Notes under the pieces: generated by a model | The model's input: the letters and a program-made list of their open reading frames with translations, nothing else | Database searches by the model: none | What the model was told of the DNA's origin: nothing | Position numbers and translations under genes: made by a program | In this document: positions 1-64,000 of the stretch, piece by piece | Layout: each line of letters begins with the position of its first letter | How positions within the stretch are numbered: the first letter of the stretch is position 1 | Assembly: GCA_026004615.1 (NCBI GenBank) | Contig: BPJM01000002.1 | Coordinates: forward strand, 62,001-126,000 | Reading direction: 5' to 3' | DNA length: 64,000 nt | DNA from: Planctomycetota bacterium | GTDB taxonomy: Bacteria; Planctomycetota; J058; J103

Positions 1-369
1 GGTGAGGGTGGGTTGGATGTCGAGCCGCCGCACACATGCCAGCGCCTGTTCCAGGTCCAGGCCCGCGGCCCGTAGCTTCCCCACTGCAGCTGCGATCGAC
101 TCCGGCCGTTCGCCCCCGGCAGCGCGGGCGCGCTCGCGGTTGATGCGGATGATCTCCTGCTGTTCCGCCTGATTGACCAGGTGGAACAGCGCGGTGTGAT
201 GGCGCACCAGGCGCACGATCTGCTCGTCGTCGAGCGGCTCCAGACGGCGCGCCGCTGCCTCGAGATCGCCGCTCGCGCAGGCATCGTGCAGCTCGGCAGC
301 GAGCCGGACCGTCGCCTCGCCCCAGCGCCGGCGGGCGGCCGCGCCGAGGGTGTCGAGCAGCAGCTGCAC
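1..369 (-). CDS. ppc: Phosphoenolpyruvate carboxylase, N-terminal part (runs off left edge)
   Basis: PEP carboxylase makes oxaloacetate from PEP and bicarbonate to refill the TCA cycle. The fragment covers the N-terminal helical region and ends in the conserved stretch LDIQPTLT, which in the family continues into AHPTE with the catalytic histidine, just outside the window. The segment HLVNQAEQQEIIRINRERA matches the family's region with the conserved asparagine and AEQ. An in-frame TGA lies at 424-426, and the first usable start after it is GTG at 369, which leaves a short N-terminus for the family. A frameshift hiding a longer start is possible. The identity is clear; the exact start is not. 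Confidence 0.85.
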   Translation of the reverse strand, partial: MQLLLDTLGAAARRRWGEATVRLAAELHDACASGDLEAAARRLEPLDDEQIVRLVRHHTALFHLVNQAEQQEIIRINRERARAAGGERPESIAAAVGKLRAAGLDLEQALACVRRLDIQPTLT

Positions 370-558
370 CCGCGCGGGCGAGGGGGCCGGCGAGCGGGCG
401 GAGCTGCGCCTGCGACGGCTGGCTCATGGCAGGCTCGGCCACGGTGTGTGCTCCTCGCGACAGGCTTGCCAGCGGCAGCGGGGAGGCTCCCCGCTTGCCC
501 GCCTGGCGTCGGGGTGCTCGATGATGCCATCGGAGCAGCGGCGCGGGGAGGGACAGCC

Positions 559-1172
559 ATGGCACGCTCGCGACCGGCAGGCGCCAAAGGGAGCGGGGCG
601 GGGCGGGGCGCGGGCGGGGCGGCCCGCGCGAGCGGGCGCGGATTGCGGGCCGCCGAGCGGCGCGCTCGAGCGGGCGGCGGCTCGTGGCCCGGCGCCGCAG
701 CCCGGCCCCGACCACGAGCCGGCCGCGCCGCCCGAGCTCGTGGCGGGGGCCGTCCTCGCCGGACTGCGCGCGTTCCTCGCGGCGCTGCCCGCCGCGGTTC
801 GCGGGCCGGTGGTGGCCGGGGTGCCGCAAGTGCTCGCCAGCCTGGCGGGGGCCGGGAACAGACGGCGGGGCCGGCGGCACCCTCGCGCCCGGCGAGGCCG
901 CCGAGCATGCCGAGACCGCGCGCGAGCTATTGAGCCAGGACGAGCGCGTGCGGGCCGCGACCGCGGGCTGGGCGCCGGAGCGGCTGCAGGCGCTGTTGCG
1001 CTGCTTCTTCGAGGTGGTGCTCGCGCGCCTGCGGGCGCTGGAGGGGACCGATTTCGGCAGCGAGGAGGCGAAACGGCGCGCCATCGCCGGCGTCGTCAAG
1101 TCGGCCATCGCAGAGGTCGCGCGCGATCCGGCCGCGTGGATGCGGGTGCACTGCGGCGAGCCGCGGCGCTGA
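559..1172 (+). pseudogene. Hypothetical protein split by frameshift(s)
   Basis: I do not recognise this gene. Two stretches show coding-like codon use in different frames. From about 720 to 860 the frame reads into a hydrophobic Ala/Leu/Val segment (VAGAVLAGLRAFLAALPAAV). From about 865 to the stop at 1172 another frame reads a helical C-terminus containing LLRCFFEVVLARLRALEG. Joining them needs a one-base change near 855-870, inside a run of G-rich sequence. The N-terminus is uncertain: ATG 559 lies in a third frame and ATG 524 in the frame of the hydrophobic part. It is divergent from ppc. The shift could be an assembly indel rather than true decay. Confidence 0.4.
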
Positions 1173-1225
1173 GGGACGTGCCCTCGGAGGCCGCCCCCCG
1201 CCGCCGGCCGGGCGCAGCGCCGGCT

Positions 1226-1255
1226 TTGACACGCCGCGAACGAGCTGCATACAAT
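1226..1255 (+). promoter_or_regulatory. Sigma70-type promoter placed for a leaderless transcript
   Basis: TTGACA at 1226-1231 and TACAAT at 1250-1255 are separated by 18 bp. Only 7 bases separate the -10 box from the ATG at 1263, so the usual start site, about 7 bases downstream, falls on or next to the A of the start codon. No Shine-Dalgarno sequence precedes the ATG (the bases are cgccccc). A leaderless mRNA for the winged-helix gene is therefore likely. Confidence 0.7.
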
Positions 1256-1262
1256 CGCCCCC

Positions 1263-2504
1263 ATGACGAGCCGACGGCCGGGCGAACCCCAGCAACCCGC
1301 GGCCGAGGTGCGGCTGGGCGCCGACTGGGTCGCACACTGGTTGCCGCGCCTGCGCGGCGAGGAGGTGCTGGCGTACCTGGCGCTGGCGAGCCTGGTGCCG
1401 CGCGGCGCCGAGTGCGATCTCCAGGAGCTGGGGCGCAGGCTGGGGGGGCTTGCCCCGCCGGCGGTCGAGCGGGCGCTCGCAGCGCTCGAGCAGCACGGTC
1501 TGATCGAGCTGATCCGGCGGGGGGAACGCGCCCACGTCCACTTCCGCTGCCGCGCCGCCGACGGTGTCCACCACGCAGCACCGGTGCGTCCCTCCATCCG
1601 GGAGGCGCTCGCCGAGCATCGCCGCATGATGGAGGAGCTGCTCGGCATCGACGCGCAGGACGAGGATGAGGCGATCCGCGAGGAGGTCTTCCGCCGCTAC
1701 CCCGAACTGCGCGCCGACTACGAGCGCCGGGCGGACAGCGGCGACGGCCAGCGCGCGGGCTGGCGGCTGTGGCTGGAGCTGGCGCTGTACCTCATGAGCC
1801 GCTTCGAGGAGAGATTCGGCGACCTCAAGCGCGAGCACGCCGCGGCGTTCAAGGAGGTGTCGGCGCAGCTGTTGCGGCTCAAGCTCGAGATGGTGGATCA
1901 GATCACCCGCGAGGTGCTGGCGCACCGCGATGCGATCTTTCCCGTGCGCGGCCAGGGCTGGATCGCCGGTCTCGGCGAGCAGGCGTTCGTGGCCTTGCCG
2001 CTGGTGCGCCAGCTCGCCGGCCGCTACCGGGTCGGGGCAGAGCAGATCTACGTCAACGCGATCGAGGCGCTGCAGCAGGAGGGGCTGGTGGTGGTGGAGC
2101 TGGACGCGCAGGGCCGCGCGGTCGACCTGCTCTTGCCGAGCACGACGGGACTGAGCCGCCGCGAAGAGCGGCTGGTGTTCTTCCGCCTGGAGGAGCTGAG
2201 CCCCGAGGAGCACGAGCGGCTGGACGAGACCCTCGAGCGGATGGCCGCGGCGCGCGCTCGCTACCGCGAGCATCTGTGCGAGCGCGCGGTGGAGGTGCTG
2301 GAGGACCTCGAGCGCCGGCACCGCATCGGCGATCGCGAGGCGCTGGCGCAGCGAGCCGCCGAACGGATCGAGGAGGCGCTGGATCTGATCCGCGAAGAGG
2401 GTGGCGATCCGCGGTGCACCGTGGCCCCGGTCGGCGCCGCGGAACTCCTGGCCCGGCTCGGCGCGCGTGCCGTGGCGCGCGCGCCCGAGCCGACCGAGGC
2501 CTGA
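1263..2504 (+). CDS. Winged-helix domain protein of unknown role
   Basis: This is a 413-aa cytoplasmic protein. Residues of about 30-100 look like a helix-turn-helix/winged-helix unit (VERALAALEQHGLIELI, then a basic wing). A long charged, mostly helical middle and C-terminus follows, and residues of about 245-280 contain a second wHTH-like segment (AEQIYVNAIEALQQEGLVVV). I know no family name for it. The next gene, a beta-CASP nuclease, begins 4 bp after the stop, so the two are probably co-transcribed. A partner or regulator of that nuclease is plausible but is inference. The ATG at 1263 has no ribosome binding site and sits at the expected transcription start. Confidence 0.75.
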   Translation: MTSRRPGEPQQPAAEVRLGADWVAHWLPRLRGEEVLAYLALASLVPRGAECDLQELGRRLGGLAPPAVERALAALEQHGLIELIRRGERAHVHFRCRAADGVHHAAPVRPSIREALAEHRRMMEELLGIDAQDEDEAIREEVFRRYPELRADYERRADSGDGQRAGWRLWLELALYLMSRFEERFGDLKREHAAAFKEVSAQLLRLKLEMVDQITREVLAHRDAIFPVRGQGWIAGLGEQAFVALPLVRQLAGRYRVGAEQIYVNAIEALQQEGLVVVELDAQGRAVDLLLPSTTGLSRREERLVFFRLEELSPEEHERLDETLERMAAARARYREHLCERAVEVLEDLERRHRIGDREALAQRAAERIEEALDLIREEGGDPRCTVAPVGAAELLARLGARAVARAPEPTEA

Positions 2505-2508
2505 GGCC

Positions 2509-3930
2509 GTGGGCCGCCCGGGGCAGCGCCCGCGCCTGCGCTGCTACGGGGCGGTGCGCACCGTCACCGGCTCCCGACACCTGCTCGAGGCGAATGGCGA
2601 CCGGGTACTGCTGGACTGCGGCCTGTTTCAGGGCCGGCGCGCCGAGTCGCGGCGCAAGAACCGCGAGCTGCCCTTCGATCCTCGCACCATCACCACCGTC
2701 GTGCTGTCGCACGCCCACATCGACCACTGCGGCAACCTGCCGCAGCTGGTGGCACAGGGCTTCCGGGGCGAGATCGTCTGCACCGCCGCCACCGCCGACC
2801 TGGCGGGGATCCTCCTCGAGGACAGCGCCTTCATCCAGCAGAAGGACGCCGAGTACTACAACCGGCGTGCTCTCGAGCGCGGCAGCGACGATCGGATCGA
2901 GCCCCTGTACCGGATCGAGGATGTGTGGGCCACCATCGATCGCTTCCGGACCGTGCCCTACCACTACGAGACCGAGGTGGCGCGCGGGGTGCGGGCGGTG
3001 TTCCGCGACGCCGGCCACATCCTCGGTTCGGCCTCGGTCGGCCTCACGGTGGAGCTGCCCGGCGGCGGCGCGCGGCGGCTCACCTTCAGCGGGGACATCG
3101 GCCGCAAGCTGATGCCGATCCTGCGCGATCCGGAACCGCTCGTGCCGGCGGATCTCATCCTGTGCGAGTCCACCTACGGCGACCGGCTGCACCCGCCGGC
3201 CGGTGAGCAGAAGCAGGTGCTGGCTCGGGTGATCGGGGAGGCGGCGGCGCGGGGCGGCAAGGTGATCGTGCCGGCTTTCAGCGTCGGCCGCACCCAGAAC
3301 CTGGTCTATTTCCTGCACGAGCTGTTCCTGGAGGGGCGGCTGCCGCGGCTGCCGATCTTTGTGGACTCCCCCCTCAGCTCCCGCGCCACGCTCGTCTACC
3401 GCGCCCATCCGGAGTGCTACGACGAGCCGACCAAGGACACGTTCCTCAGCGCGGGGCACGACCCGCTCGGCTTTCGCGACCTGACCTACATCACCTCGGT
3501 CGAACGCTCGATGGAGCTCAACACGCTCGAGGGGCCGGCGGTCATCATCGCCGCCTCGGGGATGTGCGAGGCGGGGCGGATCCTGCACCACCTCAAGCAC
3601 CATGTCGGCGATCCGCGGACGACGGTGCTCATCGTCGGTTTCCAGGCGGAGCACACCCTCGGCCGCAAGCTGCTCGAGGGCGCCGAGCGGATCAAGGTCT
3701 ACGGCGAGGAGGTCCCGGTGCGCTGCCGGGTGGTCGCCATGCAGGGGCTGTCCGCCCACGCCGATCGCGATGGCCTGCTGCAGCTGTTCCGCCAGCTCCC
3801 CGAGCCACGCGGCCAGCGCGCGCTGCTGGTGCACGGCGAGCCCCCGCAGTCCGAGGCGCTGGCCGAGCACCTGGGCGCCCTCGGCGTCGAGGCCCGCCTG
3901 CCGGTCGAGGGTGAGCCCTACGAGCTGTGA
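2509..3930 (+). CDS. Beta-CASP metallo-beta-lactamase-fold RNase
   Basis: This is a 473-aa MBL-fold hydrolase of the beta-CASP (YSH1/CPSF73-like) group, which cleaves RNA with two zinc ions. Motifs are complete and in order: HAHIDHCG near residue 68, DAGHILGS, CESTYGDR, then the beta-CASP part AFSVGRTQ, SGMCEAGR and SAHADRDG. Length fits stand-alone bacterial members. GTG 2509 is chosen because it lies 4 bp after the preceding stop and directly before the conserved start of the fold (LRCYGAVRTVTGSRH). Upstream in-frame starts would lie inside the previous gene. It probably forms a two-gene operon with the winged-helix protein. Confidence 0.9.
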   Translation: MGRPGQRPRLRCYGAVRTVTGSRHLLEANGDRVLLDCGLFQGRRAESRRKNRELPFDPRTITTVVLSHAHIDHCGNLPQLVAQGFRGEIVCTAATADLAGILLEDSAFIQQKDAEYYNRRALERGSDDRIEPLYRIEDVWATIDRFRTVPYHYETEVARGVRAVFRDAGHILGSASVGLTVELPGGGARRLTFSGDIGRKLMPILRDPEPLVPADLILCESTYGDRLHPPAGEQKQVLARVIGEAAARGGKVIVPAFSVGRTQNLVYFLHELFLEGRLPRLPIFVDSPLSSRATLVYRAHPECYDEPTKDTFLSAGHDPLGFRDLTYITSVERSMELNTLEGPAVIIAASGMCEAGRILHHLKHHVGDPRTTVLIVGFQAEHTLGRKLLEGAERIKVYGEEVPVRCRVVAMQGLSAHADRDGLLQLFRQLPEPRGQRALLVHGEPPQSEALAEHLGALGVEARLPVEGEPYEL

Positions 3931-3964
3931 GCCGGCCTGCACGGCCAGCCGAGGTCCTGCGCCG

Positions 3965-6571
3965 CTACTCCGGCGGCAGGTCGCAGGCGAGCCGGATCCC
4001 GACGTGACCCGGAAAGCTGTCGGGCTCGTGGGGCAGGCGGGCAGCGGCGCGCGGAGGGTCGGGCGCCGGCCAGAAGCTGCCGCCGCGCACCACGCGGTGG
4101 GGCAGGTGGCCGCTCGGATCGAAGCGGCTCGAGGTCCATTCCGCGACGTTGCCGATCAGGTCGTGGACGCCGAAGACCGAGACGTCGGCGGGGCTGGTGC
4201 CGACCGGCGCCGGGGCGATCGGCTCGGCGCCCGCCGGCAGGTGCGCCCGGCCGAACGGCGGGGCCGTGCCCCAGGGGTACGGCCGGCCGTCGGCACCCCG
4301 GCACGCCTTCTCCCACTCCAGCTCGTTGGGCAGCCTGAGCGGCGCGCCCAGCCGCGCTCCGCGCCACCGCGCGTACCGTTCGGCGGCCTCCAAGCTCACC
4401 CCGCTCACCGGGCGCTCGGCCGGCCAGGCAGGCGGGTACTGCCAGCGCCCCTGCGCGTCGGGCCAGAACAGCGCCGCATGGGCCTGTCGCGCGCTGCCGC
4501 GTGGCAGCAGCGCGCGCGCCTGCTCGACCGGTAGCGCGTTCAGGAACTCGGCATACTCCGCCACCGTCACCTCGTGACGCGCGATGAAGAAACCCGCCAG
4601 CTCGAGCCGCCGGCGTGGGCCGGCGCGGACGGCCTGCGGGTCGCCGCCGGCGATGAAGGGGCCCGCAGGCACGTAGACGAAGCCGGGCGGGATCTGCTCG
4701 GGGCGCAGCAGCCGCACCTCGAGCGCAAGCTCGTCGCCGCGCTCCACCAGCAGCGGCACCACCGCTGGCGCAAAGCCCTCCGCCTGGATGGTGATCTGGT
4801 ACGAGCCGGCGGCCAGCCGGCGGGGGGCGAGCGGACTCGGCAGCCCGGCCGCCACCACCTCGCGCACCAGTACCCCGCTGGTGCGGTCCTCGACCATGCG
4901 CTCGAGCGTCAGCTGGGCGGCGACCGGGGGCCGGGTCTGCAGTGCGAGGGTGCCGGCGGGCTCGAGCTCGGGGACGAACGCCCCCTCGGGGTCGTACTCC
5001 CGCACCAGCCCGAACCACAGCGCCGCGAGCTCCGCCTCCCCGCGCCGTTCGGCGGCCAGCCCGCGCGCGAAGAAGATGCGCGCGCAGCCGCGGCGCGCCG
5101 AGGGGTTGTCGGGCTCGAGCCCCAGCGCCGCCGCATACGCGAGCAGCGCCTCGGTCTCCGCGCGCCTCGCCTCGGTGCCGGGCAGACTGCCCGCGCGCGC
5201 CAGCGCCTGCTCGGCGCGTTCGAGCCACCGCTGGGCCTCCGCGCGCCGGCGCGCGCGCAGCGCCTCCTGCAGCCGGCGCTCCGCCAGCCCCTGATCTGCA
5301 GGCGCCGCCGCAACCAGCTCCGCACCGGCGGGCGCCGGCGCGGCTGCGCTCGCCGCCGGCGTGGGCGCGCCCGCGCCGGTCGCTCCCGGTGCGGCGGCGG
5401 AAGCGGCGGCTTGCGGTGCGGCGGCGGGGGCGGGTGGCGGTGCCGCGGCAGCGGGCGGCGGCGTAGCACGGCCCGCCTGATGGCGAGCCGGCGCGCTGGC
5501 AGTGCTCAGAGACGTCGCGGCTGGCTGCTCGCCGCCGCTGCGGAGCATGCGCCATGGCGGCCAGCTCCAGGCGGGGCGCAGCCCGCTGCGGTGCGCCTGC
5601 CAGGCGGCGAGCGCACCGGCGGCGAGCAGCAATACCGCGAGCGCCCCTGCCGCTCCGGGGTGGGTCCGGCAGTAGCGCCGCAGTTGCGCGAGCGCTCCGG
5701 GCCGCTCGGCCATTACCCGCTCGCCGCGCAGAAACCGCCTCAGCTCCGCGGCCACCTCGGCTGCGCTCCCGTAGCGTTGCTCCCGCTGCTTGTGCATGCA
5801 CTTGAGCACCACCGCCTCCAGCGCCCGCGGGATGGCGGGGTTGAGGCGGCGCGGGCGCAGCGGCGGCTCGCGCACGATCTTGCGCAGCAGGGCATCGAGA
5901 CTGTCGGCGGTGAACGGCAGCTGCCCGGTCAGCATCTCGTAGAGGCAGACCCCGAGGCCATACACGTCGACGCGGTGGTCGATCTGCGTATCGCCGCGGG
6001 CCTGCTCCGGCGCCATGTGGGTGGGCGTGCCGAGCAGCACCCCGGCCTGGGTGAGCTGCTCGAGCGACAGCACCTTGGCGAGGCCGAAGTCGGTGAGCAC
6101 GGGCTGGTCACCGGCGGTGACGATGATGTTCGCCGGCTTGACGTCGCGGTGGATCACGCCCTCGCGGTGCGCGTACTCCAGCGCCTCGGCGATGCGCAGC
6201 CCGAGCAGCGCCGCGCGTGCGGGTTCGAGCCCGCCAGGCCGTTCGTGGATCAGCTCGCGCAGGGTGCGCCCCTGCACCAGCTGCATCGCGTAAAAGAGCA
6301 TGCCCCGGTCCTGGCCCACCGCCCACACCGGGACGATGCCGGGATGGTTCAGCCGGGCGGCGGCAGCAGCCTCCCGCCGGAAGCGCTCGATCGCCCGGGT
6401 GCTCTTGCCCGAGGCGTCCAGGACCTTGAGTGCGACCTGGCGGTTGAGCGAGAGCTGGCGCGCCTCGAAGACCACCCCCATCGAGCCGCGCCCGATCTCG
6501 CGCAGGATCTCGAACTCCCCGATCCGCTGCAGGCCGTCGAGGGGACTGGTCTCGGCGGTATCACGCGCCAT
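3965..6571 (-). CDS. Membrane Ser/Thr protein kinase fused to an FGE/sulfatase-modifying-factor-like domain
   Basis: This 868-aa Hanks-type kinase has the glycine loop GRGSMGVVF, catalytic HRDVKPANI and DFGLAKV in the first ~290 residues, so it looks active. A single transmembrane segment follows (around 325-345, LAVLLLAAGALAAW), then an Ala/Pro-rich linker, a helical repeat region and a PEGA-like segment. The C-terminal ~240 residues match the formylglycine-generating-enzyme-like (SUMF1) fold, with YVPAGPF, WEKACRG, GNVAEWTS and VVRGGSFW. Such fusions in complex bacteria usually bind ligand or peptide outside the membrane; catalysis by this domain is not established. ATG 6571 is preferred to ATG 6622 because a promoter ends nine bases upstream. 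Confidence 0.9.
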   Translation of the reverse strand: MARDTAETSPLDGLQRIGEFEILREIGRGSMGVVFEARQLSLNRQVALKVLDASGKSTRAIERFRREAAAAARLNHPGIVPVWAVGQDRGMLFYAMQLVQGRTLRELIHERPGGLEPARAALLGLRIAEALEYAHREGVIHRDVKPANIIVTAGDQPVLTDFGLAKVLSLEQLTQAGVLLGTPTHMAPEQARGDTQIDHRVDVYGLGVCLYEMLTGQLPFTADSLDALLRKIVREPPLRPRRLNPAIPRALEAVVLKCMHKQREQRYGSAAEVAAELRRFLRGERVMAERPGALAQLRRYCRTHPGAAGALAVLLLAAGALAAWQAHRSGLRPAWSWPPWRMLRSGGEQPAATSLSTASAPARHQAGRATPPPAAAAPPPAPAAAPQAAASAAAPGATGAGAPTPAASAAAPAPAGAELVAAAPADQGLAERRLQEALRARRRAEAQRWLERAEQALARAGSLPGTEARRAETEALLAYAAALGLEPDNPSARRGCARIFFARGLAAERRGEAELAALWFGLVREYDPEGAFVPELEPAGTLALQTRPPVAAQLTLERMVEDRTSGVLVREVVAAGLPSPLAPRRLAAGSYQITIQAEGFAPAVVPLLVERGDELALEVRLLRPEQIPPGFVYVPAGPFIAGGDPQAVRAGPRRRLELAGFFIARHEVTVAEYAEFLNALPVEQARALLPRGSARQAHAALFWPDAQGRWQYPPAWPAERPVSGVSLEAAERYARWRGARLGAPLRLPNELEWEKACRGADGRPYPWGTAPPFGRAHLPAGAEPIAPAPVGTSPADVSVFGVHDLIGNVAEWTSSRFDPSGHLPHRVVRGGSFWPAPDPPRAAARLPHEPDSFPGHVGIRLACDLPPE

Positions 6572-6580
6572 CGGCGAGCC

Positions 6581-6610
6581 ATCGTATACCGCAGCCCAGC
6601 CGGCCGGCAA
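6581..6610 (-). promoter_or_regulatory. Sigma70-type promoter, probably leaderless, for the kinase gene
   Basis: Read on the minus strand, TTGCCG (6610-6605) and TACGAT (6586-6581) have an 18-bp spacer, and the ATG at 6571 follows nine bases after the -10 box. The predicted transcript starts within about three bases of the ATG. The layout repeats that at 1226-1263. Confidence 0.6.
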
Positions 6611-6664
6611 CGCCGCACTCACAGCCTGTGCGCGCCGCCGCGCGGCCGCGGCCCCATGCGAGCG

Positions 6665-7840
6665 CTAGCGAGCCGGCGCCTGCGGCGGCCCGCCCTGCCG
6701 CTCGGCGAGCCGGCGATCCCGTTCCGACCAGACCCGCAGCACGTTCTCGCCCAGGATCCTGCGGATCCGCTCTTCGGACCAGCCGCGGCGCAGCATCGCC
6801 TCCGTCAGCTGCGGCAGTCCCGCGGCATCGACCGCCGGCCGGATCCAGCCATCCCAGTCGCTGCCGAGCGCGACGTGCTCGTCGCCCACCAGCCGGATCG
6901 CGTGCTCCATGTGCGCCAGCACCTCGTCCACGTTCGGCTCGGCGAGCGCCATCCCACCGAACATGATGCCGATGACGCCGCCGCGCGCGGCGATCGCGCG
7001 CACGTCGTCGTCGCTCAGGTTGCGCCAGTGCTCGTGGACCGCCTTGAGCCCGGTGTGGCTGTTGATCGGCGGGAAGGCGGTGAGCGCCACCGCGTCCTGG
7101 AGCGTGCGCGAGCCGGCATGCGCGGTATCCAGCAGCAGGCCGAGCTCGTTCATGCGTTCGAGCAGGCGGCGGCCGAGCGGGGTGAGACCCCGTGCGGGAT
7201 CGCCGCCGCCGTGGCCGCCGTAGGCGTTGTCGGCCATGTGGACGGGGGCGACATAGAGCACGCCACGCTGCGCCAGCTCCGCGAGCCGCTCCAGGTCGCC
7301 ATCCGGCAACGCGTGGGCGCCTTCCACGCCGTGAAACAGGGAGATGACCCCCGCGGCGGCGTTGCGCCGCACCTCGGCGGCGGTGCGCGCCAGGCGCACC
7401 CCGGGCTCGGCGCGCACCATGGCCTCGAGCCGGTCCATCTGGTAGCTCACCCGTGCCCAGGGACTCCACCAGGTGGCGGGTGGCCACAGGTTGTGCGCCG
7501 CATTGAGGCCGATCACCCACATGCTCGCCAGCGCGATCGCCTGGGCGTCGATTCCGCCTGCCCGCAGGCGCGGGAAGTCGACGTGGCCATGCCGGGCTTG
7601 CTGGCGCAGATCCCGCCGCCACAGCATGGAGTCGGCGTGCAGGTCGATCACGATCGCCGCCTCGTGCAGCCGCCGGGCCCGTGCGGAGACCTCGATTCGA
7701 GGAGCGGGTGGGTCGAAACACGCCTCGGGATCGACCGCGACGAAGGCCAGCAGCATCGCCGCGGCGAGCAACCCTGCCAGCCGGCGCCTGCAGCGGCGCG
7801 GCGCCGGCCCTGGCGGTCGGTTCTGCGGCTCCCCGCGCAT
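6665..7840 (-). CDS. Membrane dipeptidase, peptidase family M19
   Basis: This is a 391-aa zinc dipeptidase of the renal dipeptidase family. Metal and active-site motifs are visible: DLHADSMLW near residue 70, LFHGVEGAHAL, a late HTGLKAVHEHWR and ALGSDWDGW. The N-terminus has Arg-rich residues, then a hydrophobic segment (LLAAAMLLAFVAV), so it is exported or membrane-anchored. ATG 7840 places that signal at the start; the open frame further upstream is GC-rich sequence without a signal. Substrates are likely dipeptides, in peptide or peptidoglycan turnover. It sits alone, divergent from the TraB-like gene. Confidence 0.9.
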   Translation of the reverse strand: MRGEPQNRPPGPAPRRCRRRLAGLLAAAMLLAFVAVDPEACFDPPAPRIEVSARARRLHEAAIVIDLHADSMLWRRDLRQQARHGHVDFPRLRAGGIDAQAIALASMWVIGLNAAHNLWPPATWWSPWARVSYQMDRLEAMVRAEPGVRLARTAAEVRRNAAAGVISLFHGVEGAHALPDGDLERLAELAQRGVLYVAPVHMADNAYGGHGGGDPARGLTPLGRRLLERMNELGLLLDTAHAGSRTLQDAVALTAFPPINSHTGLKAVHEHWRNLSDDDVRAIAARGGVIGIMFGGMALAEPNVDEVLAHMEHAIRLVGDEHVALGSDWDGWIRPAVDAAGLPQLTEAMLRRGWSEERIRRILGENVLRVWSERDRRLAERQGGPPQAPAR

Positions 7841-8033
7841 GGGTTCGCTCCTGCAGTTCAGCTCGGCTCCTGGGCGAGATTGTAGCCGGTCGAGCCGGCC
7901 GGTGCGGCTGCGGGCAGGGCGGGCGCCGGCGCGCTCAGCCTCGGGCCAACGGCTCGCGGGATGCCGCCGTATCGGAGGGGCATGGGCCGCGGCGGCTGCC
8001 GCGGTGGCGAGACTGGGCCGGGGAGGAGTCGGG

Positions 8034-9167
8034 ATGCGCCGGAGGAGGACGATCGCAGGGCTGCTGGCCGTGGGGGCGATGCTGGCGGCGCTGCCGGCCT
8101 GCCAGATCAAATACCGCTACGAGGTCGAGCCGGCGGGTACGGCTCCACGCTACAGCTACGCTGCGGGCGGGTTCATCCGCTACGACGGCTACGACGACGT
8201 GGCGGGCGACATGGAGATCGCCTCGGTGGACTACCGGCGGCCCGGCAGCGAGACCGTGCTGCGGCTCACCGGCGTCATCCACATCGGGGATCCCGAGTAC
8301 TACCGGGTGCTGCAGCAGCAGTGCCTGGACACCGCGGACGTGGTGCTGTTCGAGGGGGTGAAGTTCGTCGATGCGGCGGGCCGGCCGATCCAGCCCGACA
8401 CGCAGCAAGGCGCGGATCTGGGCGCCATGTACACCGCGCTCGGGCGGCTGCTCGGGCTTGGCTTCCAGAAGGACGGGATCGACTACGAGCGGGAGCACTT
8501 CGTGCACTGCGACGTGACGGTCGGCCCGGGCGACCCGCTGCACCAGCAGGTCGATCCCGCTCAGATCCGCCAGGCGATCCGGTTGCTCCGTCCCCTGGTC
8601 TCGCTCAAGGACCTGTTCGCCGCCGGCCCGGAGGGCAGGCGGACCGAGGATGCGATCAAGCACTTCATGGTGACGGCCATGATGATGCAGATCGACGCGA
8701 TGACCGACGACGAGGCGCGGCGCGCGCTCGAAGACCGGTTCGGCGGCGGCGGGACACCCCCAGCGCTGAGGGGCCGTGCCGCGCGGGCGGCGGAGGCACT
8801 GCGGCGTGCCGGCGGGCTCGGCGGGCTCGGCATGCCACCCGCGATGCGCGAGCAGGTCCTGGAGCGCCGCAACGCCTACGTGCTCGAGCGACTGCGGGAG
8901 CGGCTGGCGGCGGCCGACCCGGCGCGGCCGCAGACCATCGCCGTGTTCTACGGCGCCGCCCACATGCCGGGGATCGCCGCCGCGCTCATGGCCGAGGGGT
9001 GGCAGCCGGTCCGCACCGTCTGGCTCCGTGCCTGGAGCATGAACAGCCGCGGCGGCGAGGTCGTGGCGGCGGTGGAGGGCGATCCGTCCGCGCGCCCCCG
9101 CCCGGCGGGGACGGAGCCCGGCGGGCCGCGCCCGCCGGCGCGGCGGCGCGAGCCGGTCCTGTACTGA
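8034..9167 (+). CDS. TraB/GumN-like lipoprotein
   Basis: This is a 377-aa TraB/PrgY-GumN family protein. It starts with a lipoprotein signal (basic residues, GLLAVGAMLAALPAC), the cysteine being the likely lipidation site, so it is anchored to a membrane on the outer face. The family signature is clear: GVIHIGDPEYY near the start of the domain, ADVVLFEG, and the late FYGAAHMPG. Family members resemble metal-dependent proteases (TIKI-like), but bacterial substrates are mostly unknown. ATG 8034 follows a purine-rich stretch (GGGGAGGAGTCGGG). A hairpin after the stop probably ends the transcript. Confidence 0.85.
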   Translation: MRRRRTIAGLLAVGAMLAALPACQIKYRYEVEPAGTAPRYSYAAGGFIRYDGYDDVAGDMEIASVDYRRPGSETVLRLTGVIHIGDPEYYRVLQQQCLDTADVVLFEGVKFVDAAGRPIQPDTQQGADLGAMYTALGRLLGLGFQKDGIDYEREHFVHCDVTVGPGDPLHQQVDPAQIRQAIRLLRPLVSLKDLFAAGPEGRRTEDAIKHFMVTAMMMQIDAMTDDEARRALEDRFGGGGTPPALRGRAARAAEALRRAGGLGGLGMPPAMREQVLERRNAYVLERLRERLAAADPARPQTIAVFYGAAHMPGIAAALMAEGWQPVRTVWLRAWSMNSRGGEVVAAVEGDPSARPRPAGTEPGGPRPPARRREPVLY

Positions 9168-9228
9168 GGGCCGGGCGGTGGCCGAGCCGGGAATACCCCC
9201 CGGTCCCGAGCGGTATCGCGTGGTGAGA

Positions 9229-9246
9229 CCACCGGTCGGCCGGTGG
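9229..9246. terminator. Hairpin between convergent genes
   Basis: CCACCGG and CCGGTGG pair over a four-base loop (TCGG) in the gap between two convergent genes. There is no T-run on either side, so it would be a weak or factor-assisted bidirectional terminator. Confidence 0.45.
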
Positions 9247-9336
9247 CTCAGGGAAGCCCGGGGCGGCGCGCGGTCCCCCCTTCCGTGGCCGCTCCGGGCG
9301 CCCTCCTTCAGGCACCGCCGCGCGCCCGCCCCCTGC

Positions 9337-11892
9337 TCAGTCACGGCGGGGCAGTAGCGGATCGCGGCCGATCTTCCAGGTCTGGCTGAAGCTGAAGCCG
9401 ACCGCGAGCGAGCCCTGCAGTCCGATCTTGCCTACCTTGTCCTGCTTGAAGACGAAGGCGTTGGCATCGACCACCAGATGCAGGTCGAAGACCAGCGGCA
9501 ACGTCGCCGTCGCGTACGGCTCGGCGAACCAGTCCAGATCCCCGGCCACCCGTTCGGAATCGAGCGCGAACCAGCGCGCGCGCACTCCCGTGCCCAGCCG
9601 CACCCCTCCGGGCAGTGTGTGCTGGTAGCGCAGTTCCAGCTCCAGTCCGCCCTGCCAGCGGTCGTCGTCCGGATCGGTGAACTCGTAGGAGGCGAAGACA
9701 CCCAGTCGCACTGTCTCGAGCCCGTCGGCCGGGTAGGGAGTGCGCACGCCGAGGGTCAGGAACAGCTCCTTTTGCCGGTGGGCGCCCGGTTCTTCGGGTT
9801 TCTCGAACTCGGTGTCGAACTCGGCCGAGCCGAAGGGCGCCAGCTCGAGCGGGGGCAGGGGTGCTGGAAAGGCCAGGAACACGGGCGTGAGGTCGATCCG
9901 CAACCGCAGGTCGTCCTCGGCAGTGCGCGAGTCCTCGCGCTCCACCTTGAGGCGGGTGTAGCGCATGTCGGCCCGCAGGCTGGTGAGCACCGACGGCGCC
10001 AACCGGATCAGCTCGAGACGGCCGGCGCCGCTGAACGCGAACTGGTCGGCGGCGTTGGCGCGCTTGTCGCGCACCGCGGCGAAGCGATCGTCCTTGCGCG
10101 CCTGGGTGAAGGTGAAGGTCAGGCGCGCGTTCTCCACGCGGAACACCCACGCCGCCCGTCCCTCGGCCGCCAGCTCCTCGTAACGGCGCAACCGCAGCGC
10201 GGCGGCACCGAGCACGTGCGCGCGCGCGAGGGGGGGCGCGCCCGGGTGGAACACCTCGCGTTGCAGCACCAGCGCCACGAGTTCGCGGACCTCCACGCGC
10301 CGCGCCGCTAGCGCCTCGGAGGGGCGAAGGGCGAGTCGCTCGTCCAGCTCGAAGGTGTCGCGGCGCACACGTGCCTGGCGCATGGGCACTAGCGGCGGCG
10401 GCGTGACGGCGAGGAAGCTGCTGGTGGCGACCTCGTACCAGCGCTCGCCGGCGATGGGGCGGCCGCTCACGGTCACCTCCCCGCGCGGGCCGCGACCGAG
10501 GCCGGCGGTGGCCAGGCTGTCGCCGTGCTGTTCGATCAGCGCGCGCAGCGCGCTGCCCGGCAGGTCGAGCACCACCACGTCGTCGTCGAAGCGGATCATG
10601 CGTTCCAGATCTCCGGGTCGCAGCGCGCCGCGCCGCGCTACCTCGGCGATCGCCGCCTCGTCGAACAGCCGCCGGTGCAGCACGCAGACCTCGGCGCCGG
10701 TCTTCTCGCGGACGATCGAGGCGACGACGCGGGCGAAGCCCTGCGGGTCGAGTCCGCCGGGAAAGGCGCGCGCGAAATCCGGAAACAGCGGCGTGCCGAC
10801 GCGGCGCTGGTATTCGGCGAGCGCGCGCTGCACGCGCGCGGCGATCACGGGATCGGCGGCAAGCTCGCGTTCCAGCGGGAGGTGGCGCACCAGCGCCCGC
10901 ACCAGCTGCCACCGTTCGCCGCTGCCGCGGCCGCCGCCCGCACGGCGGGCGAACCGCAACTCCAGCACGCCGAGCGCCGCACCGCCGGCGCGCGGATGCA
11001 CCAGCACCGGAGTCGGCTGCCCGGCGGGGCGGCCGCCGGCGAAATCCCACACGGTCGCGCTCGCCGCACTGCCCCTGGAGTCGGCCCCACCGATCACGGC
11101 CGCCAGCTCGGGGAGGGCGGCCGCGAGCTGGCGTGCCTGCTCGGGAGCGAGGTCGCCGGCAGCGATGAACGCCTCGGCGCCGCCGCCCGCCGCGCGTACC
11201 TCGGCGATCGCGCGCCGCACCGCAGCCACCGGTTCGAGGAACTCGATCCGTTCTGCGGCGCGGGCCGGAATCAACTCGAGCAGATCGGGGCGCGTCACGC
11301 CGATCACGCCGAGCCGCAGCCCGTCCAGCTGGAGGACGATCCACGGGCGGAACAGCGGCCGGCCGCTGCGGCGGTCGAGCAAGCACGCGTTCAACAGCTG
11401 TGGCGCCTCGCTCAGGCGCGTCGCCTCGCTGAGCGGTTCGATCCCGAGCGCGAGGTCGCGCGCACCCGGGACGAGCAGCTCGACGCCACCGGCGGCGAGC
11501 GCCGCCAGCACCGTGCGCCCGCGATCGGCGCGCGAGACCGGATCGGGGAACAGGGTGTCTCCGGTGTCGATCCCCAACACGCGCGTGTTCCCTGCCCGGG
11601 ACAGCGCACTCGCCAGCCGCCGGCGCAGCGTCACCTCGCGGGCGAGCGCGCCGCCGTCCAGCCCGTCGTCGAGCAGCCGCCCGGCCCGACCGCCGCCGAA
11701 GATCAAGCCGAGCTGGACCTGGTGCGGGGCGGGCTGCTGCCCCGCTGCGGGCGGCGTCGCGCCGGCGAGCACGCTCAGCAGCAAGCCCGCGGCAAGCAGC
11801 GGCCGGAGCCGGCATGGCCGGCGGCCGGTGGCGCCGGGCACCACCGGCGCCACGCTGCCGCGGCCGATCCACACCCGCGCGCGCGCTGCCAT
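9337..11892 (-). CDS. 5'-nucleotidase-like metallophosphoesterase with a long C-terminal extension
   Basis: This is an 851-aa exported protein. A signal peptide is visible after an Arg-rich start (LLAAGLLLSVLAGATPPAAG). The N-terminal ~300 residues look like a divergent UshA-type calcineurin-like phosphoesterase (GIDTGDTLFPDP, LVPGARDLALG, LGVIGVTRPDLLEL). The middle (about 400-520) resembles the 5'-nucleotidase C-terminal substrate domain (EVCVLHRRLFDE, ILDLPGS-like strand, RWYEVATSSFL). The last ~250 residues are strand-rich with alternating aromatics (RLELIRLAPSVL, YEFTDPDDDRW) and may form an outer-membrane barrel. Several catalytic histidines are not obvious, so activity is uncertain. 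ATG 11892 is chosen because the signal peptide begins there. Confidence 0.7.
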   Translation of the reverse strand: MAARARVWIGRGSVAPVVPGATGRRPCRLRPLLAAGLLLSVLAGATPPAAGQQPAPHQVQLGLIFGGGRAGRLLDDGLDGGALAREVTLRRRLASALSRAGNTRVLGIDTGDTLFPDPVSRADRGRTVLAALAAGGVELLVPGARDLALGIEPLSEATRLSEAPQLLNACLLDRRSGRPLFRPWIVLQLDGLRLGVIGVTRPDLLELIPARAAERIEFLEPVAAVRRAIAEVRAAGGGAEAFIAAGDLAPEQARQLAAALPELAAVIGGADSRGSAASATVWDFAGGRPAGQPTPVLVHPRAGGAALGVLELRFARRAGGGRGSGERWQLVRALVRHLPLERELAADPVIAARVQRALAEYQRRVGTPLFPDFARAFPGGLDPQGFARVVASIVREKTGAEVCVLHRRLFDEAAIAEVARRGALRPGDLERMIRFDDDVVVLDLPGSALRALIEQHGDSLATAGLGRGPRGEVTVSGRPIAGERWYEVATSSFLAVTPPPLVPMRQARVRRDTFELDERLALRPSEALAARRVEVRELVALVLQREVFHPGAPPLARAHVLGAAALRLRRYEELAAEGRAAWVFRVENARLTFTFTQARKDDRFAAVRDKRANAADQFAFSGAGRLELIRLAPSVLTSLRADMRYTRLKVEREDSRTAEDDLRLRIDLTPVFLAFPAPLPPLELAPFGSAEFDTEFEKPEEPGAHRQKELFLTLGVRTPYPADGLETVRLGVFASYEFTDPDDDRWQGGLELELRYQHTLPGGVRLGTGVRARWFALDSERVAGDLDWFAEPYATATLPLVFDLHLVVDANAFVFKQDKVGKIGLQGSLAVGFSFSQTWKIGRDPLLPRRD

Positions 11893-12016
11893 GCAGCTTC
11901 CGCCCTCCGCTCCTCCCGCCGGGTCCCGAGTGTAGCCGAGGGGGCCGCCTGGACGTGCCGGCGGCCGGCTGCTGGCCGACAGCTCCGTGGGCTCGCTGCG
12001 CCCGCCGTTGGCGGAC

Positions 12017-12045
12017 TTGACACGAGCGGCGCGAGCGGGCACAAG
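12017..12045 (+). promoter_or_regulatory. Possible promoter for the symporter gene
   Basis: A perfect TTGACA lies at 12017-12022. The best -10 at 17-bp spacing is CACAAG, three of six matches. A Shine-Dalgarno GGAGG at about 12069 precedes the ATG at 12081. Confidence 0.35.
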
Positions 12046-12080
12046 CCTCTGGGTGCCCGCTGCGCCCTCGGAGGCCGCCC

Positions 12081-13661
12081 ATGCCCCATGCTGCGAGCCC
12101 TGCCCGCGCTCACCCCGGCGGCAAGGGGCTGCTCGTCGGGATCGTGCTGGGAGTGGTGCTCGGAGGGGCGGCGGGTGCGCTCTGGCCTGGCTTCGGCGCC
12201 GGGATCTACTTCGTGGGCGAGCTGTTTCTGCGCGCCCTCATGGTCATGGTGGTCCCACTGGTCGTGGCGAGCATGATCGCCGGCATCGCGGCGCTGGGCG
12301 ACGTGCGCCACCTCGGCGGCATCGGCGGTCGCACCATCGCGTACTACATGGCGACCACCGCCATCGCGGTCACCATCGGTCTGCTCGCCGTCAACCTGGT
12401 GCGGCCCGGCGCCGGGGTGCGTCCGGGCGAGGTGCACCCCGAACTCGGCTGGCGCGTCGAGGGCCACACCGTGCACCTGGAGGGCGGGCGGCTGGAGCGG
12501 CCGCGGCGCTACGACCAGAACTTCGAGGTCGTGCTGACGACGCCGGGGGGCGGGCGGGTGCGCGGCGTGATCGAGGGCACGGCCCCGCGTTCGGCCACCG
12601 AGCTCCGGGTCCAGGGCTGGACCGACGCGGCGAGCGGCGCGGCGCTGCAGCCGCCGCGCCGCGGGCGCGGGCTCGAGGTGCGGCCGGTGCTCGCCGCGCG
12701 GGTGCGCGAGAAAGCCGGCGCAGCGGACCGCTCGTTCGTCGCCATCGTGTTCGCCACCGTGCGCCAGGTGCTGGTCGGCCTGGTGCCGAACAACCTGTTC
12801 GAGGCGATGGCGCAGACGCAGCTCTTGCCGGTCATCGTGTTTAGCCTCTTCTTCGGGGCGGTGCTGACCACGCTGGGTGACAAGGGCCGGCACGTGCTTG
12901 GCTTCTTCGACGGGGTCAACGACGCCATCATGAAGATGGTGGGGGTGGTGATGCTGTTTGCCCCGGCGGGCATCTTCGCGCTGGTCGCCGGACGGATCGG
13001 CGAGGAGGGCGGGTTCGCCGGGTTCTACCCGCAGCTGGTGGAGATCGGGCGGTATTTCCTGACCGTCGTGCTCGGGCTGGCGGTCCACGGGCTGGTGGTG
13101 CTGCCGCTCATCCTGTGGTGGGTCGGCCGGCGCTCCCCCTTCGCCTATGCGGCGGGGATGGCGGAGGCGCTGCTCACGGCGTTCTCGACCGCCTCCAGCT
13201 CGGCGACGCTACCGGTGACGATCGAGAACGCCGAGCGGCAGGGGGTGAGCGAGCGCAGCGCGAGCTTCGTGCTGCCGCTGGGCGCGACCATCAACATGGA
13301 CGGCACCGCCATGTACGAGGCGGTGGCGGCGCTGTTCATCGCGCAGGCGTTCGGGGTGCCGCTGGGGCTGCCGGAGATGCTGGTGGTGTTCCTGACCGCG
13401 ACCCTCGCCGCCATCGGGGCGGCCGGCATCCCGGAGGCCGGCCTGGTCACGATGGTGATCGTACTCCAGGCCGTCGGCCTGCCGCTGGAGGGCGTGAGCC
13501 TCATCCTGGTGGTCGACTGGCTGCTCGACCGCTTCCGCACCACGGTCAACGTGTGGGGCGATGCGGTCGGTGCCGCGGTGATCGACCGGCTGGAGAGCCG
13601 GCGCGCTCGAGCGCGCCGGCTGAGAGGCGGCCCGCACGCCCGGGCCGCTACGAGCCGGTGA
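12081..13661 (+). CDS. Dicarboxylate/amino acid:cation symporter (DAACS/SLC1 family)
   Basis: This is a 526-aa inner-membrane secondary transporter of the GltP/DctA/SLC1 family, importing glutamate-like or C4-dicarboxylate substrates with H+ or Na+. Multiple hydrophobic segments are present. The family signature LGATINMDGTAMYE lies around residue 395, the serine-rich re-entrant loop (AFSTASSSATLPVTIENAE) before it, and AAGIPEAGLVTM after it. An extra hydrophilic loop of about 100 residues (120-220, rich in Arg and Glu) sits between early membrane segments; it is larger than in E. coli relatives and resembles that of other long DAACS proteins. GGAGG precedes ATG 12081. Confidence 0.92.
   Translation: MPHAASPARAHPGGKGLLVGIVLGVVLGGAAGALWPGFGAGIYFVGELFLRALMVMVVPLVVASMIAGIAALGDVRHLGGIGGRTIAYYMATTAIAVTIGLLAVNLVRPGAGVRPGEVHPELGWRVEGHTVHLEGGRLERPRRYDQNFEVVLTTPGGGRVRGVIEGTAPRSATELRVQGWTDAASGAALQPPRRGRGLEVRPVLAARVREKAGAADRSFVAIVFATVRQVLVGLVPNNLFEAMAQTQLLPVIVFSLFFGAVLTTLGDKGRHVLGFFDGVNDAIMKMVGVVMLFAPAGIFALVAGRIGEEGGFAGFYPQLVEIGRYFLTVVLGLAVHGLVVLPLILWWVGRRSPFAYAAGMAEALLTAFSTASSSATLPVTIENAERQGVSERSASFVLPLGATINMDGTAMYEAVAALFIAQAFGVPLGLPEMLVVFLTATLAAIGAAGIPEAGLVTMVIVLQAVGLPLEGVSLILVVDWLLDRFRTTVNVWGDAVGAAVIDRLESRRARARRLRGGPHARAATSR
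13596..13621. terminator. Perfect 26-bp palindrome at the overlap of two convergent genes
   Basis: The 13 bases at 13596-13608 are exactly complementary, inverted, to 13609-13621 (half-site AGCCGGCGCGCTC). It lies in the last codons of the symporter gene and just beyond the stop of the convergent fatty-acid gene, so it can serve both strands as a terminator stem. No T-tract follows. Confidence 0.6.
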
Positions 13662-15688
13662 ACGCGGGCCGGCTGCGCTCCAGCACCGAGCGCAGGCCCA
13701 CCAGCGCATCGCGGGTGCCCAGCACCTGGGGCAGGCGCTCCAGCTCGGCGCGCAGGCCCTCGCGGTACGGGTTCGACAGCGCCAGCTCGGTCAGTTCGCT
13801 CGCGAGCCGCAGAGCGATCGGTGCCTTCTGCGTGCGCACCCGCTCCAGCTCCCTGGCCAGCACCGGATCGTCGGTGCCGACCGCCCCGCCCAGCAGCTCT
13901 TCGGCCGGCCGGTCGAACAGCCGCGCCGCCTCGGCCCACCGGCCGGACAGCGGGTGTGGCGGGCCGGTGTGCTCGGCGGTCTTGCCGGCCGCGATGAGCT
14001 CCTCGATCGCCGCCGGCAGCTGCTCGTGCGGCACCAGCCGGTCGATCAACCCCAGCGCGAAGGCTTCCTCGGCCGTGAGCACGCGGCCGGTATAGATCAG
14101 ATAGCGCGCGAGTCCGCGGCCGACGCGCCGCGGCAGGTTCTGCGTGCCGCCCAGGCCGGGGTAGATTCCGATCCCGGTCTCCGGAAAGCCCAGGCTGCCG
14201 CGCGGGGTGGCGACGATGCGGTCGCAGCCGAGCGCCAGCTCCGAGCCTCCTCCCAGCGACAGCCCGTCCAGCACCGCGATGACCACCTTGTCCGTCTCGC
14301 GCATGCGCTCCAGCAGCTCATGACCCTTGCGGGTGAAGGCGACGATGCGGTCGATCTCGCCCGCTTGCAGCAGGCGCACGAACCACCGGACGTCGGCGCC
14401 GGCGACGAATGCCTTGCCCCTGCCCCGCAACACGATCGCGCGCACCTGGGGCTGGGCTGCCGCCTGCTCGAAGCGCTCGCGCAGCTGTGCGAGCATTTCC
14501 TCGTCCAGAGCATTGAGCGCGTCCGGGCGGTTGAGCCACAGGGTGGCGATGCCGTTTTCGACCTCGAGCCGCACGCGCTCGAAGCGAAAGGGTTCGCCCC
14601 GCGCCGCCTGCTCGCGCAACAGCCGCGGCAGCTCGACCCCGTACCGCTCGGCGAGCGCACCCGCCAGTCGCGCTGCCTCTTCGATTCCGACCTGGTTCAT
14701 GAGCTCGAACGGCCCCAGGGGCCAGCGCAGGCCCACGCGGGCGCCGATGTCGGTGTCCTCGATCGAGGCCACCCCTTGCTCGACCAGCTCGGCGGCCACC
14801 AGGAAGACCAGCCCGAGCAGGCGCGCGCGCACCAGTTCGGGGTCGCGTGCCCGGGGCTCGCCAGCGAGCGGCCAGGGCTGGCCGCTGGTGACCTGGGCCT
14901 GCAGCCGCGCGCTCGGCGCATACAGCGCGCCGAGCTCTGCGCCGAGCGTGCGCGCGGCGTGCAGCGCGATCGGCACGCCTGTCACGTTCATGAGTTCGAA
15001 CGGCCCCATGCCGATCCCGAAGATCTCCTTCGCCAGCTGCTCGATCGCCGGCAGGTTGGCGACCTCCTCCTCCAGCAGGCGCACCGCCTCGTTGAGCCAG
15101 GGTACGAAGAAGCGGTTGACGACAAAGCCCGGGGTGTCCGCGCTGCGGATCGGCGTCTTGCCGATCCGCTCCTGCAGCTGCCAGGCGCGGCCGGTCACCT
15201 CGGGGGAGGTGCCGGCGTGTGGCACCACCTCGACCAGGCGGTTCTTCGCCGGGTGGTAGAAGTAGTGCAGGCCCAGCACCCGCTGCGGTCGCGCGGTCAC
15301 CTCTGCCAGCTGGGCGACACGGAAGCTCGAGGTGTTCGTCGCCAGGATGGTCTCGGCTGGCGTCAGCTCGCCCAGTTGCGCGAACACCTCGCGCTTGACC
15401 GCCAGATCCTCGAAGACCGCCTCGATCACCAGATCGGCGGTTGCGAGCTCGGCCAGAGCGGCGGTGCCGCGCACCCCGCCCCAGGATCGGCTCCAGCTCC
15501 TCGCCGCGGATCACGCGGCGCGCGACCGCCTCCTCGAGGCTGCTCCGGATGCGCTCCAGGCCGGCCCGGACGCGGGCGTCGTCCAGATCGACCAGCACCA
15601 CTGCGAGACCCTCCTGCGCCAGCTTCTGCGCGATGCCGCTGCCCATGGTGCCGGCGCCGAGCACGCCGACGGTCTGGATGGTGCTCAT
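13648..15688 (-). CDS. 3-hydroxyacyl-CoA dehydrogenase/enoyl-CoA hydratase fusion, one-base frameshift near its 5' end
   Basis: This is a bifunctional beta-oxidation-type enzyme of about 679 residues. The dehydrogenase comes first: Rossmann motif GVLGAGTMGSGIAQ at residue ~8, then LVIEAVFEDLAVK, NTSSFRVAQLA and HYFYHPAKNRLVEVV. A second 3HCDH C-terminal unit follows, then the crotonase domain (RGRGKAFVAGADVRWF, LGGGSELALGCDR, GIYPGLGGTQNL). This order is the reverse of FadB/FadJ and is known from archaeal and some bacterial two-domain enzymes. The frame breaks at about 15474-15482: removing one G from the run CGGGGTG restores ...EPILGRVRGTAAL.... An assembly indel is likelier than a dead gene. 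ATG 15688 directly precedes the Rossmann motif. Confidence 0.85.
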
Positions 15689-16508
15689 CGTCGCCTCCCT
15701 GCCTGGTGTCATCTGCGCCCGGGCCCGGAGTGCGACCCGGGCAAGGCGCGCCTGCAGCCGCCGCCGAGCCCGAGCCTGGAGCCCGACCCTGACCCGCCGC
15801 GCCTCGCACCGTCCGGGCTCGTGGCTCCGCGGGCAACAGGAGCGCCGAGTGTACCGCAACACCGGCGTGCGGGCCAGGCTCTGTCATGCCGTGCCGCCGG
15901 CGCGCCGCTGGCCGAATCCGGCGCGCGGCGCTAAAGGCCGCGGGGGGGCAGCCACCGTGCGCATCGGCTTTCGGGGAAAGGGGCGGCCTACATCGGGGAG
16001 ATGCTCTACGTAAGCAAACAGCCGCTCCGGGCGGATCATTACGCATTGTCGCGGCCGCGCTCGCCGGTCAGGATATAGGTGTGGCGCGCGGGCGTGGTGG
16101 CAGCTCGCTCCAGGCGCGCGCACCGATCTGTGACAGCAGGGCGAGCGCCGTGCGGCCAGCCAGCGACCGGCCGATCGGACCGACGACGAGCACCGGGAAC
16201 GGCAGCGCGACGGACACCGGGATCCGCAGCACCACCCGCTGACCCGCCTTGTGGGCAGGGGGCGCCGGATGCCGGCCGGCGGCACGGCCTAGCCCGCCTC
16301 CACGGCGAGGCGGCGGCGCGGCTCGACTCCCCCCTCGAGCAGCGGCACCCACGTCGGCAACGTGCTGAACGCGCCGCCGCCTCGCCACCTTTTTTCGGTG
16401 CTCTTCGCTCCGGCCGGCCGCCGGGGCGGACGCGCCCCGGCGCCCGCACCAGAGCGCGCAGAGCCCTCTCACGCCGGCCTGCGCCGGCCGCCTGCCGGTA
16501 GGGTCCGC
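15689..16508. other. Gene-poor stretch with one or two doubtful small reading frames
   Basis: No recognisable gene. On the minus strand, a frame ending at 16068 has good codon periodicity from about 16260 and reads a hydrophobic piece (VALPFPVLVVGPIGRSLAG). It may be the 3' end of a small or broken gene. A 51-residue minus-strand frame at 15884-16039 (ATG 16039) is also open but unrecognised. Neither has a convincing ribosome binding site. Confidence 0.3.
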
Positions 16509-17798
16509 TCAGAATGCGCGGCGAGCGGAAGCCGGCGCGCGCAGCAACGGCAGCTTGGGAAAACTGCCGCCGAGGACCAGACGCGAGGGCGCGCCCAGCC
16601 AGTCCTCGATCAGGGTAGCGTAGACCGAGCGGAAGTCCGTCGTCATCTTGAGGTCGCCGCGATCCAGCTCGGTCAGGCTCGGGTGGCGGCCGTGCACCCC
16701 GCCGGCGACCGGGCCCCCCATGAGGAACATGGGACCGGCGGCGCCGTGGTCGGTACCGGCCGAGCCGTTCTCGGCGACGCGGCGCCCGAACTCCGAGAAC
16801 GCCATCAGCACCACGCGCTCGCCCAGTCCCTGCGCCTTGAGGTCCGCGAGGAAGGCGCCGACCGACTCGGCGAGCACGAGCATCAGCCGGTCGTGCCGGT
16901 TGCGCTGGTTGGCGTGGGTGTCGAAGCCGCCCTGCTGCACATAGTAGACCCGGGTTTCCAGCCCCCCGGCGACGAGCGAGGCCACCAGCCGCAGCGCCCC
17001 TGCGAGCGCGTGCCGGGGGTAGTCCACCCGCGGCCGGTAGGCCTGGGCCGCCGCCGCGATCCGGCGCGAGGAGGCGCGGGCGAGCTCGGCCACCCGGTGC
17101 AGCTTCGCTCCGAGGTCGCCGGCGTCCGCCGGGGGCAGGTGCTCGGCGTCGTTGAGCTCCGCGAACGCCCGCTCCTGGCGGGTGTCGCCTCGCCAGCCGT
17201 AGGTGCGCGGGTCCTCCAGCGTCACCGGCCGGTGGCGCGTGCCCGTCATGGCCAGCGGGGCCTGCTTGCCGATGCTGGTCAGCAACAGCGGGATCTCGTC
17301 ATCGGGATACAGCGCGTCCGCCGCTCGCCCGATCCAGCCGGTGCCTTTGCGCGCGCCCTCCAGGCTGCCCGCGTGCCAGATGTCCATCGAGGCGAAGTGC
17401 GAGCGGTTGGGGTTGGGGTAGCCGACCCCCGGTATGATGGCCAGCGCGCCCTCGTCGTACAGCGCCCGCAATGGCTTCAGGTTGGGGTGCAGCCCCAGGT
17501 AGTCGTCGAGCCGCAGCACCTGCTCGGCCGCGACCGCTGTCGCGCGCCGCGCGCGGTAGTACGCGTCGTCCGCCCAGGGGACCAGGGTCGCCAGGCCGTC
17601 GTTGCCGCCCGACAGCTGCAGCACCACGAGCACCCGCTCGGCGCCCTCCCCCTCGGGCCGGGCGTGCGCCAGCCGCAAGAACGCCTCCGGCCCCATCAGC
17701 GCAGCGCCCAGCGCCCAGAGCGTCCCCCTGAGGAAGCCCCGCCGGTCGACCCCGTAGTCGGGCAGCCGCCCCTCGCAGGTCGGACATCCGCCTCCCAT
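16509..17798 (-). CDS. DUF1501 protein with a twin-arginine signal
   Basis: This is a 429-aa protein of the DUF1501 family, related to alkaline-phosphatase/sulfatase-superfamily proteins. The N-terminus has the Tat motif DRRGFLRG followed by a hydrophobic run (TLWALGAALMG), so it is exported folded. Family signatures visible are VVLQLSGGNDGLATLVPW near residue 58, GVGYPNPNRSHFASMDIWH, and the late VVLMAFSEFGRRVAENGSAGTDHG. DUF1501 genes are usually paired with a DUF1800 gene; none is present here. ATG 17798 puts the Tat motif at residue 19. The enzymatic role is unknown. Confidence 0.9.
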   Translation of the reverse strand: MGGGCPTCEGRLPDYGVDRRGFLRGTLWALGAALMGPEAFLRLAHARPEGEGAERVLVVLQLSGGNDGLATLVPWADDAYYRARRATAVAAEQVLRLDDYLGLHPNLKPLRALYDEGALAIIPGVGYPNPNRSHFASMDIWHAGSLEGARKGTGWIGRAADALYPDDEIPLLLTSIGKQAPLAMTGTRHRPVTLEDPRTYGWRGDTRQERAFAELNDAEHLPPADAGDLGAKLHRVAELARASSRRIAAAAQAYRPRVDYPRHALAGALRLVASLVAGGLETRVYYVQQGGFDTHANQRNRHDRLMLVLAESVGAFLADLKAQGLGERVVLMAFSEFGRRVAENGSAGTDHGAAGPMFLMGGPVAGGVHGRHPSLTELDRGDLKMTTDFRSVYATLIEDWLGAPSRLVLGGSFPKLPLLRAPASARRAF

Positions 17799-18044
17799 GG
17801 CCCGTCCTCCGCCGCCAGCGCGTGCGGCGTGCCGCGGCCCTCCGCCGGTAGCGCACCGGGCCCGCCGCCGCTGCTGCCAGGACAAACGCCGCGCGGGCGG
17901 TCCGGTTGCGCACCGGCGCGAGGCGAGCACCACACGGCCTCGGCCGGGCTGGCCGCGCCCTGCCGCACCCCGGCGGGCCCGCCGGCGCGCGGCAGGGCGC
18001 CAGGGGCGGTCGCTGGCCGGGCGGCGGCCCGGGCGGCGCCGCGC

Positions 18045-20036
18045 TCACTCGCCCGGCGCTCCTGGCGGCGGGGGCGCCGCGGAGGCGGGCTCGGAGGAGG
18101 CGGCGGCCGCAGGCTGCTCGCCGAGCGCGCTCGCCGCGGCCTGTTCGAGCAGCGCCGTCACCCGCCGTGCAAACCGCGCCGGGTCGGAGACCGGGCTGCC
18201 CTCGCCGAGCAGCGCCTGGTCGTAGAGCAGCTCGATCCACTCCGCGAGCCGCTCCGAGGTCGGCTCGCGCTCGTACAGCCGCTGCAGATACCCGATGAGC
18301 GGGTGCTCGGGGTTGACCTCCAGGATGCGCCTGGTCTCGGGCACCTCGCGGCCATGGGCGCGCAACAGCCGCTCCATGTGGGCGTGCAGCCCGCCCTCCG
18401 GCACCACCAGGCAGCAGGGCGAGGTGGTCAGCCGCGAGGACAGCCGCACATCGCGCACCCGCTCGCCCAGCACCGCGCGCATGCGCAACAACAGCCCCTT
18501 CAGCTCGTCCCGCTTCGCCTCCAGCCGCTCCTTTTGCTCCGCTGCGGGCTCCAGCTCGAGCTCGGCCTTCATCGCCGAGACCAGCGGCTTGTCCTGATAC
18601 CTCGGCAGGGCGTGGACCAGGAACTCATCGATCGGGTCGGTCAGGTACAGCACCTCCCAGCCGCGCGCCCGCAGCGCCTCGGTGTGCGGGCTCGCCGCCA
18701 CCGCGGCGCGCGACTCCCCGATCGCATAGTAGATGGCCTTCTGATCGGCGGGCATGCGCGCGACATAGTCCGCCAGCGCGACCAATCCCTCTTCGCGCGA
18801 GCTGTCGAAGCGGAGCAGTTTCGCCAGCCGCTCGCGCTGCTCGGGCTCCAGGTGCACGCCCTCCTTGAGCACCGCACCGTAGCAGCGCCACAGCGCGGCG
18901 TAGTCCTGCGGTCGCTCTTGCGCCAGCTCCTCCAAGAGCTCCAGGGTCTTGCGGACCACGTTGCGGCGGATCGTGCGAACCACGGCGGAGTCCTGCAGCA
19001 GCTCGCGCGACACATTGAGCGGCAGATCATCGGAATCGATGACCCCCCGCACGAACCGCAGCCAGCGCGGCAGCAACTCCTCGCAGTCCTCCATGATGAA
19101 GACGCGCCGCACATACAGCCGCAGGCCCGCGCGCTGCTCGGGCAGGAACAGGTCGAACGGCGGGCGCTTCGGGATGAACAGCACGCCGGTGAACTGGACC
19201 GTTCCCTCGGCGACGAAGTGGGTCCAGGCCAGCGGCGGCTCCCAGTCGTGCGTGAGGTGGCGGTACAGTTCCTCGTATTGCTCCTTGGTGATCTCTTCCT
19301 TGGGCTTGTGCCAGACCGGCACGCCGCGGTTGACGACCTCGAATCGCCGCTCGCCGCCCTTGTCCTTGCCTTCCGGCTCGCACCACAGCTTGATCTCGTA
19401 GCCGACGTAGTCGCTGTAGCGCTCGATCAGCTCGCGCAGCCGCCAGCCCTCCAGGAAGCGCCGTTCTTCGGGCTTGAGGTGGAGCGTGACCGCGGTGCCG
19501 CGCGAGCTGCGCTCGGCGGGCTCGACGGTGAAGCTGCCCCTGGCGTCCGAAGACCAGCGATGCGCCGCCTGGCCCGCGCCGGCGGGGCGGCTGGTGACCT
19601 CGACCCGGTCCGCGACCAGGAACGCGCTGTAGAAGCCGACCCCGAACTGGCCGATCAGCCGGAGCTCGCCCGCGCCCGCCGCCGCCTGCTGGCGCTCGGC
19701 GGCGAGCTGCTCCAGAAACGCGCGCGTGCCCGAATGGGCGATGGTGCCCAGGTTCTGGATCAGCTCCTCGCGACTCATGCCGATGCCGGTGTCCTCGATC
19801 GTGAGAGTGCCGGCCTCCGGATCCGGCACGATCCGGATCTCCAGCGTCTCGTCTCCCTCGTAGAGCTCGCGCTCGAGCAGCGCCCGCGCCCGCAGCTTGT
19901 CGAGCGCGTCCGAGGCATTGGAGATGAGCTCGCGCAGGAAGATCTCCTTGTGGCTGTAGAGCGAGTTGACGACGATCGAGAGGATCTGGTTGACCTCGGC
20001 CTGAAAGGCGAATGTCTCCGCTGCTGCAGTCGTCAT
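18045..20036 (-). CDS. htpG: Hsp90-family chaperone HtpG
   Basis: This is a 663-aa cytoplasmic ATP-dependent chaperone. The N-terminal GHKL ATPase domain is complete: ELISNASDALDKLR, DTGIGMSREELIQNLG, and the lid GQFGVGFYSAFLV. The middle domain contains GVIDSDDLPLNVSRE and the C-terminal dimerisation region follows. Length is slightly above E. coli HtpG, and the tail is Ala/Pro-rich. ATG 20036 is chosen over ATG 20060 because a GGAGGA lies upstream and the conserved N-terminal strand (TFAFQAEVNQ) follows. No heat-shock promoter was recognised. Confidence 0.95.
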   Translation of the reverse strand: MTTAAAETFAFQAEVNQILSIVVNSLYSHKEIFLRELISNASDALDKLRARALLERELYEGDETLEIRIVPDPEAGTLTIEDTGIGMSREELIQNLGTIAHSGTRAFLEQLAAERQQAAAGAGELRLIGQFGVGFYSAFLVADRVEVTSRPAGAGQAAHRWSSDARGSFTVEPAERSSRGTAVTLHLKPEERRFLEGWRLRELIERYSDYVGYEIKLWCEPEGKDKGGERRFEVVNRGVPVWHKPKEEITKEQYEELYRHLTHDWEPPLAWTHFVAEGTVQFTGVLFIPKRPPFDLFLPEQRAGLRLYVRRVFIMEDCEELLPRWLRFVRGVIDSDDLPLNVSRELLQDSAVVRTIRRNVVRKTLELLEELAQERPQDYAALWRCYGAVLKEGVHLEPEQRERLAKLLRFDSSREEGLVALADYVARMPADQKAIYYAIGESRAAVAASPHTEALRARGWEVLYLTDPIDEFLVHALPRYQDKPLVSAMKAELELEPAAEQKERLEAKRDELKGLLLRMRAVLGERVRDVRLSSRLTTSPCCLVVPEGGLHAHMERLLRAHGREVPETRRILEVNPEHPLIGYLQRLYEREPTSERLAEWIELLYDQALLGEGSPVSDPARFARRVTALLEQAAASALGEQPAAAASSEPASAAPPPPGAPGE

Positions 20037-20170
20037 GGTCTGCTTCGTCCTCCTCGCCATCCGTCACCGCGGTGGGCGGTCACGGTGCTCCCCGAGCCCG
20101 GCGCCAGCGCTGCCGGGATCCAGCCCGGGTGGCGGGCTCCGGGGCGCGGGCAGACCCTCGCACCTCGGGG

Positions 20171-21535
20171 CTAGTCGATCCAGACCGTGCGCAGGTTCGC
20201 CAGCTCGGTCACCCCCGGCAGCCCCAGTTCACGGCCGAAGCCGCTCTGCTTGACACCGCCGAAGGGCAGGCGGGGATCGGACCGCACCATCGCGTTGACG
20301 AATACCATCCCGACCTCGAGCTCCGGCAGCAGCCGCTCGGCGCGCTCGGGCTCGCGCGTCCACAGGCTCGCCCCCAGCCCGTAGGGGGTGGCGTTGGCGA
20401 GTGCGACCGCCTCGTCCTCGCTCTGGGCGCGCAGCACCGCCGCGACCGGGCCGAAGGTCTCCTCGGCCACCACCGCCATGTCCGGGCGCACCTGCACGAG
20501 CAGCGTCGCCGGATAGAAGTACCCCGGCCCCGGCAGCGGCTCGCCGCCGAGCAGACACCGCGCCCCCGCGGCCAGACTGCGCGCGACCTGATCGTGCAGC
20601 CGCCAGCGCAGGTCGTCGCGCGCCAGCGGGCCGAGCTCGGTGGCGCGCTCGGCAGGGTCTCCGAGCGGCGCTGCCTGGAGCCGCGCGCGCAGCGCGGCGA
20701 CGAACTCGTCGTGGACCGCCTCGTGCACGATGAACCGCTTGGCGGCGATGCAGCTCTGGCCGTTGTTCTGCAGCCGCGCCTGCGCGCCCACCTGCGCGGC
20801 TCGCTCCAGATCCGCGTCCTCGAGGACGATGAAGGCGTCGGAGCCTCCCAGCTCGAGCACGCATTTCTTGAGCGCCCGGCCGGCCGCCGCCCCGACCGCG
20901 CGTCCCGCGCGCGCGCTCCCGGTGAGCGTGACCGCGCGCACGCGCTCGTCGGCGATCAGCTGCGCGGTGGTGGCGGTGTCGACGAACAGCGCCTGCAGCA
21001 GCCCCGGCGGGGCACCCGCATCCCGGAGCAGCTCCTCCCAGGCCAGCGCGCAGCCGGGCACGTTCGGCGCGTGCTTGAGCAGCGCCACGTTGCCCAGCAC
21101 CAGGTTGGGCGCCAGAAAGCGCGCGACCTGCCAGAACGGGAAGTTCCACGGCATGATCGCCAGCACCGCGCCCAGCGGCTCGGGGCGGGCGCAGCTGCGG
21201 GCGGCGCCGGTGCGGGCTGGCTGTGGCGCCAGCAGCTGCTCGGCGTGCTCGGCGTAGTGGCGGAAGGCCCAGGCGCACTTGTCGAGCTCGGCTTCGGCCT
21301 GCGCGATGGGCTTGCCCATCTCGCGGGTCATGAGCGCGGCGTAGCGCTGCCGCCGCTCGGCCAGCAGCTCCGCCACCCGCGCTGCGAGCGCGCTGCGTTC
21401 CGCCACCGGGGTGCGCCGCCAGCGCAGCGCGGCCGCCGCCGCCAGCACCAGCCGCCGCTCCAGCTCCCCGGCGCCGTGTTCGTCGTGGCGCGCCCACACC
21501 TCACCGGTGGCCGGGTTCACCGAACTCCACGCCAT
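20171..21535 (-). CDS. NAD(P)-dependent aldehyde dehydrogenase, succinate-semialdehyde type
   Basis: This is a 454-aa aldehyde dehydrogenase closest in feel to the Sad/YneI succinate-semialdehyde dehydrogenase group. Catalytic cysteine is in NNGQSCIAAKRF, the general-base glutamate in LELGGSDAFIV, and MPWNFPFWQ and EETFGPVAAV are conserved. It starts with SSVNPATGEV, as is usual for the family. ATG 21535 follows a GGAGGAGG-like sequence. It lies between the FHA gene and htpG in the same direction, separated by about 80 and 135 bp, so co-transcription is possible but not shown. Substrate is inferred from family resemblance only. Confidence 0.85.
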   Translation of the reverse strand: MAWSSVNPATGEVWARHDEHGAGELERRLVLAAAAALRWRRTPVAERSALAARVAELLAERRQRYAALMTREMGKPIAQAEAELDKCAWAFRHYAEHAEQLLAPQPARTGAARSCARPEPLGAVLAIMPWNFPFWQVARFLAPNLVLGNVALLKHAPNVPGCALAWEELLRDAGAPPGLLQALFVDTATTAQLIADERVRAVTLTGSARAGRAVGAAAGRALKKCVLELGGSDAFIVLEDADLERAAQVGAQARLQNNGQSCIAAKRFIVHEAVHDEFVAALRARLQAAPLGDPAERATELGPLARDDLRWRLHDQVARSLAAGARCLLGGEPLPGPGYFYPATLLVQVRPDMAVVAEETFGPVAAVLRAQSEDEAVALANATPYGLGASLWTREPERAERLLPELEVGMVFVNAMVRSDPRLPFGGVKQSGFGRELGLPGVTELANLRTVWID

Positions 21536-21615
21536 GGCCTCCTCCTCGGGTCCGCCCGCCGGCAACGGCGCGCGCTGGCCGCGGCCCGCCGCCGCCAGCG
21601 CACCGCGAGGCGACG

Positions 21616-22005
21616 CTAGCCCACGCACTTGAAGCGGCAGCGCGTCCTGCCGAAGGTGATCGTGTCGTTGTCGACCAGCTCCTCGGCGTGGACGGGCTCC
21701 TCGCTCGTGTTGAGGAAGGTGCCGTTCGCCGAGTCGAGATCGACCAGCCGGAACTGACCCCGGCTCGCATCGACGCGCTTGACCGTGATGGTGGCGTGCC
21801 GCTGGGAGACGTACTCGTCGGTGAGCGGCACCTCGCAGCCCGGATCCGAGCCGATGACGTTTTTGCCCTCGCGCAGGCGGAAGTCCTCGCCCTTGTGCTT
21901 GCCGTTGAGCACGAGCAACCAGCCCGCGATGGGCAGCTCGGCCTCGCGCGCCATCTCCTGGTCGATGTAGCGCGCCGCCTCCGCGCCGCTCGTCCGCTTC
22001 GCCAT
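21616..22005 (-). CDS. Small FHA-domain protein
   Basis: This is a 129-aa protein that is nearly all one forkhead-associated domain, which binds phosphothreonine peptides. The signature is intact: VIGSDPGCEVPLTDEYVSQRH with the conserved SxxH, and later DLDSANGTFLN. A short helical N-terminal tail precedes it. FHA proteins are common outputs of Hanks-type kinases, and the window has two such kinases (3965-6571 and 51519-54348). No link to either is shown. ATG 22005 has GGAGGA nearby upstream. Confidence 0.88.
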   Translation of the reverse strand: MAKRTSGAEAARYIDQEMAREAELPIAGWLLVLNGKHKGEDFRLREGKNVIGSDPGCEVPLTDEYVSQRHATITVKRVDASRGQFRLVDLDSANGTFLNTSEEPVHAEELVDNDTITFGRTRCRFKCVG

Positions 22006-22233
22006 CGCCGTTCTCCTCCTGCAACGCCGCGGCTGGCCCCGATTGCCGGCCCCGGGCTTGTCGCAGCTCGAAGCTACCGCTGCCCGGCCTGCGGGGCAAG
22101 CGCCGGCGGCGGGTCGCGCGGATCGGTGGCGGGGGCTGGGCACGGCGGGGCTTGGGCAGAACTCGAAGATCGCCTACGATGCGGCTTCGGTGCCGCCGGG
22201 GCCGCCCGGCCCGGGGGGGAGGAGTCGGGGAGC

Positions 22234-23928
22234 TTGGACAGGCGGGTGGCGAGCGCGGTCACGGGGCTGGTGGCACCGCGGGCGGAGCGGCTGGCGCGGC
22301 TCGGGGCGGAGCGGTTCGACCTGCTGGTGATCGGCGGCGGGATCACCGGGGCGGGGGTGGCGCGCGAGGCGGCGCGCCGCGGGCTGCGGGTGGCGCTGGT
22401 CGAGCAGGCGGACCTCGCCGCGGGCACCTCGAGCCGCTCCTCGCGCCTGGTGCACGGCGGGTTGCGCTACCTGGAGCAGCTCGAGGTGGGGCTCGTCTTC
22501 GAGGCGGTCAACGAGCGGCGGGTGCTGCTCCGCATCGCGCCGCACCTGGTCACGCCGCTGGGGTTTTTGTTTCCGATCTACGAGTGGAGCCGCCGCGGCC
22601 GCTTCGCGGTCGCGATGGGCATGTGGCTCTACGAGGCGCTGAGCCTGTTCCGCAGCCCGCGCCGCCACCGTGCACTCGGCGCGGCGGCGGTGGCGCGCGA
22701 GGAGCCGCTGCTGGATCGCACCGGTTTGCGCGGCGCGATGCTCTACTACGACTGCGCGACCGACGACGCGCGGCTGGTGCTGGAGACGGCGCTCGACGCG
22801 ATGCGCGCCGGTGCGGTGGTCGTGAGCTGGGCGCGGGCGGCGGCGCTGGTGCGCGAGGGCGGCCGGGTCTGCGGCGCCGAGGTCGAGGACGTGCTCGACG
22901 GCAGGCGGCTGCGCGTGCGCGCGGACGCGGTGGTGAACGCGACCGGTCCGTGGACGGACCGGGTGCGGGGGCGCGAGCGGCTGTTGCGCCCGACCAAGGG
23001 GATCCACATCGTGCTCGAGCGCGAGCGGCTGCCGGTGCACTACGCCGATGTGATGTTCCACCCCGACGACGGCCGGGTGCTGTTCGCCATCCCGTGGGGC
23101 GAACGGACCTACGTGGGCACCACCGATACCGACTGCACCGGCGATCCGGCCGAGGTGGCGGCGGACGCCGCCGACGTGGACTACCTGCTGCGGGCGCTGG
23201 CCCGGTACTACCCCGCGGCGGCGCTCGGCGCCGACGACGTGATCGCCACCTGGGCCGGGCTGCGGCCGCTGGTGGCCGAGGATCGCGAGCGCGCCGAACA
23301 CGCCTCGGAGGTCTCGCGCGAGCACACGATCGTGGTGGATGAGGACGGCCTGGTCACCGTCGCCGGCGGCAAGCTCACCACCTACCGCCGGATGGCGGTC
23401 GAGGTGCTGGATGCCGCCGGTGCTCCGCAGCGGGCCTCGCACACCGACCGGCTGCCGCTGGTCGGTGCGGTGGGCTGGCCGCGGCGGGCAGGGGCCCGCG
23501 AGCTGGTGCGCCAGGTGCGGGCCGAGGCGAAGGACAGGCTGAGCGAGGCGGCGGCGGCGCGGCTGGCGCGCATCTACGGTACCCGCGCGCTCGCGCTCGC
23601 GCGGCGGATCGCCGAGTTGCCCGAGCTCGCCGAGCCGCTCTCGTCGGCCGGTCCCGAGATCTGGGCGCAGGTCGACTGGGCATGCCGCGAGGAGATGGCC
23701 GAGACGCTCACCGATGTGCTGTGGCGGCGGCTCGGGGTCATGCTGCGCCACCGCGACCAGGGGCTGGGGGTGTGCGAGGAGGTGGCGGCGCGCATGGCGG
23801 CGCTGCTGGGCTGGGACGCCGCGCGGACCGCGCGCGAGGTCGAGGCCTACCGCGCCGAGGTGGCGCGCAGCCGCCGCTGGCGGCAGGGCCGGCTTCCGCC
23901 GGCGGGCGGCGATGGAGCGCAGGGTTGA
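22234..23928 (+). CDS. glpD: FAD-dependent glycerol-3-phosphate dehydrogenase
   Basis: This is a 564-aa membrane-associated flavoenzyme oxidising glycerol-3-phosphate to dihydroxyacetone phosphate and feeding electrons to quinone. The FAD-binding GxGxxG is in VIGGGITGAGVAREAARRG. Family motifs TSSRSSRLVHGGLRYLEQ, NATGPWTDRV, RPTKGIHIVLER and TWAGLRPLV are present, and the C-terminal DAO_C domain follows. Length is a little above the usual 500-545. TTG 22234 is chosen because GGAGGAG lies about ten bases upstream; GTG 22246 is the alternative. It is divergent from the FHA gene. Confidence 0.9.
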   Translation: MDRRVASAVTGLVAPRAERLARLGAERFDLLVIGGGITGAGVAREAARRGLRVALVEQADLAAGTSSRSSRLVHGGLRYLEQLEVGLVFEAVNERRVLLRIAPHLVTPLGFLFPIYEWSRRGRFAVAMGMWLYEALSLFRSPRRHRALGAAAVAREEPLLDRTGLRGAMLYYDCATDDARLVLETALDAMRAGAVVVSWARAAALVREGGRVCGAEVEDVLDGRRLRVRADAVVNATGPWTDRVRGRERLLRPTKGIHIVLERERLPVHYADVMFHPDDGRVLFAIPWGERTYVGTTDTDCTGDPAEVAADAADVDYLLRALARYYPAAALGADDVIATWAGLRPLVAEDRERAEHASEVSREHTIVVDEDGLVTVAGGKLTTYRRMAVEVLDAAGAPQRASHTDRLPLVGAVGWPRRAGARELVRQVRAEAKDRLSEAAAARLARIYGTRALALARRIAELPELAEPLSSAGPEIWAQVDWACREEMAETLTDVLWRRLGVMLRHRDQGLGVCEEVAARMAALLGWDAARTAREVEAYRAEVARSRRWRQGRLPPAGGDGAQG

Positions 23929-24003
23929 CCGGGGCGGCCGCGCGCCGTTATGCCGGCGCAGCAGGGGAGGGGGCGATCCATCGCGGCACGGGGGGGCGGT
24001 ATC

Positions 24004-25290
24004 ATGCGAGCTGATCCGAAGCATCTCGTCGGCGGGGGCAGGCGCTGGGCGTTCGTCGCGGCGCTGCTGTGGGCAGCGGGCTGCGCGGGTGCCGCCTCGC
24101 CGCAGGGCGGGCAGCGCCCGGGCGGAACGGAGGGAAACGACCGGATGGACGAGCCGCGCCCGGCGATCGCGCTCGCACTCGGCGGCGCGGGGACCTACGG
24201 CGAAGCGATCGACGTTGCGGTGCGCATCGGCAACCCGAGCACCGTTCCGCTGGTGCTGCTGGCCGTGCGCGCTGCCGCCGCCGACGGGGTGGCGTTCGTG
24301 GACCGCACGCTGCCCTCCGAGCTGCCGGCGGAGCTGGCGGGCGAGGTGGCGCAGCTGGAGGGAACCCTGTTCGTCGAGGACATCGGTCCGCAGGCGCGGC
24401 TGCCCATGCCGCCGCGCTGGGAATGGCGGGGCGAAGAGCGGCTGGTGTGCGTGCCGGTGCTCGCTCCGGGCGATCAGTTCGAGCTGCGGGGACGGCTGCG
24501 GCTGAGCCCCGAGGTCGGCGAATGCGTGCGTGCGACCGTGCGCTACGCGCCGCTCGCGCAGCAGGCGCGCCTGCTGCGGCTGGTGGAGCACGTGCTCGAG
24601 CCCTTGCCCGCGCCGCCACCCGGCAGCTTCGGCTGGGCGCCGGCGCTGCGGCTGCGGGCCCGCCTGCAGCGCCAGCTCGGGCTGGCGCCGGGCGGGCAGG
24701 CCGCCGAGCCAGTGGCGCTGCGGCTGTCCGGCGGCGCAGAACCGGGCGCGGGCGCAGCCCTGCTGCCGCTGGGCGGGGCCCCGCTGCCGGTGCTCTACCG
24801 GCATGCGCTCACGGCGGCAGAGCTGGCGGCGCTGCCGGCGGCCGAGCGCTCGGCCGAGGCGCCGCTGCAGATCGTGCCGCCCCCGGTTCCGCTCGCCGAG
24901 GCGCGCCGGCGCGCCGGCATCGCGCACGGACCGGCCGTGCACCTGCCCGCGATCGGCGCCTGGGTGCTGCAGGGCCGAGACGGCTCGGCGCTGGTGAGCG
25001 CCGAGCTGACCGAGCGGTTGCCGGGACGGCTGGCCGCGCTCGGCGAGCGGCTGCTCGAGGGCAGCAGTGCCGAGCTGACGCTGTTCGAGATGGCGCCCGC
25101 CGCCGATCCCGACGGGCTGGTGCAGCACCTGCGTGCCGCAGGCCTGCAGGCCCGCTCCGAGCCCATGAAGGGGGAGCAGTGGCGCGGGGTGGTCGAGGTC
25201 CGCGCCCCGGAGCTGCTGCGCCTGGTGCGGGCGCTGGCCGAGCGCGGCTTGGAGGTGCAGGGGCTCGAGGTGCGCCAGCGCCAGCCCTGA
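24004..25290 (+). CDS. Hypothetical lipoprotein
   Basis: This is a 428-aa protein with a lipoprotein signal (FVAALLWAAGCAG), so it is lipid-anchored outside the cytoplasmic membrane. After a short polar linker the next ~150 residues read as beta-rich (ALALGGAGTYGEAIDVAVRIG), like an immunoglobulin-type fold. The C-terminal third is helical and includes a possible ACT-like segment (GLVQHLRAAGLQARSE). No family is recognised. ATG 24004 is chosen because the signal starts there. It follows glpD at 75 bp in the same direction. Confidence 0.6.
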   Translation: MRADPKHLVGGGRRWAFVAALLWAAGCAGAASPQGGQRPGGTEGNDRMDEPRPAIALALGGAGTYGEAIDVAVRIGNPSTVPLVLLAVRAAAADGVAFVDRTLPSELPAELAGEVAQLEGTLFVEDIGPQARLPMPPRWEWRGEERLVCVPVLAPGDQFELRGRLRLSPEVGECVRATVRYAPLAQQARLLRLVEHVLEPLPAPPPGSFGWAPALRLRARLQRQLGLAPGGQAAEPVALRLSGGAEPGAGAALLPLGGAPLPVLYRHALTAAELAALPAAERSAEAPLQIVPPPVPLAEARRRAGIAHGPAVHLPAIGAWVLQGRDGSALVSAELTERLPGRLAALGERLLEGSSAELTLFEMAPAADPDGLVQHLRAAGLQARSEPMKGEQWRGVVEVRAPELLRLVRALAERGLEVQGLEVRQRQP

Positions 25291-25339
25291 TGCCCGCCGT
25301 GCTGGCCGCAGCGAGCCGGCCGGGCAGGGAGCCGGCGGC

Positions 25340-27097
25340 TCAGCGCGGGGCAGGCTCGAGCGCTGCTGGCGGCTGCGCTTGCCGGCTCTCGGCCTGCTGC
25401 TGCGGGTTCGGAGCGGGCGGGGACGGGGGACCGAGCGGCTGGAGCTGGAGGCGGGCTTCGACCTCGGAGCGCTCCATCTCGCGCAGCTGGCGGCGGGCGG
25501 CGGTGCGCGGCGCGTGCGCCAGCACCTCGCGTACCTCCACCGCCTCGCCGTGCTGCCCGACGGCGATCACCCGGTAGGTCCGGGTGCCGACCGGCAGCGC
25601 CATGGCGCGGAAGCGCGTGCCGTCTTCGGCGTCGCCGGCGAGCGGTGCGAGCGGCTGTTCGCCGCGGTGCGTGCGCACCCGCTCCAGCATCTCTTCCAGG
25701 GCGGCGGTGGCGGCGGCCGCGGCGCGGGCGCGCTGCGCTGCCAGCTCCTCGGCGGCCGCCGGCGGTGGCGCGGGCGGCGCGAACCAGGCGCGGGCCACCA
25801 GCCCCAGCAGCCCGGCGAGCAGCAGCACCGCCGCCAGCGCGGCGGCGGCGCGGCGGCCGCGGCGGGCGCGGCTGCTGCGCCGCACCTGCGCGCTGGCGAG
25901 GCGCTGCGGGATGAAGCCGGCGTCCGCCAGCCCCTGGATCACCGCCTCGGCCGAGGGCAGCCGGTGGCTGCTGCCCTGCAAGAGGTCGCTGACCCACAGC
26001 GCCTGCTCCGCCAGCACCACGCGTCGCTCCACGAGCCCGCGCACCGCATGCGGCAGCGGGCGGCCGTGCGCGACGCGTTCGGCGAGATGGCGCTCGATGA
26101 GCGCGGCATAGACGTCGGCGTCGACCAGTCCCCGCACCAGCAGCACCTCGCCCAGGCACAGCCGGCGGCCGAGCACCTCGACGGCCTCGTCGCGGGCGGC
26201 CAGCGCCCGCTGGAGCTCGGCCGGGGGCAGGCCGCTCCGCTCCAGGCTTGCGCGCAAGAAGGCCTCGACCGGCGGCACGAAGCGCTCCCGCCGGCGCTGG
26301 CGCACCAGCTGCTCGAACGCGGTGCGCCGGCGCAGGATCGCCTCGGCGTGGCGGACCGCGCGCGCATCGACGATCTGGTGTTCGACCAAAAAGCTCGACA
26401 GGAGCGCTCGCACGCCGGTGGTGCGCTCGGCGCGGTGGCGGGCGATCAGTGCCTCGCGGAGCGCCTGCGGGCTCAGCAGCTCCTCCTCGACCAGGATCGC
26501 GCCCAGCCGCTCCAGCGTCAGCGCTCGGTCGCCCGCCGGCGCCTCGCCCGGCACGGCGGTGCGCATGAGCCGGGCCCAGCCCTCCGGTCGCAGGGCCCCG
26601 CGCGCGAGCAAGAGCTCGCCCAGCCGCAGCGCCGGGCTGCCGGGGATGTCGCGCAGGCGCCGCTGGGCCGCGAGCGCTTCGTCGATCTCGGAGCGGGAGA
26701 GCATGCCGAGCCGCACCGCGTGTTCGCCGAACCGCAGCTCCTGGCGGCGGCGGCGCGTGCCGCTCCAGACGCTCGCCGGCGCGGCGGGGCGTGCGGGCGG
26801 CCGGCCGGGCGGGGCGCGCCCCGGGGTGGTGGCAGCGCGGTCCGGCGGCGGCGCGGGGCCGCAAGGGCGCGGGGCGGGCCGGTCGATGATCACGAACGTG
26901 GCGGGACCGCGCGGGCGGACCGGGGGGCGGCTGCCGTTGCCGGGCGCGGAAGGACCGGTTGGGGGCGCGGGCCCGGCCGCGGGGCTGCCGCGCGGACCCG
27001 CGCCACCGGCCGGCGGCGCCGCGCAGCAGCCCGCCGCCGGCTCCTGCCCGGTGGGCGGCGGCCCGGAGCCATCGCTGGCGCGGCTCTTGTCGTCCAT
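25340..27097 (-). CDS. Membrane protein with MshEN/GspE-N-like repeats, last gene of the pilin operon
   Basis: This is a 585-aa protein. The first ~110 residues are Pro/Gly/Ala-rich and disordered. Residues of about 115-400 hold several units resembling the N-terminal domain of type II/IV secretion ATPases (LRLGELLLARGALRPE, RLGAILVEEELLSPQALREAL, LGEVLLVRGLVDADVYAALI), a motif that in MshE binds cyclic di-GMP. A transmembrane segment follows (around 435-455), then a coiled coil and a small strand-rich tail. There is no ATPase domain. Its ATG overlaps the previous stop (TGATG), so it is coupled to three pilin-like genes. A regulatory or docking role in pilus assembly is inference. Confidence 0.65.
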   Translation of the reverse strand: MDDKSRASDGSGPPPTGQEPAAGCCAAPPAGGAGPRGSPAAGPAPPTGPSAPGNGSRPPVRPRGPATFVIIDRPAPRPCGPAPPPDRAATTPGRAPPGRPPARPAAPASVWSGTRRRRQELRFGEHAVRLGMLSRSEIDEALAAQRRLRDIPGSPALRLGELLLARGALRPEGWARLMRTAVPGEAPAGDRALTLERLGAILVEEELLSPQALREALIARHRAERTTGVRALLSSFLVEHQIVDARAVRHAEAILRRRTAFEQLVRQRRRERFVPPVEAFLRASLERSGLPPAELQRALAARDEAVEVLGRRLCLGEVLLVRGLVDADVYAALIERHLAERVAHGRPLPHAVRGLVERRVVLAEQALWVSDLLQGSSHRLPSAEAVIQGLADAGFIPQRLASAQVRRSSRARRGRRAAAALAAVLLLAGLLGLVARAWFAPPAPPPAAAEELAAQRARAAAAATAALEEMLERVRTHRGEQPLAPLAGDAEDGTRFRAMALPVGTRTYRVIAVGQHGEAVEVREVLAHAPRTAARRQLREMERSEVEARLQLQPLGPPSPPAPNPQQQAESRQAQPPAALEPAPR

Positions 27098-27729
27098 CAC
27101 CGGTTCCGCAAACGCACGCTGCTCGAGGCGCTCAGCGCATCCACCGAGCCGTCGGCGCCGATCACGTAGACCTCCAGCGTGACGTCCAGGCGGCTGCCGC
27201 CCTCGGCCAGCGCGAAGACGAGCCGGCGGATGCCGGTCAGCACGGTGACCAGCTCGCCGGTGGCGCTGTCCAGGCGGCGCAGTCGCAGCTCGTCCACCAG
27301 GCCGTCCCCGTCGTCGTCGTCGCCATCGCGGCGCGTGCCCTCGCCCGGCTCGAGCTCGGCGAAGAACGTGATCGGCGGGCCCCATTGCGGCGAGCCGTCG
27401 GGCTCGTGCCCGATCACGCGGCGAAAGCCGACCGTGTCGTAGGGATCGGGGCTCTTCGGGTCATCATCGGGGGTCGAGACCGCGAGTGCGAGGTTGGAGT
27501 CATCATCCCGATCCGGATCGTTGCGCCCGCTCTGCCGCAGCTCGGCGAGCAGCATGGCGAGGGCAGCGCGGGCGCGCTCCTGCTGGGCCGCCACCGTCAG
27601 GTATTCCTCGGTCGCCACCAGCGTCGAGCGCAAGGCACCGATGCCGGTGAGGACCAGGATGCCGAGCACGGCGCTGGTGACCATCACCTCCAGCAGCGTC
27701 ACCCCGCGCTCGCGGCCGGTCGTGCTCAC
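27097..27729 (-). CDS. Prepilin-type N-methylated protein (PilW/GspJ-like)
   Basis: This is a 210-aa minor-pilin-like protein. It has the type III signal RERGVTLLEVMVTSAVLG, in which cleavage after G and methylation follow and E5 is present, then a hydrophobic helix and a variable acidic body (DRDDDSN, DGDDDDGDG) that may bind calcium. The GTG start at 27729 overlaps the TGA of the gene before it by four bases. Position after a PilX-like and another prepilin gene suggests a tip or priming minor pilin of a type IV pilus or type II pseudopilus. Confidence 0.8.
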   Translation of the reverse strand: MSTTGRERGVTLLEVMVTSAVLGILVLTGIGALRSTLVATEEYLTVAAQQERARAALAMLLAELRQSGRNDPDRDDDSNLALAVSTPDDDPKSPDPYDTVGFRRVIGHEPDGSPQWGPPITFFAELEPGEGTRRDGDDDDGDGLVDELRLRRLDSATGELVTVLTGIRRLVFALAEGGSRLDVTLEVYVIGADGSVDALSASSSVRLRNR

Positions 27730-28214
27730 CCCATGTCCTCCGCGACGCTGGCGACGAGCTCGATCGCCTCGGTGCCGGTGGGCGATCGCCACGCCACGCG
27801 CACCACCATCACCAGCACCTTGTAGCTCGCATCGAGGGTGCTCTCCGCGGGGATCCCGTTGAAGTTCAGATCGAGCCCCGGGATGCCGAGCAGCAGCGCG
27901 GCCTGTTGCTCGGACAGCAGGCGCACCGTGCCGGTGCTCTGTCCCGCCGCCGGGGGCTGGAGCCCGGCCACCTCGAAGCTGCGCTCGGTGCGGCCGCCGA
28001 AGCGGGCGAGCACCCCGCGCACCGACAGCGCCTTGTTCGCCTCGACCTCGGCGCGCAGCGCATGGAAGGCGAGCTGGGCGTCGCGCCCGTCGGCGCTGGC
28101 GGCCAGCCCGGCGCGCACCGCGCCGATGGTGCCGACCGAGATGACCGCCAGCAGACCGAGCGTCACCGTGAGTTCCACCATCGTGAAGCCGCGCGCCGGC
28201 GTGCTCCGGTTCAC
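27726..28214 (-). CDS. Prepilin-type N-methylated protein (PilV/GspH-like)
   Basis: This is a 162-aa protein with a class III signal peptide (ARGFTMVELTVTLGLLAV; G-1/F+1 cleavage, E5) followed by an amphipathic N-terminal helix and a small globular part. GTG 28214 overlaps the preceding stop by four bases (GTGA), and its own stop overlaps the next start in the same way. The gene order and size fit a minor pilin or pseudopilin; the subtype is not certain. Confidence 0.8.
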   Translation of the reverse strand: MNRSTPARGFTMVELTVTLGLLAVISVGTIGAVRAGLAASADGRDAQLAFHALRAEVEANKALSVRGVLARFGGRTERSFEVAGLQPPAAGQSTGTVRLLSEQQAALLLGIPGLDLNFNGIPAESTLDASYKVLVMVVRVAWRSPTGTEAIELVASVAEDMG

Positions 28215-29407
28215 CGCACGCCCTCCCGCCAGCTCTGCAGCTCCACGCGGCGGATGTGCGAGGCCGCGCGCCGCGCCAGCTCCAGCGCCTCCTCGCTGCG
28301 CTGGATCTCGACGTAGTCCTCGATCCGCAAGCGGCTCCTGGAGGTGCCCTCGGCGGTCGGCAGCGCCACCAGGGCGCCGCGCAGATGCGATCCTTCCCAC
28401 CACCAGGCGGGGAACCAGCGATACCAGCTCGGCCGCCTGGTCTCGAGCTCGATCTGCCCGCGCCCGCGCACCACGATCAGCCCGTCGTAGTGCAGGTAGC
28501 CATCGTCGTGCACCTCGAGGTCGCCATCCACGATCAGCACCCCGGCGCCGAGCAGCTGGCCCTGCGAGCGGACGGTGAGGTCGCCCTGCACGACGACGAT
28601 GCGGGGGGTGGCGGCGCTGCCGAAGCTGCCGACTTCCCAGTCGCGGATCGTGACGTTGCCCTCCAGCACCTGGTGCGCGCGCTCGGCGAGCGCGCGCACC
28701 GCGTCCTGCATGCGCAGCGCCGTGTAGGGCGAGGAGCCGGCGGCATTCGCGATGCTGGGCGGGCTGCCATCCCCGACCACACGCGGATACTGCGAGGAGG
28801 AGAGCGCGTCGAACAGATCATCGACCGCCGCCTCGTCGCGCACCGCGATCGCCGGCAGCGCCGCGGCGCCGCCGGGCAGGCCGGCGAGCGTCTCGTCGAA
28901 GCCGCTGATCCAGAACTCCCTGCCGCCGAAGCGGGCCCCCACCCCCTCGGCTCCGGGCGCGGCATACAGCGCCACCGCGGCGGAGGGCGGCGGCACCGCC
29001 GGGATCCGGCGCACCGTCAGCACGATGCGGCGGCTGGCATCCGGCCCGCTGGCCTCGGCCTCGACCAGGTGGCTGCCGGCGCTGAGCGGGCGGATGCGCG
29101 CGCTGGCGCGCAGGCGGCTGGCGGTGGTGGTGCCGCTGCCGCCCCCCACTAGCGCGCTCGCGAGGGGAACTTCGACCGCGATCTCGTCGGTGAGCGAGAT
29201 GGTGTCGCTGTGCGCGAAGCGCTGGACCGCGATGGCGGCGACCAGCTCGGCGGCATACAGCGCCCGCTCGCGCGCCAGCTCGGCTCCGACCGCGCGCCGG
29301 CTCGCCGTGGCGACCGTCAGATAGCTCGCCAGCGAGGCGGTCACCATGAGCAGGACCACGACCGTGACGACGAGCGCAACCCCTCGTTCGTCTCCTTTCG
29401 GTCGCAC
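28211..29407 (-). CDS. PilX-like minor pilin assembly protein, first gene of the operon
   Basis: This is a 398-aa protein with a short basic start, then a hydrophobic segment (GVALVVTVVVLLMVTASLAS) without the classical E5, as in PilX-type proteins. The body is strand-rich, with repeated right-handed-helix-like segments near the end (VVVQGDLTVRSQGQLLGAGV, LIVDGDLEVHDDGYLHYDG). ATG 29407 lies about 20 bp after GGGGGAGGACC. It leads a four-gene, fully coupled minus-strand operon ending at 25340. The 299-bp gap to thiC upstream must hold the promoter; no convincing -35/-10 pair was found there. Confidence 0.7.
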   Translation of the reverse strand: MRPKGDERGVALVVTVVVLLMVTASLASYLTVATASRRAVGAELARERALYAAELVAAIAVQRFAHSDTISLTDEIAVEVPLASALVGGGSGTTTASRLRASARIRPLSAGSHLVEAEASGPDASRRIVLTVRRIPAVPPPSAAVALYAAPGAEGVGARFGGREFWISGFDETLAGLPGGAAALPAIAVRDEAAVDDLFDALSSSQYPRVVGDGSPPSIANAAGSSPYTALRMQDAVRALAERAHQVLEGNVTIRDWEVGSFGSAATPRIVVVQGDLTVRSQGQLLGAGVLIVDGDLEVHDDGYLHYDGLIVVRGRGQIELETRRPSWYRWFPAWWWEGSHLRGALVALPTAEGTSRSRLRIEDYVEIQRSEEALELARRAASHIRRVELQSWREGVR

Positions 29408-29706
29408 CCGCTTCGGTCCTCCCCCTCAACCCTACCGCAGAGCTGGAGCCGGCGCCAAGGGATGACTCGATGGTAGCGCGGCCGGAGCCCGGATGCACCG
29501 GTCGGCCCCGGAGCGGCCTGCCCGCGGGCGGTCCGCCCCGCCGGGCACGCGGGAGGAGCTCGGGTGTATGTCCGATCGTAATGAAGGTGTTTGCCTGATC
29601 GCGATCGCGCGGGCCCGCGCCAGGGCGGCGCCGCCCGGCCGCCGGCCGCGGCCGGCCGGGTCGGCCTGCGCGCGGCGGATGTCGGCTGCGCGGCTGCGCC
29701 CGCCCT

Positions 29707-31814
<2,108 letters not shown>

Positions 31815-31820
31815 TCGATC

Positions 31821-31849
31821 ACTCTAGCGCGCTCTGCCGCCGGCGTCAA
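31821..31849 (-). promoter_or_regulatory. Sigma70-type promoter of thiC
   Basis: On the minus strand TTGACG (31849-31844) and TAGAGT (31826-31821) have a 17-bp spacer. The start site about seven bases downstream coincides with the first base of the riboswitch P1 stem. Confidence 0.7.
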
Positions 31850-32695
31850 ACCGCTCTCGCGCGCCTGTAGCAACCCGGCTCTCGCCCCATGGAATGTCCG
31901 CGTGGGGCCGACGGCAGAGGCGTAGACCGCCGGTCCGGAAGGTATGGCAATCTCTGTTCGTATTCGGGATGTGGGCAGTGTGGACAAGCCGCAGGTTTGT
32001 CCAAGGCGGTGTGGGCAGCTCGTCTCCGATCTGTCCATGGCGCCGGCACGAGCCTCACCGTCCACGGATCGACGTTTCCGAGCGACGCCACGAACCGCTT
32101 CTTCACCTTCTCGCGCTCGCGAACGGACTGGTCGAGGTGAAGGTACCGGTACTGACCCTCACCCTTCTTCGGCAGCTGCTCCAGGTTGGTGTGCACGGGG
32201 CCTCCGCCCTCTCGGACAGAACGGAATCCCCTGAGCAAGGCTGTGCCCACGCCGAAGCGTCCCATGGCGCGTCCAAAGCGCAGCGTCGCATCGTTTGCGC
32301 ATCATCTTGGCCCGATGGATACTACGGCGGATCGCCGCCGGCGGCGGCAAAGCCGCTTGGCTTCGGCGCGGAGTCGCCATCGAGGTTTGCGCAGCTTCGG
32401 AAGAGGGGACAGACATCCGAGCTCTCGTGCACCGTGCACGTCGGCTTGTGGAGGGCTGGCCGCCGCCAGGGGGGATCCGCCCGCGGCCGCGCCGGGCGCC
32501 GCAGCGCCTGAAGCTCCAGCACGGTGAGCTGCTCGAGCGGCCGGCCGGGGGGCGGACCCGCTTCGCTCCGCGCTCGCATGGCCGCCTTGCCCCCTCTGCG
32601 GGTTTGCGCGAGCCGGCGCCGAGTCGGATCTTCGATTCCGGAATGCAGTGCGTGGCTCGATCGCACCCAGAAAAGGGATGAAGAGAGGAACCCAC
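31850..32695. other. Gene-poor stretch with a transposase remnant
   Basis: Apart from the IS1634-like N-terminal remnant at 32056-32196 on the minus strand, nothing is recognised in these 850 bases. Open frames on both strands lack ribosome binding sites and family motifs. A Gly/Ala-rich plus-strand frame from 32295 was considered and not accepted. Confidence 0.5.
32056..32196 (-). pseudogene. N-terminal remnant of an IS1634-family transposase
   Basis: The frame reads QYRYLHLDQSVREREKVKKR followed by FVASLGNVD, which resembles the start of IS1634 transposases (a YxxLV-ES-REGGKVRQR-VLASLG pattern). The match is lost after about 45 residues, so only the beginning survives. A C-terminal remnant of the same kind of transposase lies on the other strand at 49510-50153. 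Confidence 0.5.
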
Positions 32696-33280
32696 ATGCG
32701 AGGCAGGCGTTCCACGTGGGGGTCGACCGAGACCGGTCGCGATCGCCCGCTGTGCGTGCGGCCGCGGTTTATCGCGACCATGGTGGCCTTGCGCTATGTT
32801 GGGGCGGTGTTTTTGGGGGGTGCGCTCGGCGGTTTCGGCGGCGTGCTGGTCGCGTTCGCGACCGAGCGGGAGCCGGGCGTTGTGCTTCCGGCTGCGGTGG
32901 CGCTCGGGGCGCTGTTGGTGTGGTTGCTCTTCGTGCTGGGAACGGCGCGCTACTACGCCCGGACGGAGTACCGCCTCTACGACGACCGGATCGAGTACGA
33001 GAAGGGGTTTCTCGGGCGCGAGCACAAGGAGTTGCCGTGGTCGTGGGTGACCGAGTGCACGTTGCGGCAGGGGGTGTTGCAGCAGATGTACGGTGTGGGC
33101 ACAATCGTGCTCGCGACCCCCGCCACGGACCCGACTGACCCGACTGACCCGACTGGCAGTGCTGTGGGTAGCGGCATGAAGATCGTGGACGTGCCCGATC
33201 CCGAGTGGGTCTACGCCCAGGTGCGCGCGCGGGTGCATGCCGCGCGGCAGCCACAGCATGAGGGCCTCGCGCCGGCGTGA
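32696..33280 (+). CDS. Two-helix membrane protein with a bacterial PH (bPH2-like) domain
   Basis: This is a 194-aa protein with two transmembrane helices (around residues 25-50 and 58-85) followed by a bPH2/YdbS-like domain: the polypeptide returns with TEYRLYDDRIEYEKGFLG, then WSWVTECTLRQGVLQQMYGVG, as in that family. A Thr/Pro-Asp insertion (DPT three times, encoded by a 9-bp tandem repeat) interrupts the domain before its last helix. ATG 32696 is chosen because GAGAGGA lies about seven bases upstream; two earlier ATGs (32648, 32678) lack one. Function is unknown. Confidence 0.8.
   Translation: MRGRRSTWGSTETGRDRPLCVRPRFIATMVALRYVGAVFLGGALGGFGGVLVAFATEREPGVVLPAAVALGALLVWLLFVLGTARYYARTEYRLYDDRIEYEKGFLGREHKELPWSWVTECTLRQGVLQQMYGVGTIVLATPATDPTDPTDPTGSAVGSGMKIVDVPDPEWVYAQVRARVHAARQPQHEGLAPA
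33128..33154 (+). repeat. 9-bp tandem repeat in the PH-domain gene
   Basis: The unit GACCCGACT occurs three times in a row, encoding Asp-Pro-Thr repeats. Such an in-frame repeat could vary in copy number without breaking the gene. Confidence 0.8.
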
Positions 33281-33484
33281 GTGCTCGGAGACGGAAGAGC
33301 GGCGCGAGCCCGGGTGACGGGCCACGGCGCGCCTGCAGCCAGTCTCGCACGACCTGCTGCCTTGCTCGACGCGGATCCTCTCGGCGGACGACAACTGGCG
33401 CTGCCGCGAAGCCGGCCTGCTTCACCACCTGCTTCACGGGAAGTTGACGGCGAGCCCGCACAGCATGACGAGCGCCGCACGCTC

Positions 33485-33513
33485 TTGACCCGCCTCGAGC
33501 CGGCCACTATACT
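33485..33513 (+). promoter_or_regulatory. Sigma70-type promoter of tRNA-Pro
   Basis: TTGACC at 33485-33490 and TATACT at 33508-33513 are 17 bp apart. The predicted start is about eight bases before the mature 5' end of the tRNA. Confidence 0.85.
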
Positions 33514-33528
33514 CATGCCTTCCTCGGT

Positions 33529-33607
33529 CGGGGCGTAGCTCAGCTTGGTTTAGAGCGCTGCGTTCGGGACGCAGAGGTCGGTGGTTCAAATCCACTCGCC
33601 CCGACCA
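33529..33607 (+). tRNA. tRNA-Pro (anticodon CGG)
   Basis: Full cloverleaf of 79 bases including an encoded CCA. The acceptor stem CGGGGCG pairs with CGCCCCG followed by ACCA. The D stem is GCTC/GAGC. The anticodon arm CTGCG-TTCGGGA-CGCAG gives anticodon CGG, which reads CCG. The T loop is TTCAAAT. It has its own promoter. The accessory region starts just downstream, which fits tRNA genes as integration targets, although no second copy of its 3' end was seen in the window. Confidence 0.95.
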
Positions 33608-34334
33608 GAGCCTTCGACAACGGGCTCGACAAGGGCAGTGAAGCGCGGGCGCCCTTCGATTGCGCGCTCCCCCACACAGCAGGTCCCCAGGGCGGTATGG
33701 TCGTCGTTGCGCCCGCACGCCGCGGCTGACCGGCTCGTCGCCTGCCAGGCGGCCTTCGACCGCCTCGCATGGCGCTCTTTGGCGACTGCGCTCGATCTGA
33801 CTTGCTCGAGCTTCTCACCACCAGCGCCGGCCGTCGCGGCCGAGGTCGAGCGCAGCGCAACGGCCGGCACGCCGGCGCTCAGCGAACGCTCGGCGCCGCG
33901 AACGGGAAGAGAATCCTCTTTTGGCTGCGGAACGCTGCTGCGCCGGAAGGCGCCAGTCGGCCAGAGCGGCAGGCCGATCCGCGCTGCGGTACGACGGCGA
34001 TCCTCGCGCACCGGCGAAAAGCGCCCCGCAGAGGGAGGCACAAGCTCTGCAGCGCCAGGTTGATCCCCATGAACCCGCGCCCTACGATGCGCCTCGCTGT
34101 CGAGCTGCTTCCGCCTCCGGGGGCGGAACCTGGCAGGCCACGTCCTGCACGGTCACCGCGATCCGGAGGGTGCCGAATGCGCGATGCGGACCGCGCACGC
34201 ACTCCGCTCGCGGGTTGCGGAGACGAAGCTCCGCACCCGCAGGTGGTTGGAGTCGGGGCGATTCCGACGAATCGGCTCCGGACGGTGCCCGGAGAAACGA
34301 AAGAGACAGACGTGCCCAGGACCGGGGGCAGGCA
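33608..34334. other. Gene-poor stretch after tRNA-Pro
   Basis: No gene is recognised. Frames are open on both strands because of base composition, but none has a ribosome binding site or known motif. The stretch separates the tRNA from the truncated sensor kinase. Confidence 0.5.
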
Positions 34335-34745
34335 GTGAGCGCGAAACAGGTGCCGAGGGGCACGACCACGCCGGCCGACAACCCTGCCGCACACCGCGAG
34401 CACCCCGAGCAGCTCGGAGCCGTGCGCACGCCCTCCGAACTCGAGTGGCTCGTGCGCCTGCGCTGGATCGCGATCGGAACGGCAGCGGCCGCGTGGATGG
34501 TGGCGAGCCGGCTCGGTCTGGTCGTGTTTGGCCCCGCCCCCCTCGCCGTTCTCGGCCTTCTGGCGCTCGCCAACCTGCGGTCCGGCCGGGTGGCACGCCG
34601 TGACGAAGACGACGGCCCGGCGCGAAATCGACTCCTCGTCGCCCAGATCGCGGCCGACTACAGCGCGCTGATCGCGCTGCTGCACCTGTCGGGCGGGGCC
34701 GAGAACCCGCTGGCAGCTCTGCTGGTGGTGCATGGGCTGCTGGAA
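34335..34745 (+). pseudogene. Truncated RegB/PrrB-type sensor histidine kinase (membrane part only)
   Basis: From GTG 34335 the frame reads a cytoplasmic lead (LEWLVRLRWIAIG), then hydrophobic helices and ALIALLHLSGGAENPLAALL, the hallmark of the RegB/PrrB/ActS redox-sensor membrane domain. The match stops abruptly at about HGLLE (34745); beyond it the frame only runs antisense to the next gene. The histidine, dimerisation and ATPase parts are absent, so this is a 5' fragment. It is probably the chromosomal side of a junction with inserted DNA. The rest of the kinase and its response regulator are not in the window. Confidence 0.75.
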
Positions 34746-34751
34746 GGTCCG

Positions 34752-35018
34752 TCAGACGGTGCTGTGTCGGAGGAAGACGTAGACGTCCTCGACGTGGTAG
34801 CGCACGACGTTGCCCTTCTTGAAGCAGCGCAGTCCGTCGCGGCGCCAGCGCAGCAGGGTGAAGCGCGAGACACCGAACAGCGCCTCGAGCTCCTGCTGGG
34901 TGAAGGGGCGGGTGCGGCCGCCGAAGTAGGCCACCGCCTCGTCGCGCACAGACGCCGGGCCTGGGGCGGGCCGGTGCGACCGTGCTGCGCGATCACGCTC
35001 GTCGTTGTGCAGGATCAC
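34752..35018 (-). CDS. Small helix-turn-helix (excisionase/MerR-type) DNA-binding protein
   Basis: This is an 88-aa protein whose core FTQQELEALFGVSRFTLLRW followed by RDGLRCFKKGNVVRYHVEDV is a typical HTH_17/excisionase fold with the recognition helix at residues of about 50-58. GTG 35018 has GAGGAG about eight bases upstream. Its 3' end lies six bases from the end of the broken sensor-kinase match, so it may mark the first gene of inserted DNA. A regulator or excisionase is possible; no integrase is nearby. Confidence 0.75.
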   Translation of the reverse strand: MILHNDERDRAARSHRPAPGPASVRDEAVAYFGGRTRPFTQQELEALFGVSRFTLLRWRRDGLRCFKKGNVVRYHVEDVYVFLRHSTV

Positions 35019-35203
35019 ACGCGATCTCCTCGAACCGAGGACACCGAGCCTGTTCGACCTCAACCTAGGCCGGGGCGGGGTCCTCTTTCTGCTCGCACGC
35101 ATCGCACGCATCGCAGCGCGGGTGGCGGGGCCGCCGTGCGAGGGAGGCGGGGGCGCGGAGGCGGGTCGCCGCGGGCCCTTCGTTGCGAGCCGGAGCCGCT
35201 TCG

Positions 35204-36010
35204 ATGACGGAGCCGGGGGTACAGGGGTGGCCGCTCGAGGAGGATCTGGTTCTCGAGCAGTCGCTCGACGAGGCGGTGCAGGCGGTGGTCGCGGTGGGCA
35301 GGGAGGCTGGCGACGCAAAGTTGCGGGTCGGGGCGATCGCGCGCCTGCAGGTGCTGTGTGCGTGGCTCGGCTACATGCACGGGCAGTGCCTTCTCGAGGC
35401 CGAGGACTGGGAGGTGCGTCACGGGGTGCGGAGCGTGCGCGGCGGCCCGGCGCACGACGAGCGGTTTCTGCGGGTGCGCTGGGTGGAGGAGCTCGTGTTG
35501 CGTCGGATCGCGCCGCTGGAGTTCGAGGACGCGCTGGTGCGGGACCTGCTCGTGCAGGCGCTCGAGGGGCTCGAGGCGGACGGGGCGGTGGAGCTGTGGC
35601 GCGGGGGCGAGGAGGGCGCGCTCGAGTTTCGGGCTACGGCGCGCTGTGTGGCCGAGGCGCGGCGGCCGCTCGAGACGCGCGAGGCGCGTGGTGGAGGGGA
35701 GCCTGCGGCGGGGGGTGCTCGGGGTGAGGCGGGGGGTTCTCGAGGTGAGGCGGGGGGCGGGCTGAACGCGCGGGAGCGCGCGGTGTTGGCACTTCTGCGT
35801 TCGCATGCGGGGCAGTTCGTGCCGCCGCCGGTGATCGAGCGGACCCATGGGACGAGGACGCGCGCGCCGGAGATCATCCGGCGGATTCGGCAAAAGCGGC
35901 CGGATCTGCGGATCGAATCGGCGACCGAGGCGCGGCTGGGGCGGGAGGACGCGACGGCGGAGGACGCGATCGGCTACCGCCTATGGTGCGATCCCGGCGA
36001 GGGCGAGTGA
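35204..36010 (+). CDS. Hypothetical protein with a C-terminal winged-helix domain
   Basis: This is a 268-aa protein. The N-terminal 150 residues are acidic and helical and unrecognised. A Gly/Ala/Glu repeat linker (GGARGEAGGSRGEAGGG) follows at about 180-195. The last ~70 residues look like a PhoB/OmpR-type winged helix (LNARERAVLALLRSHAGQFV, then PEIIRRIRQKRPDL). There is no receiver domain. ATG 35204 lacks a clear ribosome binding site. Its end overlaps the convergent HTH gene by 37 bp. Together with its neighbours it looks like a plasmid- or island-type control module. Confidence 0.65.
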   Translation: MTEPGVQGWPLEEDLVLEQSLDEAVQAVVAVGREAGDAKLRVGAIARLQVLCAWLGYMHGQCLLEAEDWEVRHGVRSVRGGPAHDERFLRVRWVEELVLRRIAPLEFEDALVRDLLVQALEGLEADGAVELWRGGEEGALEFRATARCVAEARRPLETREARGGGEPAAGGARGEAGGSRGEAGGGLNARERAVLALLRSHAGQFVPPPVIERTHGTRTRAPEIIRRIRQKRPDLRIESATEARLGREDATAEDAIGYRLWCDPGEGE

Positions 36011-36348
36011 GGCGAGGCGGCGGCTGCGCGGCGGAGGGCGGCGAGCGCGACGAAGCGGCGTCCGCCGGCGGAGATGTGTGCGTGGAGGCGACCGGCCTCG
36101 ATCCAGCGGCGCAGTGTCTTGCGGCAACGGCCGATGCGTCTGGCGGCGGCGCCGATCTGCAGCAGCGGCGCCTCGAGCAGTGTCTCGCGATCGACGTGGG
36201 TGACGCCGTCGTGCCGCACGGCTGGCAGTCGTCCGGCCGCGATGGCGTTGTAGAGGGTACGTGGGGTGAGGCCGACGATCCGGGCGGCGGCCTCGACGGT
36301 GACATGGTGGGGTGGAGGGCGCCAGCGCAGCACGGGTGAACTCTCCAT
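35974..36348 (-). CDS. Protein with two tandem excisionase-type HTH motifs
   Basis: This is a 124-aa protein built from two similar HTH_17-like units: VTVEAAARIVGLTPRTLYNA with GRLPAVRHDG, then LQIGAAARRIGRCRKTLRRW with GRLHAHISAGGRRF. A tandem arrangement suggests binding to repeated or paired sites, and a three-copy repeat array begins four bases upstream of its ATG. The ATG at 36348 is preferred over a TTG at 36360. Autoregulation through the array is a reasonable inference. Confidence 0.75.
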   Translation of the reverse strand: MESSPVLRWRPPPHHVTVEAAARIVGLTPRTLYNAIAAGRLPAVRHDGVTHVDRETLLEAPLLQIGAAARRIGRCRKTLRRWIEAGRLHAHISAGGRRFVALAALRRAAAASPHSPSPGSHHRR

Positions 36349-36351
36349 GGC

Positions 36352-36437
36352 GTCCGACAACTTTCACCGTCCAGCCTACGCCGATGTCCCACAACTTTCA
36401 CCCCGATGCCGCGCCCCGATGTTCCACAGCTTTCCAC
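36352..36437. repeat. Three direct repeats at 34-35 bp spacing (operator or iteron array)
   Basis: Unit 1 at 36352-36368 and unit 2 at 36386-36402 differ at one of 17 bases (GTCCSACAACTTTCACC). Unit 3 at 36421-36437 matches unit 2 at 13 of 17. The spacing is regular, close to 3.3 helical turns. Unit 3 also contains TTCCACA and TTTCCACAA, loosely like DnaA boxes. The array lies immediately upstream of the tandem-HTH gene, which is its likeliest binder. Confidence 0.7.
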
Positions 36438-37370
36438 AAGCCCGACCAGAACGACAACGACACGCACCGTGACGCCACGACCCCCCGGGGCCCCGGCGCC
36501 CGGCCCCCGCGCCGCCCTCCGGCGTGAGGAGACCGCCCGCGACGAAACGCGAAGCCGGCATGCCCCCCGCAACACGTGCGCGAGCGACGCGGGAACCCGC
36601 AACGATCCGAGGCGCGGAGCATCCTGTTGCTCCAGCCGGCCGGGAAAGGGGAAGCAGCCATCGACGTCGCCGTTGCCGCAAGCCGTCCCAACCGTCGCCG
36701 CATCAGTCGTCACACCGGTCGGCCCAACTCGGCCAGGACGACGCGGTGACTGCGCCCCGGGGGCACTTCGGCGATCGACACGGCCCCCGACTCCATCAGC
36801 AGTTGACGTTTCCGTACAGGTGTGAGCATGCGCCCCCGTTCCATAACTCAAAAGCGAAGGACGTTGCGGGGTCTGTGCAACACGCCCCGCCCTCCCCCGA
36901 CCAACTTACCCGCAACGCGCGGTCGAGTACCTCGTCTCCCTCGAGGCGGTGATGGAAGCGCTTCCGGCCTGAAGGACGCCGCGACACACAAAAGGTGAGC
37001 TAGCCATACACACCGTCTTCCAGCCGCTGGTGGCCGTCGCTGGCGAATAGAGACCGAGTCCGAACCTCCGCCGGAAGGCAGAAACACAAGCCGACACAAG
37101 GGCGCCTTCGAGCCAAGCAACGACGACACCCCCGAACGCAACACGAATCGCGAAGCAGAGCGAACTCGTCGATCCATGCGGAAAAACAATTCCGCGAAAA
37201 GGAAGAACTATTCCGCCAGAACCATCTCTGGAGAAATGAAGAAAACACGCAACATGTTGCCTCCAAGAGAAATGCGCCACCGCGAAGCACACCCCCTCCA
37301 ACCGGCCCAGCCTTCGCTCTTCTCCCCCCCGAAGCAACAGCTTCGCTAGACTCAACGGCAGGAGGCGAAC
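36438..37370. other. Gene-free stretch upstream of operon A, with hairpins
   Basis: No gene is recognised. From about 37080 the sequence turns A-rich. GCGGAA/TTCCGC form a hairpin at 37178-37195, and ATTCCGC recurs 21 bp later at 37210-37216. CGAAGC/GCTTCG form another hairpin at 37330-37345, next to a possible -10 (TAGACT, 37347-37352). These are candidate control sites for the operon that starts at 37371. Confidence 0.45.
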
Positions 37371-37736
37371 ATGCGTCAGAGGAACGGGAGAGGCGAGGCG
37401 GCCGACAACGGGCTGACCAGGCACGCGGCCGTGCGGATGGCGCAACGCGGCATATCTAGGCGGGGGGTGGAATTGGCTCTCGATTTCGGGCGGGAGCGTT
37501 TCGTGCGCGGAGCGCGGATTTTCGTCATCGGGCGGCGCGAGATCGAGCGTGCGCGGCGTTGCGGCGTCGACCTCGCCGACCTCGAAGGCCTTCACGTGGT
37601 CGTAAGCCACGACGGCCATATCCTGACGACCTACCGAAACCGTGACCTGCGAGGCCTTCGCCCCAAACGCCCGCACGGCGGTAGCCGGAGCAGACGCAAG
37701 GGAAGGCGATGGCATGGTGTGGGGGGATTCGCCTGA
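37371..37736 (+). CDS. DUF4258 protein, first gene of operon A
   Basis: This is a 121-aa DUF4258-family protein: TRHAAVRMAQRGISRRGVE near residue 16, a central strand RIFVIGRRE, and the closing HVVVSHDGHILTTYRNRDL. The tail is very basic. Members of this family occur in mobile and defence contexts and some are thought to be toxin-like, but no activity is established for them here. A strong AGGAGG lies five bases before ATG 37371. The stop overlaps the next start (TGATG), so it is translationally coupled to the helicase. Confidence 0.8.
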   Translation: MRQRNGRGEAADNGLTRHAAVRMAQRGISRRGVELALDFGRERFVRGARIFVIGRREIERARRCGVDLADLEGLHVVVSHDGHILTTYRNRDLRGLRPKRPHGGSRSRRKGRRWHGVGGFA

Positions 37737-40700
37737 TGCGCGACCTGCCGCTGTACAACGCACTGATCACGCACTGGCCGCGACGGCCCGAAGATAGGCA
37801 CAAAGCCCTTGGCTTCGCCAACGCCGTCAAATACACGGCACGCGAGCAATTGCGACCGTTCCGAGCCTATTACGGTACTGTCCTGCAGGCGCTCCAAAAG
37901 CGGCCGCCAGCCATGCGCTGGCGGCGGCTCGGGGTCGCCGTGCGGGTGACGACGCGCAACGGCGAACCCCTTGCGCCCGAAGACCTCAACACCTGCCGCG
38001 GGAAGCACTTGACGCCTACGCGTCGCGACAACCGTCAGCGATACAGGGGCGCAGAACCGATCGAGATACTCGAGGTTGATAGCGACACGTCGACGCTGTT
38101 CCTGACGAGCCAACACCTGCGTGGCATGCTCTACAAAGTCGCAATCCGTGGAAGGAACGAGGTACTGCGTCTCACCGAACTCGGAGAGCGGGAGTGGGAG
38201 GAACTCCGGCAAGTCCCCATCGAACTCGTCGACATTGACGAGGCGCCAGGCGACGATCCCGCCCTGCCGTTCTTCGAACGCGGCGCTCGGGACATTTACC
38301 TTGTCCCGGAACAGGCCTTCCAACTGCTGCTCGAACGGCCCGGCCGCGAGCTGGAGAGAACCCTCAAACGCTACGGCCGCAGACAGATCCTGAGAGGGTC
38401 AGCGCGCAATCGCTACATCGTTGTTGACGGCTTGCCACAGCCAAACACCTTGGTCGTGCTGCGCCCACAAACCTACGTCGTCAGACAGCAGGAGGACGCG
38501 ATCTCACGCCTCAGCGACATTCCCCACCCCGCCCACCGCCCTCTTCTGCAGCTGTTCGCTGAGCGGGACAAGGCACGTTGGCAGCCTCCGGCAGTGGCCC
38601 CCGCTCCGCAATGGCGCGTACTCACCCAGGACGGTCCTGGAGTGCAGACGCAGCGAGAGTTCGTTCAGATTGCTCTCGCGACGAACGACTTTGCCTTCCT
38701 CGAGGGACCGCCAGGCTCCGGCAAGACGACAACGATCCACGAGCTCATCCTGCAGCTGCTCGAGCAGGACAAGAAGGTGCTGCTGTGCGCGTCCACGCAT
38801 GTCGCGGTCGACAACGTCATCGAGCGACTTGTGGCCCAGGGCGGCACCAACGACATCCACCTCGTTCGCGTGGGCGCCGAGGACAACGTCAAGCGCAATA
38901 TTCGCCCCTTCACGCTCGAACACATTATGCAGACGCGCGGCCGACAGCTGCGGAAGCGACTCCACTCCCTTGAGCATCGCCAGCCGTGGCAAGAGCAGCT
39001 TTTGCGTGAATTGGCGGGAGGCGGCGAGCAGCACTTGGTCGAACGCCTGGTGCTCGACACGGCACAACTCGTGTGCGGAACGACGATCGGAATCCTTCAA
39101 CACCCGGCAGTCAAGGAGCAGAGGCGTCGTGGTAGACGCGCGCGGAACATTGACGAACCCCCTTTCGATGTGCTGATCCTCGATGAGGCCAGCAAGACTC
39201 CGTTTCCAGAGTTCCTCGTCCCCGCCCTGCTCGCCCGCCGCTGGATCATCATAGGAGATCCGCGCCAGCTATCCCCGTATGTCGAGATGAGCTGGATCGA
39301 GGCCGCGATCACAAAGACGTTCACTGACGCGCTTCACAACGACGTCGATGCCGCGCTGGTAGCCCGCGCAGCGCTGCGGTGTGCCGAGTGTTTCGCTCGC
39401 CCGCGCGACGGCGCCCTCGTGGTCGGCGTCGAATCTGAAGAAGAGCGCAAGGTCTGGCTAGAGCAAGCCTACGCGTGTGCGGAGCGATGCAATTGGCCCC
39501 GCGCCACGGTGTGGGATCTTTCGGAACGAGACAATGAGAGTGGACCCCGTCACCACAGAGCATGCGCCCAGATTGCCATCGGTTCGACCGCGGAGCTTCG
39601 ACACTTCCTCGACTCGCTCCCCCTCGACCTCGCGGGGCTCGAGGGATCGGCAACCTCTATCGATGCTCTCACAAGGCGCCTTGACGCACACAAGCGTCGC
39701 CCCCCTCAGACCCCACCGACGCACTCGGCGACGCACAAGACTAAACCCACGACGGTCGAGGCCTGGGCTCACGAAGTCGCGTGGCGCCTCGTTCGCGCCT
39801 ACGAGCTGCGCTACCACGTCCCCTTGGACACCGAAGATTCCGGTCGACCGTGCGGCCCAGAGTTATACAAAAAGCAACTTGACTTGCTCCTGCCCTCCAG
39901 TTCCCTCCTGCGCCCAGGCGGCGACCTCGCGGCGAACATAGCCCGGATCGGAAGCGTTGCACTGCCGTCCATCCTCGAGCGCCTACAGCGCGGTGACTCG
40001 CACAACCGCTCGGGAGACGTCGAAACCGCGATGTCGGCAGGTCTGCCAGAAGAACAGTTGCGGACGCGCCACCGAATCCTCCGTTACCAGAGACGCATGG
40101 ACCCCATGATTTCGAGATTTCCGCGCGAACACATCTACCGGGCAACGGGCGCCGATACACTCGAGGACGCTCCGAACGTTCTTGGCGATCGCGGCTGGAC
40201 CTACCTCGAGAAAGGACTCCTGTGGGAGTCGGTGATCGGCGGCGAGACCCGCACGGGCCCCAAGATAAACAAAGAAGAGGTCAATGCCTCGCTTCGTACG
40301 CTCGAACGACTGCTTGATTACTCCGCGAGCTGCCAGCGGCCGGACGGCGAGCCATGGGAATTCGCCGTTCTCACATTCTACACCGGTCAGGAACGAGAAC
40401 TGCGAGAGCGGCTGCGTCAACTGACGGGGCAATGGGGGCGCTACCGAACCTTCGAGTGGAGGCGCGGAGGTCGAGTCTGCGCTCGCATCGAGCTCTGCAC
40501 AGTCGACCGCTTTCAGGGCCATGAAGCGGATGCGGTGGTGCTGTCGCTCGTGCGAACTCGCGGCGTGGGTTTTTTGGACAGTCCCAACCGCCTCAACGTT
40601 GCCCTCACTCGAGCTCGGCATCTTCTGGTCATCGTGGGCAATCGACCGTATTTCCGCGACCGTCGACACCGCCGACGCGCCCCGATCCTCTGGGCCCTTG

Positions 40701-40750
40701 CCAACGACGAAGAGGTTCACAGCGCCCTCACCTTCGGAGACCAGACATGA
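37736..40750 (+). CDS. SF1 helicase (Upf1/AAA_11-AAA_12 type), operon A
   Basis: This is a 1004-aa helicase of the Upf1-like superfamily 1 (COG1112-like). Walker A is EGPPGSGKTTTIHEL near residue 322, Walker B LILDEASKT near 480 and motif III IIGDPRQLSP soon after. The C-terminal half has TVDRFQGHEADAVVLS near 921 and the arginine motif NVALTRARHL. About 320 N-terminal residues precede the motor and are unrecognised. An insertion of roughly 250 residues separates the two RecA lobes. It overlaps its neighbours on both sides (TGATG and ATGA). A helicase next to a PLD nuclease recalls defence systems such as Mokosh and DISARM, but the partner set differs. Confidence 0.9.
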   Translation: MRDLPLYNALITHWPRRPEDRHKALGFANAVKYTAREQLRPFRAYYGTVLQALQKRPPAMRWRRLGVAVRVTTRNGEPLAPEDLNTCRGKHLTPTRRDNRQRYRGAEPIEILEVDSDTSTLFLTSQHLRGMLYKVAIRGRNEVLRLTELGEREWEELRQVPIELVDIDEAPGDDPALPFFERGARDIYLVPEQAFQLLLERPGRELERTLKRYGRRQILRGSARNRYIVVDGLPQPNTLVVLRPQTYVVRQQEDAISRLSDIPHPAHRPLLQLFAERDKARWQPPAVAPAPQWRVLTQDGPGVQTQREFVQIALATNDFAFLEGPPGSGKTTTIHELILQLLEQDKKVLLCASTHVAVDNVIERLVAQGGTNDIHLVRVGAEDNVKRNIRPFTLEHIMQTRGRQLRKRLHSLEHRQPWQEQLLRELAGGGEQHLVERLVLDTAQLVCGTTIGILQHPAVKEQRRRGRRARNIDEPPFDVLILDEASKTPFPEFLVPALLARRWIIIGDPRQLSPYVEMSWIEAAITKTFTDALHNDVDAALVARAALRCAECFARPRDGALVVGVESEEERKVWLEQAYACAERCNWPRATVWDLSERDNESGPRHHRACAQIAIGSTAELRHFLDSLPLDLAGLEGSATSIDALTRRLDAHKRRPPQTPPTHSATHKTKPTTVEAWAHEVAWRLVRAYELRYHVPLDTEDSGRPCGPELYKKQLDLLLPSSSLLRPGGDLAANIARIGSVALPSILERLQRGDSHNRSGDVETAMSAGLPEEQLRTRHRILRYQRRMDPMISRFPREHIYRATGADTLEDAPNVLGDRGWTYLEKGLLWESVIGGETRTGPKINKEEVNASLRTLERLLDYSASCQRPDGEPWEFAVLTFYTGQERELRERLRQLTGQWGRYRTFEWRRGGRVCARIELCTVDRFQGHEADAVVLSLVRTRGVGFLDSPNRLNVALTRARHLLVIVGNRPYFRDRRHRRRAPILWALANDEEVHSALTFGDQT

Positions 40751-41910
40751 ACGAACTCGTGCTCGAACGCACCGTCACCGTAGTGGCATATGACTTCGTA
40801 GGGCGTGTTGCTGTCACTGAAAAGCGACCGGAACTGTACGCACTCCTCATGCAGGCGAAGGCGTACTTGGACGACGGCCGTCAACTGACCGCCCGCGATG
40901 TGTGCGACCCCGACAAGGGCCTCCTCGCGGGTTGGCCGCTCGTGATCGGCGAGCGCCTCCTCGCGCTCGCCCACGAGTTCAAACTTGCAGAAGGCGAAAA
41001 AGGCCGTCCCCGCAACATTGTCCGCCTCACCGGCGATGGAGAGTCGGCGCTTCAGCAGCAGGAGGTGCTGGTGCCAAGATCCGGACAGTGGCGGATCTGG
41101 CTGGCGGAACAAGACGACATCTTGCAGGGAGAAAGAAGCGTTCTTGTGGTCGAGGAACCCACCCCCGACAGAGGTGGGCAGTTTGGGGGCAAGGTTATGC
41201 CGACCCCCAAAGAACTCAAGCTGCTCGAGGAAAAGAAACTCGAAGTTCTGTACGGCACGCATCGAGGAACGACCGCGATGCGCACTCTGCGAATAGACAA
41301 GGTCGATCCGACTGTAGAAAAAATGCCAACCTCTGCCAGGGCGACGCTGCGCTGGACTCTGCCTCGTGACGCCCGGCCTGAGCTTCACTTGTCTGGCAAG
41401 GTTGGCGCCTGGACGCTGGATCGCCTCATCGAGCCACCGCCTTGCAGCTTCGAGACAGTGTGGAGAGAAATCCTGAAAGCCCATGGTCGACTGGATCGCT
41501 GGAACGACGAGCTTGGACGCTTGCTCTGTACACTCCACGAAGTCGAGGACCGGCCTTTGGCTCTGGAGACACTGGCGACCCGGTTGCCCTCCACCCAGAT
41601 CCGCCTGCCCGAACTCGGCAAGTTCGATGTTGGTGAATTGCATGACGTGCCCGTCTACCCTCTGGACGATGCCGAAGCAAGGCGCTGGGCCGAAGGGTGG
41701 CTCATCCAGCAGGTGCAGGACCACGTGTGGCCGGACCAGTTCGCGCGACTGAGGGAGAAGGCCATCAACCGCTTCCCGGATCGCAGGTTCGGCCTCTCTG
41801 AGCAGGGGGAGCTGGCAGCCACTCTACGCGCGCAAGCGACACGCAACGCAAAAGACACTGCTCTGCCTTCCGTCTACTGGCGCCTTCAGACCTGCCTGGA
41901 CCTCGGCTAA
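40747..41910 (+). CDS. Unknown 387-aa protein of operon A
   Basis: I do not recognise this protein. It has no signal, membrane segment or cysteine cluster. The N-terminal ~130 residues look mixed alpha/beta (TVTVVAYDFVGRVAVTEKRP), the middle contains a charged helix (TPKELKLLEEKKLEVLYG), and the C-terminus is helical. It starts inside the helicase stop (ATGA overlap) and is followed 12 bp later by the PLD gene, so it is made together with both. A substrate-recognition or adaptor role is the simplest guess, from position only. Confidence 0.75.
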   Translation: MNELVLERTVTVVAYDFVGRVAVTEKRPELYALLMQAKAYLDDGRQLTARDVCDPDKGLLAGWPLVIGERLLALAHEFKLAEGEKGRPRNIVRLTGDGESALQQQEVLVPRSGQWRIWLAEQDDILQGERSVLVVEEPTPDRGGQFGGKVMPTPKELKLLEEKKLEVLYGTHRGTTAMRTLRIDKVDPTVEKMPTSARATLRWTLPRDARPELHLSGKVGAWTLDRLIEPPPCSFETVWREILKAHGRLDRWNDELGRLLCTLHEVEDRPLALETLATRLPSTQIRLPELGKFDVGELHDVPVYPLDDAEARRWAEGWLIQQVQDHVWPDQFARLREKAINRFPDRRFGLSEQGELAATLRAQATRNAKDTALPSVYWRLQTCLDLG

Positions 41911-41922
41911 GGAGACAGACAC

Positions 41923-43317
41923 GTGGCGAGACAAAAGTGGGTGAGACGGGAGTGGACCGAAGATCTACGCGACACGCAACTCCCCCCCTGCTTCCACCTG
42001 CCGACCGATTCACCACCGCCGCGTGTTGCTGCTGGCGGGACAAAGGTCTACCAAACCGAGGAAAAAGGCGAGCTGCTCAACAGGATGATCGACGACGTTC
42101 GCGCGGCGCAAGAATTCGTCTGCGTATCGAGCTTTATCTTCTCGTGCGACCCTCTCGCCAACGCCCTTCTCGCGGCGGCAGCACGCGGCGTGCGAGTTTA
42201 TTTGCTGACAGCCTCCGAGGCCCACCTCAACAAGCTGCCCCGCGACGACGACGAATTCAGCCAGAAGTGCCTGCACGAACACAAGGCTCTGCTCGATCGG
42301 CTCGCCGGTCGAATCGTCGTGCGCACCGCTTCCCACTTTCACGCAAAGGCGCTGCTGGTTGATCCCTGCTCGCCGCGGTGGACCGCACGGGGCTGGCTCC
42401 TGACCGCGAACCTGACCCAGGAGGCGCTGACACGCAACGAGGAGCTAGCAGTGCAGTTGAACCCCGATGAGGTCGAACAGGCCTTTTCGCTGTTTCGCAT
42501 TGCCTTCTGGGAAGCCGCTGAACACGAACTCCTGGACAAGGGCCGGCTCGGACCGGCAACGCCCGCCCAACGTTTTTTCTTGTCGGAACACGCCCGAGGC
42601 TCTGGGCCGGAAACCATTTCCGGTACGCTCACGCTTGGTCGGAATACTTCGGGCTACCGGGCGCTCCGCAACGAAGTGCTACGGTTGATCACGAACGCAC
42701 GCAAGCGACTCATCATTGCCATGTACGGCTTCGGACACGAAGCTGTCCTATCCGCTATCGAAGAGCGTGCTCGCGCTGGAGTTGCCGTCGAACTTCTCGT
42801 TCGCATGCGGGCAGCAAGCCTCCAACCGCTCATTCGTCTCGCAGGCGCTGGGGTCAAGACATTTGGGCTGCGTTGGCTGCATGCAAAGGCGATATGGAAC
42901 GATAACGACGAAGCTTTGGTCATGTCTGCGAATCTCGAGAACCGCGGACTCGAATCGGGTTTTGAACTCGGCGTCATGTTGCACGGCGAAGACGCCGCTT
43001 CGATCGCCTCTGTTCTTGAGCAGTGGAAGGCACAGCGGGCGGGAGCGTTTCATGCCAAGCCTGTCGTGGGCGACCTGTTGGGAAGCTATGTGTCGTTCTC
43101 CGCGAGCGGGCGCCCTGAGCGCTTCGTGGTAGAGAAGGAAGCGGAGTTTGAGTTAGGCGAAGTACAGCGCAGCGCAACTCATGCGAAGGGGAGGAATTCC
43201 GGCCCTCCTGAACGCCGTCGGCTTCCAGACGGAACCTGGGCGCACTTTGTCGTGTACCGCTGGGAGGAACCTGAGCCGTCGTCGGACACGCCGCCTGCGG
43301 AGACGTCGCCAGCATGA
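41923..43317 (+). CDS. Phospholipase D-family nuclease, operon A
   Basis: This is a 464-aa protein with two PLD catalytic motifs: HFHAKALLVDP near residue 137, followed by LTANLTQEALTRNEELAV, and LHAKAIWNDNDEALVMSANL near 320. Paired HxK motifs make one active site, as in PLD nucleases of the DISARM DrmC or Mokosh type. A cytoplasmic nuclease is more likely than a lipase because there is no signal peptide and the neighbour is a helicase. The start is GTG 41923 with AAGGAGA about eight bases before it. Its stop overlaps the next gene by four bases. Confidence 0.88.
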   Translation: MARQKWVRREWTEDLRDTQLPPCFHLPTDSPPPRVAAGGTKVYQTEEKGELLNRMIDDVRAAQEFVCVSSFIFSCDPLANALLAAAARGVRVYLLTASEAHLNKLPRDDDEFSQKCLHEHKALLDRLAGRIVVRTASHFHAKALLVDPCSPRWTARGWLLTANLTQEALTRNEELAVQLNPDEVEQAFSLFRIAFWEAAEHELLDKGRLGPATPAQRFFLSEHARGSGPETISGTLTLGRNTSGYRALRNEVLRLITNARKRLIIAMYGFGHEAVLSAIEERARAGVAVELLVRMRAASLQPLIRLAGAGVKTFGLRWLHAKAIWNDNDEALVMSANLENRGLESGFELGVMLHGEDAASIASVLEQWKAQRAGAFHAKPVVGDLLGSYVSFSASGRPERFVVEKEAEFELGEVQRSATHAKGRNSGPPERRRLPDGTWAHFVVYRWEEPEPSSDTPPAETSPA

Positions 43318-44801
43318 AGCCGGGGCACGGTCGCACCAACGCAGGCTCTTTCATCGCTTGGCACTCTCACGGCGGAGGCGTTCAGGTATTCGTGAACGCG
43401 ATCGAACTCCTGGACGCCGCGAAGGTAAACTTCGACGAGGCCGTACTGCTCGCCCAACCCCAGGACGAACGCGTGATCTCTGAAGGGAGGGGCATGATCG
43501 AGCGCGCCCTCGGCGATCGCAGACTCGAAGTTATCATCACGAGGCTGGACACTCCGACGCACCATGCTCGAATCCTCGATGAATTGAAACACCACCTCGC
43601 TTCCAGGCTAAGCCGGACCAAGCCGCTGCACGTCAACATCTCGCCCGGGACGCCGGCGATGCACGCCGCATGGATCTTCCTGTACGCGGCGGGAGAGTTG
43701 CCCGACGGCTCAAAGCTCTGGTCGACGCAGAAACTTCCCGACGGGCGGCTGGTGTTGGAGCCTGTCGAACTCTCGATTCCAAAGACCTACCTCGCGAAGG
43801 TTGGAAGGGTTGCTACACAGCGACCAGATCGGCCGACGTACTCTCCACGCTCGCCGTCTCCGCGCCGCAGAGAGGCGTTGGAGCGACTCGCATGCTATGC
43901 AAGAATTCCACGAGCATCCTTGCTGGTACTCGGCGAGCGCGGCACCGGTAAATCGCGGCTGATCGAGAGTCACATTCCCCTGCTCAAACAGCGCAAAATG
44001 ATTGTGACTGTTCCGTGCGGCCTGCTCGAGCCTAGCCTCGCAGAGAGCCGCCTGTTCGGCCACGAAAAAGGCGCTTTTACCGGGGCGACCAGCCGTCAGA
44101 ATGGACTGGTCCACAAGGCGCAGGGACAGGTTCTGTTCTTTGATGAGATCCAGGACCTTGACCGGCGCGTGCAACGCAAGCTTGTGCGCCTGCTGGAGGA
44201 ACACAAGTTTGCTCGAGTCGGTCAAGTCACTGAAGAGGAGGCCGACATCGAGGTTGTGTTTGCTACAAACCGCACTCGCGCAGAGCTTCGCGAGATGCTG
44301 GATCCCGATCTGTACGATCGCCTCGCCATGCTGACCGTCGAGATCCCCCCCCTGCGCGAGTGCCGAGAAGCGATCCGAGAGGATTGGGAAAACGTCTGGC
44401 GCGCGATCGCTGGGCACGTCGGAGAGGCCCCTTGGACACCACAGCTCGAGCACGCGCTTATGGAGAGCGAGCTGCTCGGAAACTTTCGCGACCTACAACG
44501 ACTCGCCTATGAGATTCTGGCTGCTGCAGAGGGGAGGGCACCGACATCCCACGCTCTCAATGTGGCCCTTGCGCGGTGGAAACGCGGGACGGACTACCGG
44601 CCGGCGCACACCTCCTGGCCCGAGAACGAGGGGCCATTCGGGCCCGGAACCTACGATGAGCGCCACAAGCGCTTCCAACACCACCTCGGGCAGTGGGCCG
44701 AGAATCGGTGGCCGACGATCCGGGACGCCGCTCGGGCGCTCAACGTCACTGAAAGAACGCTTCGAAACTGGCGCAAACACACGCCCACTACTGGCCCCTG
44801 A
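43314..44801 (+). CDS. RtcR-like regulator: CARF-like sensor plus sigma54 AAA+ activator, operon A
   Basis: This is a 495-aa protein. Residues of about 1-170 resemble the RtcR/CARF ligand-binding domain: LHVNISPGTPAMHAAWIFL near 105 corresponds to the RtcR segment with HITTGTH, followed by a strand pair before the linker. Residues 190-420 are a sigma54-type AAA+ domain with Walker A GERGTGKS (~206), the sigma54-contacting GAFTGA loop (~253) and Walker B LFFDEIQDLD (~274). The end has an HTH (TIRDAARALNVTERTLRNWR). RtcR senses RNA ends and switches on RNA repair; CARF domains generally bind nucleotide signals. No rtcA/rtcB is present. No matching -24/-12 promoter was found nearby. Confidence 0.82.
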   Translation: MKPGHGRTNAGSFIAWHSHGGGVQVFVNAIELLDAAKVNFDEAVLLAQPQDERVISEGRGMIERALGDRRLEVIITRLDTPTHHARILDELKHHLASRLSRTKPLHVNISPGTPAMHAAWIFLYAAGELPDGSKLWSTQKLPDGRLVLEPVELSIPKTYLAKVGRVATQRPDRPTYSPRSPSPRRREALERLACYARIPRASLLVLGERGTGKSRLIESHIPLLKQRKMIVTVPCGLLEPSLAESRLFGHEKGAFTGATSRQNGLVHKAQGQVLFFDEIQDLDRRVQRKLVRLLEEHKFARVGQVTEEEADIEVVFATNRTRAELREMLDPDLYDRLAMLTVEIPPLRECREAIREDWENVWRAIAGHVGEAPWTPQLEHALMESELLGNFRDLQRLAYEILAAAEGRAPTSHALNVALARWKRGTDYRPAHTSWPENEGPFGPGTYDERHKRFQHHLGQWAENRWPTIRDAARALNVTERTLRNWRKHTPTTGP

Positions 44802-45576
44802 GTAGCATTCCGCCAAATGCGATCGGTGGGGCCGTTGGCTCGCCGAGACTGGAGGCGAAGGCCTCGGTCTGACGCCTGCAGCCGCGACCATAGCGGAAAA
44901 AAGTACGCGCAAACTCCCACAACCCGAGGCGATAGTGATGGCGGACGATCGCCTCCGGACGGTAGTGCAGTTCCCAGCCGGCGTCAAGGAGCTTGAAGCA
45001 CAGACCCGGATCTTCCCCCCCGGGATGACGGATGCGTTCATCGAAGCCGCCAACGGCCTGGAATGCTTGGCGGCGCACGATGCAGTTCGCTGTCACCACA
45101 TACAGGTATCGCCCATGGTACGGGAAGGGGTCGAGGATTTTGTGATAGGTGAAGTAGCGCCCATACAGGCCGCCAGAGGCGTCCAGAACGCGTCCCCCGA
45201 CCGCAGCAACGCGACGCGGGGCATCACGGAGATAGACCCCAAGCTGCTCGACCCAGTCGGGGGCGACCTCACAGTCGTTGTCGGTAAAAGCAATCAGGTC
45301 GGATCGGGCTCGTGCTACCCCCGCGTTGCGAGCCGCGGCAGGCCCCCGCCTCGTCGGATGCCGGACAACCGTAAGATCGAGGCGCGAGGCAAATGGCGCG
45401 GCAAGCTCGGATACAGGAAGGGGGCTTGCGTCGTCGACGAGGATGACCTCGAAGCGGCCATGACACGAACAGAGTGAGCGCAACAGGCGCCGCGTGAGCG
45501 ACGGCCTGCCGTGACAAGGAACGACGACGCTGACAAATGGAGCGCCACGCACCTCGCATCCCGAGCGCCTGTTCAT
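44788..45576 (-). CDS. GT2-family glycosyltransferase, last gene of operon B
   Basis: This is a 262-aa GT-A-fold glycosyltransferase. The nucleotide-sugar site is clear: VSVVVPCHGRPSLTRRLL at the start, ILVDDASP, and the DxD-like FTDNDCEVAPDW near residue 95. GGFDERIRHPGGEDPGLCFKL carries the conserved ED acceptor-side motif. It has no membrane segment. It starts four bases inside the previous gene's end, so it belongs with the radical SAM operon; its stop overlaps the convergent operon A by 14 bp. Sugar and acceptor are unknown. Confidence 0.88.
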   Translation of the reverse strand: MNRRSGCEVRGAPFVSVVVPCHGRPSLTRRLLRSLCSCHGRFEVILVDDASPLPVSELAAPFASRLDLTVVRHPTRRGPAAARNAGVARARSDLIAFTDNDCEVAPDWVEQLGVYLRDAPRRVAAVGGRVLDASGGLYGRYFTYHKILDPFPYHGRYLYVVTANCIVRRQAFQAVGGFDERIRHPGGEDPGLCFKLLDAGWELHYRPEAIVRHHYRLGLWEFARTFFRYGRGCRRQTEAFASSLGEPTAPPIAFGGMLLRGQ

Positions 45577-46565
45577 GATCCGATCCTCCGGTGGCAGTTG
45601 AGCATGCCGCAGTTCTTGCGACAGTTGCTCATGACGGATCGCGCGCGGGCGGCGGCTGCACTCTCCCAGATCTCCTGCAGGCTCGATTCACGAACGTTTC
45701 CCAGCGCCTTTCCGCCCACCAGGGCCCGCATGGAAAAACAGAGCTGTACGTCGCCTCGCTGATCGACCATCATGTTGCGCTCTCCGCTGCCGCAAACCTG
45801 TTCGCCAATGAAGTCGGGATTCCGCACGTAGAGCTTCATCCATCGGAGGTCGTTGGCCGGCGTCACAATCGGTGCGCCGCACTCTTTGAGCGCGAGCAGC
45901 CTGTCGACCGCCCGGTCGAAGGCATTCAGGTCTCGCGGCACATGTCGTTCGAAGAAGACGTCGCGCCGCCCCTGGAACAGAAATGTTCGCGATAGCACCT
46001 GGAACATGATCCCGTCGACGCCGAGATCCGTGAGCGCCGACACCAGTTCTTCGATCTCTGAAACGTTACGGTCGAAGAGGATCGTGTTCGTCATGATCTT
46101 GACATCGCACGCGGCCCCAAGGCGCTGCTTGCGATCGACGAGGCCGCGGATCGCTTCGGTCACCTGGCGGAACGTTCCCCGACGACCGCGGATCCAGTCG
46201 TGGACGGACTCCTTGTGTGAATCGAGCGAGAAGACAAGATAATGCGGACCGCTCTCCAACAGCTCATCGAAGTCGCAGGGGCGGATATAGGTTCCATTGG
46301 TGTTGGCAGCCACGCGCAAGCCGGCGTTCCGGCAGGCACGGGAGAGCCCGAAGAATTCTTGTCGCTTGCGCATGGTTTCTCCGCCGGTGAGCACAACGGT
46401 TGCCGAAGGCGCCCACAGCCCGAAGTTGCGGACGAGCTCAATCTTCTCCTCGGTGCGCAGGCTGTCCGCAGGTTCTCTCGACATCCACATGTGACACTGT
46501 TTGCAGCGGAGATTGCATTCGGTGGTCGTCTCGATAAAGAGAAAATTCGGTGGTTTCAAGATCAT
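45573..46565 (-). CDS. Radical SAM protein with SPASM-like C-terminus, operon B
   Basis: This is a 330-aa radical SAM enzyme. The 4Fe-4S motif TTECNLRCKQCHMW (CxxxCxxC) is at residue ~15, with the SAM-binding VLTGGETMRKR after it. The C-terminal third has more cysteines (EQVCGSGERNMMVDQRGDVQ, LCFSM, CRKNCGMLNC), as in SPASM or twitch auxiliary-cluster domains. Such enzymes modify peptides, sugars or other small molecules. ATG 46565 overlaps the preceding gene by four bases. No obvious precursor peptide is next to it. Confidence 0.88.
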   Translation of the reverse strand: MILKPPNFLFIETTTECNLRCKQCHMWMSREPADSLRTEEKIELVRNFGLWAPSATVVLTGGETMRKRQEFFGLSRACRNAGLRVAANTNGTYIRPCDFDELLESGPHYLVFSLDSHKESVHDWIRGRRGTFRQVTEAIRGLVDRKQRLGAACDVKIMTNTILFDRNVSEIEELVSALTDLGVDGIMFQVLSRTFLFQGRRDVFFERHVPRDLNAFDRAVDRLLALKECGAPIVTPANDLRWMKLYVRNPDFIGEQVCGSGERNMMVDQRGDVQLCFSMRALVGGKALGNVRESSLQEIWESAAAARARSVMSNCRKNCGMLNCHRRIGS

Positions 46566-47086
46566 CCTGCCGTCTCCATACTTCCTCGCAGGCTCCGCTC
46601 GAGAGCGTCGCATACACCTTCCGGAGAGAGTTCCGTTGTGTCGACGAGCTCCTCGTGTGGATAGCGGTTGCGGCGCACCTCCTCGTTCAGCGCGCTGGAA
46701 GCAGCCAGATCCTTGAATTGGCCCTTTGGCCTGTGAGCGATTCGGCGTGCGAGCTCTTCGGGCTCAGCCCAGAGCGAGGCCACGCGGTAACTACAACGGA
46801 GACGGGCCGTGAAGGCGGTCAGCTTGCCGCGGCTGAATGTATCGACGACGATCACTGGGCGGAAACCCTTCGCGAGAAAGCTTTCAAGAAGCAGCAACGC
46901 GTGCTCGAGCGCAACCGCATGCTGTGCTGCGTCAACCCATCGCACTCCGGCGATCATGCCGCGCAGTTGGTCGACCTCGATCAGCGCGCCGTCTTGAATG
47001 CGCCGGCGCAATCTCTTGACCGCCGAAGACTTGCCGACCCCGGGCGCTCCACGCACAAGGAGCGCTTCAACGGTTTTTGCGATCAT
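46562..47086 (-). CDS. P-loop ATP-binding protein (small-molecule-kinase-like), operon B
   Basis: This is a 174-aa protein with Walker A LVRGAPGVGKSSAVKRL at residue ~9 and a Walker-B-like VIVVDTFSRGKL near 75, then basic lid-like residues (RRIAHRPKGQF). Size and layout fit AAA_33 / APS-kinase / zeta-toxin-like small kinases. Its 5' end overlaps the first radical SAM gene by 20 bp and its 3' end overlaps the second by four. It may activate a substrate by phosphorylation in the operon's pathway; this is inference. Confidence 0.75.
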   Translation of the reverse strand: MIAKTVEALLVRGAPGVGKSSAVKRLRRRIQDGALIEVDQLRGMIAGVRWVDAAQHAVALEHALLLLESFLAKGFRPVIVVDTFSRGKLTAFTARLRCSYRVASLWAEPEELARRIAHRPKGQFKDLAASSALNEEVRRNRYPHEELVDTTELSPEGVCDALERSLRGSMETAG

Positions 47087-48131
47087 AGACCTCACCGACG
47101 TAGGCACACCCCCGGCAGTAGGGGTGGCAGTGCGGACCATTCAGGGTCTTGCGAAAAGCGGCTGCGAAGGCGCCGCACCAGATATCGTGAAAAGATCGGA
47201 GGTGAAGGTTGCCATAGGTGTAGGGGTTGAACATGTTGCAGGCCTGCACGTCCAGATTCCATCGGATGACGACCTCACGCCACGGCCTGTCGCAGCCTGA
47301 AGCCGAGGTTCTACAGGCCGAGGCGAGCTTGATTGCACGACTGCCGAGTCGGTCTGGCAGAAATAGACGCACACCGAGTTGGCGTGCCGTTTGTTCGGCG
47401 TTACTGAACTCGGCGATTGCACGCTCTGCGACTCGCTCCAGCCACGCCATCGAGGGCAGTTTCGCGACGTTGACAACGACATTAGGGAAGCCCATGGCGT
47501 GGGCGAGTTCGACGACGGGCGCGAGTTGGTCGACGTTCAGCGACTGCAGAGTGAACAACAGATGGAGGTTGTCGGAGCGATCGAGCCTCTTGGCATACGC
47601 TCCTACCGCCTGGGCGCGCGCTTGGAGCGCCGCAAAACGAGCCGGGCGCCGCAATACCTCGAACACGGCCGGATCGGCGGCGTCCCAGGAGAAAAGTAGC
47701 GTCGCCCCGTCCGCGACCATGCGTTCGTAGATCGCAAGCGGACCTGTTCCGTTGGTGATCAGCTCGACGGACACCGGATACTGCGCAAGCACGTCGAGGT
47801 AGCGTTCAAATTCGGGCACGAGTGTGGACTCGCCGAGGCCGTTGAGGCGAACCTCACGTGCATGCGACAACAGTTCACATGCAAGACGCTCGAACGTCGC
47901 CAGCGGCATGATCCGGCGAAGATCGACCCCAAAGCGTCCGACGCGGCACATCGGGCAGTCGAGGTTGCAGGTATTCGCAAGTTCGACAATGAATCTCTCA
48001 GGCCAGGGGAGCGCACGCCGCGACGCCTTTCGAAATGCGTCGTACCAAGCGTCTCGGTCCTCGGCCTCAATTGCGTCGAAGTTTCTTTGCGCGAGGGCGA
48101 ACGCCGACGCTTCCGGTGGAAACGAGTTCAC
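47067..48131 (-). CDS. Radical SAM protein with SPASM-like C-terminus (second type), operon B
   Basis: This is a 354-aa radical SAM enzyme. The cluster motif is ELANTCNLDCPMCRVG at residue ~55, with RLNGLGESTL as the GGE-equivalent. Near the C-terminus, RWNLDVQACNMF and CHPYCRGCAYVGEV give the cysteine pattern of a SPASM-like domain. It is clearly different in sequence from the other radical SAM protein of the operon. GTG 48131 overlaps the stop of the small gene by four bases and has GGAGG about six bases upstream, which decides the start. Confidence 0.87.
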   Translation of the reverse strand: MNSFPPEASAFALAQRNFDAIEAEDRDAWYDAFRKASRRALPWPERFIVELANTCNLDCPMCRVGRFGVDLRRIMPLATFERLACELLSHAREVRLNGLGESTLVPEFERYLDVLAQYPVSVELITNGTGPLAIYERMVADGATLLFSWDAADPAVFEVLRRPARFAALQARAQAVGAYAKRLDRSDNLHLLFTLQSLNVDQLAPVVELAHAMGFPNVVVNVAKLPSMAWLERVAERAIAEFSNAEQTARQLGVRLFLPDRLGSRAIKLASACRTSASGCDRPWREVVIRWNLDVQACNMFNPYTYGNLHLRSFHDIWCGAFAAAFRKTLNGPHCHPYCRGCAYVGEVYDRKNR

Positions 48132-48352
48132 GAACGACCTCCTATCGACCAGCCCAGGTTGTAAGCCAACCGCTGAACGACCCGCAGCAGCAGGAACACT
48201 GCGCGCACTCGCCAGGGCAGACCGTCCTCGCGATACAGCGCGGCGTGCCAGCGCAAATCCCGCGCAATCTCGGCGGGCGTCGCTGGCGGTGGTCGCAATC
48301 CCTTCCAGCGGCTCGCCGTTGGTCGTCGTCTCCAGAGATCCGCAAGTGACAT
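48128..48352 (-). CDS. Small basic protein leading operon B
   Basis: This is a 74-aa protein, basic and Arg/Trp-rich at the start (MSLADLWRRRPTASRWKG). A helical middle (TPAEIARDLRWHAALYRE) leads to a hydrophobic/basic helix (RAVFLLLRVVQRLAYNLGW). I do not recognise it. ATG 48352 follows a purine-rich AAGGGAAGAG. Its stop is joined to the radical SAM start (GTGA). It has no cysteine, no leader-core layout and no Gly-Gly site, so it is not an obvious peptide precursor. A perfect TTGACA lies at 48413-48408 upstream, without a good -10. Confidence 0.6.
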   Translation of the reverse strand: MSLADLWRRRPTASRWKGLRPPPATPAEIARDLRWHAALYREDGLPWRVRAVFLLLRVVQRLAYNLGWSIGGRS

Positions 48353-49144
48353 GGCTCTTCCCTTCGCCGCTTTCCGTCGTCCCACAACCGTGTGGCGACT
48401 CCGGCGGTGTCAAACGCCATGCCATCTCGCAGCCGACCGCCAAAATACAGGCAAGTCTTGGAGCGGAAGAAACTTACGCCCGACCCAATCCAACGAGACG
48501 ACATTCGCCGAGGAATCGTGATCGCTCGAGCGGAATCTCCTTTCCGCACGCCCTGTGTGACCGTCGGCCCGGATTTGTCTCTGGCTCTGGTTATGACCCA
48601 CCTGCGCTGACCCCTTGCGCCGGAGCGCCTTTGCTCTCCCAGCCAACGATCGAGGGGCGACTTAATGACAGGCTGGTTTTCGTGGTCTCCAGACGCGGAA
48701 CGCCCCCCGACGTTCGTCCTGGCGTTGCCGTTGCCAAGATCCAGGCAACCGTCGTGGCGAGGCGCTTCAGCGATGGGAAACACGCTTCCCTCGCCGGCCG
48801 GCCCCCCCCGAACCAAGACCAGCAGTTCATGCGCGTCCGCACGGTCGCGCCAGCGGCGCAAGGGCGGACGATAGGCCCTGCATCACATGCACATGTGACC
48901 GAAGCGAGCACGCCGGTGTCGCCGCCTGCTGTTCTGGCGGAGGCAGAACACACCAAGACCCACGACGTCATCGCCCGGTGCGTAAGGCGCGCCCGACGCC
49001 TTGGCGGAGGGAACCAGGCCGGGGGACGCTGCTTGGAGCCCGAACTCGCTCCTCCCGCGCCGGCAAGCCTGCGGCCGACGCGATCATTTTCATGTCAGAT
49101 TGCCAACGCCGACAGCGTCCTGGTACTGGAAGGAGGACGCGGCG
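48353..49144. other. Gene-poor stretch between operon B and a zinc-finger gene
   Basis: No gene is accepted here. A plus-strand frame around 48570-48800 reads LLSQPTIEGRLNDRLVF, faintly like an IS1380 transposase segment, but the match is too short to annotate. The operon B promoter should lie in the first ~100 bases. Confidence 0.4.
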
Positions 49145-49372
49145 ATGAGCAGGCCGATCTGTGACGAATGCGGGGAACCCATTGTGGTCCGGTTCGGTCC
49201 CTACAGCACGTTCTGGGGCTGCACTGCGTTTTCGAGGTCCCGCAACACGAAACCCCGCAAGGCGGGGTACGCCCATCGCGGCGAGGACGTGTACTGGGTT
49301 CCGGAACACGGCTTTTGTTCGCAATGCGGCGCGCAGGAGCGCCCTTACTGCGGCGCCTGTCGCTGCGGCTGA
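49145..49372 (+). CDS. Small protein with a topoisomerase-type C4 zinc finger
   Basis: This is a 75-aa protein. CDECGEPIVVRFGPYSTFWG followed by a cysteine resembles the C4 zinc finger of topoisomerase I (zf-C4_Topoisom, CxxCG..L..R.G.YG.F.GC). A second cluster, CSQCGAQERPYCGACRCG, ends the protein. AAGGAGGA lies about nine bases before ATG 49145. It stands alone between operon B and a transposase remnant, probably mobile-element cargo. Confidence 0.65.
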   Translation: MSRPICDECGEPIVVRFGPYSTFWGCTAFSRSRNTKPRKAGYAHRGEDVYWVPEHGFCSQCGAQERPYCGACRCG

Positions 49373-49509
49373 TCTGACAACGCGACGAGCCTGGAACTAA
49401 GCCCCAAAGAGAGCTTTACGAAGGAGAGGCGTCTTCCGCCGCCCCGAAGAAGCTCGCACCGCTTTCCAGCTCATTTCCGCCCGCAGGGTATTACGTGGCC
49501 TGCCCGGGC

Positions 49510-50153
49510 CGGGGCAGCCACCACCGCCATCGTTGCGACCACATCCTGGGACAACTCGTGAAGAAGCTCGAAGACAAGGAAGTTGCTGCCACGAGCAAGA
49601 AAGGTGCGGATCTTCGTGCGAACGCCGCCTTCAACCGCTACCTCAAGATCCACAAGGGCCGACTCGTGCTTGACCGCGCCAAGGTGAAGCGCGAGCAGCG
49701 ATACGACGGCAAGTGGGTGCTGCGAAGCAACCTATCGGGGCAGGGGGCGGCCGATCTGGCGGACACTACAAGGAGCAAAGCAGGATCGAAGCTGACTTCC
49801 GAGCTCTCAAGAGCTTCATCGAGCCCCGCCCTGTCTACCACCACACCCAGCCGCGTGTGCGCGCCCATGTCTTCGTGTGCGTCCTTGCGAAGCTGCTCGT
49901 GGTCGAACTCGAGCGCCGCCTCACGAAGACCGGCACGAAGAAGTTCACTGTGCGCCGCGCTCTCGAGATCCTGAAGCAACTACGCGCGACTCGGGTCACC
50001 GTCGGTCACGAAGAGCGTTGGCTGCGGACCGAACTCAACGACGACATGCGGTCGGTGCTCGCCGCCCTCGACGTCACCGAACGCAGCCTTCCCATTGCAC
50101 CCGGGGGCCGCCGCCTCGTAGTGCCAAACGCCCCAAGCTTCCAGCAATTTTAA
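49510..50153 (+). pseudogene. IS1634-family transposase, C-terminal part, frameshifted
   Basis: Two frames together read the end of an IS1634 transposase. The first, from about 49510, gives NRYLKIHKGRLVLDRAKVKR and YDGKWVLRSNL. The second, from about 49760, gives SRIEADFRALKSFIEPRPVY, HHTQPRVRAHVFVCVLAKL and ends at 50153. The break lies near 49740-49765. The 5' two thirds are missing, so it cannot make an active transposase. Confidence 0.75.
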
Positions 50154-51518
50154 TTTTTTTCACGAAAAGCGTTGCGGTGAAATTTCGTCGCAAAACCGTA
50201 AAGGGCGCGTCTGTCTTTCCTGAGGTCGATTCAGGTGGGCCGTGGTTCTCTGAGCGCCCGCATGGTAGCGGGCGTCGGCGCCCATATGGGAAGGAGAGAA
50301 GCAACAGGCGGAGGTTTCTGATTCGGCGGCCGGATCAGGAATCCCCCTGGGGGGCGAACGCGGCCAGCTACCTACCAGCCGCCGCGTAGCGTGCTGACGA
50401 TTCGCGCCTTTTCGAACGCGCGATGCCAGCCGGCACGCCACAACCCAACTTGCGCACTCGAAACCGGGCAAGCTATACTTAACACGGCCTCCTTCGCCCG
50501 GTGGAGCCCTTGCGAGATGGGCACAGCGACGGACGCTTGCAACACGTGCGAGGCCCTGCGACTCAAATGTGGCTCTCGCTCCGCGGCTCGCGGCACCTCG
50601 CACTTGCAAGCTGTCGCGCACAGCGACGAGTTTCGAAACGCCCCAGAACGCATCGCAACGCGCGAGCGCGCCAAGGCAAGGACGCCTCGGCCACGCTGGA
50701 CGCCGGCCCCAGGAGATCCGCTTGGACCTCCTTCCACCGTCTGCGGCGCGTCGTCACTGCGATGACAAGGAACGTGCCCCCTTCGATGCCGCAGCTAGAG
50801 AGTTGCAGGACCAGCGCTGTCTCTTTTTCTCGAAAGGTCGCGGCAACCTGCGGCCGGCCTTACCTTTCCCTCCGATCTCCGGCGCGCCGTCGAGGCTTGG
50901 CAACTGCCAGCGCACGCACCAAGGCACTCGCCTCGCCGCGCAACCTTCCGTGCACCCGAACTCGCCGAGCCCTGTTACGCCACGAGGTTGCGCGAAACGA
51001 TCGTCTGCTCACACCGCCGCATAGACTGCTCAACGGGCGCGTAGACGACCGCGCACCTCGCCACGCCGTCCTTGGTGGCCAAGCACGCGAAACACACACA
51101 AGGCACGCGCAGACAGAGTGCACTGCGAAAGGCCGGCCTGAAAATGCCGCGCTTCGCGACGCCGGGCCAAAGGCCCCACACCCTCGCGTCCCCGTCTCCC
51201 CGACGCTCCGACAACCAAGAGTTTCACACCCGGGACCGACGTTGGCCAACGGGCGCAAGACGACGCCATGCACCCCAACGACGCCACCCCCATAACGCAA
51301 TTGCCCGCGGACAACAGCGGCGCTGGCACCCGAAGCTCCCTCTCGTGGAGACACGACTTCGGTTACGCCGAGGTCGAGCCGCCACGACCATGTCGTCTCC
51401 GTCAACGTGTTGAGCCGAACAGATTACCGTTGATCGCTGAGCGCGGAACCGCGGCTCCAACTCGAAGCCGCGCCACGCGCCGGCTCTCCGACCCAGAAAC
51501 CTCACGACGCAGTTCGCC
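50154..51518. other. 1.4-kb gene-free stretch before operon C
   Basis: No gene is recognised on either strand. The stretch starts right after the transposase remnant with a T-rich end (about 50150-50165) and runs to the ATG of the kinase-helicase gene. Open frames lack ribosome binding sites and motifs. It may contain the operon C promoter, but no clear -35/-10 pair was seen. Confidence 0.45.
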
Positions 51519-54348
51519 ATGAAGCCGACACGCACATACATAACCTTGTCAAATACCGCGCAGAACGACACTTCGCGTCCAGCGCGCGACGTGGACACCG
51601 ACGGCTCCGGTCCACGGCATGCTGAGCAGCCGCTGCAAATCGCGAACGGCACTCGGCTGCTCGACGGCCGGTTCGAGGTTCTCGAAGAACTTGGCCGCGG
51701 GGGTATGGGCCAGGTCTTTCGGGTGAAGGATCACCAACTCGAGACCGAACGCGCCCTCAAGATCTCCACGTCCTTGGACAATCGGTCCGACGCGACGATC
51801 AAAGCTCTTCAGCAAGAGCTCGAACTTCTGCGCAACATCGATCGGCCCGACTACTTCCCGCGACTCCACGAGTGGTTCCGCATCGGGGACAGGCTGGCCA
51901 TCGTGATGAGCCTTGTTCCAGGCATACCGCTCTCACGCTTCGTCGACACGACGCCGCTTGAAAAGATCGACTGCAGTGTACTCGTGCGCCTGATCGACCA
52001 GATTGTCGATCGGCTCGAGTACCTCCACAGCTACCCCGGGGGCCAGATCGTCTTTCGCGACCTCAAACCATCCAATGTCATGGTGGAACCCGGAACACTG
52101 AAGGTACGGCTGATCGATTTCGGAATTTCCGGGCTATTCGACCCACTTGCCTCTGGCATGCCGATTCGGGGCACCGAGGGATATCTCGACCCCCATGTCT
52201 TGCGAACCCGTATCCACGGTCCTACAGCCGATCTCTATGCTCTCGGCCAACTCATTCGGTATCTGCTCTTTGCGAAGCACCCAACAACGAACGCACCAGG
52301 CGACACCAACATACCGTACGCGCAACAACGGCGGCTGTCGGAGCAATGGTGCTCGCTCGCGGAGGCACTCACCGCGGATGATCCCCAGCGTCGACCGTCG
52401 CTCGTGGCAGTACGGCGGCGCATCGAGGAGATTCACCAGGACACTCTGAGCGCAGACTCGGCCGATTCGCTGCCCGAGATAGAAACCTGCAAGGACTGTG
52501 GCTACGACCTTCTCCCGGCGCAGGTGTTTTGCGTCTCCTGCGGCGCGCGAACCGTTCCCGAACCCAATGTGCCAGAGCGCACGATCCAACGGCTTCAGAG
52601 ACGCCTCGACGGCGTGGCCTCCCCGCCGACGCCGCCTGCTGCGGAAACGATCCGCCAGCGCTTCCTGAAGCGATTCGCAGATTCCGCCGTCGGCAGATTG
52701 CACGCACATCGGACCTATCTGCGGATATTGGAGGCCTCGCTTGATGATGGTTTTGGCACCTTGCGATCGCTTGGGCGCGCAAGCGTGTTGCCCTATGATT
52801 ACCAGCAACGAGCCGCGCTTCGAGTGTTGCGGGAGTTTCAGGGACGGGCGCTCCTCGCAGATGAGGTCGGACTCGGCAAGACAATCGAAGCGGCGCTGAT
52901 CGCAAGCGAGTATGACGTCCGAGGACTCGCACGCTCCATGCTGGTGATCGCTCCCTCCGCCTTGGTCGATCAATGGAAACAAGAGCTGGCGCGCTTCGGC
53001 CTCGACTTCATCGTCTTGCGGAAAAGCACGGACTTGCAGCGCCTCGCTCGCCCGCCGCGACGCTACATCATATCCCACGGCCTTCTGCGCAAGAGCAACG
53101 CACCGCAGCTCGAACGCGCGTGGGATCTCATCATCGTCGACGAAGCACACAACTTTCGGCGTCTCACAAACGTTCGCAGCCGCCTCCTCGCACGAATGCA
53201 GTCGCGCTATCTTCTCTTTCTTTCGGCAACACCCGTCCAGACCAGCCTTGACGACCTATACAATCTCATGTCGCTGCTCCGTCCCGGATTTCTTGCTGCC
53301 GACAGATCGCGCTTTCAGCGCCTGTTCGTTTTTTTCCGGCGACCGCCTGCGCCTCAAAAACGCCGCGAAGCTCCGCAACCGTCTGCGCAGCGTGATGATT
53401 CGCAATCGCCGGCGCGAATGCCTGGTCCAGTTTCCAGAGCGCGTCGCGCACTCCTTCCACGTAACACTCGACGACGAGGCCAGGGAGGCCTACGGGGACC
53501 TGGTGCGCGAGTGCAAACGTCTCGGACGCAGCCAGGGAATCGTCAGAGCGACGTTTCTGCAACTCTTCTGCTCCTCCTACAGTGCCCTCGACGCGTCCCT
53601 GCAGAAGAGCTCCTCCGGCCACCAGCTCAACCGAGATACATTTGCGGCACTTGTTCGACGCGAGCACTTCAAACTACGCGCACTCCGCGAAAAGATTCTC
53701 CCCATGCTCGAAGGCCAGAAGACGCTCATCTTTTGCCAGTACCGGGAAACACAACGCGAGGTGTTCGAGTCGCTGCGTCGCGACGGCCACCACGTCGCCA
53801 CGATCTGCGGCGTGTCGGGAAGGGAAAAGACCCAGCGCATTCTGCGCTTCAAGCAAGATCCCGACGCGCACCTTCTGATCTGCAACAGCACGGCGTCTGA
53901 GGGCCTCAATCTGCAGTTTTGCAGCGCACTCGTGAACTACGATCTGCCGTGGAACCCCATGCGCCTCGAGCAGCGCATCGGCCGCATCCAACGTTTGGGT
54001 GCAGTCGCGCGCCGGATTCATATCTTCAATCTTTTCGCTAAGGGCACCATCGAGGACTTTCTGTTCGAGGTGCTCGACAAACGCCTTCACTTGTTCTCCG
54101 AATCGATCGGCGTTATCGAGCAAGTGTTGGGGCGGCTCGAAGAGGGCGAAAGCTTCGAGGCTCTCGTCTTCAATGCGCTGTTCGAGGACGATTTCGAATC
54201 GTACGCGCGAAAGGTGGGCCAACGTCTGGCGAAATTGCGGGAGCAGAACCGAAAGGAAGAGGAGCAGGCCGCATCGATTCTCGATGCTTTCGAACTCGAC
54301 GCGCTCTTCGATGACGTAGCGAGCGATTTGAGAGCACGCGGACTATGA
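51519..54348 (+). CDS. Ser/Thr kinase - zinc ribbon - SNF2-type helicase fusion, with a one-base frameshift (operon C)
   Basis: This is about 942 residues if the frame is joined. The kinase lies at ~50-310: GRGGMGQVF loop (57), catalytic FRDLKPSN (~180, FRD in place of HRD) and DFGIS (~200). A zinc ribbon follows (CKDCG...CVSCG, ~323-341). Then comes an SNF2/HepA-like motor: LADEVGLGKT (~446), VDEAHNFRR (~540), FLSATPVQ (~566), NSTASEGLNLQ and RIGRIQRLG. The frame breaks near 53327-53335 in a run of seven T; removing one T restores ...RLFVFSGDRLRLKN.... Either an assembly error or a real slip. Its stop overlaps the next start by four bases. Confidence 0.88.
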
Positions 54349-57300
54349 GGAGTTCTGAACCGCCTAGAACGCAGCCACGCCACGACAGGAGCATGCCACA
54401 GGCTCGCCTGCGGCAGTACGTCCTGGACAGCTTGGAACTGCTCGGATTTGCACTCGAGTTCGAGTCTCACGGGATTATCTCGGCCAAGACGCCGGACGCG
54501 CTCTACCGGCATTTTGACTGCAAGCCGCTCTACCGGTTGTGTTTCGACAAAGAGACCGCATTTCTGGATCATGACCTCGAACTCGTCGTTCCGGGCAGCC
54601 GGTTTCTGCAGCTACTCCGCGAGGCCTTGGCGCGTCACAATTGCATCGCGCATGTCGTCGCAACGCCCGAGAACACTGCGCTGATTCGCAAGGATCTGAA
54701 ACACGAGTTCGAAACACGCTGCACCTTCTTCAACGGCTCGCTGCACGCTGCACGCCTCATTCGCCGCTTCCGACGTCTGGCCCGCTACTCCGCCTTGGTC
54801 ACCCACTCGATCGCCGCGACGGAGCAACAGCTCGTTCCCGTGATGGTGGATCTGGATACCGGTGAGTTGGCCGACATGGCAGAACTCAAGGCCACGCGGC
54901 AATACGATCTCGAAGAGTACCAGCGCATCCACCAGGACGCCGCCCCCCTGCGCCGCGTAAGTCCGGAGGAACTCGCCCGGCATATCGACCAGGTGACGGC
55001 GCACGTATGGGGCAGATTGCGCAACGACCTACTTGCCGAGTGGACGCGCACGGCAAGCGCGATTGCGGATCAATTGGCCGAGAGCGAGGCTTTCTTCCGC
55101 CAGCAGCTCCAGGAGAGCGCGTATCCGAGGGAGGTCCAGGGAGCGCACCAGGCGCGCCTTCAGGCGCTGCAAGAACAACTCAAGACACACGTGGACCTCG
55201 AAATCGTGGGCGTTGTCGCCATTCATCGTGAGATTCCTGAAGTGGAGGCGCGCTTCTCGAACGACAAGGGCGACGAGGCGACACTTCACCTGGCGCTGGA
55301 CTCGTCGCTCGCCGACTTGAGCCTTCGCTACTGCGCCACCTGCGACGAAGTTCGTGAAGCGTACTTCGTTTCGTACCGCGACAGCGTCTTGCTCTGCCAG
55401 GAGCACGGTGCCCTCTGTCGCTCCTGCGGCGACGCCACACGCCGCGACGATCTCGGCTGCGAAGGCGCCACCCACCCCTCGACGGAACCTGGGGATTGCT
55501 CAGCATGTCGGATCGCCTGTGCGCTCTGCGACCGCGCACTTTGCCAGCTGTGCAAACACACGACCACATGCTGCGAGGTCAATTCCTGTGACAGCTGCAC
55601 CCTTTCGTGTTCGTTTGCGGGCTGCCAACAATCGCGACTGTGTCGAGAACACGCCCTGCAGTGCAGAGAGTGCGGTCACCGGTTTTGCCGCGACCACGCG
55701 GCGATTGCCGACTGCTGCGGCGCCGCAGTCTGTGCGGCGTGCGCGGCGCGTTGCCCGGTGGACGACCAGCTGTTGTGCACCGAGCACCGGGTCGCTTGCC
55801 TAGGCTGTGAGACCGCCTATTGCCGTGAAGCACACCCCGACCTCAACTGTACGCTGTGTAACGGGCTGGTCTGCGCGTCCTGCATCGACCTGGCTGCACG
55901 TTGTCAGCTCGATCAACACCGACTCTGCCCCGAACACGCCGCCAGGTGCGCGGAATGCGATGCCGCGCTGTGCGTGACCCACCGCGAACTGGCATGCCGC
56001 GTCTGCAGCTCGTACCGATGCGTCGAGCACATAACGCATTGTCCGTCCTGCGGCAGTCCGTGTTGCGACGAGCACCGCGGCACTTCGAATCTTGGCGCCG
56101 TGGAGATCTGCCCCGCTTGCTCTGTGCAGTGCGCGGCCTGCGAGAACACCGTCGCTCGAGAGCAGGTGACCAAGACCACTTGTTGTGGCGTGACGCTTTG
56201 CTCGGCATGCGCACTTGCATGCACCGTCTGCGCCGAGACGAGTTCCGCCGGCGGCAGCCCAGGCTGTCTCGAGGAGACCACCGCTGCCGCGCCGATCCTC
56301 TGCCCTGATCACGTCATTCGCTGCACGGCATGCCAGGCGACGCTATGCAATCGCCATGAAGACCTCACATGCTGGGCATGCGGCTTGCCGTTCTGCCCCG
56401 ATCACCTCCGCCCCTGTGCGTCCTGTGGAACCGTCGTTTGTGCCGAACACCGCAGTCGCTCGGCTGCTGGCGACACCGAGATTTGCGCGGCCTGCACCAC
56501 GGTATGTCAGGGCTGTGGCATGCCGGTCTATCAGGGCGAGGTGAACCAGACGGTGTGCTGCGCAGCGTGTCTGTGTTCTCGCTGCGCAGCGACGTGCGCG
56601 GTCTGCGGGTGGCCCATCTGCAAGACGCGCCATGCCCGTCCCTGCAAGGAATGCCACGCCGTTGTCTGTGCCGACCGCCACGCGAACCACGCGTGCGTGA
56701 CCTGCGGGCAGGTACTCTGTACGACGCACTTTGGTGCATGCCCTTTCTGTGGCCGCGGGACATGCTCGGAACACCGGATCATGGTTGGCCGCGACAGCCT
56801 GCCAGGCTGCTTCGAGTGCGTAATCGCGTGCGGCTCCTGCGGGCGGCAGACGTGGAAGTCCGAAACCGCCCCCACCTCCTGCTGCGGAGTGCGCCTCTGC
56901 CCCTTTTGTGTTCGCAAGTGCGCCCAATGCGGCACAGCCCTGTGCCCCCAGCACGCGCTCGAATCCGACTTTTCCGCACGACCTGTCTGCAGCAGTTGCG
57001 TTCAACGCTGCCTGCACTGCCGAAACCGCCTGCTGCCCCGCGAATGCGAGCGCTGCTCTTCATGCAGCGGACCTCTCGGTCCCTGCTGTCCCGAGCAACG
57101 GTGTTCCAGCTGTCGCCAGCGGCTCTGTGACGCTTGCAGCCTGCGCTGCGCACTCTGCGCTTCGATGGGGCGTGCCGAAGAATACTGCGCACAGTGCGCG
57201 TACGGGCCCGGCGACCCCCGACAGGTGCGACTCGGCGTGTGCGCTCACCCCGATTGCGGCACCTACTTTTGCAGTCGACACGGCAAGCGATTTCGACTCA

Positions 57301-57680
57301 GGAACAGCACGGAAGAACAGTGGCTGTGCGACCTTCACATCGCGCGTGACGCATACGACGACACGCTTCATCCAGCGCACCTCGTGTTTCCGTGTAGGTG
57401 TTGCGGCCTCACAGCCCGCCATGCGACCACGGACAGTCCACAGTGCCGTAGCTGCGTCGCTGTTGAGCCGCTGGCGGGTGATCCCGAACTCCAGGCCCTG
57501 TACCGCACGTTGATCCGACCTCGTCTCTCCTGGCTTGCGCGTATGGGGCAGGTGCGGACAAGCAGCAAGAGCGAGAAACGCCGCCTCGTGGCGTTTCATA
57601 TACTCCCCGCGTGGTCGGGCCAATCCCAGGTGGTCGTCGTGGACAGGATCCGTCGGGAGGTGGTGAAGTGGAAGAGTTGA
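54345..57680 (+). CDS. Giant cysteine-rich, tandem zinc-finger-like protein (operon C)
   Basis: This is an 1111-aa protein. Residues of about 15-325 are mixed alpha/beta with a coiled-coil-like stretch (RLQALQEQLKTHVDLE). From ~329 to ~1036 it holds about 125 cysteines (hand count) in CxxC, CCG and CxxCGxxxCxxH units, for example CRECGHRFCRDHA and CASCGTVVCAEH, resembling serial treble-clef/B-box/RING-like zinc sites. Such an array is very unusual in bacteria and suggests a large metal-bound scaffold for protein or nucleic acid. The last ~75 residues are basic. No known family is recognised. It overlaps the helicase gene by four bases (ATGA); ATG 54393 is an alternative start. Confidence 0.8.
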   Translation: MRSSEPPRTQPRHDRSMPQARLRQYVLDSLELLGFALEFESHGIISAKTPDALYRHFDCKPLYRLCFDKETAFLDHDLELVVPGSRFLQLLREALARHNCIAHVVATPENTALIRKDLKHEFETRCTFFNGSLHAARLIRRFRRLARYSALVTHSIAATEQQLVPVMVDLDTGELADMAELKATRQYDLEEYQRIHQDAAPLRRVSPEELARHIDQVTAHVWGRLRNDLLAEWTRTASAIADQLAESEAFFRQQLQESAYPREVQGAHQARLQALQEQLKTHVDLEIVGVVAIHREIPEVEARFSNDKGDEATLHLALDSSLADLSLRYCATCDEVREAYFVSYRDSVLLCQEHGALCRSCGDATRRDDLGCEGATHPSTEPGDCSACRIACALCDRALCQLCKHTTTCCEVNSCDSCTLSCSFAGCQQSRLCREHALQCRECGHRFCRDHAAIADCCGAAVCAACAARCPVDDQLLCTEHRVACLGCETAYCREAHPDLNCTLCNGLVCASCIDLAARCQLDQHRLCPEHAARCAECDAALCVTHRELACRVCSSYRCVEHITHCPSCGSPCCDEHRGTSNLGAVEICPACSVQCAACENTVAREQVTKTTCCGVTLCSACALACTVCAETSSAGGSPGCLEETTAAAPILCPDHVIRCTACQATLCNRHEDLTCWACGLPFCPDHLRPCASCGTVVCAEHRSRSAAGDTEICAACTTVCQGCGMPVYQGEVNQTVCCAACLCSRCAATCAVCGWPICKTRHARPCKECHAVVCADRHANHACVTCGQVLCTTHFGACPFCGRGTCSEHRIMVGRDSLPGCFECVIACGSCGRQTWKSETAPTSCCGVRLCPFCVRKCAQCGTALCPQHALESDFSARPVCSSCVQRCLHCRNRLLPRECERCSSCSGPLGPCCPEQRCSSCRQRLCDACSLRCALCASMGRAEEYCAQCAYGPGDPRQVRLGVCAHPDCGTYFCSRHGKRFRLRNSTEEQWLCDLHIARDAYDDTLHPAHLVFPCRCCGLTARHATTDSPQCRSCVAVEPLAGDPELQALYRTLIRPRLSWLARMGQVRTSSKSEKRRLVAFHILPAWSGQSQVVVVDRIRREVVKWKS

Positions 57681-59326
57681 CGCCGCCCGCCTTGGACCTG
57701 AACCACTCAAGTCGATACCGGCAGCCGCGACCTCTCTCACTCCAGCACCCCGCAGGCATTGCGAGCTACACGGCGCGCGACAGCCGACACGGCGACACCG
57801 TCGTTCTCCTGCATTTCTCGGCGCTGCACTCGCTCGACAAGGAACGGCTCGATTCGGAATACCGCCAGTACTGCCAGTTGTCCGAACACGTGGCTCTCCC
57901 GGCGATCCGTGACCGTCTTCGGGTCGGCAGCGACGAAATCGTCGTGCTGACGGCGTCGGACGGCTTCGACCCCATCGACGAGCGACTTCCCCCCGCACAG
58001 CGCAGCGCCCTTCTCGGTTTCCTTGCAGAGATCGAGTTGCGCGGGACGCTCGACCGACTTCTCGTGACGCCGTCCCAGATCTTCGTGAACGCTGCCACGC
58101 GGCGCTTCATCGCCTACGGCCTGGTTCTCGGCGACCACCTGATTCCGGAAGGCGCCGCCGGTCCAGGCGCGTTCGCAGCACTGTTCGGCGCACCGGCCAG
58201 GAGTGCTCGTTCCTTTCGAGAGCTTGCAGCGTTGCTGCGGCAGCCCGTCGGCACCGAGGAGCAACAACGCAGAACGCTCCTCTACATGGCGAGACGGGCC
58301 ACGGCCCAGAGCAACTGGGACCAGGCGCGAGAGGCCCTGGGCGCTGCACGCTCGCTCGGCCCGGCATCGCCTGCTCTTGTGGCCGAAGAACTGCGCTTCG
58401 GCGTCCGCGCCGAGGATCAGGCCGTGTTGCAGCGGGCGCTCGAGGAGCTGACCAGCCTGGCCAAAAGCAGTCCGATCGACCCTGAACTTCAACGGCTTGC
58501 CGCTGCCGCCAAGGACCGGCTCGGGCGTAGCGACGAGGCGCTGCAAGATCTGACGACTCTGATCAACATCCGGGCGTCCGGGTGGGAGAAAGCGCTGTTG
58601 CTTCGGGCGGCGATCCTCGAAGATCTGGGGCGAATCGACGAAGCCGTCGCGGATCTCCGACTGGCGTATCGGGAGGTTCCGGACGAAGACACGCTGCGCG
58701 ATCTGCTGCGTCTGTCGCAACGTGTTCACGCGCCCGAAGTGGCAGTCGAGACGTGGCTCAGCTCTCAGATCCCGCTTTCGAACCCTGCCGTCGCGGCGGC
58801 GATACTGCGAGGCTTGCGGTTACTGGGCCAGCCACACCGCGCGGCGGCGCTCGCGCGTGACACGGCCGCTCGGCTGCCAGTCGTCCCGGACAGACTGCTT
58901 GCCACCTTCAAGCACGTGTTTCTCTCCGCGTTTGATACAAACCGCGAATGGCTGGTTTTTCTCGGCGAACTCGTACAACAGGGCAAGGCTGCTCCGGAGG
59001 TGTTGGGCCAGGCGTATTTCGACGCGGGCTGGTACGACAGAGTGATTGCTCTGGCAGCCCGGGAAAGCGACAATCCGCATCTGCAGGACCTTCGTCGCAT
59101 GGCGCAGGTGGTGGTGGGACCGATCGATGCGTCCCTGCGCCGCGAGTTGGAACAGCGGTGGCGCGACATGGCGCCGATTCCGCCCGGATTTCTCGCACGG
59201 GTGTATGCTGCTCTGGGCTGCCGGGCCGACCTGGCTCGACTGCGCAAAGAGGCCGTCGAGCGCGGCTGCTGGACTGACGAAGAGGAAGCGAGGTTCACGA
59301 CGCTATGCAGCGATGGGAACTGCTGA
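57668..59326 (+). CDS. Degenerate-kinase-like plus TPR-like repeat protein (operon C)
   Basis: This is a 552-aa protein. The first ~165 residues follow the outline of a protein kinase without its catalytic residues: a loop-like YTARDSRHGDTVVLLHF, a helix region, then GTLDRLLVTPSQIFVNAATR where HRD-KxxN would stand. It reads as a pseudokinase; this is inference. The rest is all-helical repeats (RRATAQSNWDQAREALGAAR, KDRLGRSDEALQDLTTL), like TPRs. GTG 57668 has GGGAGG about eight bases upstream and overlaps the previous gene by 13 bp. Likely an adaptor between the kinase, scaffold and ATPase. Confidence 0.72.
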   Translation: MEELTPPALDLNHSSRYRQPRPLSLQHPAGIASYTARDSRHGDTVVLLHFSALHSLDKERLDSEYRQYCQLSEHVALPAIRDRLRVGSDEIVVLTASDGFDPIDERLPPAQRSALLGFLAEIELRGTLDRLLVTPSQIFVNAATRRFIAYGLVLGDHLIPEGAAGPGAFAALFGAPARSARSFRELAALLRQPVGTEEQQRRTLLYMARRATAQSNWDQAREALGAARSLGPASPALVAEELRFGVRAEDQAVLQRALEELTSLAKSSPIDPELQRLAAAAKDRLGRSDEALQDLTTLINIRASGWEKALLLRAAILEDLGRIDEAVADLRLAYREVPDEDTLRDLLRLSQRVHAPEVAVETWLSSQIPLSNPAVAAAILRGLRLLGQPHRAAALARDTAARLPVVPDRLLATFKHVFLSAFDTNREWLVFLGELVQQGKAAPEVLGQAYFDAGWYDRVIALAARESDNPHLQDLRRMAQVVVGPIDASLRRELEQRWRDMAPIPPGFLARVYAALGCRADLARLRKEAVERGCWTDEEEARFTTLCSDGNC

Positions 59327-61389
59327 TCGGCGAGCGCGTGCGCATGACCTATGGGCGGTCGGCACCCGGCTCACCCTATTGCCTGGACGGAAAAGACCTT
59401 GTGACCCACATGTTCATCTGCGGGGCGACCGGCTCCGGCAAGACCGTGTTGGCCAAGGCAGTGGTCGAGGAGCTAGCATGCCGGGGGGTGTCCTCGATCG
59501 TCATCGACCTCAAGGGCGATCTCACCTCTCTCGCCCTCAAGGGAACGCACCTTTTTGACAAAAGGCTTGAAGCGTCCTACCGGGCCCTTCTCGGCGATTC
59601 GTTCGAGGCAGAGCGTGAGAGGTTCCGCATCGCGTGGGCACGTGACCCGGACGCGCAGACGCTCGCGGAACGCTTCAGCAATCGCGTTCGCATCAAGGTG
59701 TTCTCTCCTCTCTCGCAGGCGCTCGAGCCTCTCTCGTTTGGCTTCTTCCCGACCGCGCCGGAGAACTTCGCGGCTCTCTCTCCGGAGGAAAAGGAAGACT
59801 TCCTCTTGCCCCTGCGGGGTTTCGCGGTGGCTTTCGTGGCGAAACTCTACAAGGGGAGAAAGAGCAAGAAGGCGGAACTCGGCGTTCCGTTCATCGAAGA
59901 GATCATCAAGTATTGTTGGGAAAACGAGATCCCTACCGAGGGCGAGAAGGGGATCTGCAATTTGGTCAGCATGATCACGGACCCGCCGTTTGATCACGTC
60001 GGTGCCCAAAGCCTTCCTGCCTTTATCTCGGAGGGTGATCGCCGGGAGCTTGCCAGTCGCGTCAACACGTTGCTCATGGGGGCGGCGCGACTGAGTTTGA
60101 AAGGGCGGCGGTTCTGCGTTTCGGAAGCCCTGGGCCTCGAAGACGGCAAACCGACGATCTGCATTTTGAACCTGGTCAAACTGGGCGACTTCATGGACCG
60201 GGCGATCGTCGTGGCCCACGTCGCCTACGAGTTGAATCGGTGGATGCGCACACAATCCACAACCGAAACGCCCCGCGCTTTGTTCTACCTCGACGAGCTC
60301 GGCGGCGAGGGTGGCGGCCAGTCCTACTTCCCCTCTTACCCCCGAAATCCCCCATCAAAACCGCCCCTCAACATCCTGGTCAGGCAGGGGCGTTCGTTTG
60401 GCGTCTGCTGTCTTTTCGCCACGCAGAACGTGGCCGACTTGGATGTGCGCGCGCTCACCAATCTGCGCACGTGGGCTCTCGGAAGACTCACCAGCCCAGC
60501 CGATCTGCGGCGACTCACGGAAACGCACGGCACCCGTCTGCTGGCCAACGGCGCCACGATTGCAGAAGCGGTAGCGCAACTCGACAACCACCACTTTCTG
60601 GTGCTCGAGGCCAGCGGCGATATGCATCTGATCCACGAGCGACACCTCCACACGGTTCACACCATCGTCCCGCCGGAGCGGTTTCCACACCTCAGAGAGT
60701 TGCTGCAGCTTTCGCAAGAGCTCGAAAATACGGACGGTGGCCTGCCACCGGTCGTGGAGCGGTCCGAGACCGCACCTCCGGCTGCCACCGCGAGGGCCGC
60801 ACCACACGTGATCGACAGGGTTACCTCGCAACCCATTTCTCCTCGTCCTGCCGCGCCGCCAGCAGCCTCCGAGGCGGCGCGCCCCGGCACACAGCGGCCG
60901 GTAGAGACGCCTGCTGAGCACTCGGGGCCAGCGGCAGCCCGCGCGGAGAGCCCGGTCGAAAGACCGGGCGGAGCAAGACAGGCAGAAGCCAGGTTGGAAT
61001 CCTCACGACAGGAACCCGCCACGAGAACGTTCGTCGCCGAGGAGACGCGCCTGTTTGTGGAGGAGGATGACGAGCGAGTCGAGCACCGACCGACGCACCC
61101 AGCCCTCCGGGTTCTGGTCAACGATCGCCCGATACCGCGCAGCATGCGCGCAGGGGAGCGCTGGATATTCGGGCGCGCGCACGGTTGTGACGTTTTGCTG
61201 GAGGATCCTCACGTCTCGCGGAGGCAGTTCGAGGTTGCCCACCTTGGCGACCGCGTGCGTATCACAGTGCTGCCGTCCAAGAACCGAACGAATATCGAAG
61301 GGGTCAGGCAGGGTGACGGAACATTCCTGATCGCGCCGGGCGTGGTCATACGAGTCGCCAAGACCCGGGTGACCTTACAAGTGGAATAG
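59305..61389 (+). CDS. HerA-type DNA-translocating ATPase with C-terminal FHA domain (operon C)
   Basis: This is a 694-aa HerA/DUF87-family ATPase: Walker A CGATGSGKTVLAKAV (~40), IDLKGDLTSLAL, a Walker B strand ending LFYLDELGGEGG (~328) and the sensor-like LFATQNVADLD. A Pro/Ala-rich linker (~480-570) leads to an acidic Thr segment (TRTFVAEETRLFVEEDDE, ~572) and an FHA domain (FGRAHGCDVLLEDPHVSRRQ, ~621). FHA domains bind phosphothreonine, so the operon's kinase is its natural partner. HerA hexamers pump DNA and usually work with nucleases. The ATG lies 22 bases inside the preceding gene. Confidence 0.88.
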   Translation: MQRWELLIGERVRMTYGRSAPGSPYCLDGKDLVTHMFICGATGSGKTVLAKAVVEELACRGVSSIVIDLKGDLTSLALKGTHLFDKRLEASYRALLGDSFEAERERFRIAWARDPDAQTLAERFSNRVRIKVFSPLSQALEPLSFGFFPTAPENFAALSPEEKEDFLLPLRGFAVAFVAKLYKGRKSKKAELGVPFIEEIIKYCWENEIPTEGEKGICNLVSMITDPPFDHVGAQSLPAFISEGDRRELASRVNTLLMGAARLSLKGRRFCVSEALGLEDGKPTICILNLVKLGDFMDRAIVVAHVAYELNRWMRTQSTTETPRALFYLDELGGEGGGQSYFPSYPRNPPSKPPLNILVRQGRSFGVCCLFATQNVADLDVRALTNLRTWALGRLTSPADLRRLTETHGTRLLANGATIAEAVAQLDNHHFLVLEASGDMHLIHERHLHTVHTIVPPERFPHLRELLQLSQELENTDGGLPPVVERSETAPPAATARAAPHVIDRVTSQPISPRPAAPPAASEAARPGTQRPVETPAEHSGPAAARAESPVERPGGARQAEARLESSRQEPATRTFVAEETRLFVEEDDERVEHRPTHPALRVLVNDRPIPRSMRAGERWIFGRAHGCDVLLEDPHVSRRQFEVAHLGDRVRITVLPSKNRTNIEGVRQGDGTFLIAPGVVIRVAKTRVTLQVE

Positions 61390-61480
61390 ACGCCACCACT
61401 GCCGAGAGTGCGCGATCTTCCCCATGTGGCGCCCGGAGACACAACTCGTCGGAAGCGACAGGCCGGCGAGGCGTGACGCA

Positions 61481-61735
61481 GCCGGCCGCCACCTTGATCT
61501 GTTCGAAGAAGCGCCGAGGCGTGGGGCGCGCGAGACGCCAGATGATCTGCAGCGGCCGCTCCTGCTGGTGTCGGACGTAGTAGACCGGGCCGAGAAAGAC
61601 GTAGGGGTTGGTCTCGCCCCGCTGATCCTTCCTGGTGTCACGCACGGATAGCATGACCGACGCACCATCGCGGACGTGGCGGAGGTAACGCTGTCCAGCA
61701 GCGGAGCGCTCCCGCGTCTGCCCTTGGGATGGGTA
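61481..61735 (-). pseudogene. C-terminal fragment of a DUF3427 helicase
   Basis: The minus-strand frame reads SAAGQRYLRHVRDGASVMLS, then TNPYVFLGPVYYVRHQQERP and IIWRLARPTPRRFFEQ, the end of the DUF3427 domain found at the C-terminus of restriction-like DEAD/DEAH helicases. The match begins about ten bases from the left inverted repeat of the IS3 element, so the insertion probably cut the gene. The missing helicase part is not found on the other side of the element. It is convergent with operon C. Confidence 0.75.
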
Positions 61736-61745
61736 GGGGCATGGC

Positions 61746-61757
61746 TTCCTTGGACAC
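61746..61757 (+). repeat. Left terminal inverted repeat of the IS3 element
   Basis: TTCCTTGGACAC, complement of the sequence at 63182-63193. A further hairpin (GACACCC 61753-61759 with GGGTGTC 61781-61787) lies between this end and the OrfA start. Confidence 0.8.
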
Positions 61758-61778
61758 CCAACTGGGGAGGACCCGAGA

Positions 61779-62135
61779 ATGGGTGTCATGGCTACCAACG
61801 GCAAGAGCACGCGACCGAGCAACGCACCGGAGCGTGGCCGCTGGACGTCCCAGCGGAAGATGGAGGTCGTGCTGCGGCTACTCCGCGGCGAGGACCTGGA
61901 TGCGGTCTCGCGCGAGCTGAAGCTCAAGACGTCGAGGCTGGCGAAGTGGCGCGATGACTTTCTGGCGAGCGGGCAGACGGGGCTCAAGAGCCGGACCGGC
62001 GATCACCGCGATGAGGAGAACGCGCGCCTGAAGTCGAAGGTCGGTGAGCTCACCATGGAGATCGAGCTCCTCCACGAGAAGATCGAGCGGCTGGAGGAAG
62101 GTCTCCGCCCTCGGAAGCGGAGGCCGAAGTGGTAG
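61779..62135 (+). CDS. IS3-family transposase OrfA
   Basis: This is a 118-aa DNA-binding subunit. It has an HTH (VVLRLLRGEDLDAVSREL, then TSRLAKWRDDFL) and a C-terminal leucine-zipper-like helix (KVGELTMEIELLHEKIERLE), as usual for IS3 OrfA. ATG 61788 is an alternative start. It overlaps the OrfB frame by seven bases. No A6G-type slippery site for programmed frameshifting was seen at the overlap. Confidence 0.88.
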   Translation: MGVMATNGKSTRPSNAPERGRWTSQRKMEVVLRLLRGEDLDAVSRELKLKTSRLAKWRDDFLASGQTGLKSRTGDHRDEENARLKSKVGELTMEIELLHEKIERLEEGLRPRKRRPKW

Positions 62136-63037
62136 CCCGGGCCTGGTCGGCCTCCGCGAATCGTCGCTATGGCCTGCAGCGAGTCTGCCGCGTGTGGCGG
62201 ATCGCCAGGTCGCGCGTCTACGAGGCCGGTCGCCGCAGGACTGCGATCGCCAACGGTACACTTCCCCGGCCGAGGAAGCGCGGGCCGGTCGGAGCGTGCA
62301 CGGACGAAGTTCTCGCCGAGCGCATCAAGCGGATCATCGCGGACTCGCCCTGGGTCAGCGAAGGTCACCGGAAGGTATGGGCGCGACTGCGGTACGAGGG
62401 GGTGCGCACGGCTCGTCGTCGCGTCCTCAAGGTGATGCGGGAGCATGACCTGCTGGCGCCGACCCGCATGGGACGGGCACGGGGACCGAAGGCACACGAC
62501 CGCAGCATCACGCCCGATCGCCCCGACGTCATGTGGGGCACGGACATGACCAGCGCCCTCACCAAGCAGGGCAGCGCCTCGATCTTCTTCGTCATCGATC
62601 ACTGCACTGCACAGTGCCTCGGGATCCACGCTGCAAGGGTCGGAACCCGGTTCGAGGCACTCGAGCCGTTGCGGCAAGCGGTGCGGGAGCGCTTCGGGAG
62701 GTTCGTATCCGAGGTCGCAACCAACTCCGGCCTGGCGCTCCGCCACGACCACGGAAGCCAGTTCGTCTCCCACGCCAACCAGGACGAGCTTCGGCTGCTC
62801 GGCATCAAGTCGAGCCCGACCTTCGTCCGGGGGCCCCAGGGCAACGCTGCGCCGAGCGCTTCTCCGCACGCTCAAGGAGAAGTGTCTGTGGCTTCACAGG
62901 TTCGCGACGATCGACGAGCTCCAGGAGGAGCTGCCCGCGTTAAGAGCCGGTACAACCACGGATGGCTCATCGAGAGGCATGGCTTCATGAGCCCGCGCGC
63001 GCGCTTGCAGGCGCACATGACGGAGGCGGCGGCATGA
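62129..63037 (+). pseudogene. IS3-family transposase OrfB (DDE integrase), damaged
   Basis: The 302-codon frame has the HTH_21 region (VSEGHRKVWARLRYEGV) and the first two catalytic aspartates (VMWGTDMTSA and RHDHGSQF). The third motif, GN-CAERF with the catalytic glutamate, is in another frame at about 62845-62865. The expected sequence TLKEKCLWLHRFATIDELQ appears in yet another frame before the original frame returns at YNHGWLIERHGF. Two or three small indels therefore garble residues of about 235-270, and the element is likely unable to move by itself. Confidence 0.8.
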
Positions 63038-63181
63038 GCGGAGGTCCGGTGGTGGGGTCGTGGGCAGGTAGCAGCGCAGGTGGCCGGAGACCCTGGAGAT
63101 GGTCGGAGGCTGCCTGTACCGCGTCAGCTGTCCACGAGCCCTCCAGCCGGTGAGGAGGGGCGGCTGACTACGTGCAACCTT

Positions 63182-63193
63182 GTGTCCAAGGAA
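63182..63193 (-). repeat. Right terminal inverted repeat of the IS3 element
   Basis: GTGTCCAAGGAA, exact inverted complement of 61746-61757, about 145 bp after the end of OrfB. Confidence 0.8.
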
Positions 63194-63288
63194 CCGGGTG
63201 CGCTACACGTCGCACGGGGCGCACAACGAACCCAGAATGTGGTGGAAGAGCGAGCGGCCCTGCCCCATACGTCGTGCAGAGCGTAGTG

Positions 63289-63757
63289 GTGAACAGAACG
63301 AGCCGACGGAGACAGGCCGATCTTCCGCCTCTCGGCAACCCCGACCTGGTATCGGTTGCGATCCGAGTGCCAGAGGGGGTCCTCTGCCTGCTGTCGGCTC
63401 TGGTGGTACACGGGATCACGACCGAGATCCCCCACGAGGTCCATGTCACGCTGAAGCGCGGCGTCAGAGCGCCACGACTGGACCACCCACCCCTGCGCGT
63501 CTACTGGTTCACGGGCAAGGCCTTCACGGCGGGTATCGAGGTCCACGAAATGGACGGCGTCGACGTGCGCGTCTACGGCGCCGCGAAGACAGTGGTCGAC
63601 TGCTTCAGGTACCGCAACAAACTCGGGCTGGACGTAGCTCTCGAGGCACTGAGGCTCTACCTGCGCCACAAGGGTGGTCGGCCCGACGAGGTTCTGCGCT
63701 TCGCCCGCGCGCCGGGTCGAGAAAGCGATACGCCCCTATCTCGAGGCTCTGGTGTGA
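63289..63757 (+). pseudogene. AbiEi-type antitoxin, truncated and frameshifted
   Basis: The frame reads GNPDLVSVAIRVPEGVLCLL, SALVVHGITTEIP, RLDHPPLRVYWFTGKAF and GAAKTVVDCFRYRNKLGLDV, the core of type IV toxin-antitoxin antitoxins (AbiEi_4). The N-terminal wHTH is missing: the IS3 right end lies only ~95 bp upstream. Near 63712 the frame slips by one base; the correct ending (VEKAIRPYLEALV) is read in another frame and stops at 63757, overlapping the toxin start. Confidence 0.8.
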
Positions 63758-64000
63758 GGCGCCGAAGACGCAAGAAGGTCGCCGCCTCCACCCACCAGCG
63801 CCTACTGAACGCGGCGCATACCTCGGGCCGGCCGTTCCACGAGCTCCTGAACTACTTTGCCATGGAGCGCTTTCTCTTTCGTCTGTCCCGATCGCCGCAT
63901 GTCGAACGGTTCGTTCTGAAGGGCGCGCTCATGCTTGCGGCGTGGCGGGTCTCGCTGATGCGCCCGACCAAGGACATCGATCTCCTGGGACACGTGGCGA
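63754..64000 (+). CDS. AbiEii/AbiGii-type nucleotidyltransferase toxin, 5' part (runs off right edge)
   Basis: This is an 82-residue start of an AbiEii toxin: HQRLLNAAHTSGRPFHELL, ERFLFRLSRSPHVERFVLKG, then RPTKDIDLLGHV, the family's KGA...DxDLL nucleotidyltransferase core. GTG 63754 overlaps the antitoxin stop (GTGA), the normal coupling in AbiE. Toxins of this family block growth by modifying a cellular target, probably tRNA. The rest lies outside the window, so its integrity cannot be judged. Confidence 0.85.
   Translation, partial: MRRRRRKKVAASTHQRLLNAAHTSGRPFHELLNYFAMERFLFRLSRSPHVERFVLKGALMLAAWRVSLMRPTKDIDLLGHVA

What the first reader, a model, noticed from the sequence alone, without database searches (positions are those of the whole stretch)
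51519..61389. Candidate undescribed system: kinase-helicase, Cys-rich giant, pseudokinase-TPR and HerA-FHA in one coupled operon
Seen: four long genes in one direction with overlaps of 4, 13 and 22 bp and no other gene between them. Known: Hanks-type kinases phosphorylate Ser/Thr; FHA domains read phosphothreonine; HerA ATPases move DNA and often pair with nucleases; SNF2-type motors remodel nucleic-acid complexes. Inferred: a phosphorylation-switched DNA-processing complex, with the Cys-rich protein as scaffold, probably antiphage or anti-plasmid. I know of no named system with this gene set. A nuclease is not obvious, which is itself a puzzle.
Basis: partly seen in the sequence, partly recalled or inferred. 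Interest (0 to 1): 0.93.

Follow-up and report, generated by a model that had tools for sequence, protein, structure and literature searches.

The report
Phospho-gated two-motor DNA-capture operon
A low-GC island in an unnamed bacterium's genome carries four overlapping genes: a protein kinase joined to a DNA motor (its reading frame is broken in this assembly), a giant cysteine-rich partner, a repeat protein, and a second DNA motor with a tail predicted to bind phosphorylated proteins; together they would form a phosphorylation-controlled machine, likely against invading DNA, in a gene combination that our searches did not find anywhere else.

Summary
Four same-strand genes with overlaps of 4, 13 and 22 bp are real. 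They lie in a sharp low-GC island (about 37-65 kb; 0.59-0.67 GC against 0.69-0.78) that also holds a Mokosh-like locus, IS3 and AbiE-like genes. Two corrections: gene 1 (kinase, zinc ribbon, SNF2) is not one open frame here, it shifts by +1 at seven T (53329-53335); and the "pseudokinase" half of gene 3 has no significant support. New identifications: gene 2 is a giant form (130 Cys) of a subunit encoded directly after SNF2 ATPases (profile without the window row: E=1.3e-19), bridged weakly to Bacillus YqhG; gene 4's HerA falls in a clade that also holds the HerAs of BREX-like operons and two-gene units, and only here was FHA found (0 of 79 other loci). Kinase-SNF2 plus Cys-bearing partner recurs in four other loci, one with an FHA gene next door; the complete set was not found again. 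No PADLOC, NCBIfam or literature match names it. Best reading: a kinase/FHA-coupled SNF2-HerA DNA-capture module of anti-invader type, without a visible nuclease. Defence is contextual and untested; repair or RNA-polymerase recycling is the main rival.

The parts
51519..53336 (+). Gene 1, first part: Hanks-type kinase (aa 52-296), zinc ribbon (CKDC..CVSC), SNF2 first lobe with Walker A DEVGLGKT and DEAH
   Evidence: Pkinase 9.1e-33, SNF2-rel_dom 2.2e-24; G-loop, ALK, FRDLK, DFG present. The ORF runs on to 53900 but coding bias is lost after the T run.
53329..53335 (+). Run of seven T where the gene 1 reading frame changes by +1
   Evidence: Sequence; ORF table; GC by codon position
53337..54348 (+). 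Gene 1, second part: SNF2 second lobe (Helicase_C, QRIGRIQR) in the +1 frame (ORF 53248-54348)
   Evidence: Helicase_C 4.8e-19; aligns with the second half of kinase-SNF2 fusions
54345..55325 (+). Gene 2 N-terminal domain: SNF2-partner family, loosely YqhG-like
   Evidence: E=1.3e-19 against a profile of eight partners with the window row left out; A4 family in 20 of 198 genomes, the window's own included; one member matches Pfam YqhG 1.9e-6
55326..57455 (+). Gene 2 Cys/His array: 126 Cys in 710 aa, repeated CxxC..CxxH/C units
   Evidence: similar array fused to archaeal HerA L043 (1.9e-12; 0 of 30 shuffles matched)
57456..57680 (+). Gene 2 C-terminal tail
   Evidence: Translation; resembles by eye the tails of P0169 and the L118 partner
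57668..59326 (+). Gene 3: TPR-like helical repeat protein with an N-terminal region of unproven fold; orphan
   Evidence: TPR_2 2.4e-4, below cut-off; helical in a low-confidence model; outside the window's own genome only weak matches to residues 128-352 in 10 of the 119 genomes searched
59305..61389 (+). Gene 4: HerA-type ATPase (Walker A GATGSGKT, LFYLDE, ATQN) plus linker plus FHA
   Evidence: DUF87 8.3e-9, HerA_C 3.7e-9, FHA 1.3e-8; motifs; clade
61156..61380 (+). FHA domain: FGR, SRRQ, NRTN
   Evidence: not among the precomputed Pfam domains of the other 44 listed homologues (three of them have no domains listed) and not found in ORFs of 79 HerA loci
37709..43317 (+). Context: Mokosh-like genes (SF1 helicase MkoA 3e-82; 387 aa unknown; PLD protein)
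61779..63037 (+). Context: IS3-type transposase genes
   Evidence: HTH_Tnp_1, HTH_21 and rve matches
63172..64000 (+). Context: AbiE-like genes, continuing past the window end; AbiEii match covers only the first half of the profile; the AbiEi-like part is by eye
   Evidence: AbiEii 1.4e-18, profile 1-118 of 238
37001..64000 (.). Context: low-GC island, about 37 kb to 65 kb (ends about 1 kb past the window)

Best explanation
The four genes code for a protein kinase joined to an SNF2 DNA motor (frame broken in this assembly), its giant Cys-rich partner, a TPR-like protein and a HerA motor with an FHA domain, and they would act as one phosphorylation-gated DNA-capture machine, likely against invading DNA. 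Shown: the domains, the overlaps, the kept catalytic motifs, the SNF2-partner pairing elsewhere, the HerA clade and the island. Inferred: (1) the SNF2 ATPase and gene 2 form a complex that tracks along DNA, with the zinc array binding nucleic acid or proteins; (2) on meeting a signal such as a stalled polymerase, an odd DNA end or foreign transcription, the kinase phosphorylates threonines on the complex or on the TPR protein; (3) the HerA FHA domain docks on the phosphothreonine, so the HerA ring is loaded only there; (4) the ring pumps or strips the captured DNA. No nuclease domain was recognised, so cutting, if any, would need a host or trans nuclease; otherwise translocation and eviction alone would block the invader.
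For: Kinase with G-loop, ALK, FRDLK and DFG; FHA with its Arg, Ser and Asn positions kept. Kinase-SNF2 fusions are a family (window SNF2 groups with P0047 and six kinase-fused rows, SH-aLRT 86). Kinase-SNF2 followed by a Cys-bearing partner in L112 and L212 (39 and 88 Cys, both cut by contig ends) and L118 and L119 (25 Cys each); in L112 a zinc-ribbon-FHA gene (FHA 8.9e-10) lies directly upstream: kinase, SNF2, Cys-rich partner and FHA together a second time. HerA: 36-row clade (SH-aLRT 97) with all 9 HerAs of BREX-like operons and all 12 of the two-gene units. HerA followed by a PLD-SNF2 protein in L002 (PADLOC C3a139 'HKD+Snf2' 1.2e-98), by a helicase-C match in L054, and beside a divergent SNF2 gene in L068. 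HerA fused to a similar Cys array in L043. Low-GC island with Mokosh-like and AbiE-like genes.
Against: Gene 1 is frame-broken here. The four-gene set was not found in any other genome searched. No nuclease recognised. The SNF2-partner pair occurs beside what look like ordinary genes in L118, L119, L212. FHA has Gln where the usual motif has His (SRRQ). Gene 3 has no recognised homologue. HerA sits alone on a long branch (2.46), so its exact place is unsure. No HerA relative found in 50,697 phage records or by the viral-contig scan. No A4 partner near any of the other HerA loci. Terminator-like sites within the genes exceed chance. No phage data exist.
Confidence: 0.4

Rival explanations
1. 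Genome-maintenance role: the SNF2-partner pair works like Bacillus HepA/YqhH with YqhG, recycling stalled RNA polymerase or helping repair, and kinase, FHA and HerA add damage signalling and DNA processing; not a defence system.
For: A member of the partner family (L209) matches Pfam YqhG 1.9e-6; B. subtilis YqhH is also called HepA and is described as interacting with RNA polymerase (PMC7385302, passages); yqhH deletion lowers UV survival in B. thuringiensis (PMC10054049, abstract); pair kept with the same following genes in L118 and L119, by eye.
Against: HerA groups with the BREX-operon clade, not with the four HerAs sampled from other families of the phylum (L159, L160, L163, L164); island context; patchy presence (partner in 20 of 198 genomes); only one of the partner proteins scanned matches YqhG; that yqhG and yqhH are neighbours in Bacillus is recalled, not tested.
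Confidence: 0.3
2. Two separate modules that happen to be neighbours: the widespread SNF2-partner pair (genes 1-2) and an unrelated TPR-HerA-FHA unit (genes 3-4).
For: Each module was found without the other: no A4 partner in the other HerA loci and no HerA match in the fetched SNF2-partner loci, many of which are short contigs.
Against: 13-bp overlap joins genes 2 and 3; kinase in one module and FHA in the other; FHA beside kinase-SNF2 in L112; HerA-SNF2 neighbours in L002, L054, L068 and HerA-Cys array fusion in L043.
Confidence: 0.15
3. A decaying locus: gene 1 is a true frameshift mutant and the operon no longer works.
For: Frame change at T7; the AbiEii-like gene after the IS3 element also matches only half its profile and loses clear coding bias.
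Against: Genes 2-4 are open over 1111, 552 and 694 codons with normal codon bias; a homopolymer in a 17-contig, 77.7% complete assembly is a usual place for assembly errors (general knowledge); two nearby breaks fit error as well as decay.
Confidence: 0.15

Closest known systems
HerA/FtsK capture systems and DndFGH (PMC10853773, passages read)
   Same: HerA/FtsK motor thought to hold and pump invader DNA beside other DNA-binding and helicase-like modules
   Different: Those feature endonuclease domains and HTH or Orc/Cdc6 parts; the main text has no 'fha' and no 'protein kinase' (0 occurrences each)
BREX-Related Capture (BRC) systems (PMC12839542, passages read)
   Same: HerA motor joined to a multi-gene anti-invader module
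   Different: BRC core is PglZ, DUF6079, STAND, DUF4007, HerA with GNAT/TGT in a subset; none of PglZ, DUF6079 or TGT matched in this operon
BREX-like HerA operons found here (L005, L006, L009, L010, L014, L031; partial L008, L013, L042)
   Same: HerAs of the same larger clade
   Different: BrxC/DUF6079, HsdS-like in 4 of 6, PglZ, N6-methyltransferase, HerA (L006 annotated; the others by similarity to it); no kinase-SNF2 fusion or FHA seen there
MADS (mad6, mad8; PADLOC and NCBIfam models; paper not found in the library)
   Same: Kinase domain matches mad6 7.7e-42 and HerA matches mad8 7.9e-13; NCBIfam calls MAD6 a protein kinase; that MADS is a kinase-plus-ATPase system is otherwise recalled
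   Different: No methyltransferase or specificity protein in the operon; the mad6 match covers the kinase domain only
Mokosh (PADLOC MkoA/B)
   Same: MkoA model holds both a kinase part (matches gene 1 residues 46-315) and a helicase part
   Different: Its helicase part matches the neighbouring SF1 gene, not SNF2; a Mokosh-like locus is a separate neighbour at 37709-43317
DISARM DrmD / DpdE / BrxHI SNF2 helicases
   Same: SNF2 motor of the same broad family
   Different: Scores of the two halves are far below NCBIfam cut-offs (DpdE 102 and 107 against 500; DrmD 96 and 113 against 610 bits); no partner genes of those systems in the operon
Bacillus HepA/YqhH and YqhG
   Same: SNF2 ATPase and a YqhG-like partner
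   Different: No kinase, zinc array, FHA or HerA there (recalled); link rests on one bridge protein

Membership tests
HerA/FtsK capture system | HerA/FtsK ATPase with intact Walker motifs | tested here: met
HerA/FtsK capture system | Active nuclease domain as restriction component | tested here: not met
   No nuclease family in Pfam or NCBIfam scans of the five ORFs; PADLOC models with nuclease names match only over the helicase part. An unknown fold in gene 2 or 3 is not excluded
HerA/FtsK capture system | Mobile or patchy neighbourhood with other defence genes | tested here: met
BREX / BRC | PglZ and BrxC/DUF6079 | tested here: not met
   No match in the operon
MADS | mad2 methyltransferase and mad5 specificity genes with mad6 and mad8 | tested here: not met
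   Operon proteins match only mad6 (kinase domain) and mad8 among the mad models shown
DISARM / Dpd | DrmD or DpdE at curated score with their partner genes | tested here: not met
   Half-protein scores far below cut-offs; no partners in the operon
SNF2 plus partner pair (A4 family) | SNF2 gene followed directly by a gene with the A4 domain | tested here: met
   8 of 15 SNF2-chosen loci and 9 of 11 partner-chosen loci show the same pair
YqhG (PF11079) | Direct match to PF11079 | tested here: not met
   No match for the window domain up to E 0.5; only the L209 partner matches
Hanks-type kinase, active | Lys, catalytic Asp and DFG Asp kept | tested here: met
   ALK, FRDLK, DFG; activity itself not testable
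FHA phosphothreonine binder | Arg, Ser and Asn of the binding loops | tested here: met
   FGR, SRRQ, NRTN; the usual His is Gln; which residues matter is recalled
Pseudokinase (gene 3) | Detectable kinase-fold homology | tested here: inconclusive
   E=0.63, in register with the N-lobe; low-confidence model
Anti-phage system | Protection in challenge | not testable with these tools
   no bench data

The most novel reading that the evidence does not exclude
A new kind of anti-invader machine in which two DNA motors are coupled by Ser/Thr phosphorylation: a kinase-SNF2 sensor with a giant zinc-array partner marks captured DNA complexes by phosphothreonine, and an FHA-tailed HerA ring is recruited by that mark and disables the DNA by translocation alone, without its own nuclease.
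Probability: 0.27. Interest if true: 0.86.

Novelty: new variant of a known kind. Interest (0 to 1): 0.62.

Why it matters
Protein phosphorylation and HerA pumping are each known in defence, but a kinase in the sensor and an FHA on the HerA ring would give a direct, testable loading switch for a HerA motor. It would also give a context to the SNF2-partner pair, whose partner was found in 20 of 198 genomes sampled and matched no Pfam family apart from one YqhG match among the members scanned.

Tried and rejected
Rejected: equality with MADS, Mokosh, BREX, BRC, DISARM or Dpd (see membership test). Rejected: gene 2 as a free-standing scaffold of unknown origin. Rejected: gene 2 N-domain as a split-off piece of the SNF2 protein itself (E 0.13, no real match). 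Led nowhere: single-protein HerA scan of genome contigs (50 stretches, none confirmed); A1 in viral contigs (18 stretches, none confirmed); phage records with gene 4 (no match); plasmids with gene 4 (one 24% match); plasmids with gene 1 first part (1170 records match, none over 80% of the query; two of the listed top hits looked at, separate kinase and helicase genes); PDB sequence search of genes 2 and 3 (best E 0.1 and 0.054); two structure predictions without alignment (mean pLDDT 52, mean pLDDT 39), so no fold search was run; tRNA-Pro at 33529-33607 as an island attachment site (no repeat of its 3' end in the 78 kb examined); promoter and terminator scan; hhalign of the partner profile with SNF2-Cys fusions P0168 and P0170 (33 and 38 columns, weak). 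The PHROGs library was not used. Literature: the listings showed no paper on this gene set; only open-licence papers are held, and the MADS paper was not among those listed.

Full report
Observation. The ORF table shows ORFs 51519-53900 and 53248-54348, 54345-57680, 57611-59326 and 59305-61389, all on the + strand. The overlap of genes 2 and 3 is 13 bp if gene 3 starts at GTG 57668. Codon-position GC supports each frame: gene 1 before the T run 0.67/0.45/0.70; the same frame after it 0.78/0.65/0.43 (not coding-like); the +1 frame after it 0.65/0.39/0.74; genes 2-4 have 0.74 at position 3. So gene 1 is broken in this assembly at TTTTTTT 53329-53335. I cannot tell error from mutation.

Domains. 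Gene 1: Pkinase 9.1e-33, weak zinc ribbon, SNF2 2.2e-24; second part Helicase_C 4.8e-19. Gene 2: no Pfam, PADLOC or NCBIfam match at E 0.1 and only itself among 7994 scored candidates of 5.8 billion proteins. Gene 3: weak TPR. Gene 4: HerA/DUF87 plus FHA. PADLOC: kinase part to mad6 7.7e-42; SNF2 parts to DrmD, BrxHI and DpdE; HerA to mad8 7.9e-13. NCBIfam scores are far below the curated cut-offs. In the PDB the HerA profile is nearest by sequence to the HerA-like helicase YjgR (6.6e-14) among 7 matches.

Gene 1 family. The protein search gave 2465 hits, 120 listed. The ten listed with both kinase and SNF2 domains were aligned with the two window pieces and P0047. P0047 is the nearest (54% over 34%), listed without a kinase domain. 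In a tree of the first SNF2 lobe (42 rows, quick method) the window row pairs with P0047 (99) within a group of eight, seven of them kinase-fused (86).

Gene 2 family. In 119 genomes of the phylum searched with the kinase-SNF2 alignment, 98 have some match at 1e-40, many to kinases or SNF2 alone. I fetched longer flanks of 15 of the loci. In 8 of 15 the gene directly after SNF2 carries one shared N-terminal domain (L112, L113, L114, L115, L116, L118, L119, L123); in 2 the SNF2 protein itself has a Cys-bearing extension (L120, L121); in 5 none was seen (L117, L122, L124, L125, L126; several are contig ends or fragments). These eight also built the profile, so their own detection is no test; the profile without the window row finds the window domain at 1.3e-19 (search size set to 10,000), though the alignment had been made with the window row in it. 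Searched in 198 genomes, the domain is in 20, the window's own included. Of 11 further loci fetched, 9 have SNF2 directly upstream (L204, L205, L206, L207, L209, L210, L211, L212, L214; for L204 and L205 the partner position is) and 2 do not show it (L208, and L213 at a contig end). One member, L209, matches Pfam YqhG at 1.9e-6, above its cut-off; the window domain and the other members scanned do not. The zinc part varies: 1 to 9 Cys in short partners (L114, L211, L123, L209) to 88 Cys in 870 aa in L212 and 130 in the window.

Kinase-SNF2 plus partner. Besides the window: L112, L118, L119, L212. L112 and L212 end inside the partner gene, so what follows is unknown. In L112 a zinc-ribbon-FHA gene (FHA 8.9e-10) is directly upstream of the kinase-SNF2 gene. 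L118 and L119 share, by eye, two further secreted-looking genes after the pair, and L212 lies downstream of a gene with a BatA match just under its cut-off: settings that do not look like defence. L211 has an MmeI-type methyltransferase in front of its SNF2-partner pair.

HerA. 45 homologues in the protein search, the window's own included, and 79 loci in genome contigs, 80 of 96 confirmed stretches being kept by the tool. Only the window protein has FHA among the 45 by the precomputed Pfam column (three have no domains listed); an FHA query and a three-sequence FHA profile found none in ORFs of the 79 loci. The profile gave one marginal match elsewhere (L125, 0.0037), and so small a profile may miss divergent FHA. 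In a tree of 87 HerA rows (quick method) the window falls in a 36-row clade (97) holding all 9 HerAs of BREX-like operons and all 12 HerAs with a HARE-HTH-like partner, on a long branch of 2.46, so its exact place is unsure. Four HerAs sampled from other families of the phylum lie elsewhere (L159, L160, L163, L164). In the phylum set 32 of 119 genomes have a HerA-profile match at 1e-10, and 4 of 12 in the class, both counts with the window's genome. By eye, in the printed lists none lies within 20 kb of a strong SNF2 match except the window; the list was cut by the tool, so weak matches were not compared. Eight HerA loci with longer flanks (two of them short contigs) show no SNF2-partner; one has a kinase gene about 4 kb away (L159). 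Among the 79, HerA has an SNF2-type neighbour in L002 (right after it; PADLOC C3a139 'HKD+Snf2' 1.2e-98), L054 (right after it, weak) and L068 (divergent), and 5 kb away in L023; L049, L071 and L077 have a kinase gene beside a HerA of the other clade. None of these has the A4 partner.

A HerA-Cys link. Archaeal HerA proteins L043 and L044 carry a coiled-coil-like region and then a CxxC/CxxH array. The window array matches L043 at 1.9e-12 and L044 only at 0.033; none of 30 shuffled arrays matched either. This ties HerA and such arrays in one chain, in a HerA clade different from the window's.

Gene 3. Outside the window's own genome, 10 of 119 genomes gave matches at E<=0.001, all weak (1.2e-5 at best), between residues 128 and 352. 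A kinase-like N-lobe alignment is in register but not significant (E=0.63). I treat the fold of its first 190 residues as unknown.

Context. GC by kilobase drops at about 37 kb and rises at about 65 kb counted from the window start (0.592-0.672 inside, 0.686-0.779 in the 7 kb before and 13 kb after). Inside lie Mokosh-like genes, a sigma-54 activator, a glycosyltransferase, radical-SAM-like genes (by eye), IS3 and AbiE-like genes. No tRNA-end repeat was found.

Literature. HerA/FtsK capture systems (PMC10853773) and BRC systems (PMC12839542) are the nearest in principle; I read passages of both, not the whole texts. PMC7159879 passages name FHA and zinc ribbons in other conflict systems. YqhH as HepA: PMC7385302 passages; UV role: PMC10054049 abstract. 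The listings showed no paper on this gene set.

Verdict. A real, unusual composite operon in a defence-like island; a new combination of known parts. Anti-invader function is the most likely single reading, at 0.4. The whole set has been seen once and its first gene is broken there, which caps the confidence.

Noticed in passing
L005, L006, L009, L010, L014, L031 (partial L008, L013, L042): BREX-like operon with HerA: BrxC/DUF6079, HsdS-like (found in L005, L006, L010, L014; not in L009, L031), PglZ, N6-methyltransferase, HerA, in Paenibacillus, Halopseudomonas, Ectothiorhodospira and others, with a partial copy in Syntrophoarchaeum; gene make-up unlike BRC as described in the passages read.
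   Followed up: partly
L004, L011, L015, L016, L018, L019, L020, L021, L022, L023, L027, L080: Two-gene unit: a partner protein (HARE-HTH above cut-off only in L018) followed by HerA, in bacteria and a Lokiarchaeote; no PADLOC match for the five partners scanned.
   Followed up: partly
window 37709-43317: Mokosh-like locus without a kinase gene among the three scanned: SF1 helicase (MkoA 3e-82), 387-aa protein without match, PLD protein (DrmC 1.6e-26, MkoB 1.4e-12).
   Followed up: partly
L081:5172-6689 (from window 63172): AbiEi-like (by eye) and AbiEii-like parts in one frame; AbiEii matches only half its profile, probably a second broken frame.
   Followed up: partly
L043, L044, L038: Archaeal HerA proteins with Cys-bearing C-terminal parts (37, 35 and 14 Cys); L043 and L044 show CxxC/CxxH arrays.
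   Followed up: partly
L120:3640-12185: SNF2 protein with HEAT repeats and 66 Cys, followed by a kinase-FGE-sulfatase gene.
   Followed up: no
L216 (Streptomyces cellulosae plasmid NZ_CP109251.1): Separate kinase gene, DEAD/DEAH helicase, 1841-aa protein and a very large helicase in a row, beside a DUF262-HNH gene.
   Followed up: no
L211:1-5122: MmeI-type methyltransferase, SNF2 and partner gene in a row.
   Followed up: no
window 31711-31814: TPP riboswitch on the - strand.
   Followed up: no
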